Shown here piece by piece: positions 1 through 29,213 of a stretch of DNA of 29,213 bases; within the stretch, counting starts at the first letter, position 1; every line of letters starts with the position of its first letter. Both the position numbers and the translations under genes were made by a program. Under the pieces are notes generated by a model, which made no database searches, had not been told where the DNA came from, and was given only the letters and a program-made list of their open reading frames with translations. Location of the stretch: positions 1 through 29,213 of IMG/VR virus record IMGVR_UViG_3300008954_000200. One strand, written 5' to 3'. The stretch comes from a virus.

Positions 1-1857
1 GACTGGAATCAGAGAAATATCAAGATTTCAATTAGAGATCTTAAGGCTCCGAAAGACAAGGACGTTAGCCCATATGGTACGTTCACCCTTGAGGTAAGAA
101 AGATCAACGATACAGATTCTAAGAGGCAAGTGCTAGAGACTTACGGTCCTCTAGACTTGAATCCTAATTCTCCAAACTACATTGCAAAAGTAATCGGAGA
201 TCGTTACATTAGTTGGAATTCTACAGAGCGCAGATACAAAGAGTATAACGATTACCCGAATAACTCTCAGTATATCCGCGTTGAAATGTCGGAGAATGTT
301 AAGAATAGTTTGGTAGACAAAGAGTCTCTACCGTTTGGCGTAAAGGGCCCACTTAGGTTTAAGTCCTTCACAGTGTCGGGTTCTGCAAACACAGACAACC
401 TTAACGCAACCAGCAGCTTTGTTTCTGCAGACGGAATTTGCAACTTACACGACGGCACAAGCATTAGCTCCATACATATTGGCGCAGAGCATACCGATAT
501 CAAGTTCCAGTTCCCCGCAGTTGCTCTGAGGGAAAAGAGCGATGTACCGGAAGCTTACGCTGATCACAAGAAAGCTTACTTCGGTGTAGAGTTGAGGCAG
601 AGCGGAAGCTCGACTCGATTCGATAAGAGTAATGTTGATTTGCTCCGTGCAAAGCCAGGTGCAATTAGCAGCTTCGATGCTAGTACTACTACCGAGCACA
701 TGTGGGCATTCACTCTTGACGATCTTATCCTACAGCAGGATAACAACGATAAGCATGCCGAATATGTCTCTGGTTCGTGTTCAAACGCTGAGTCCATCAC
801 TGCTATCAGTGGCGGGTATCAAGCTGTACTAGACGGAGGGTTCACCAAGTTCACAACTGTGTTACACGGTGGGCATGATGGCCTCGATGTTACAGAAGCT
901 GACCCGTTCAGAAACACACTTCTACAGGGCAAGACGAAGCTCAACAACTACGCGTATGCATCTGTTATGCGCGCCCTAGATGTTATTTCAGAGCCTGATG
1001 AGTTAGAATTCAACTTGGCCACAATGCCCGGTATTACAAATGAAAGTTTAACTCAAGAGTTGGCTGACCTGTGCGAAGAGCGCGGAGATGCACTTGCAAT
1101 CGTTGACCCGAAGGGCGGCTATGAGCCGATCCACGAGGGAGCGCCCGGAACATACCCCAAGGTAGGTTCTGTTAGCGACACCGTTTCTAACATGAAGGCA
1201 CGAGACTTGGATTCGAGCTACGCATGTTTGTACTATCCCTGGGTACAGGTAAAGGCCGCAACCGGCCAGTTAATTTGGGTACCGCCATCTGTAGTTGCTC
1301 TTGGAACTATGGGCTCCAGCGAATCTCGCTCGGAAGTTTGGTTTGCTCCGGCAGGCTTTAACCGAGGAGGACTCTCGGAGGGTTCTGCAGGTATCAATGT
1401 TATCTCGGCACGAGAAAAGCTTTCGGCCGACGATCGTGATGACCTCTACGAGAACAGAGTTAACCCGATTGCATCATTCCCGTCAGAAGGAATTGTAATC
1501 TTCGGTCAGAAGACTGCTCAAATTCAGGCTTCTGCTTTAGATAGGATTAATGTGAGAAGATTGTTAATCCACCTCAAGAAAGAGATTTCCAGAATTTCCA
1601 ACAGAATCCTGTTCGACCAGAATGTCCAAGCAACTTGGAATAGATTCCTGGGGAGAGTGGAGCCGCTTCTAGCTAGCGTAAAAGCTCGATTCGGTCTAGA
1701 GGATTATAAGGTGGTGCTCGACGAGTCCACCACAACTCCGGATCTCCGAGATCGTAATATAATGTATGCGAAGATTCTCCTTAAGCCAGCTAAGGCTATT
1801 GAGTTCATCGCATTAGATTTCACAATTTTTAGAAGCGGAGCTTCTTTTGACGATTAA
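1..1857 (+). CDS. Tail sheath protein, 5' end cut by the window
   Basis: This is the contractile tail sheath subunit (T4 gp18 type) that polymerises around the tail tube and contracts on infection. The frame is open from base 1, so the first ATG at 130 is internal; the visible part is 618 residues. Sheath hallmarks include LDLNPNSPNYIAKVIGD soon after that ATG, a central variable region with the GGHDGLDV segment, and a C-terminal domain containing RDRNIMYAKILLKPAKAIEF, the conserved fold of all contractile sheaths. T4 gp18 is 659 aa, so probably only a short N-terminal piece is missing. The tail tube gene follows 45 bases downstream, the usual 18-19 order. The C-terminal domain makes this identification secure. 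Confidence 0.95.
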   Translation, partial: DWNQRNIKISIRDLKAPKDKDVSPYGTFTLEVRKINDTDSKRQVLETYGPLDLNPNSPNYIAKVIGDRYISWNSTERRYKEYNDYPNNSQYIRVEMSENVKNSLVDKESLPFGVKGPLRFKSFTVSGSANTDNLNATSSFVSADGICNLHDGTSISSIHIGAEHTDIKFQFPAVALREKSDVPEAYADHKKAYFGVELRQSGSSTRFDKSNVDLLRAKPGAISSFDASTTTEHMWAFTLDDLILQQDNNDKHAEYVSGSCSNAESITAISGGYQAVLDGGFTKFTTVLHGGHDGLDVTEADPFRNTLLQGKTKLNNYAYASVMRALDVISEPDELEFNLATMPGITNESLTQELADLCEERGDALAIVDPKGGYEPIHEGAPGTYPKVGSVSDTVSNMKARDLDSSYACLYYPWVQVKAATGQLIWVPPSVVALGTMGSSESRSEVWFAPAGFNRGGLSEGSAGINVISAREKLSADDRDDLYENRVNPIASFPSEGIVIFGQKTAQIQASALDRINVRRLLIHLKKEISRISNRILFDQNVQATWNRFLGRVEPLLASVKARFGLEDYKVVLDESTTTPDLRDRNIMYAKILLKPAKAIEFIALDFTIFRSGASFDD

Positions 1858-1902
1858 AAAAATAGATAGCACTAGTTATTAACATAATGGGAGACCTGTA
1901 AA

Positions 1903-2529
1903 ATGGGAAGTTTTTGGAATGATAAATTTTTAGAGCCTAAGAGGAAGTTCAGATGGCTTTTTAGAGCAGAAGGCCTAGGCAGCGACGCCGAATGGATTGC
2001 GAAGAGCGTTAAGAAACCTTCGTGGAATGTAAGCGAACATCCTCATAAATTCATTAACCACACTTTCCATTACCCAGGCAGAGTAGAGTGGCAGCCGATT
2101 GAGGCTACCCTTGTCGATGTATCCCACCCACAAGACGCTAGCGCCAATCTTCTAGGAGCCCTGCGTAACGCAGGATATAACTTCCCGACAGGCAAGTTCG
2201 AAGGATCTCATACAATAACTAAGGCCGGCGCAGTTGGCGCTCTTGGTAAAGTTACCATCACACAAATTGGAATTAATGAGAACGACATCATGGATGAATG
2301 GACTATTGTAAACGGATTTATTACTGACGTTCAGCTAGGAGATCTAGATTACGAAGGCGACGATCTGGTAGAAGTTAGTTTGACCATGGTCTATGATTAT
2401 GCTTATATGACTCACGCCGGCGGCAACGCCAATGGTTGGATAGGCGCCCAAGGCGCTGCTCAAGGTACTCACGCTACTTCTCTTGGTGAGGGCTCAGGTC
2501 TTTCCAAGCACGATGATGGCAAAGGTTAA
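1903..2529 (+). CDS. Tail tube protein (gp19-like)
   Basis: This is the inner tail tube subunit (T4 gp19 type), which stacks as hexameric rings inside the sheath and forms the DNA channel. The 208-residue length is close to T4 gp19 (163 aa) with a Gly/Ala/His-rich C-terminal extension after about residue 170. The N-terminal stretch FLEPKRKFRWLFRAEG, the WNVSEHPHKFINHTFHYPG segment and VEWQPIEATLVDVSHPQD match the beta-sheet pattern of myovirus tube proteins. It follows the sheath gene and precedes the gp26/gp51-type gene. The ATG has the purine-rich GGGAGACC about 10 bases upstream. Confidence rests on family pattern plus position next to the sheath. Confidence 0.92.
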   Translation: MGSFWNDKFLEPKRKFRWLFRAEGLGSDAEWIAKSVKKPSWNVSEHPHKFINHTFHYPGRVEWQPIEATLVDVSHPQDASANLLGALRNAGYNFPTGKFEGSHTITKAGAVGALGKVTITQIGINENDIMDEWTIVNGFITDVQLGDLDYEGDDLVEVSLTMVYDYAYMTHAGGNANGWIGAQGAAQGTHATSLGEGSGLSKHDDGKG

Positions 2530-2552
2530 TAATAATTAATAAATAACTTAAC

Positions 2553-2581
2553 ATTTGTTTTTATAATTGTTATTGTATTAT
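2553..2581 (+). promoter_or_regulatory. Possible weak sigma70-like promoter
   Basis: The only intergenic gap after the tube gene (2530-2605) is very AT-rich. It carries TATTAT at 2576-2581 inside TGTATTATATAC, the same extended -10 block found before the helicase and dnaE genes. The -35 side is poor (TTTGTT near 2554-2559), so the call rests mainly on the shared -10 element. Confidence 0.35.
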
Positions 2582-2605
2582 ATACGTTAAATAAACGAGG
2601 TTTGA

Positions 2606-3466
2606 ATGAGTCGCAACAATAAGGAGCGCACTGGCAAGAAAGACGCTGGTGAAACTCCTCCCGTTGGCAACGCAGTTGAGTCGGAAGATCTACTAAGCTT
2701 TGTAGTACCGACTGAATTGGTTGACTTACCATCTAAAGGGCAGTTCTATAGCGAGGGGCACCCCCTTAAGGGCGAGGAGTCTATTGAGATCCGCCATATG
2801 ACAGCAAAAGATGAAGATACTTTAACTAGCAAAACTCTTCTTAAGAAGGGTATAGCTTTGGATAGAGTCCTCCAGAATATAATTGTTAACAAAGATGTGC
2901 AAGTTAACGATCTTCTTGTAGGAGATAAGAATTCTATAATTGTTGCAGCAAGGATTTCAGCTTATGGGCCCCACTACGAGACAAAGGTAACTTGTCCAGC
3001 TTGTTTTACTAGTGCAGATCATTCTTTTGATCTAGAAGACTTAGAAACTAAAAATGCTGATGAAGATTTCGAAGAACTTGGAATTGAAAAAAATGAAGAT
3101 GGAACGTTTACAGTACTCTTACCGAGGACTAAGGTAGATGTTACTGTTCGACTCCTTGACGGCAACGATGAAAAGAAGGTGACTTCTAACAGAAGTAGAA
3201 AGAAAAAACTAGGAGTAGATAAAGAACCAGCATTAACAGATTTGTTTAAACAATTTATTGTCTCTATCAGTAGCGTCACTGATAGAACACAGATCAATGG
3301 GTTCATTGAGAACATGCCAGCAGCCGATTCACGCTGGCTAAGAACAGCTTATAGTAAGTTAGTTCCTAATATTGACGCCACTCAAGATTTTGAGTGCCCA
3401 TCTTGCGGGTACCAGCAAGAAATGGAGGTACCGTTTACCTCTGACTTTTTTTGGCCTCGGGCCTGA
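2606..3466 (+). CDS. T4 gp26/gp51-type baseplate protein with zinc ribbon
   Basis: A 286-residue protein of the T4_baseplate type (Pfam PF12322 from memory; related to T4 gp26/gp51, baseplate hub assembly). Seen directly: an N-terminal charged leader (1-30), VDLPSKGQFY near 39-48, the conserved IEIRHMTAKDEDTL block (61-73) and NIIVNKDVQVNDLLVGDKN (91-109). A zinc ribbon is built from CPAC (130-133) and CPSC (264-267), separated by a long acidic insert. The protein ends DFFWPRA. It lies between the tail tube and tape measure, where many long-tailed phages keep their tail assembly chaperones, so a chaperone-like role is plausible. Its last codons cross a run of seven T that could shift ribosomes into the next frame. 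The baseplate label comes from the family; the exact role is inferred. Confidence 0.75.
   Translation: MSRNNKERTGKKDAGETPPVGNAVESEDLLSFVVPTELVDLPSKGQFYSEGHPLKGEESIEIRHMTAKDEDTLTSKTLLKKGIALDRVLQNIIVNKDVQVNDLLVGDKNSIIVAARISAYGPHYETKVTCPACFTSADHSFDLEDLETKNADEDFEELGIEKNEDGTFTVLLPRTKVDVTVRLLDGNDEKKVTSNRSRKKKLGVDKEPALTDLFKQFIVSISSVTDRTQINGFIENMPAADSRWLRTAYSKLVPNIDATQDFECPSCGYQQEMEVPFTSDFFWPRA
3446..3452 (+). other. T7 run: candidate ribosomal frameshift site
   Basis: Seven T occur four codons before the stop of the zinc-ribbon gene (phase TTT TTT TGG). A +1 slip (or -2 slip) of tRNA-Phe here joins that frame to the downstream frame, which is open through to 3653, giving a fusion of about 348 residues. 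A short GGCC-TCG-GGCC stem follows immediately (3453-3463). This is a candidate only; normal reinitiation at 3471 is the alternative. Confidence 0.35.
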
Positions 3467-3470
3467 ATAC

Positions 3471-3653
3471 ATGCAAGGGGTATATGAGCAGTTCTTCTTG
3501 CTCAAGTACCATGGCGGCTGGTCTTTTATAGAGGCTTATAATCTTCCTGTTGGTTTGCGCAACTGGTTTGTTGAGCGACTAGCGAAGCAGTTCGAGGACG
3601 AAAAAAAGCAAGCAGAGGACGCCCAAAGAAAAAGTAAATCTAGAAGAAGATAG
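3471..3653 (+). CDS. Small tail-cluster protein, possible frameshift extension domain
   Basis: A 60-residue product if it starts at ATG 3471, four bases after the preceding stop. The frame itself is open further upstream and overlaps the zinc-ribbon gene. The sequence is mostly helical with YEQFFLLKYHGGW, then EAYNLPVGLRNWFVERLAKQF, and ends in a basic KSKSRRR tail. No convincing Shine-Dalgarno precedes ATG 3471, so it is expressed by translational coupling or by a frameshift at 3446-3452. The arrangement (gene plus overlapping short C-terminal frame just before the tape measure) resembles the G/GT tail assembly chaperones of lambda-like and Mu-like phages. Function is not known to me. The terminator right after it closes this transcription unit. 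Confidence 0.65.
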   Translation: MQGVYEQFFLLKYHGGWSFIEAYNLPVGLRNWFVERLAKQFEDEKKQAEDAQRKSKSRRR

Positions 3654-3680
3654 GTCGAGTTTTTGCTCGGCCTTTATTTT
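3652..3680 (+). terminator. Rho-independent terminator
   Basis: An 8-bp stem AGGTCGAG (3652-3659) / CTCGGCCT (3666-3673), with one G-T wobble, closes a TTTTTG loop and is followed by TTATTTT (3674-3680). It overlaps the stop codon of the 60-residue gene and would separate the sheath/tube/chaperone-like transcript from the tape-measure operon. Confidence 0.7.
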
Positions 3681-3730
3681 AGCTACGCTACTAATTATAT
3701 TGAGGTATAGTACCTTTTGAGGTTTTAATT

Positions 3731-4060
3731 ATGGAAGAAACAAATGAAGGCGAGCTAGTCACGCAGGTTTTGGATTTAGATGAGGACTCTCTAGATGAAA
3801 TGACTTTAGACCAGAGAGGTATTCTTATTAAGAGAATTATGAAGTCTATGTTTGGCGCTCCATCTTTCCCGATGGAAGTACGAGGCTCCGCCTCTCAGAT
3901 TGCTGCGTTTGCCACCGCGCTGGGAAAAGAGAAAGCTTTTATGGAAGCCTTTTCAAGATACGGATTGGACGATCCCAAAACATATAAAAGCAAAGCAAAA
4001 CTTAATAATGCTATTAGGCAGTTCGAGACCGTAACCAAAGTAAAGTGGCCTTTCAAGTAA
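3731..4060 (+). CDS. Small hypothetical protein before the tape measure
   Basis: A 109-residue protein with no assigned function. It has an acidic N-terminus (1-25, rich in E and D), a short helix RGILIKRIMKSMFGAPSF, then a compact block with RGSASQIAAFATALGKEK and YGLDDPKTYKSK, ending in WPFK. The second half looks like a conserved small domain, and I have the impression of similar proteins in marine T4-like phages, but I cannot verify it. GAGG at 3720-3723 provides a ribosome site 7 bases before the ATG. It lies 14 bases upstream of the tape measure, so a role in tape-measure handling or tail assembly is possible. It is not a membrane protein. Confidence 0.75.
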   Translation: MEETNEGELVTQVLDLDEDSLDEMTLDQRGILIKRIMKSMFGAPSFPMEVRGSASQIAAFATALGKEKAFMEAFSRYGLDDPKTYKSKAKLNNAIRQFETVTKVKWPFK

Positions 4061-4074
4061 GGGGATATCGTTAG

Positions 4075-7000
4075 ATGGCGAAGCCTGCAGAAGAAAAAAA
4101 GATCGAGACGATTATAGCGAATCAGAATAAGCTTCTAGATGCTCAACTAGCAAAAGAAAAACAGTTGGCAGCACTTCAGAAAGAGCGCACAGGCTACATG
4201 GAGCGCGAAGCAGACGCGGCTAGAAAGCATGCAGAGGAAGCTAAAGCTCGTTTAGACATGGCTTCTGAAGCTATGCAGATATCAGAGGAAGAAAGAAAAG
4301 CAAGGCTAGCGATAATAGATGCGAAATTAAAACAAGCTAAAATCGATGCGAGAGAGGAGAAAATAAGCAAAACAAAATTAGCCGACATACAAAAATATCA
4401 TGATCAGCTGACGCCTATACTCAATGCCTCTAAAGAACAACTAGAGATACTTCACAAACAGGCTAAAGTAGAGGAAGAAAAACGGGAGCTTATTAAAAAT
4501 CAAAAAGAAGCAGCCGAAGGTCTGGCGAAAGCGATACAAAGTGCCGCCGGCGCATCAACAGGAATTAGTGACGCATGGAAGACCGGAGATGATGTAGGTT
4601 CCCAACTAGCTAAGGCCGGTGTACACGGTACGAAACTCACAGATGTCTTGGGGGGAATTGGCAAAGGCTTTGTGGATACACTCAATCCAGCAAATTTGTT
4701 AGGATCAACTATTAAAGGTATTTATGATTCATCAATTGAATTATTTACGGAAATGGACAAAGCCCTTGCGACGTTCAGGCAACAGACTGGTCTTTCTCCA
4801 GAATTTGAAGAGTCTCTAGTTGATGTACGTCAAGAGATGGTTCACCTCGGAGCACAAACAGAAGACATTGCAGATGCATTTGCAAAGTTATCTGAGGAAA
4901 ACTCTGCTTTTGTATTTCAAAATAAGCAAGTAAGAGACAGCCTCATGAAAACAACCACAGCTATGAAAGTTGCATACGATGCAGAACAAGAATTTGCAGC
5001 TGCCGTTGGTTTTTCTATGACTGCCATGGCCGAGTCGCCAAAACAAGCAGAGAAGACTGCCATGGGCCTAGCAAAGTTTGCCAAGGATATTAAGGCCTCT
5101 CCAAAAGAAATGATGGGAGACTATGCCAGACTTGGACCCTCTCTTGCAGCCTGGGGCAAGAATGCTACAAAGGTATTCAAAGAGACAGCAGCAGCAGCTA
5201 AGGCATTGAATATAGAATCCGAAGCCCTCTTGAATATCGCCGGCCAATTTGATACATTTGAAACAGCCGCCGGCCATGTAGGCCAGCTAAACGCTATGCT
5301 GGGAGGAGATTACTTCGACACAGTAGAAATGGTTAACGCTAGCGAATCTGAAAGAATTGAAATGCTTATGGAAGGCGTAAGAGCTACAGGCAAATCTTGG
5401 GATAGCTTAGGTCGTTTTGAGAGAAAAGCAATCGCGACTGCTGCCGGTATTAGTGACATGGCCGAGGCTAATAAGATGTTCGGCCAAGGTCTCGATGTTT
5501 ATAAGGAACTACAAGGACACGTTAACGACGCAACTATGTCGTATAATGATTTGTCGGACGCAGCAATAGAAAACATGGACATTGAAGCTAAACAAAAGGC
5601 CCTTTGGCGTTCATTGGCACTTTCGCTAGAGCCAATTATTGATCTAGCTAATATGTTCTTGGGAGTGACTCAAAAATTAGCTCAGGCCACCGGACGTTTG
5701 TTTCCGATCGTAGCCATAGCAATCGGATATACTATTAAATGGGCTTGGTCTCAAAAGTTACTAAACGCGGAGACGATAAAAGGTCTGGCTTTAGGGGCGA
5801 AGAACCTCATCTTGCGCGGCGCGTCTGCAACGTTGCAGGCCCTTGAAATTAGCCGCGAAACTAGAAAATTAATTTTAGGTAAAGCTAGTATAAAACAAAG
5901 AATCCTTGGTTTAGCTATGGCTGGTAAAGAATTGATCGTGAGAGGAGCACTAGCTGGAGCAACATGGTTCCAGAACACAGCCATCGGCGCTTATATAATA
6001 TCAACTATTAGCGCTACTGCTGCCCAATGGGGATTAAACGCCGCTATGTATGCCAACCCCGTAGGGATTTTCGTCGCCGCAGTCGTAGGTCTTATTGCCG
6101 CCCTCGGCGCTTTGATATACTATTGGGATGAGGTAACTGCAGCCGTCGCGAGTTATACAGACTGGCTCCTTAATGCACACGGCGCGATATTATTTTTGAT
6201 GGGGCCAATAGGTTGGCTCATATGGGCCGGCCGTACAATCAGCGACGTTTGGAACTCGGTTAGTGAAACCATGGCCGGAGTGACTTGGGAATCTACAAAG
6301 AACTCCATCCTTGATTTTGTTGATTCTACAGTGGGTTATTTCACGGAGGCTTGGCAGGGTGCCGTCCTGATGTGGAAAGATTTCTGGAGAGAAATGATGG
6401 CGCCCATAAATGGTTTCATCGGATGGTTTAAAAAAGTCTGGAATAAGGTAAGCAACGTCCTCAAGACCGCTGGACGCTGGATGGACTCCCTCTTGATCGC
6501 TGTTGGCGTTTTGCTGGGCCCCGCCGGCTGGCTTGTTGCTGGTGCAGCCTTGGTGTACAGACACTGGGAGCCGATATCAGATCTCTTTTCCACAATAGGC
6601 GATAAAATATCCAGTATCGTTGACAAGATGTCTTCAGTCAGGAGCTTCTTCTCAGGAGCAATAAGCTCTGTGGGTAGTTTCTTCAGTTCCTTGAACCCGT
6701 TCTCTGACGGTGTTGCAAATAATAAAGATGGCTCGGATAACTTTGCTGGCACTTCAATAATAAATGAAGGAGGCATGCCGGAGCAGATTGTCACGAGTCC
6801 TGACGCAATGAATATCGTTTCCAATGAAAACCTAACTAGGCAAATCGAAACAAACGAAAGAGTAACACAAGCTGTAGCTGGAGCGCGCAAAGCAGAAAGA
6901 ACGTCAGTGTTTGATCCGCTTGAATCAGTTTTTGATACGATAGGGAGAAGTCTAGGTATTGGCGGAGGCAACCAACAACCAGCCGCCGCCATGGCCGGTG

Positions 7001-7116
7001 CAGGCGCAGGCCCACAAACGCAAATTATAATGGAAATCGACGGAACAAAAATAGCTAAAGTTCTTCTTGACCCGTATATGGAGAGAGTATTAAAGCCAAA
7101 GGTGGAGGTCTCATAA
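4075..7116 (+). CDS. Tail tape measure protein
   Basis: This 1013-residue protein has the architecture of a tape measure, which sets tail length and is ejected through the tube. Residues 1-150 are a highly charged coiled coil rich in A, E, K and R. Residues 170-520 are helical with VRQEMVHLGAQTEDIADAF and AAAAKALNIESEALLNIAG. Four hydrophobic segments follow: LFPIVAIAIGY (~542), NPVGIFVAAVVGLIAALGAL (~661), AILFLMGPIGWLIWAG (~702) and LLIAVGVLLGPAGWLVAGA (~805). The C-terminus is Gly/Ala-rich and ends with KIAKVLLDPYMERVL. It follows the tube and gp26-type genes and precedes tube/baseplate genes, as T4 gp29 does. T4 gp29 is 590 aa, so this tail should be much longer, near 150 nm by the usual ~0.15 nm per residue rule. 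Confidence 0.9.
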   Translation: MAKPAEEKKIETIIANQNKLLDAQLAKEKQLAALQKERTGYMEREADAARKHAEEAKARLDMASEAMQISEEERKARLAIIDAKLKQAKIDAREEKISKTKLADIQKYHDQLTPILNASKEQLEILHKQAKVEEEKRELIKNQKEAAEGLAKAIQSAAGASTGISDAWKTGDDVGSQLAKAGVHGTKLTDVLGGIGKGFVDTLNPANLLGSTIKGIYDSSIELFTEMDKALATFRQQTGLSPEFEESLVDVRQEMVHLGAQTEDIADAFAKLSEENSAFVFQNKQVRDSLMKTTTAMKVAYDAEQEFAAAVGFSMTAMAESPKQAEKTAMGLAKFAKDIKASPKEMMGDYARLGPSLAAWGKNATKVFKETAAAAKALNIESEALLNIAGQFDTFETAAGHVGQLNAMLGGDYFDTVEMVNASESERIEMLMEGVRATGKSWDSLGRFERKAIATAAGISDMAEANKMFGQGLDVYKELQGHVNDATMSYNDLSDAAIENMDIEAKQKALWRSLALSLEPIIDLANMFLGVTQKLAQATGRLFPIVAIAIGYTIKWAWSQKLLNAETIKGLALGAKNLILRGASATLQALEISRETRKLILGKASIKQRILGLAMAGKELIVRGALAGATWFQNTAIGAYIISTISATAAQWGLNAAMYANPVGIFVAAVVGLIAALGALIYYWDEVTAAVASYTDWLLNAHGAILFLMGPIGWLIWAGRTISDVWNSVSETMAGVTWESTKNSILDFVDSTVGYFTEAWQGAVLMWKDFWREMMAPINGFIGWFKKVWNKVSNVLKTAGRWMDSLLIAVGVLLGPAGWLVAGAALVYRHWEPISDLFSTIGDKISSIVDKMSSVRSFFSGAISSVGSFFSSLNPFSDGVANNKDGSDNFAGTSIINEGGMPEQIVTSPDAMNIVSNENLTRQIETNERVTQAVAGARKAERTSVFDPLESVFDTIGRSLGIGGGNQQPAAAMAGAGAGPQTQIIMEIDGTKIAKVLLDPYMERVLKPKVEVS

Positions 7117-7917
7117 ATGAGTTATAATGAAGCGGGAGAGCAGCAACTTTTAAATAAAGGAATGGGGTTATATTTTTATCATGTTCCCACTGGCAGAGAA
7201 GTTCGATTTAAAGCGTTCATCACAACATATGAAGACTCTTTCCAATCCAAATGGTCGTCAGAAAGAGTTTATGGAAGAAACGATCCTATCCACACATTCC
7301 AGGGTACGGAAAGATCTATCAACCTAGGGTGGGATGTACCCGCTGCAGATTATAAAGAGGCTAAGGAGAATTTTATTAATGCCTCTACCTTATACGCGAT
7401 GCTGTATCCCGCTTATAAGCCTAGGATGGATGTCGAAGGAGAAAAGATTGGTATCATATCCGGCGCTCCTTTGGTAAAGATAAAATTTGGTAATTTAATT
7501 ATTAATGCTGGAGCGACTATATCTGCCGCCACTGGTTATGCTCACCAGACAGCTAGGGATGCCGGCCTTCTAGGCTATATAGACGGACTTAAGTTCTCTC
7601 CCGATCTGGATTCTGGATTTTTTGATGGTGGTGGTCGTGCGGGAGAAGGCTATGTAGAGGGAGAGCTAATACCGCAGACTATTAAGCTTTCTTGCAACTT
7701 TCACGTCCTGCATAGCCACCCTCTGGGCTGGCAAGCTAAGGATAAATCTCTAAGAAAAGACGGATCACAATTTCCTTATAACGCAAATATACCAGACCCC
7801 CCTGGTCCGAAGAAGCCTGCAGTAAAGGGAGGCTCAACAGATGGAACTAAGAAGCCCACGGGCGACCCAAACGATCGTGCCGCCGAGGAGAAGGCCCTCG
7901 CTGGCGGAAAGAAGTAA
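7117..7917 (+). CDS. Tail tube/baseplate junction protein (gp48/gp54-like)
   Basis: A 266-residue virion protein whose start directly abuts the tape-measure stop. It begins with a beta-rich domain containing RFKAFITTYEDSFQSKW, then VYGRNDPIHTFQGTERSIN and LGWDVPAADYKEAKENF. A later segment, APLVKIKFGNLIIN, precedes GLLGYIDGLKFSPDLDSGFF and a closing HVLHSHPLGW. This resembles the baseplate tail-tube proteins gp48/gp54 of T4-like phages, which cap the hub and start tube growth; the gene order (after the tape measure) agrees with T4 29-48-54. The last ~45 residues are Pro/Lys/Gly-rich and probably disordered. The choice between gp48 and gp54 cannot be made here. Confidence 0.65.
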   Translation: MSYNEAGEQQLLNKGMGLYFYHVPTGREVRFKAFITTYEDSFQSKWSSERVYGRNDPIHTFQGTERSINLGWDVPAADYKEAKENFINASTLYAMLYPAYKPRMDVEGEKIGIISGAPLVKIKFGNLIINAGATISAATGYAHQTARDAGLLGYIDGLKFSPDLDSGFFDGGGRAGEGYVEGELIPQTIKLSCNFHVLHSHPLGWQAKDKSLRKDGSQFPYNANIPDPPGPKKPAVKGGSTDGTKKPTGDPNDRAAEEKALAGGKK

Positions 7918-7923
7918 TATATT

Positions 7924-8265
7924 ATGTCAAACAATAGATACGATAACAGAGTCACAAAAGATAATTTTCATGAACTATATGATGAGGTTTTCGAGAATAG
8001 AGGCGTCAATGGTATCACTCAATATACGACACCTGTACTGAGGTATCCCACTGTAGCAGAGATTCAGACTTTAACAACTGTTACACATATATGGAAATAC
8101 GGCGATAAGTATTACAAAGTTGCCGATAAATATTATGGAGATTCAAGATTATGGTGGGTCATAGCTTGGTATAATAAATCTCCGACCGAAGCACACAACA
8201 AGCTTGGTGATTCCTTGCGCATTCCCTTTCCTCTAGAAAAAGTATATGAATATTTCGGACTATAA
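7924..8265 (+). CDS. Baseplate wedge protein gp53-like, LysM-type domain
   Basis: A 113-residue protein. The second half carries a LysM-like unit: TVTHIWKYGDKYYKVADKYY, then GDSRLWWVIAWYNKSPTEA and LRIPFPLEKVYEYF. T4 gp53, a baseplate wedge subunit, contains such a fold, and small LysM baseplate proteins are common in contractile tails. The first half (RYDNRVTKDNFHELYDEVFE and RYPTVAEIQTL) would be the wedge-binding part. It sits between the gp48/54-like gene (6-base gap) and a large structural gene (10-base gap), in one operon. The LysM-like pattern is clear; assignment to gp53 rather than another LysM tail protein is likely but not proven. Confidence 0.75.
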   Translation: MSNNRYDNRVTKDNFHELYDEVFENRGVNGITQYTTPVLRYPTVAEIQTLTTVTHIWKYGDKYYKVADKYYGDSRLWWVIAWYNKSPTEAHNKLGDSLRIPFPLEKVYEYFGL

Positions 8266-8275
8266 AGAGATTTAA

Positions 8276-10771
8276 ATGGCAAAGGAAACTCCAGAAGAAT
8301 CAGAATCAGTCTCGGGTTCTGAAGCACTATCAACGCGTTTTGCAAAAAAGCTGCGCTTTGATGACCAGTGTTTTTTGTCCGATGCAATACGCTGGTTCGC
8401 CAATAAGAATAAAAGAGTACCCTATAATAATTTCATAGTTCTTGATGCAGATGCCAAAGGCGACGGCGCCTCGTTGGTTTCTAAAGCAAACTCAAGATTC
8501 GGAGCAACTGGCGCCGGACTAAGAGCTTTTTTATCCATGACTCCCGCAGAGTTTGCTACCTTGGTGCCAAAAATAAGATTGTATGTGATTAAATATAGGA
8601 ATAAAGACGATGGCAAAGGAATGCAACAAGAATTAGTATTTCCAGACTGGACAGGCAAGCACGTTATTGACAATATAATGAAGACGGCCACCGGCCGCGG
8701 CGATGGAGCGGGAATAAGTAAGTTTGATTACGAATTTGACGGCCGCGATCCCGCAACAACAGAAAACTTAATTAAAGCTAGTGTAACTATCTCGTTTACG
8801 GACTTCGAAGTATTGGCAAAACCACTGCGAGGTTTGACACAAGTAGAGGCAGAATATTTTGGTAAAGGTAAAGAGAACGCCGAGCCTAGATACTTAGATC
8901 TAGTAACTAGGTTTACACCAGGCAATTCAGCCGCTGTTTTTACAAAGCTAAAGGCCAGCATTGGCTGGCAACCGCCATCGGATGAGAGTGGTATTGTGAT
9001 TAGAGAAGATCTGAAAGAGTTTATATCCGCCGGTTACGCTAACATGGATTTGATTTTATATATGACGGGTCACGATTTAACGTTTAAAGAGAACGGCCGA
9101 GTCGATTTGAAAGTTGAGTTTCGCGCCGCGCTAGAAGGCTTAATGGGCGACCGCGGCGCAGACATATTAGCCCCAGATAATAGCATTGATGAGGATATGA
9201 AGAGAAAGGATAAAGAGGAGCGACAGAAGACAAAAGATAAAATCGATGAACATAGAAAAGAGAAAAAGAAGCAGAAAGACATCGCGAAAAAAGAGGACGA
9301 AAGTTCAGGGTTCTGGGACACCGACGCGGAGGATGACGCGGACGACGCCGCGGAGGCAGCCGAGAAAAAGCAAAAGGCCGCGGAGGAGGAATTGCGCCTT
9401 TTACAATTGCAACAGGACGTGAGACGAGAGAGACTGCGCACAGTCAGATACAAAAAATTATTGGACGATTTAAATAGCTCCGGCAAGATAAGGTTTATAG
9501 ATATCCATACTGATTCTCTTGACACATGGCTAACAGATGGCGGCTCTAGAGATGCGACTTCTAGTTCTCGCTATACAGCTACCAAAGCTATAGCAGAGGG
9601 TGATGGACAGTCTGCTAGCATACCGGAACAAGCAAATGAAAAAGATAACCCTGCTGCAAGAGGAGCGAAAGCTGCTAAAGATTATCAGAAGGAACTAGAT
9701 AAAAAAGCGAAAGAAAAAGACCACGATAAGATTAGGGATCTCGAAAAAAAACAAGAACAGCCAGATGTACCCGAAGATTATCATAGAATTTATTATATTT
9801 ATCTTGGAGATATAATTAACATCGCAGCTGCAGTCTTGGAACGAACAGATAAATGGCACGGCGTGACGAGATTGGTAACAGGCCCAGTACAATTTGATGA
9901 TCCGAATACCCCCGGCTCCGAAACAATTATTGAAAATATAGCAGACATACCAATTGCATTAAGTACTTTTGTCGAGTGGTATTACGAGAAGGTAATTGTC
10001 AAAGCTAAGGATCTCTATCCTCTCAAAGATTTTCTTAATGATGTAATCACGGATCTTGTATATCGATCTTTGGGAGAGCAGTGTTTTGAGGGCCTGTCCA
10101 AAATGCCGTCCTTCAGTATGACCCCTATGATATTCAACATGTCGATCGACGGCGCGGCCAGAGTAGAGCCGATTAAAAAAGACACGGCCACTGGATTTTT
10201 CCCGCGGCTGACGGTTAAACAGTTTGCCGAAAAAGTAAAAACTAACTCAAGCTCAGTACCTAGCAATACCGTGACTTACATATTTTTAACAGCTGTTTTC
10301 AAGCACGAGAACACATTCAATGATGGTGACATAAGAAAAGATGAGAAAGATGGTATTTATCATTTTGGTATCGGCAGAGATAGGGGTATCATTAACACCA
10401 TAAAATTTAAGAAAGTTGAAATGAACTACAGGAAAGAAGCACTCGTGCTAGATCAAGGCAACCTTGGAACTGGCCAGCTACGAGAAGTTTATGATGCTGA
10501 TATAACCATGGTTGGCAATACTTTGTTTCGAAACGGGCAGTATTTATATATTGATCCCTCAACTATGGGTGTAAGCAGGAAGACTGCACAAGAATTAGGT
10601 ATGGGTGGCTACTATGTTATTACGAAGGTCGATGGCGAGCTAAGTGCTGATGGCTTTGAAACCAGTTTAACTTGTAAGTATAACAGTAAAAAAAGAAAGA
10701 CAAGCAAATCAAAAAAAGTTTCAGAGGCACCCCCCAAAACTCCGGATCCTATTGACGGTGCATCCGAATAA
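8276..10771 (+). CDS. Large probable virion/baseplate protein, 831 aa
   Basis: Not recognised as a specific T4 protein. Its position inside the tail operon makes a structural role likely. It has two globular parts. Residues 1-300 include RIRLYVIKYRNK-type strands at ~100-110 and a domain ending DLKVEFRAALEGLMG. Residues 510-830 include YYIYLGDIINIAAAVLE, FDDPNTPGSETIIENIADIP and VYRSLGEQCFEGL, then FRNGQYLYIDPSTMGVSR with GGYYVITKVDGEL. They are joined by a long, very charged Lys/Glu linker (about 305-395 and again ~450-505) that looks coiled-coil or disordered. The C-terminal part has the feel of a hub protein (gp27-like) because hub proteins end in such surface domains, but this is inference. 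The C-terminus is basic (KKRKTSKSKK). Confidence 0.7.
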   Translation: MAKETPEESESVSGSEALSTRFAKKLRFDDQCFLSDAIRWFANKNKRVPYNNFIVLDADAKGDGASLVSKANSRFGATGAGLRAFLSMTPAEFATLVPKIRLYVIKYRNKDDGKGMQQELVFPDWTGKHVIDNIMKTATGRGDGAGISKFDYEFDGRDPATTENLIKASVTISFTDFEVLAKPLRGLTQVEAEYFGKGKENAEPRYLDLVTRFTPGNSAAVFTKLKASIGWQPPSDESGIVIREDLKEFISAGYANMDLILYMTGHDLTFKENGRVDLKVEFRAALEGLMGDRGADILAPDNSIDEDMKRKDKEERQKTKDKIDEHRKEKKKQKDIAKKEDESSGFWDTDAEDDADDAAEAAEKKQKAAEEELRLLQLQQDVRRERLRTVRYKKLLDDLNSSGKIRFIDIHTDSLDTWLTDGGSRDATSSSRYTATKAIAEGDGQSASIPEQANEKDNPAARGAKAAKDYQKELDKKAKEKDHDKIRDLEKKQEQPDVPEDYHRIYYIYLGDIINIAAAVLERTDKWHGVTRLVTGPVQFDDPNTPGSETIIENIADIPIALSTFVEWYYEKVIVKAKDLYPLKDFLNDVITDLVYRSLGEQCFEGLSKMPSFSMTPMIFNMSIDGAARVEPIKKDTATGFFPRLTVKQFAEKVKTNSSSVPSNTVTYIFLTAVFKHENTFNDGDIRKDEKDGIYHFGIGRDRGIINTIKFKKVEMNYRKEALVLDQGNLGTGQLREVYDADITMVGNTLFRNGQYLYIDPSTMGVSRKTAQELGMGGYYVITKVDGELSADGFETSLTCKYNSKKRKTSKSKKVSEAPPKTPDPIDGASE

Positions 10772-10806
10772 ACCATAATCAGACTAATTATTTGTGAGGG
10801 GCTAAC

Positions 10807-12177
10807 GTGGCAAAAAAAGATTTAGATATAAAAAATTCTCTCGCGACTCCAAAAGAAACTGGAGCTTATAATCTTTTTAACTACAAGAAGGCTTACAAAA
10901 ATATAGATAGCGTCGTTATAAGCGGGATAGAGACGATAGATTTTCAAGACATAAGGCAGTCTTATGGTAAACTAGACCTCGACGGCCGAGCCGTATACCC
11001 ATCGGAAGAGAACTTGATAACATTAAATTCAGAGAGTTCAAGTCAGCCAGTTTTTATTGTTAATTTTGTTGGCGACGCTTTTACTGACTTGAGGGCCTAT
11101 ATGAGGCGCGCAGCTTTTAGAAAAAAAGTAGACATAAACAACTCACCGATGTTTGATCTAGACCCAGTAGCCGGCTGGCGTAGCTTTAAAAAAGATTATC
11201 ATGATTACTTGAACGAGATCTATCTTCTGTTCTTCAACAAATATATTCGTCAAAATAAAATAAACGAAAAGATAAATAACTTTGATGATTTTGTGGAGGC
11301 GTTTCTGCCGTTTGTAAGATCTTACATAACTCAATTCAACATGCCGTTCACTTTTTCGGGATTTATAAAACACCAAATGTGTTCTCCAATGATCGGTGGA
11401 CTTATGATTGATATAAGTTCTGCCGACTGTAATAATGATTTAATAAAGAGAAAAGAATTTTTACAAAACGCCGACTTTGAATTCTACAGAAATACAGTTA
11501 AGAAGTTTGGCTTTGTTGTCGACAAAAATATACCGTGGAGGCTCGTCGCAGACTTATCCTCCAACCCCATGAAAAAATATATGGATGAATACGGGCTGAA
11601 ATATAAACAAGTATTTCCAGAGTACTATTACCGAGCAATCAATTATGATGTCGGATTTTTTAAAGATTACATGGTGGGTTTTTATAATTCTCTCGTAACT
11701 TCGATACCTTATGTAAACCAAACCGAGTATTGTGCAGCTAAGATAAAAACTATTTCTAGATTATCAAAGAGATTACCAATATTAAAGGAAGATTTAGATA
11801 AAAACTATTCATTAGATTACTGGCTCAATAAATATATACTATTCAGAACTTATGAAACTAAATCCAAATTAGAAGAGAATGATTTAAAGCTAGCTGAAAA
11901 AAAACTAAGAAGAATGGTTAGAAAGTTTGACATTTCTAAGATTATGTTGTATATTGATAGCATAATAGAAAACAATACAGGTTTAGAGAAACACATGTTC
12001 AAGCAAGAAGAGTGGCCAGATTTTGACTACACTCCGCCACCACCAAAAGAGTTTACGAATGTACAGGGCCTGATAAAAGAAAATTTAGGCCTAGGCGCAG
12101 GCCAGCCAGGAGCTTCAGCGCTCTTGGGGCTTAACGCTTCTACTTCCGGAGACGAGTCCGGAGGAAGCTCTTATTAA
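10807..12177 (+). CDS. Probable virion protein of unknown function, 456 aa
   Basis: Starts with GTG behind a GTGAGGGG ribosome site. I do not recognise the family with certainty. Visible features are aromatic-rich helices: WRSFKKDYHDYLNEIYLLFF (~117-136), SYITQFNMPFTFSGFIKH (~172-189), WRLVADLSSNPMKKYMDEYG (~247-266) and FFKDYMVGFYNSLVTSIPYV (~284-303). The C-terminus is a flexible Gly/Ser/Ala tail (GLGAGQPGASALLGLNAS). No membrane segment or enzyme motif is evident. It is the last gene of the tail block, 35 bases after the 831-aa gene and 11 bases before the PolA-like gene. A structural role is inferred only from position. Confidence 0.65.
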   Translation: MAKKDLDIKNSLATPKETGAYNLFNYKKAYKNIDSVVISGIETIDFQDIRQSYGKLDLDGRAVYPSEENLITLNSESSSQPVFIVNFVGDAFTDLRAYMRRAAFRKKVDINNSPMFDLDPVAGWRSFKKDYHDYLNEIYLLFFNKYIRQNKINEKINNFDDFVEAFLPFVRSYITQFNMPFTFSGFIKHQMCSPMIGGLMIDISSADCNNDLIKRKEFLQNADFEFYRNTVKKFGFVVDKNIPWRLVADLSSNPMKKYMDEYGLKYKQVFPEYYYRAINYDVGFFKDYMVGFYNSLVTSIPYVNQTEYCAAKIKTISRLSKRLPILKEDLDKNYSLDYWLNKYILFRTYETKSKLEENDLKLAEKKLRRMVRKFDISKIMLYIDSIIENNTGLEKHMFKQEEWPDFDYTPPPPKEFTNVQGLIKENLGLGAGQPGASALLGLNASTSGDESGGSSY

Positions 12178-12188
12178 TTGAGTGGGAA

Positions 12189-13373
12189 ATGTTATTTCAA
12201 ACATTAGATGAGAAAAAGAAATGCGTCGCCGTGTATCGAGCCGGAGAGTTGATTTATAATCAGATACCGGACGATCTAACTACGACTTGGAAATACACCT
12301 CTTTCTTGTACGATCGAGATATAGAATACGCGAGCTTGTATTGCGTCGGAAAAACTATAGATGAAGTGTGTCCGGACAATATAAAAGATAAGTGGGAAGA
12401 CATAAATAAAAAATTAAAAGCTTTTCTAATATCCTTTAGCGAAGCAGGCGTCTCTTTGCATGATAATTGCTTTTTCGATTTAGTCCCAGAAAGATTCTTG
12501 CTAGAGTATTGCGATTTGAAAAATAAAATTACCGAAAATGTAATAGATACATATGACAAGCCTCAAAATTACCAGTTTCTTTTGGAGTTGACAAGAGTTT
12601 TGGAAAGCATAAAATACCAGAAGCTAAACCTTAACTTTCGAAAGATGGATAAACACTTAGGATCCTTGGCAAATAGAAATCAATTTAAAAAATTAATAAG
12701 CTGCAGCCCATATATATCTTATGATATAGCTGGGACTAAAACTGGACGACTCACTACGACTAAGAGTGCCTTTCCTATACTGACATTAAACAAGAGTTAC
12801 AGGGGCGTCATTGAGCCAGTCAATGATTGGCTTATAGAGCTTGATTTCAATGCAGCGGAGTTGAGAACTCTATTAGCTCTATCTGGCAAGCCTCAACCAG
12901 AAGAAGACATGCATGAGTGGAATGTAAAGAATGTATACGGAGGATCAATAGCCAGGAAAGAAGCAAAGAAGAGAATATTTGCTTGGCTTTATAATCCTAA
13001 CTCGAAAGACTCTCTTTCGGCGTCTGCTTATGATCGGAACGGAGTTATAAACAAATTCTGGCAAGGAGCAAGTGTCAAGACCGTCTTCAACAGAGACATA
13101 CCATCGGACAAACACCATGCATTAAACTATATTATCCAGAGCACAACAAGTGACCTGTTTTTAAGAAGGATGATAGAGGTGCATAAGTTACTAGCAGATA
13201 AGAAGTCGTTTATATCTTTCAGCGTACACGATTCGCTGGTTATCGATTTGGCAGAAGAGGAAAGAGATATTCTCACTGAGATCGTAGACACCTTTTCAGA
13301 CACAGACCTAGGTAAGTTTAAGGTCAACGTTTCCGCAGGTAGAGACTACTCTAACATGAGGAAGTTAATATGA
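12189..13373 (+). CDS. Minimal family A DNA polymerase (PolA-like)
   Basis: A 394-residue protein holding only the polymerase part of DNA polymerase I. In order: TGRLTT (185-190, the TGR template/primer motif); motif A LIELDFNAAELR (215-226) with catalytic D219; motif B/O-helix RKEAKKRIFAWLY (256-268), matching the T7 pattern RxxAKxxxxGxxYG except that Ala replaces the first Gly and the last is lost; NYIIQSTTSDLF (313-324), matching NxxIQGxxAD; and motif C FSVHDSLVID (344-353) with catalytic D348. Motif C is normally VHDE, so Ser replaces Glu. No 3'-5' exonuclease motif and no 5' nuclease domain are seen, and it is much shorter than the Klenow part (~600 aa). The next gene overlaps it by ATGA. 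It could be a gap-filling or primer-extending enzyme. The family is secure; activity is unproven. Confidence 0.85.
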   Translation: MLFQTLDEKKKCVAVYRAGELIYNQIPDDLTTTWKYTSFLYDRDIEYASLYCVGKTIDEVCPDNIKDKWEDINKKLKAFLISFSEAGVSLHDNCFFDLVPERFLLEYCDLKNKITENVIDTYDKPQNYQFLLELTRVLESIKYQKLNLNFRKMDKHLGSLANRNQFKKLISCSPYISYDIAGTKTGRLTTTKSAFPILTLNKSYRGVIEPVNDWLIELDFNAAELRTLLALSGKPQPEEDMHEWNVKNVYGGSIARKEAKKRIFAWLYNPNSKDSLSASAYDRNGVINKFWQGASVKTVFNRDIPSDKHHALNYIIQSTTSDLFLRRMIEVHKLLADKKSFISFSVHDSLVIDLAEEERDILTEIVDTFSDTDLGKFKVNVSAGRDYSNMRKLI

Positions 13374-14206
13374 ATGTTATAGGGCTAGGCAAAGCCGGCT
13401 GTAACATAGCCGAGAAGCTATCTCAGTACCCTCAGTACGAGGCATACTATATCGACTCAGTTGCGCGCCCCGGTAGCTCCTTGAAGGTTCCTAAGAAAAA
13501 GAGCCATGAAGAGTACGAAGCAAAGACTAGACTTAGGGCGAATTTCTTCAAGCAGATAAAAGGCGAGTGTCTATTCATTGTGTGTGGCTGTGAGACAATT
13601 TCGGGTTTGACATTGCGAATTCTCGAAAAATTTTCCGGGGAAAAAATTGAGATTTTGTACATTAAGCCAGATATCAGTTTATTGCCAGAAATAAAGATAT
13701 TACAAGAAAGAGTGACCTTTAATATATTACAGCAGTATACTCGCTCTGGAGTATTCGAGAAAATGTATATAGTCGAAAATGCCAAATTGGAGTCTACACT
13801 GGGAGATGTTCAGATAATAGGGTACTATGATAAGCTCAACGAGCTTCTTGTTTCTACGTTGCACATGATTAACGTTTATAAACACTCAATTGCAGAAATG
13901 GACACTTTTTCATCATCAGAGGCACCAGTTAGAATTTCAACCTTTGGTGTTGTTGAGTGCGATTCAGGCGAAGAAAAACTTTTTTATGATATTGACTTTC
14001 CTCGCGAGAAAGTGTATTATTATGCTATAAACCAAGAACAACTTGAGAAAGATGGTTCTTTATTTAAGAAGATAAAACAACAAGTAAAAAAACAAGCAGA
14101 AGAAGAAAAATTAAAAGTTTCATATGGTGTTTTTTCAACAGACTACGAACAGAATTACGCTTATTGCATTACAAGCGCCAGTTTTATACAAGAACAAAAA
14201 ATTTAA
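13370..14206 (+). CDS. Divergent FtsZ/tubulin-fold protein
   Basis: A 278-residue protein starting at ATG within the polymerase stop (ATGA overlap). The N-terminal two thirds follow the FtsZ GTPase-domain order. VIGLGKAGCNIAEKL (3-17) resembles the first glycine loop and helix. YEAYYIDS (23-30) matches the strand ending in the nucleotide-facing residues. CLFIVCGCETISGLTLRIL (67-85) sits where FtsZ has its GGGTGTG tubulin signature. ILYIKPD (95-101) matches the VTKPF strand, RVTFNILQQYTRSG (114-127) the following helix, and MYIVENAKLE (132-141) the IxIPNDKL strand. The signature loop is degenerate and no T7-loop NxDxxD is evident, so GTP hydrolysis or polymerisation is doubtful. The last part ends with a charged helix and beta strands. 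Fold assignment is my inference from pattern; function is unknown. Confidence 0.6.
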   Translation: MNVIGLGKAGCNIAEKLSQYPQYEAYYIDSVARPGSSLKVPKKKSHEEYEAKTRLRANFFKQIKGECLFIVCGCETISGLTLRILEKFSGEKIEILYIKPDISLLPEIKILQERVTFNILQQYTRSGVFEKMYIVENAKLESTLGDVQIIGYYDKLNELLVSTLHMINVYKHSIAEMDTFSSSEAPVRISTFGVVECDSGEEKLFYDIDFPREKVYYYAINQEQLEKDGSLFKKIKQQVKKQAEEEKLKVSYGVFSTDYEQNYAYCITSASFIQEQKI

Positions 14207-14214
14207 AAAAACAC

Positions 14215-14243
14215 TTGACATTAGTTTGAATTTGTTATAGACT
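14215..14243 (+). promoter_or_regulatory. Sigma70-type promoter for the gp32-like gene
   Basis: A perfect -35 TTGACA (14215-14220) is followed after 17 bases by TAGACT (14238-14243, 4 of 6 to the consensus). Transcription would start near 14250, just upstream of a possible leader hairpin. It lies in the only sizeable gap between the FtsZ-like gene and the SSB gene. Confidence 0.7.
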
Positions 14244-14249
14244 TGTTAC

Positions 14250-14298
14250 AGATGTTTGGGAAATTTGCCAAGCATACTCAAGCCCAAAGGAGAATATT
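14250..14298 (+). promoter_or_regulatory. Possible structured mRNA leader of the SSB gene
   Basis: TTTGGG (14255-14260) can pair with CCCAAA (14283-14288), which runs into the AAGGAG ribosome site (14287-14292). Alternatively TTGG (14256-14259) can pair with CCAA (14268-14271). T4 gp32 represses its own translation through a leader pseudoknot, so an analogous control is conceivable. The stems are short and this is unproven. Confidence 0.3.
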
Positions 14299-15054
14299 AT
14301 GGGAATTGATATGACAAAGATGAGAGAGAAGTTAACCTCTCTCAATAGTAGAGACGGGTCCAAGAGTAATTTTTGGCGTCCTCAAGATGGAGATACTACT
14401 ATTCGAGTAGTGCCTACAAGTGACGGCGATCCTTTCAAGGAGTACTGGTTTCACTACAATGTAGGGGAGAACGGCGGTTTCCTGTGCCCGAAGAAGAACT
14501 ACGGCGAAGATTGCCCGGTTTGTAGCTTCGTGCGCAATCTTTATAACGATGGCGATGAGGCTAGCGTAAAGATGGCCAAGAACCTTAATGCTCGCCAACG
14601 ATTCTTCGCTCCAGTTGTTGTCAGAGACAACGAGCAGAACGGAGTCCAGGTATGGGGCTTCGGCCGGACAGTCTACACAGACTTACTCAATCTAGTACTA
14701 AATCCTGATTATGGAGATATTACAGAGGTTGACGCTGGTACAGACCTTGTTATTACTTATGGTAAGGCCCCTGGGCAGGCTTTCCCGCAAACTAACATTA
14801 CTCCTCGTCGACGCTCTTCCGCGTTGAACGAAGATAGTGAGGTAGTAAAGGAATACTTGGATAATATACCTGATTTTTCCACTCTCTTTGATAAGAAGAC
14901 AACTTCAGAAGTTCAAACTATTTTGGATGGATATATGCTTGATGACGAGGCCGACGCAGAAGAGACGTCCTCAGAAAGTAAGAAGTTTGGCACTCAAGCC
15001 ACTGAGAGTGGTACCAATTCAGTTGATAAAGCTTTTGAAGAGCTTCTTGGCTGA
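14299..15054 (+). CDS. Single-stranded DNA-binding protein (gp32-like)
   Basis: A 251-residue gp32-type SSB. It coats ssDNA at the fork and recruits helicase and recombinase. The zinc site is visible as H52, C63, C72 and C75 (CPKKNYGEDCPVC), the same H-C-C-C arrangement as T4 gp32. The N-terminal basic region SKSNFWRPQDGDTTIRVVP and the OB-type core (QRFFAPVVVRD, VWGFGRTVYTDLLNLVLN) follow. The C-terminal ~45 residues are acidic and flexible and end FEELLG, as expected for the protein-interaction tail. T4 gp32 is 301 aa. AAAGGAG lies 6 bases before the ATG. It has its own promoter and a stem-loop after it, consistent with its need to be made in large amounts. Confidence 0.92.
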   Translation: MGIDMTKMREKLTSLNSRDGSKSNFWRPQDGDTTIRVVPTSDGDPFKEYWFHYNVGENGGFLCPKKNYGEDCPVCSFVRNLYNDGDEASVKMAKNLNARQRFFAPVVVRDNEQNGVQVWGFGRTVYTDLLNLVLNPDYGDITEVDAGTDLVITYGKAPGQAFPQTNITPRRRSSALNEDSEVVKEYLDNIPDFSTLFDKKTTSEVQTILDGYMLDDEADAEETSSESKKFGTQATESGTNSVDKAFEELLG

Positions 15055-15060
15055 TCCCTG

Positions 15061-15121
15061 GCGGCGTCTAAGAATAAACACTCTATTTCCCCCTATAGAA
15101 ACTTTATTTTTTAGGCGCCGC
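15061..15121 (+). terminator. Large stem-loop between SSB and recombinase genes
   Basis: GCGGCGTCTAAG (15061-15072) pairs with TTTAGGCGCCGC (15110-15121) through 12 base pairs, two of them G-T. It is extended by AATAAA (15073-15078) against TTTATT (15103-15108) with a one-base bulge. The loop is 15079-15102. A modest T tract, TCTTTTCT, follows the stem. It may act as a partial terminator or an mRNA-stabilising/processing hairpin that keeps SSB above UvsX levels. Confidence 0.5.
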
Positions 15122-15146
15122 TCTTTTCTATACATAGGAGCACATT

Positions 15147-16256
15147 GTGGCTAGAGCAAAAAAAATAAAGACAGGGCGCCTTAGTGTCACCGAGATGAGG
15201 AATCTTATTAATAAAAAGGTTGGCCTCAATGTCGCGCACAACCTGGGAGAGGAAAATCCTACCGAGGTAAAAGATTGGATTCCTACTGGGTCACGATGGC
15301 TAAACTCTATGGTTTGCAGAGGAAAGTTAGCCGGCATCCCAGTTGGCAAAATTTCTGAAATTGCCGGCCTCGAATCTACAGGCAAGTCTTTTTTGGCTGC
15401 TCAAGTAGCAGCAAGTGCTCAAAAGATGGGTATTGATGTAGTGTACTTTGATAGTGAATCCGCTATTGACCCAACCTTTCTTGAAAAGGCGGGTTGCGAT
15501 ATCGAAAGCTTACTGTATGTACAGGCCAATAGTGTTGAGTTTGTTTTAGAGACGATAGAGGATTTGCTAGAGAACAATGAGAACAGAATGTTGTTCATTT
15601 GGGACAGTTTAGCACTAACACCATCTCTTACCGATCAGGAGGGTGATTTTAACCCCCTGTCGTCGATGGCAGTCAAGCCTAGGATACTGTCTAAAGGCAT
15701 GGCCAAGCTCGTCCAACCCATTGCTAATGCCCAGGCTACCCTACTGGTGTTAAACCAGCTTAAAATGAATATTACGAGCAATATAGCTGAAGCTATGACC
15801 ACCCCCTACTTCACTCCGGGCGGTAAAGCGATGCATTACGCATATAGCCTTAGAATTTGGCTCACTGGAAGGAAGGCAAAGAACTCCTTTGTACAAGACG
15901 AAAGAGGGTTTAGGATCGGCTCTGAAGTAAAAGCAAAGCTTGAGAAATCTCGTTTTGGCACCCAGGGCCGACAGTGTACCTTCAAAATTCTCTGGGGAGA
16001 CAAAGTTGGAGTTCAAGACGAAGAGAGCTGGCTCGAAGCAATTAAAGGGTCGGAACACATAAGATCCGGCGGAGCTTGGTATACTCTTGAGTATTCAGAT
16101 GGTTCGACAGAAAAGTTCCAAGCCTCAAAGTGGGTCGAGAAACTTGAAGAAGAGAAATTTAGAAACAGAGTGTTAGAACTCATGGATGAGGAAGTAATTC
16201 TAAAATTCCACGAGAAAACTGGAAATGCTGCTGATTTCTATGAGATAGAAGAATAA
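15147..16256 (+). CDS. RecA/UvsX-type recombinase
   Basis: A 369-residue strand-exchange ATPase of the UvsX/RecA family, which forms filaments on ssDNA for recombination-dependent replication and repair. The start is GTG, with TAGGAG at 15135-15140 in front. Seen: Walker A GLESTGKS (74-81), the strand VVYFDSESAID (98-108) with the catalytic Glu position, Walker B MLFIWDS (148-154), and VLNQLKMN where RecA has its Gln sensor. TPYFTPGGKAMHYAYSLRIW matches the RecA block FyPGGxALkfyaSxRl. Length is close to T4 UvsX (391 aa). The C-terminus is charged. It follows SSB and precedes the 5'-3' nuclease and helicase, a coherent recombination/replication cluster. Confidence 0.93.
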   Translation: MARAKKIKTGRLSVTEMRNLINKKVGLNVAHNLGEENPTEVKDWIPTGSRWLNSMVCRGKLAGIPVGKISEIAGLESTGKSFLAAQVAASAQKMGIDVVYFDSESAIDPTFLEKAGCDIESLLYVQANSVEFVLETIEDLLENNENRMLFIWDSLALTPSLTDQEGDFNPLSSMAVKPRILSKGMAKLVQPIANAQATLLVLNQLKMNITSNIAEAMTTPYFTPGGKAMHYAYSLRIWLTGRKAKNSFVQDERGFRIGSEVKAKLEKSRFGTQGRQCTFKILWGDKVGVQDEESWLEAIKGSEHIRSGGAWYTLEYSDGSTEKFQASKWVEKLEEEKFRNRVLELMDEEVILKFHEKTGNAADFYEIEE

Positions 16257-16288
16257 TCTAACTATTTATAACATAGGAGTTAAATTCT

Positions 16289-16624
16289 ATGTTTAGCCAA
16301 CAAATAAATGAGCTTTTGGATGAAGCCTTAGCCACTCAGACCGGAAATATTTACGGCGCTGATGTGGTCATGAGGTCGGACAGAACCCAAAATCTAACGG
16401 ACATTCTGGATAAATTAAGAGCAGTTTGTGATATTACGATTGTGAATCTTCCAGAGCCAAGCAAGCAGCTATCAAAATATGTGGATTTATCTAAATTAAA
16501 TATTAAATTTTTATTGACTTCGCCTTCGGTAAAAGAAGAAATGAAGCGAATTACTGCAGCAGCGCAGGCCTTAGACGGCGTATTTTCATTTAGAATAAAA
16601 CACGTTCAAATAATCGATAATTAA
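16289..16624 (+). CDS. Small hypothetical protein, possible ferredoxin-like fold
   Basis: A 111-residue protein between the recombinase and the nuclease gene, behind TAGGAG (spacing about 10). No motif that I can name. After a helical N-terminus (QQINELLDEALATQ) the pattern is helix (DILDKLRAVC), strand (DITIVNLP), a linker, strand (NIKFLLTS), helix (SVKEEMKRITAAAQAL) and strand (VFSFRIKHVQIID). This would suit an alpha/beta sandwich of ACT or ferredoxin type, as in many small phage regulators and structural proteins. That is pattern inference only. It is neither basic enough to be an obvious DNA-binding protein nor membrane-bound. Confidence 0.7.
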   Translation: MFSQQINELLDEALATQTGNIYGADVVMRSDRTQNLTDILDKLRAVCDITIVNLPEPSKQLSKYVDLSKLNIKFLLTSPSVKEEMKRITAAAQALDGVFSFRIKHVQIIDN

Positions 16625-16636
16625 TAAGGAATTTTA

Positions 16637-17602
16637 ATGTCTTCTAAAAGACTTTTGATCATAGACATGTTAAACATGTTCTATAGAGCATATATTGTAG
16701 ATCCCTCCCTGTCAACCAACGGCGCTCCTATCGGAGGTTTGAAAGGCACAATTAAGATACTACAGAAACTTATACGTGAATCAAACCCGGATAAGGTAGT
16801 GGTGTGCTGGGACGGAGCAGGAGGGTCTCGTAAGAGAAGATCTCTGAAGAAGGACTACAAGGCCGGCCGCAAGCCAATTCGACTTAATAGATCTGTACGT
16901 ACATTATCAGAGAACGAAGAGATGGAGAATAAGTTCTGGCAGCAAGGCAGATTAATAGAATACATCAATAGCATGCCGATCGCTCAATTAATGTACGAGG
17001 ATATTGAGGCAGACGATCTTATTGCCTTCATTAAAGCAATGCCCCAATATAAAGATTGGCAGAAAGTGATCATATCCAGCGATAAAGACTTCTTTCAACT
17101 TTTAGATGAGAATACTATCTTACACCGACCCGTACAAAAGGAGTTTTTGAATAAATTAGCAGTTTTAGAGAAGTTTGAAATACATCCTAATAATTTTGCT
17201 ATAGCGAGAGCGATCGCCGGGGACAAGAGTGATAACCTTCCCGGTATTCCAGGCGCTGGCCTGACAACGGTTAAAAATAGATTTCCCTTTTTAAAAGAAG
17301 AGAAGCACTATACTTTAAAGGATATTGTAGACTATTGTAAGAAAAACTTAGATTCTAAGGTGAAAATATACGAAAGGATCCTTGAGAATGAAGATGTTCT
17401 AAAATTAAATTATAAGATGATGCAACTATATACGCCCTCTCTTAGCGCGAACACGAAAAGAAGCATTAAGACTATAGTTTTGGAAGCTGACAACTCTTTT
17501 AACAAGACAGAGATATTAAAGCTCATGATTCAAGACGGATTCGGAGAGTTCAATTGGAGCGAGTTGTCGCAAAAATTGAACAAAATATCTATTGACAATT
17601 GA
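16637..17602 (+). CDS. 5'-3' nuclease (T4 RNase H / FEN family)
   Basis: A 321-residue flap/5'-3' exonuclease that would remove RNA primers from Okazaki fragments. The metal-binding residues are visible: LLIIDMLNMFYRAY (6-19, D10), VVVCWDG (54-60, D59), YEDIEADDLIA (120-130, E121, E124, D126, D127) and VIISSDKDFFQLL (144-156, D149, D151). The helix-hairpin-helix block GDKSDNLPGIPGAG (195-208) has D196 and D199. T4 RNase H is 305 aa, a good match. The arch/helical gateway would include the basic stretch GGSRKRRSLKKDYKAGRKP (62-80). It is encoded separately from the PolA-like gene, which lacks this domain. Function is secure by motif. Confidence 0.93.
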   Translation: MSSKRLLIIDMLNMFYRAYIVDPSLSTNGAPIGGLKGTIKILQKLIRESNPDKVVVCWDGAGGSRKRRSLKKDYKAGRKPIRLNRSVRTLSENEEMENKFWQQGRLIEYINSMPIAQLMYEDIEADDLIAFIKAMPQYKDWQKVIISSDKDFFQLLDENTILHRPVQKEFLNKLAVLEKFEIHPNNFAIARAIAGDKSDNLPGIPGAGLTTVKNRFPFLKEEKHYTLKDIVDYCKKNLDSKVKIYERILENEDVLKLNYKMMQLYTPSLSANTKRSIKTIVLEADNSFNKTEILKLMIQDGFGEFNWSELSQKLNKISIDN

Positions 17603-17620
17603 CGCTAAATTATGTATTAT
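17592..17620 (+). promoter_or_regulatory. Sigma70-type promoter before the helicase gene
   Basis: TTGACA (17592-17597), a 17-base spacer and TATTAT (17615-17620) inside TGTATTATATACAT. The -35 lies within the last codons of the nuclease gene. A second, overlapping TTGACG at 17599-17604 is present. The -10 region is almost the same as that of the dnaE promoter. Confidence 0.8.
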
Positions 17621-17637
17621 ATACATTAAGAACTAAC

Positions 17638-17642
17638 CGGAG
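17638..17642 (+). promoter_or_regulatory. Ribosome site that decides the helicase start
   Basis: CGGAG lies 5 bases before ATG 17648. An upstream in-frame GTG at 17642 overlaps this site, so ATG 17648 is the better start. Confidence 0.65.
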
Positions 17643-17647
17643 TGAAA

Positions 17648-18997
17648 ATGCAAGAGGCTGATTTTTCAAAATATGGAAAATCCTTTCAAGAATCTTTAGC
17701 ATACTTATTTTTGGAAGATCGGCCGTTCTCCGATCAACTAGAAGAGGTGCTTGACGTTGAATTTTTTGAGCTAAAATACTTAAGAGTCTTCACCTCTCTC
17801 GTGATGGATTATAAAACGAGATATAAAACTCAACCGTCTAAAGATATAATGTCATCCCTTCTCAAGTCTAGCTTAGACGACGAGAACGAGGCAATACAGA
17901 AACAAATTAGAGATTTCTTTGTTAGATATTCCTCCAAGGACATCGAGGGGATTGAGTACGTCAAAGAGACATCCCTAGATTTCTGTAAAAAGCAGAAGTT
18001 GAAGGAAGCCATACTAAAGTCTGTCAACCTTTTGCAGAATTCATCGTATGACGAAATTAAGAGTCTAATAGACGACGCTTTAAAATTAGGCGTCGACGCT
18101 GATCACGGACATGACTACAAAAAAGATTTTGAGTCTAGATATGAAATTACAGCAAGGAATCCAGTCGCGACGGATTGGAAACACATTGACAAAATTTGTA
18201 AAAATGGGCTAGGCATAGGGGAGTTAGGTGTCTGCATCGCAGCCACGGGCTCCGGTAAGAGCATGGCTCTAGTCCACCTAGGAACCGCGGCGCTCCGCGC
18301 CGGTAAAAATGTAGTACACTACACTCTAGAGCTTTCAGAAAAAGTTATTGGATTGAGGTATGATAGCTGCCTAAGCAGCGTCCCCTTAAACGATCTCCAC
18401 GATATGAAGGATATGGTAGAGGAGTCATGTTTAGATGTACCAGGAGAACTTTTTATTAAGGAATATCCAACTAAGACCGCGAGTCCAAAAAATATTGCTA
18501 AGTCTTTAGAAAAATTAAACAAACTGGATCATAAGGTTGATTTAATAATAGTTGACTACGCAGATTTACTTAGACCATCTTCGGCTTTTAAAGAAAAAAG
18601 AAATGAACTAGAGTCTATTTATGAAGAGTTAAGGGCCCTAGCACAACAGCATGGTTGCCCCATTTGGACAGCTTCTCAGACGAACAGAAGTGGATTAAAC
18701 GCAGAGGTGATTACTATGGAATCCATATCAGAGGCTTTCAATAAATGTTTCGTGGCAGATTTTATTTTTTCTATATCCAGAACAATTGAAGACAAGAACA
18801 CGAATACAGGAAGAATGTTCATTGCAAAAAATAGGAATGGTCCGGATGGAATGGTATTCCCCATTTTTATGGATACATCGAATGTTACTATTAAGGTGCT
18901 CGAACAGTCAACTGAATCACCAAGAGAAATAGAAGAAAACGCCGCCAAAAGACAGCACACAACTTTGAAAGAAAAATATAAGAAATTTAGGACTTAA
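17648..18997 (+). CDS. Replicative DNA helicase (DnaB / gp41 family)
   Basis: A 449-residue RecA-fold hexameric helicase that unwinds DNA 5'-3' at the fork. The N-terminal helical domain spans about 1-150. The ATPase core begins with GLGIGELGVCIAATGSGKS, with Walker A at 198-205. It continues with VVHYTLELSEKVIGLRYDS (222-240, the catalytic Glu strand E228), then the Walker B strand LIIVDYADLL, followed by CPIWTASQTNRSG (the H3/Gln-sensor strand) and FIAKNRNGPDGMVFPI near the end, where DnaB proteins carry their arginine-finger hairpin. T4 gp41 is 475 aa. No separate primase (gp61/DnaG) or helicase loader (gp59) is seen in the window. It has its own promoter and is followed 12 bases later by the reductase gene. 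Confidence 0.92.
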   Translation: MQEADFSKYGKSFQESLAYLFLEDRPFSDQLEEVLDVEFFELKYLRVFTSLVMDYKTRYKTQPSKDIMSSLLKSSLDDENEAIQKQIRDFFVRYSSKDIEGIEYVKETSLDFCKKQKLKEAILKSVNLLQNSSYDEIKSLIDDALKLGVDADHGHDYKKDFESRYEITARNPVATDWKHIDKICKNGLGIGELGVCIAATGSGKSMALVHLGTAALRAGKNVVHYTLELSEKVIGLRYDSCLSSVPLNDLHDMKDMVEESCLDVPGELFIKEYPTKTASPKNIAKSLEKLNKLDHKVDLIIVDYADLLRPSSAFKEKRNELESIYEELRALAQQHGCPIWTASQTNRSGLNAEVITMESISEAFNKCFVADFIFSISRTIEDKNTNTGRMFIAKNRNGPDGMVFPIFMDTSNVTIKVLEQSTESPREIEENAAKRQHTTLKEKYKKFRT

Positions 18998-19009
18998 GGA
19001 GAAGATAGC

Positions 19010-21421
19010 ATGAATAAAGATACTGATGTTGAAAAAGAAACGCTAGAGTATTTTGGTGGAGATGAGCTAGCTACCAACGTCTGGATGACAAAATATTGCC
19101 TTAAGGATAATTCCGGCACTATGCTGGAAAAAACTCCAGATGACATGCACAGAAGACTTGCGTCCGAATTCGCGAGAGTTGAACAAAAGTTCAACGGCCC
19201 GGGCATGTTATCCGAGGAACAAATATATCAGTATCTAAAGGACTTTAAGCACATTGTTCCGCAAGGTTCCCCCATGATGGGAATAGGTAATGATCATGTA
19301 AATATCTCATTATCTAATTGTGTTGTCGTTGCTCCCCCGAAAGATGATATAACGTCTATAATGAATACTGCAAAGGATCTGGCAAACCTTTTCAAGAGGC
19401 GCTGTGGCGTCGGCGTAGATATCTCTCAACTGAGACCAGACGGCATGCCTGTAAATAATTCTGCCGGAACTACCTCCGGAGCGTGGAGTTTCTCTGACCT
19501 GTATTCATATGTCTGTCGCATGATAGGTCAGAATGGCAGACGAGGAGCACTAATGATTTCCATGGACGTCCGTCATCCTGATGTGGAACAGTTTATTACG
19601 ATGAAGCACGATCTAACAAAAGTTACAGGCGCCAATGTATCTGTAAAGATAACTGATGAGTTCATGGCGGCTGTTGAATCAGAAGAGGACTTTGAATTAA
19701 GATTTCCAGTAGACTCTGAGGAACCTAAATTTAAGAAAACAATCAAGGCTAAGGAGCTGTGGGATCTTATGGTGACTTCCGCAACGAATACAGCGGAGCC
19801 GGGACTACTAATGTGGGATAATATTTGTGATTACCTTCCTGCGAACGAATACGAAAACTTTAAGACTGAATGCGTAAACCCGTGCGCGGAGTTGCCGCTG
19901 TCTTCATACGATAGTTGCAGGCTAATATCTGTTAATCTAAAAAACTTTGTTAAAAATCCCTTTGCAGACAACGCAAAATTTGATTTTAAAAAGTTTAAAG
20001 AAGTGACGACGGCAGCGATGCGTTTGTCTGATGATCTAGTTGAGCTAGAGCTAGAGAAGCTAGAAAATATTAGGACCGTCGCAGACCAGCAAGAAGAAAA
20101 AGAACTTTGGGAGAAGTTGTATGAAACCTGTCTTCGTGGAAGGAGAACCGGATTAGGCACGCATGGTTTGGCTGATGTTATAGCATGCTTGGGATTGGCT
20201 TATGATTCCGAAGAGGCTATTAAGATTATAGATAAGATTTATGAAACTTTAAAGATATCTTCTTATGAAGAGAGTGTCAATTTGGCCAAAGAGCGAGGCT
20301 CTTTCCCGGATTTTGATTGGAATATAGAGAAAGATAACTTGTTCATTAAAAGCCTTCCAAAAGAACTGCAGGATAGAATTTCAAAGTTCGGAAGAAGAAA
20401 TATATCTATATTAACTAACGCTCCCACTGGCTCAGTATCTATTCTTAGCAGAACTAGCTCCGGCTTAGAGCCAGTGTTCAGGAATTCTTATATCAGGAGA
20501 AGAAAGTTAGATTTCAACGAGTCTGATGTCGAGCCAGACTTTATAGACGACCTGGGAGACCGGTGGAAAGAATTTGCAGTTTATCACCACAACGTAAAAG
20601 AATACTTAGAAAAGTTTGAGACAGAAGAGTTACCAAGCTTTTTTGTTGAGAGTGATAGCATTGACTGGTCTCGTAGAATAGATATTCAAGCTACTATTCA
20701 GCGGCATATCGACCATTCCATTTCGTCTACCATTAACTTGCCGAAGGGGACTAAACCGTCTGTTGTTGGCGACCTATACTTCAAGGGATGGCAGAAAGGT
20801 CTGAAGGGCATAACAGTTTATGTAGATGGCTCCAGAACTGGTGTACTGTTATCGGAGAACGAGGCAAAAGATGACTTCCCTCAGAACAACGCTCCAAAGC
20901 GCCCGATCGAGTTGGATTGCGAAATACACCGGCCCACAATCAAGGGAGAGGAATGGACTATTCTAGTAGGCCTTTTGGAAGGTATGCCGTATGAAATTAT
21001 TGGTGGGTTATCTACTTTTATTGAGATACCAAAAAAGTATGAAAATGGAATAATAGTAAAGCACCCAAGAAAGAGCACAAACAGTGTATACGACTTGAAA
21101 TTTGGAGACAACGGTGATGAAGTTATTATCAAGAACATTGTAAAAGTTTTTGATAATCCAAATTATTCTGTATTCACTAGGATGATTTCTCTTGCATTAC
21201 GACACGGTTCTGGTGTACAATATGTAGTTGAACAGTTGAGAAAGGATCGCGATAGCGATATGTTCAGCTTTTCGAAGGTTGTTGCAAGAGTGCTAAAGAA
21301 ATACATTAAAGACGGATCAGTAGCCACGGATAGGACTTGTCCAGATTGTTCTGAAGAAGGCCTAGTATACGTCGACGGATGCGTTACATGTACAAGTTGC
21401 GGATTTGCAAAGTGTGGATAA
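19010..21421 (+). CDS. nrdJ: Class II (B12-dependent) ribonucleotide reductase
   Basis: An 803-residue adenosylcobalamin-dependent reductase converting ribonucleotides to deoxyribonucleotides. SLSNC (100-104) holds the first redox cysteine. CGVGVDISQLRP follows. VNPCAELPL (289-297) holds the active-site Asn290, Cys292 and Glu294. NAPTGSVSILSRTSSGLEP is the phosphate-binding loop of class II enzymes. FKGWQKGLKGITVYVDGSR is typical of NrdJ. The C-terminal part (about 640-803) is the usual NrdJ extension ending in a zinc-ribbon-like tail, CPDC ... CTSCGFAKCG, which carries the terminal redox cysteines. No NrdB-like small subunit is seen. It needs no oxygen, but needs B12 from the host. GGAG lies 9 bases before the ATG. 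Confidence 0.95.
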   Translation: MNKDTDVEKETLEYFGGDELATNVWMTKYCLKDNSGTMLEKTPDDMHRRLASEFARVEQKFNGPGMLSEEQIYQYLKDFKHIVPQGSPMMGIGNDHVNISLSNCVVVAPPKDDITSIMNTAKDLANLFKRRCGVGVDISQLRPDGMPVNNSAGTTSGAWSFSDLYSYVCRMIGQNGRRGALMISMDVRHPDVEQFITMKHDLTKVTGANVSVKITDEFMAAVESEEDFELRFPVDSEEPKFKKTIKAKELWDLMVTSATNTAEPGLLMWDNICDYLPANEYENFKTECVNPCAELPLSSYDSCRLISVNLKNFVKNPFADNAKFDFKKFKEVTTAAMRLSDDLVELELEKLENIRTVADQQEEKELWEKLYETCLRGRRTGLGTHGLADVIACLGLAYDSEEAIKIIDKIYETLKISSYEESVNLAKERGSFPDFDWNIEKDNLFIKSLPKELQDRISKFGRRNISILTNAPTGSVSILSRTSSGLEPVFRNSYIRRRKLDFNESDVEPDFIDDLGDRWKEFAVYHHNVKEYLEKFETEELPSFFVESDSIDWSRRIDIQATIQRHIDHSISSTINLPKGTKPSVVGDLYFKGWQKGLKGITVYVDGSRTGVLLSENEAKDDFPQNNAPKRPIELDCEIHRPTIKGEEWTILVGLLEGMPYEIIGGLSTFIEIPKKYENGIIVKHPRKSTNSVYDLKFGDNGDEVIIKNIVKVFDNPNYSVFTRMISLALRHGSGVQYVVEQLRKDRDSDMFSFSKVVARVLKKYIKDGSVATDRTCPDCSEEGLVYVDGCVTCTSCGFAKCG

Positions 21422-21428
21422 AAGGAGG
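21421..21428 (+). promoter_or_regulatory. Strong ribosome site that decides a start
   Basis: AAAGGAGG overlaps the reductase stop codon and lies 4 bases before ATG 21433. It favours this ATG over an in-frame ATG at 21379 inside the reductase gene. Confidence 0.7.
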
Positions 21429-21432
21429 CGAT

Positions 21433-21684
21433 ATGTCAACCACTGAAAAAACTAAGCAAGAATATGTAGTAGAATTCATCAAATCATTTGATGCCAATGA
21501 GACGGCCATGGAGCCGTTTAAGGAACACCGAAAGGATCTGAGAAAAAACTATATTGAGAACGGGTTCTTATCTAAAGAAGAAGTGAGATTTGCAGTAAAA
21601 GCTTATCGCATGTTAAAATCAGATGATGATTATGATATATTCAGTGAGATATATGAAAAACTATCCAAGTCATTAGGCAAATAG
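21433..21684 (+). CDS. Small hypothetical protein, 83 aa
   Basis: I chose ATG 21433 because of the strong ribosome site in front; a longer frame beginning at 21379 would overlap the reductase. The 83-residue product is helical and charged, with EYVVEFIKSFDANETAMEPF, then HRKDLRKNYIENGFLSKEE and VRFAVKAYRMLKSDDDYDI. The spacing of short helices recalls small coiled-coil DNA-binding proteins such as GapR/DUF2312, but that resemblance is weak and I do not claim it. It sits between the reductase and the co-chaperonin with a 9-base gap downstream. Confidence 0.7.
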   Translation: MSTTEKTKQEYVVEFIKSFDANETAMEPFKEHRKDLRKNYIENGFLSKEEVRFAVKAYRMLKSDDDYDIFSEIYEKLSKSLGK

Positions 21685-21693
21685 GAGTCAGCT

Positions 21694-21978
21694 ATGAATG
21701 TTTTTCCAGTTAATAAAATGATCTTGATTGAGCCTACAGAGGAGAAAGAAGCGGCAGACAATAAAACAATATTGGTGCCGGAGGATTATAAACCAAAAAG
21801 TCAATATGGCCTAGGCTTTGTTCTCGATACTTCTGATGACTGCGAATTAGATATCTCTGCTGGGGATGAGATTGTTTATGAGAATTCTATGTTGCAAGAG
21901 GTTCCGGCCCATGGCGAAAGTCACTTTTTATTAAAAGAGAATTATGTTTTGTGTGTGTTGGAAGATGAAGAAGATTAG
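21694..21978 (+). CDS. GroES-like co-chaperonin (gp31 type)
   Basis: A 94-residue protein of the GroES/gp31/CocO kind, which would cap host GroEL so that the phage capsid protein folds. The GroES beta-barrel pattern is visible: FPVNKMILIEPTEE at the start (compare GroES IRPLxDRVLV), an acidic mobile-loop-like segment AADNKTILVPEDYKP, YGLGFVLDTSDD, SAGDEIVYENSM (GDxVxF strand), then FLLKENYVLCVLED at the end (compare the terminal DILAIV). GroES is 97 aa and T4 gp31 111 aa. No GroEL is present. The next gene begins at the last base of its stop codon (TAGTG). Confidence 0.8.
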   Translation: MNVFPVNKMILIEPTEEKEAADNKTILVPEDYKPKSQYGLGFVLDTSDDCELDISAGDEIVYENSMLQEVPAHGESHFLLKENYVLCVLEDEED

Positions 21979-22571
21979 TGGTTGCATTTTTATTAGCATC
22001 CCTAATAGGAGTCTCTTGCCACTTTGGTGATCATTGTGACAGGGAAGACACATATGATTTAATTTTTGATGAAGCCCTGTATAATTGTCCAAACGCCAAA
22101 GGGGCAAAAGAATCAAATATTGATACAATAAGGCTTCTTATATCTATCGAATCGGAGTATGATTTACCATGTTCTTTGAGGGGTATGCTTCTTGCTGCGG
22201 CATGCTATGAATCTGGATATAATCACAATGCTTTAGGCGATAGAAAGTTCAGCAAGAAAGGGCGCGCTTTGGCAGTGGGCATACTTCAAATGTGGCCCTG
22301 GTGGGAGGATTCAAAATACGGATATGGTATCGACCGCAGAGACCCGGAGCAGGCTGCAAGAGCGTGGATGGACCATATAGTTAAGAAAATACCAAAGGTT
22401 AAGAAGACTTGTAGATTTAAAAGCGATCATAGACTGTGGGTCGCCGCCTGGGTCCATGCTATTAGAAAGCCTAAAAAAGGTGGGAGATGCTTTGAGAGGC
22501 CCAAGCACTTAAAATTATTAAAGAAATGGCACAGAAACATAAAAGAGTACTGTGAGATTGTGGGATGTTAA
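21978..22571 (+). CDS. Exported lysozyme-like / lytic transglycosylase enzyme
   Basis: A 197-residue protein starting with GTG that shares one base with the co-chaperonin stop. The N-terminus VAFLLASLIGVSC is hydrophobic and could be a signal, an anchor, or an atypical lipoprotein signal (Cys14, but Gly at -3 is not canonical). The catalytic domain has the transglycosylase pattern: helix LRGMLLAAACYESGYNHNAL with probable catalytic Glu78 in ESG, followed by LAVGILQMWPWW, matching the GLMQ block of SLT enzymes. It contains several cysteines, which suit a periplasmic location. The likely role is cell-wall cleavage in lysis or in entry. It lies inside the nucleotide/replication cluster rather than with tail or holin genes. 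The enzyme class is fairly clear; the role is inferred. Confidence 0.75.
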   Translation: MVAFLLASLIGVSCHFGDHCDREDTYDLIFDEALYNCPNAKGAKESNIDTIRLLISIESEYDLPCSLRGMLLAAACYESGYNHNALGDRKFSKKGRALAVGILQMWPWWEDSKYGYGIDRRDPEQAARAWMDHIVKKIPKVKKTCRFKSDHRLWVAAWVHAIRKPKKGGRCFERPKHLKLLKKWHRNIKEYCEIVGC

Positions 22572-23376
22572 TTTGCGAGAGCATACTTATCATTATGAAC
22601 AAGTTGTTATTGGGAGTGGAATAAATGCTGTCTTATACGCGTACAAAACGAATAGTATTTTCATCGATAATTCTATGGACACTATTTTTCCTCTCGACGA
22701 AATCGGGTTTAGCTATGATCTGGGGACCAAACTATTAGCCCCAGAGGATAAGTCTCTAGATGTTTTTAATTACCTTGTATACCAACTAGTTTGTGGTGGG
22801 CATGCTCCCTACTCTGGATTAGCTGAGAGCATAAGAATAATACCAGAAGAAAACAGGCTGAATGTTATTACAAAGAATGGTTATATATCTAAATGTACAT
22901 TTGATAAATTGAGGTTATTTGACATCACGAATGTTTCGGGAGTTTCTTTTGATGAGGAAACGAGGGTGGAGCGCTATAGGGTGCTAGACTGGTTTAATGT
23001 AAGGTCGGGGATGAAACATGATCATAATTTGATCACGAGCGGTGAAGAATTTTGCAATAAGATATATTTTTACATTTCTAAAAGAATAGATGGCAATAAA
23101 GATAAGAAAGATTTAGTAGCTGAATCATTTATGAGTGAGCAGCAGCTAAACGATTTTGATTACTCTGATACCATAGCCAGGATAAAGACAGTATCTCTGA
23201 TGAAGCAAGCCGGCATAAAAGGCACCGGCAACGGCGCAGGAAAAAATCTGCCAATTAAACTGGAGCTTTCAGAGAGAGAGGTCCGAGCAGTGAAATCTTC
23301 GAGATACGTTGACGAAGGTAATATAATCTTCGACAATAGGAGCGCTAAAGAATTGGTGGAGCAGAATGCCGTCTAA
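22552..23376 (+). CDS. Hypothetical protein with Rossmann-like N-terminus
   Basis: A 274-residue protein. I give GTG 22552 as the start, overlapping the lysozyme-like gene by 20 bases; TTG 22573 is possible. The N-terminus YEQVVIGSGINAVLYAY (15-31) has the GxGxxA loop seen in FAD/NAD-binding Rossmann folds, and the strand SIFIDNSM follows at the spacing of a second Rossmann strand. Further on, LAESIRIIPEENRLNVITK and FDKLRLFDITNVSG are strand-rich. The C-terminal part has a Gly-rich GIKGTGNGAGKNLPIK and a charged helix. The rest of a flavoenzyme is not evident, so this may be a fold relic or a new use of it. The next gene overlaps it by 11 bases, suggesting the two act together. Confidence 0.7.
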   Translation: MRLWDVNLREHTYHYEQVVIGSGINAVLYAYKTNSIFIDNSMDTIFPLDEIGFSYDLGTKLLAPEDKSLDVFNYLVYQLVCGGHAPYSGLAESIRIIPEENRLNVITKNGYISKCTFDKLRLFDITNVSGVSFDEETRVERYRVLDWFNVRSGMKHDHNLITSGEEFCNKIYFYISKRIDGNKDKKDLVAESFMSEQQLNDFDYSDTIARIKTVSLMKQAGIKGTGNGAGKNLPIKLELSEREVRAVKSSRYVDEGNIIFDNRSAKELVEQNAV

Positions 23377-24190
23377 TTTTCATTTGGCAGGGATAGTTCC
23401 AGTAGCTGGCCAGCCCTTAGACTTCAATATGCCATGGCAGGATAGCCTGATGCCCATAGCACAAGACTACTTGGCGGTAGAGCGCGCCGTGGTTGAATGC
23501 GCATATGCCGGCTGCGAAACGATATGGGTTGTCTGTAACGATGATATGCAGCCTCTAATAAGGCACAGGCTGGGTGATTATGTACAAGACCCGGTGTGGT
23601 CGTTTAGGACACATGATAGAAATATAGCCGATAATCAAAGGCCAATACCAATATTCTATGTTCCCATTCATCCAAATGATAGGAGAAAGAGAGATAGCTT
23701 GGGCTGGAGTGTGTTGTACGGTTCATATACCTCTTGGAAGATCTCGCGAGGCATGAGTAAGTGGCTAGCTCCGGATAGATTTTACGTTGCTTTTCCTTAC
23801 GGAGTTTATAGAGTTCCTTTTCTCAGGGAAAATAGAAAAAAGCTATCCTCAGAGCAAAAGATTGTTCTTAGGCATAATAATAAAACTATTAAAGACGGCG
23901 CTTATCTTGGGTTTACCTATACCTTTGAAGAGAGCAAACAATTAAGTAAAGTGATTTGGAACAAGTCGAGATCTTATAGCACGCACGACGCTACCAACTT
24001 TTCTCTTTCAGAGGTATTTGAGGAGTTAAATACAGATGATTGTGAATTTATTGATATAGACGATTACTGGAAGATTGACAATTGGAAAGATTATTGCGAT
24101 AATATAAAAGAGATCTCCGAGAACATAAGAAGGCCATCGGAGAGTATATTAAAATATCATGAATGGGGAGGAATAGGAAATGAACTATAG
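23366..24190 (+). CDS. Nucleotidyltransferase-like (GT-A fold) protein
   Basis: A 274-residue protein. The first 70 residues read like a sugar-nucleotidyltransferase: GIVPVAGQPLDFNMPWQDSL (9-28) in place of the usual AGGxGTRLxPLT loop, then PIAQDYLAVERAVVECAYAG (30-49), the base-side helix, and CETIWVVCNDDMQPLIRHRL (50-69). The canonical GxGTR signature is missing, so catalysis is uncertain. The middle has IPIFYVPIHPNDRRKRDSLG and a strand RFYVAFPYGVYRVPF where such enzymes carry their metal-binding region. The C-terminus is acidic and ends YHEWGGIGNEL. It may act on nucleotides, sugars or modified bases; I cannot choose. It overlaps its neighbours on both sides (11 bases each). Confidence 0.7.
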   Translation: MPSNFHLAGIVPVAGQPLDFNMPWQDSLMPIAQDYLAVERAVVECAYAGCETIWVVCNDDMQPLIRHRLGDYVQDPVWSFRTHDRNIADNQRPIPIFYVPIHPNDRRKRDSLGWSVLYGSYTSWKISRGMSKWLAPDRFYVAFPYGVYRVPFLRENRKKLSSEQKIVLRHNNKTIKDGAYLGFTYTFEESKQLSKVIWNKSRSYSTHDATNFSLSEVFEELNTDDCEFIDIDDYWKIDNWKDYCDNIKEISENIRRPSESILKYHEWGGIGNEL

Positions 24191-24287
24191 CGATAAAGAA
24201 TTTACTTTGAAAGCTGTGATGTTAGGAATTATTATATTCTACGTATTTGCAGTAGGATTTATGTTTACTAATTGTCAGGGATTTTAA
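24180..24287 (+). CDS. 35-residue single-pass membrane peptide
   Basis: A short frame, absent from most gene finders, that overlaps the preceding stop by 11 bases. GGGGAGG upstream, 8 bases before the ATG, is a strong ribosome site. The product begins with a polar stretch (MNYSDKEFTLK) and then has one hydrophobic segment AVMLGIIIFYVFAVGFMF, ending TNCQGF. The peptide would be inner-membrane, with a short N-terminal tail. It could help lysis or superinfection control, but there is no motif. The good ribosome site, coupling overlap and absence of any other gene here support it. Confidence 0.65.
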   Translation: MNYSDKEFTLKAVMLGIIIFYVFAVGFMFTNCQGF

Positions 24288-24295
24288 TTATATTG

Positions 24296-24324
24296 TTGAC
24301 TTTTCAAAATAGATGTTGTATTAT
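24296..24324 (+). promoter_or_regulatory. Sigma70-type promoter for the dnaE gene
   Basis: TTGACT (24296-24301), a 17-base spacer and TATTAT (24319-24324) within TGTATTATATATAT. It lies just after the membrane-peptide stop and before the strong AGGAGGA ribosome site at 24340-24346. It shares spacing and -10 block with the helicase promoter. Confidence 0.8.
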
Positions 24325-24350
24325 ATATATAGCTTTTGTAGGAGGAACAT

Positions 24351-27300
24351 ATGACAGAGCGAGTTAAGAGTAAGATCCCCTTTGTAGGACTGCACGCACA
24401 CAGCGTCGCCGGATCTCCTTTCGACGGATTTGGCTATCCGCAAGAACACATGGACTTCGCATATGAAAATGGATGCGATGCGCTCGCTCTAACAGATCAT
24501 GGTAACATGAATGGATTCTCTTACCAACTACTTCATTTGAAGAAGATGAAAGAAGAAGGAAAGCAATTTAAAGCTATCTTCGGCATCGAGGCATATTTCA
24601 CAACTTCCGTAAAAGATTGGAAGGAGGCATATGAAAAGGCTAAGGCAGATAAAAAAGCAGCCAAAAGCTTGGAGAAGGACGACGGCAAGATGTCCGTTGA
24701 AAATGAAGGCGCCTCTAAGACAGCAGATACCGGTATCCTTAAACGCCGGCGACATCTCGTACTACTCGCTCAAAACCAGACGGGACTCAATAACATTTTC
24801 AAGATGGTTTCAGAGTCATACCAGGGTGACAACTATTACAGATATCCACGAGTTGATTATGAGCTACTGGAGAAGTATAGCGAGGGCGTTATTGCTAGCT
24901 CCGCTTGCCTTGGCGGTGTATACGCCGGTAACTATTGGGAGAATCGCGAACAAGGTGAAGAGGCTGTGCTCGATGCTATGCGAGAGACTACCAGAAGAAT
25001 GATCTCTATTTTCGGAGAGAGATGGTTCGGAGAGCTACAGTGGAATAACGTACCAGAGCAACACACACTAAACAAGTACATTGTGCAGATGAAAGAAGAG
25101 TTCGGTATCAAACTGATCTCTACAGCAGACAGTCACTATCCCAGCGCCGACGCGTGGAAGTATAGAGAGTTATACAAGAGACTCGGATGGATTGGCAGAT
25201 CCTCTTCTCGGCCCGATTATATGACAGATGAGCTACCAATCTCCGTTGATGAGATAGGCTATGAACTGTACCCTAAGAACGGCGACCAGATGTGGGAGAG
25301 TTATGAAAAGTACTCTGCAGAAGTTGGTATAGAGTATGACGAAACTCTGGTTATGGACTCTATCACAAACACTTATTGGATCGCCCACGAGCTTATAGAT
25401 GACTTTATACCTGACACTACGGTACGACTTCCCGAGTTTGTTGTACCGCCAGATTCGACTGCAGACGAAGCATTGCGCAAGTTTTCTTTTGAAGGTATGA
25501 AGAACTTAGGCTTAGTTCACAGGAAGGATTACATTGCAAGATTAGAGACTGAGTTAGATGTTATTGCGGATAGAGGCTTCAGCAAGTACTTCTTGACAAT
25601 GAAAGCGGTGGCAGACAAATCCAATGAAGTGATGCTCACAGGCCCGGGCCGCGGCTCTGCGGCCGGATCCCTTGTGGCTTACGTACTCAAGATTACGCAG
25701 GTAGATCCAATCAAGCATGGGCTACTATTCGAGAGATTCTTGCGCAAGGATGCTACAGATTATCCAGATATTGATTTTGATGTCGCAGAGCCGATGGAGA
25801 TTAAAGAGTATCTCATGGACGAGTGGGGAGAGACCACCGTTGTACCGATCTCTAACTTCAACACTCTGCAGCTACGCTCTCTGATCAAGGATATCTCTAA
25901 ATTTTATGAGGTGCCTTTTCCTGAAGTGAACTCCGTAACATCGAGGATGATCCACGAAGCTACTCCCGAAGCAAAGAAGAAGCACGGCATCAAGAGTGGC
26001 GTATATATCCCGACCTTCGAAGAGGTGATAGAGTACTCTGTAAGCCTACGAGAGTTCTTTGTTAAGTATCCAGATATCAAGACACACGTTGAAGCCCTCT
26101 ATGGCCAAGTGCGAGCAGTTAGCAGGCATGCTGGAGGTGTAGTGATTGGCGAGGACCTAGACCGCCACATGCCTCTCATTCAAAGCGGAGGGGTGCTACA
26201 GACACCATGGTCTGAGGGCCAAAACGTTCGCCATCTTGAACCTCTTGGTTTCATTAAGTTTGATGTACTCGGCCTCTCTACACTTCGTATGATTGAGAGT
26301 GCAGTGGGGCACATTCTCAAGAGACACTACAACGTAGAAGAGCCCACTTACGAGCAGATTAGAAAGTTCTATGATAAGAAGCTTCACCCTGAAGTTTTAG
26401 ATCTGGATGACAAAGAGGTATACAAGAATATCTTTCAAGCAGGAAAGTTTGCAGGAATATTTCAGTTTACTCAGAAGGGCGCGCAGAACTTCTGCAGACG
26501 CGCCCAGCCAGATAATATCATCGACCTGTCCGCTATCACTAGTATTTATCGCCCCGGCCCATTGGGTGCTAAAGTAGATAAATCTTATGTTAAAGCAAAG
26601 AATAATCCAGAAGATATACATTACCTGCATCCCATTGTGGAGTCGGTGACAAAGGAGACATACGGATTCTTGATTTTCCAGGAGCAGATCGCATTGCTAG
26701 CCCACAAGCTTGGCAAAGGCATCTCGCTGGACGAGGCGAATCTGCTCCGCAAGCTGCTTACAAAGAAGGGCACTGGAAAAGGTGCCCGAGATAAAAAGAA
26801 GATTGAAACGAAATTTACTCAAGGCTGCAAGGAGAAAGGAATTGATGAAACGTCGGCAAGACAACTATGGCAAAATTTCGAATATTTCTCTGGTTATGGA
26901 TTTAATAAGTCACACGCTGTTTCTTATAGCATACTCAGTTTTCAGTGCGCATGGCTGCTTAACTATTATCCCGCAGAGTGGATGGCAGCTTTTCTAGACA
27001 AAGAGCCAGAGGGAAGAAAAGAGGAAGCAATCAGTATTGCCAAGCAAGCAGGCTTCGATATCAGAGCGTTAGACATTAATACCTCTGGAGTTCAGTGGGA
27101 GATTAGTGAGGACGGCACTACACTCATCCAGCCACTTACATCAATTAAGGGGCTGGGCGATGCAGCTACCGCTCAAATCCTGGCAAACCGGCCATTTAAA
27201 GATGCGGAGAGCTTTCTCTTTAGTGAGGATATTGTATACTCGAAGTTAAACAAGAAGGCCCTAGATGTCCTGTGCCGCTCCGGAGCAATGGATTGCTTAA

Positions 27301-27788
27301 TAGATGACAGGTTTACTGGAGGCAAGCACTTCTGGTCGGCCCTTGCAATCGACAGGCCAAAGAACTTGAAGAAGTTCCACGAGAATATAGATATGTATGC
27401 CCCCGAGGGTGACTTCACCGATGAGGAGAAGATTGAATACTTTTCTTCACTAACGGGCATCTTTCCTATTGACATGGTGGTAGATAAAGAGGTACAATCT
27501 AAGTTAAATGATTATTGTGTCCCGCCCATTGGAGAATGGGACAATGATTTGGGAGTAGCATGGTTTATTCCGAGAGAAGTAATCAAGAAGAAAACAAAGA
27601 ATGGAAAGTCATATTGGATCGTAAGAGTGATTGATACAACGTCAGCGATAACAAGCATCAAGTGCTGGGGTGTCAAAGAGAAAGACACCATCCACTTAAA
27701 TCGCCCGTACATGGGTAAGCTTGACTATAATGATCAATGGGGCTTTTCAACCAGATCAATGTATTACAACTTTAGATTATTAGGATAA
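24351..27788 (+). CDS. dnaE: DNA polymerase III alpha subunit-like replicase (family C)
   Basis: A 1145-residue bacterial-type replicative polymerase, close in length to E. coli DnaE (1160). The PHP domain is present with HAHS (15-18), LTDHG (47-51), GIEAY (78-82), H135 and TADSHY (258-263), so its metal site looks intact. The palm has GPGRGSAAGSL (431-441), the catalytic PDIDFD (472-477, D473 and D475) and FDVLGL (637-642, D638). Fingers motifs follow: SRHAGGVVIG (591-600), GIFQFTQKG (702-710), SIYRPGPL (731-738), FQEQI (776-780) and YGFNKSHAVSYS (849-860). A helix-hairpin-helix IKGLGDAATAQIL (~932-944) and an OB-like end complete it. An insert of charged residues lies at ~95-128. No proofreading DnaQ or clamp gene is in the window. 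Highly confident by motifs. Confidence 0.97.
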   Translation: MTERVKSKIPFVGLHAHSVAGSPFDGFGYPQEHMDFAYENGCDALALTDHGNMNGFSYQLLHLKKMKEEGKQFKAIFGIEAYFTTSVKDWKEAYEKAKADKKAAKSLEKDDGKMSVENEGASKTADTGILKRRRHLVLLAQNQTGLNNIFKMVSESYQGDNYYRYPRVDYELLEKYSEGVIASSACLGGVYAGNYWENREQGEEAVLDAMRETTRRMISIFGERWFGELQWNNVPEQHTLNKYIVQMKEEFGIKLISTADSHYPSADAWKYRELYKRLGWIGRSSSRPDYMTDELPISVDEIGYELYPKNGDQMWESYEKYSAEVGIEYDETLVMDSITNTYWIAHELIDDFIPDTTVRLPEFVVPPDSTADEALRKFSFEGMKNLGLVHRKDYIARLETELDVIADRGFSKYFLTMKAVADKSNEVMLTGPGRGSAAGSLVAYVLKITQVDPIKHGLLFERFLRKDATDYPDIDFDVAEPMEIKEYLMDEWGETTVVPISNFNTLQLRSLIKDISKFYEVPFPEVNSVTSRMIHEATPEAKKKHGIKSGVYIPTFEEVIEYSVSLREFFVKYPDIKTHVEALYGQVRAVSRHAGGVVIGEDLDRHMPLIQSGGVLQTPWSEGQNVRHLEPLGFIKFDVLGLSTLRMIESAVGHILKRHYNVEEPTYEQIRKFYDKKLHPEVLDLDDKEVYKNIFQAGKFAGIFQFTQKGAQNFCRRAQPDNIIDLSAITSIYRPGPLGAKVDKSYVKAKNNPEDIHYLHPIVESVTKETYGFLIFQEQIALLAHKLGKGISLDEANLLRKLLTKKGTGKGARDKKKIETKFTQGCKEKGIDETSARQLWQNFEYFSGYGFNKSHAVSYSILSFQCAWLLNYYPAEWMAAFLDKEPEGRKEEAISIAKQAGFDIRALDINTSGVQWEISEDGTTLIQPLTSIKGLGDAATAQILANRPFKDAESFLFSEDIVYSKLNKKALDVLCRSGAMDCLIDDRFTGGKHFWSALAIDRPKNLKKFHENIDMYAPEGDFTDEEKIEYFSSLTGIFPIDMVVDKEVQSKLNDYCVPPIGEWDNDLGVAWFIPREVIKKKTKNGKSYWIVRVIDTTSAITSIKCWGVKEKDTIHLNRPYMGKLDYNDQWGFSTRSMYYNFRLLG

Positions 27789-27792
27789 TAAA

Positions 27793-28368
27793 ATGACAAA
27801 AGAATTTATAATTGAAAGCAAAAAATATGGGAACCACACGGTTCTAATCGATGAAGAGGACTGGGACAAGGTTAAGAATCGTACTTGGAGACTGTACTAT
27901 GATACGCGCATCGATCGCGTAACCTCAGTCCGGACAAATGTTATTCGCGAGCCAAGAGAGCGGCGCAACCCTAAATTTACTAGTCGCAGAGGATGGGAAA
28001 AAGCAGGATTTAAAGAAAGACAGGTGAAAATTCACAATCTTATCTTAGAACACGACCCGCGTGAAAGTAAGCTAGTCGCAGATCACATCAACGGTAATGT
28101 ATTAGACAATAGGAAATGCAATTTACGAGTTTGTACCCGCGCCGAGAATAACAGAAACGTTAAAAAGAGAAAGAACAACACATCAGGATATGTTGGCGTC
28201 ACAAAAGAAGGTAGAAAGTGGCTAGCCAGTGTGCGTCACAATTACAAAACATATCGCCTCGGCAGGTTTGAAGACAAAGTAGAAGCAGCCCGAGCACGAG
28301 ATTTGAAAGCTATCGAGCTTCACAGAGAGTTTGCCAGCCTTAACTTCCCAAGAGAAGAATATAAATAA
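27793..28368 (+). CDS. HNH endonuclease with AP2 domain (homing type)
   Basis: A 191-residue free-standing homing-type endonuclease. The HNH region spans about 75-120: KIHNLILEHD, then VADHINGNVLDNRKCNLRVC (95-114) and RAENNRN, the HNH_3 pattern with DHINGN and the asparagine-rich end. The AP2-type DNA-binding domain follows at about 131-187: SGYVGVTKEGRKWLASVRHN, YRLGRFEDKVEAARARDLKA and FASLNFP. Such enzymes cut genomes lacking them and spread their own gene, and are often found beside polymerase or reductase genes in phages. It starts 4 bases after the dnaE stop and both flanking genes appear complete, so it is not an intron-borne gene here. Confidence 0.92.
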   Translation: MTKEFIIESKKYGNHTVLIDEEDWDKVKNRTWRLYYDTRIDRVTSVRTNVIREPRERRNPKFTSRRGWEKAGFKERQVKIHNLILEHDPRESKLVADHINGNVLDNRKCNLRVCTRAENNRNVKKRKNNTSGYVGVTKEGRKWLASVRHNYKTYRLGRFEDKVEAARARDLKAIELHREFASLNFPREEYK

Positions 28369-28637
28369 TGGGAAGCTTAAAAAGAAAGATGGCTCGCAAT
28401 AAAGCCAAACAAGCAAAGAAAGACTTAAAACAAAAAGTAGGCATGTTCGACAAGCTTGAAGATGAATGCTTAGTTTGCGAAAAGCCATTCGATAAGAAGT
28501 CGAAAGAGGATGTTACAAGTTGGTTTGTAACCGTTAGAGAAGAACAAGGTGTAGTTAATCTATACTGTCCCGAGTGCTGGGGTACAGCACAAAAAGTAAT
28601 AGAAGAATTTAGCAATAGAGGTAACAATGATTCTTGA
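28368..28637 (+). CDS. Small zinc-binding protein, 89 aa
   Basis: An 89-residue protein whose ATG overlaps the endonuclease stop by one base (TAATG). The N-terminus is strongly basic (KRKMARNKAKQAKKDLKQK). Two cysteine pairs, CLVC (34-37) and CPEC (67-70), would bind one zinc ion, with a beta segment SWFVTVREEQGVVNLY between them and a helix KVIEEFSNR after. It fits a treble-clef or zinc-ribbon nucleic-acid-binding protein, but I know no name for it. The dUTPase gene overlaps its last 11 bases. Confidence 0.8.
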   Translation: MGSLKRKMARNKAKQAKKDLKQKVGMFDKLEDECLVCEKPFDKKSKEDVTSWFVTVREEQGVVNLYCPECWGTAQKVIEEFSNRGNNDS

Positions 28638-29169
28638 ATTTATGAAAACTAGAGAAAGCGCTAAAAGCCCAACCAGATCAAATCCCAGTGATGCGGGTCT
28701 GGATGTATTCTTTTGTCCAGAAGACAGAGAATCTATAAAATTAAAAAGAGGAGAGAACAAGCTATTCCAGACCGGATTAAAGTTTGGTGTTCCGCATGGA
28801 TATATGCTACAAGTAATGAACAGATCTGGTATGGCCGCTAAGAGATCGCTTGTTGTCGGCGCGCACTGTATTGATAGCGGATATGATGGAGAGGTGTTTA
28901 TAGACCTACACAACATCGGTATTGGCGATGTAGACTTGCGACCTGGGGACAAGATTGCTCAAGTTGTATTAGTGCCTGTAGTACATTTTAGGACTATGGA
29001 AAAGGAAAACGGTTCCCTATACGACGATTCTATAAGTATGTCGAATCGAGGCTCCGGAGCACTAGGCTCTACAGACAAGCCTGAGCAGGTATCAACTGCC
29101 GACTTACACATGAGAGACCGTAATATTGGCAAACTCGTTGCAGAGGGTTGGCGCCCAAATGGCTTCTAA
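28627..29169 (+). CDS. dut: dUTPase (dUTP pyrophosphatase)
   Basis: A 180-residue trimeric dUTPase that hydrolyses dUTP to dUMP, limiting uracil in DNA and supplying dUMP for thymidylate. All five motifs are present: 1, SDAGLDV (21-27); 2, NRSGMA (65-70; usually PRSGLA); 3, CIDSGYDGEV (81-90); 4, PGDKIAQVVL (106-115); 5, RGSGALGSTD (141-150). The protein continues about 30 residues beyond motif 5, which normally lies at the very C-terminus; this extension (rich in charged residues, ending GWRPNGF) is unusual. It is translationally coupled to the zinc protein. Function is secure. Confidence 0.95.
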   Translation: MILEFMKTRESAKSPTRSNPSDAGLDVFFCPEDRESIKLKRGENKLFQTGLKFGVPHGYMLQVMNRSGMAAKRSLVVGAHCIDSGYDGEVFIDLHNIGIGDVDLRPGDKIAQVVLVPVVHFRTMEKENGSLYDDSISMSNRGSGALGSTDKPEQVSTADLHMRDRNIGKLVAEGWRPNGF

Positions 29170-29171
29170 GT

Positions 29172-29213
29172 ATGGCAAAAGTACTCTTTCCTTTATGTAA
29201 GCGACACTTGAAG
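29172..29213 (+). CDS. Start of a further gene, cut by the window end
   Basis: An ATG two bases after the dUTPase stop opens a frame that is still open at the window edge (14 codons, beginning MAKVLFPLCKRH). It is too short to identify, and there is no clear ribosome site. The tight packing of this operon is the main support. Confidence 0.35.
   Translation, partial: MAKVLFPLCKRHLK

Follow-up and report, generated by a model that had tools for sequence, protein, structure and literature searches.

A predicted tubulin/FtsZ-fold protein encoded between the PolA and SSB genes of uncultured phages

The replication gene cluster of an uncultured phage includes an ORF (nt 13370–14206, 278 aa) whose product is predicted to have the complete two-domain tubulin/FtsZ fold (GTPase domain, H7 and activation domain). 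By fold it belongs to a new family within the tubulin/FtsZ superfamily, and its sequence signatures set it outside FtsZ, TubZ/PhuZ and tubulin. Its relatives lie invariably between genes for a family A DNA polymerase (PolA) and a single-strand DNA-binding protein (SSB), and we put the chance that this divergent family is a core accessory protein of the phage replication module at somewhat less than even.

The window, the whole stretch of virus DNA that was analysed, is a virus record of 29,213 bases. Its left part carries tail genes (sheath, tube, a T4-type baseplate protein and a possible tape measure), then unknown genes, followed in order by PolA, the tubulin-fold gene, a gp32-like SSB, UvsX/RecA, a 5′-3′ exonuclease and a DnaB helicase (Table 1). 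Ribonucleotide reductase, a GroES-like protein, a DnaE-type polymerase III alpha, an HNH endonuclease and a dUTPase are also encoded in the window.

Table 1. Positions of the tubulin-fold gene, its sequence features and its neighbours in the window.
Feature	Position (nt)	Strand	Evidence
Compact family A DNA polymerase (PolA), 394 aa, predicted Klenow-like fold without full exonuclease domain	12189–13373	+	Pfam DNA_pol_A (E 1e-14); AF2 and fold search
GAGGAAG, Shine-Dalgarno-like, 5 nt 5′ of the ATG, within the PolA gene	13358–13364	+	Read in sequence
Predicted tubulin/FtsZ-fold protein, 278 aa, two domains	13370–14206	+	ORF, AF2 model, Foldseek/VIA-align, dN/dS
ATGA stop-start overlap of PolA and the tubulin-fold gene	13370–13373	+	Read in sequence
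T1 glycine loop, residues 5–14, GLGKAGCNIA	13382–13411	+	G5, G7 and G10 kept in 97–99% of 181 members
Position of the GGGTG[ST]G signature, residues 73–79, GCETISG, degenerate	13586–13606	+	hhalign register; canonical motif in 0/181
Residues 121–126, QQYTRS, end of helix H5	13730–13747	+	Q121, R125 and S126 at 99–100% in 181 members
N137, putative T6 guanine-contact position (E. coli FtsZ N165)	13778–13780	+	94% of 181; profile-alignment mapping
Y153–N157, start of helix H7, putative base-stacking and base-contact positions	13826–13840	+	Y/H/F/W at 153 in ~93%, N157 in 95% of 181; profile-alignment mapping
Residues 172–188, place of FtsZ T7 loop and H8; shortened, without conserved catalytic acid or predicted helix	13883–13933	+	Motif count, column acidity, DSSP
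C-terminal (activation) domain, residues 189–278, without C-terminal tail	13934–14203	+	Model; aligns to end of FtsZ/CetZ cores
Sigma-70-like promoter match before the SSB gene	14215–14243	+	Consensus scan, 10/12; promoter-like sequence only
gp32-like SSB	14299–15054	+	Pfam gp32 (E 1e-17), phrog_1192
UvsX/RecA, 111-aa unknown, 5′-3′ exonuclease, DnaB helicase	15147–18997	+	Pfam/PHROG matches

The model of PolA (pLDDT 93) matches the Klentaq and Bst fragments with a Z of 25 and has conserved catalytic motifs, but the protein is far shorter than these, and the part that precedes its polymerase domain is reduced to a remnant. The window also encodes a second polymerase family, the DnaE-type polymerase III alpha (1145 aa, nt 24351–27788), and PolA may for this reason not be the main replicase. 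The HNH endonuclease gene (nt 27793–28368), possibly a homing endonuclease, directly follows DnaE. The GroES-like co-chaperonin gene (Cpn10, E 3e-9; nt 21694–21978) lies amid replication and nucleotide genes, and the ribonucleotide reductase large chain (nt 19010–21421) has a weak TSCPD match, a possible sign of a class II, B12-dependent enzyme. On the 5′ side of PolA, two large ORFs of 831 and 456 aa (nt 8276–12177) have no Pfam or PHROG match and are kept there in relatives, with only 20–45% identity.

The original prediction of a divergent FtsZ/tubulin-fold protein was drawn from short motifs, and the ORF does contain VIGLGKAGCN, CGCETISGL, YIKPD and IVENAKL in the expected order. This resemblance to FtsZ exceeds chance, given the profile alignments, the sub-threshold Pfam Tubulin matches and the full two-domain predicted fold. 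The assignment of CGCETISGL to the place of the FtsZ GGGTGTG signature held for its register: profile–profile comparison by hhalign, with no structural input, set CETISGL on GGGTGTG and VEN on FtsZ IPN (weak, E 0.039). The sequence itself is an outlier in its own family, whose motif reads G-[SCA]-G-x-[IV]-[ST]-[GA]: E75 of the window member stands where 85% of members have G. The PhuZ profile gave a better match than that of FtsZ, aligning to the first ~100 residues of the family (E 1e-4), although both comparisons used small alignments and are suggestive at most. Sub-threshold Pfam Tubulin matches were found in 4 of 11 long records of relatives, all on the tubulin-fold gene and none elsewhere, and the best scores of family members to PF00091 (E 0.0045–0.0087) are below the Pfam cut-off.

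An AlphaFold2 model built from a 46-row alignment (mean pLDDT 92.0, pTM 0.90) has its strands and helices in the FtsZ/tubulin order in both domains. FtsZ structures were the top Foldseek matches in the PDB (E 6.4e-13, probability 1.00, TM ~0.7), and VIA-align gave Z scores of 24.4 to CetZ (3zid), 23.0 to TubZ, 21.9 to FtsZ and 21.8 to tubulin, superposing 255–274 of the 278 residues with an rmsd of 2.8–3.6 Å. Model and both fold searches agree, and confirm the fold that had been proposed; the outcome named beforehand as refuting it, best fold matches to a different Rossmann family, did not arise. Among predicted viral proteins, the closest in fold (TM 0.76) comes from an uncultured phage and is annotated FtsZ; six others match at E < 0.001, two of them named cell division protein and tubulin. 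By both sequence and model the protein ends 8 residues past the last strand, and so has no PhuZ-type tail. The C-terminal tail peptide for FtsA/ZipA is absent from the protein, and the C-terminal helix and tail of PhuZ/TubZ are absent from both the model and the family alignment.

Conservation was counted in 181 non-redundant family members. Active-site positions were mapped by FtsZ profile alignment and secondary structure rather than by a superposed nucleotide, and the assignments are accordingly putative. On this mapping N137 corresponds to FtsZ N165 (T6), Y153 to F182, and N157 to N186 (H7), the last being the place of tubulin N228. These positions and the T1 glycines are kept in nearly all members (Table 1), and the guanine pocket, as aligned, appears conserved. 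The elements of hydrolysis appear degenerate, as had been suspected. Neither GGGTG[ST]G nor the T7 motif NxDxx[DE] (scanned in residues 168–189) occurs in any of the 181, and acidic residues reach at most 65% of members in any alignment column of the T7 region. The model shows no helix H8 (DSSP), and the T3 sequence GAG[AN] is absent from all but one of 145 sequences. Judged by these motifs, the canonical phosphate signature, the T3 loop and the T7 catalytic loop have been lost, and the protein is probably guanine-nucleotide-binding without canonical hydrolysis. Five other residues (Q121, R125, S126, H165 and E50) are invariant at 98–100%, none of which is a known nucleotide contact. An interface may be one reason for this, with QQYTRS at the end of H5 as the candidate.

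Database searches place the family apart from known groups. The protein has no PHROG match, PDB sequences gave nothing at a meaningful E-value to it and no hit to a profile (A2), and a tblastn search of 50,697 phage records found nothing usable. No listed member matched the PhuZ/TubZ families phrog_4733 or PF22334, both of which are matched by PhuZ itself. Weak matches to one PHROG, phrog_29734, came from 6 of 46 members (best E 3e-4), but 13 related records gave none. The family is not described in the open-access literature searched.

Relatives are numerous in IMG/VR, where 144 records carry one pair of conserved patterns, at least 557 another and at least 578 a third. The phages concerned are uncultured and mostly ocean-derived. 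A cyanophage origin was looked into via psbA and dropped, with no match in 13 records. The genome scan found one relative outside viral metagenomes, in a single-contig MAG chromosome labelled candidate division WOR-3 (CP070664.1; L100). This copy may reflect a binning error or a prophage and, as the two are indistinguishable, no host was inferred from it. Each of 11 long records carries one copy of the gene, its median dN/dS over 199 pairs of relatives is 0.07, and it is under strong purifying selection.

The place of the gene in the replication cluster was confirmed across relatives. At loci with enough flanking sequence, PolA is upstream in 148/148 and SSB downstream in 162/162. Starting from PolA, the tubulin-fold gene is downstream in 80/80, but these 80 are the closest PolA relatives and the count is not a test across all PolA genes. 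The ATGA overlap with PolA and the SSB-like gene that comes next were likewise as first described, and the promoter-like sequence before SSB suggests that the tubulin-fold gene may close the PolA transcription unit. The stop-start coupling had been singled out as the unusual part, which overstates it. In 107 of 148 loci no more than 30 nt separate the gene from PolA, and overlaps of 13, 4 or 1 nt are frequent, while the remaining 41 have more sequence in between, usually one or more genes, so that translational coupling is common but not obligatory. Such coupling is ordinary and not universal; it is the invariable order of PolA, tubulin-fold gene and SSB that is unusual. In some relatives (L109, L112, L116, L127, L137 and L029) the intervening ORF, of ~100 aa, is MazG-like by eye (KLVRDKIPEII...EELADVLEV), with weak Pfam support. 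Neither a TubR-like partner nor a centromere-like repeat array was seen near the gene, and the repeats around it look like chance. Mirror-tree analysis gave similar distance correlations with PolA, SSB and RecA (partial 0.35, 0.31 and 0.29) and picked out no single partner.

Two cultured phages share this gene order and differ from the window in having other ORFs, and no tubulin-fold gene, in the PolA–SSB slot. In Flavobacterium phage vB_FspM_immuto_2-6A (Immutovirus, 160 kb), sheath, tube, hub, tape measure, PolA, SSB, RecA, exonuclease and DnaB follow one another as they do in the window, and Microcystis phage Mel-JY01 (190 kb) has the PolA-SSB-RecA-exonuclease-helicase order in common with the window. 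Their PolA proteins match the window PolA profile (E 2e-17 and 4e-14, respectively). The ORFs in their PolA–SSB slot fail to match the tubulin-fold family profile (best E 0.06), and the idea that these are split tubulins was rejected on this value. Either one clade therefore acquired the gene or the others lost it. A small ORF following PolA in both (L232:1346–1801 and L230:5980–6369) is related by eye, with VHRKKESNT.YTIN.LN in common.

Compared with FtsZ, the protein has the same two-domain fold, the same order of T1, T4, KP and PN motifs and the guanine-contact positions. It differs in that none of the 181 members has GGGTGTG or the T7 motif, both of them invariant in the five FtsZ compared, and in having no C-terminal tail and remaining under the Pfam cut-off. 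CetZ and plasmid TubZ give the top structural scores (Z 22.9–24.4), but the solved chains are ~80–130 residues longer; the GTPase motifs of the phage protein are degenerate, and no TubR/tubC was seen. FtsZl1 and FtsZl2 are likewise prokaryotic families that have diverged strongly within the superfamily (Makarova and Koonin 2010, PMC2875224). Both were detected via the GGGTG(S/T)G motif, and FtsZl1, whose C-terminal part is unrelated and contains a coiled coil, is incompatible with the known S6-T7 structure and may either build filaments in another way or build none (PMC2875224). In contrast to these, the present family is phage-borne, lacks the motif and keeps a standard C-terminal domain.

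If the family is a core accessory of replication, the protein would bind guanine nucleotide stably, would show neither hydrolysis of the FtsZ/tubulin type nor treadmilling, and would exist as a monomer or in short static assemblies. In this static state, with nucleotide bound, it could serve as a scaffold or regulator that works with the phage PolA and SSB, for example by holding or positioning the replisome. That it would organise replication foci or gauge the state of replication, as first suggested, is conjectural. Points counted in favour are the fold, the kept guanine pocket, the lost hydrolysis motifs, the fixed place between PolA and SSB, the single copy, the dN/dS and the missing tail. 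Against it, linkage alone can keep phage gene order, the correlations with PolA, SSB and RecA are alike, and immuto and Mel-JY01 replicate with the same gene order and without the gene. The more specific proposal, that this is a tubulin-fold pseudo-GTPase serving as a dedicated replisome component (a polymerase/SSB accessory factor) and a core gene of a large uncultured clade, is tentative and rather doubtful.

The protein is unlikely to form dynamic PhuZ/TubZ-like filaments that serve to centre or segregate phage DNA or capsids and hydrolyse by means of unconventional residues, but such filaments would fit the shared fold (Z 23 to TubZ), the phage context, the better profile match of PhuZ and genomes of up to ~200 kb. 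PhuZ (phiKZ-type TubZ) of nucleus-forming jumbo phages is also alike in its GxGxxG-type T1 loop and the Asp after S2. It differs in keeping the catalytic T7 acids (D187 and D190 are invariant in the PhuZ alignment) and a C-terminal tail, which serves polymerisation (PMC3678025); the present protein has neither, and, unlike PhuZ, sits in a PolA–SSB cluster. The absence of GGGTG[ST]G from all 181 members and of a nearby TubR-like partner or centromere-like array also argues against a filament, as may the lack of a chimallin match (PF25677) in 13 records of 111–204 kb, which are possibly incomplete genomes searched with a phiKZ-specific model.

Nor is the protein likely to be an antagonist of host FtsZ, a subunit mimic that caps or poisons host filaments, even though one face lacks the T7/H8 elements, as that of a chain terminator could, and phage inhibitors of FtsZ such as lambda Kil (PMC3961180) and T5 Hdi (PMC10714956) are well known. 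The T3 and T4 loops of the other face are also eroded, so that this face would be poorly mimicked. At all informative loci the gene is a core member of the replication module, whereas host-takeover genes are usually small and variable. A purely regulatory role, in which the protein senses guanine nucleotide and adjusts replication or nucleotide supply without any structural part, is quite improbable: it would account for a guanine pocket kept while catalytic parts were lost, and for the ribonucleotide reductase and dUTPase in the window and the (weakly supported) MazG-like ORFs of some relatives, but the phosphate loops that would distinguish GTP from GDP are degenerate, and we know of no tubulin-fold sensor protein. 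Another Rossmann-type protein (TrkA-like, dehydrogenase or MinD) with a superficial likeness to FtsZ has next to no chance of being correct, since the best Pfam match of the single sequence, with no family above cut-off, is to TrkA_N over the first 20 residues (E 0.1) and spans the glycine loop only, while Foldseek and VIA-align, on which a dehydrogenase or TrkA identity was rejected, match tubulin/FtsZ over the full length and both domains.

Tubulin-superfamily proteins are known as GTP-hydrolysing filament builders. On the accessory-protein reading of the present family, a cytoskeletal fold would have been taken into the core of a phage replication module, in a clade that is common in viral metagenomes and whose gene was in none of the phage records searched by tblastn. 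Pfam and PHROGs missed the protein at cut-off, and similar cases may therefore hide in other phages. A kept fold and guanine pocket, with the parts for hydrolysis lost and a fixed slot between PolA and SSB, would show that the tubulin fold can be recruited to DNA replication.
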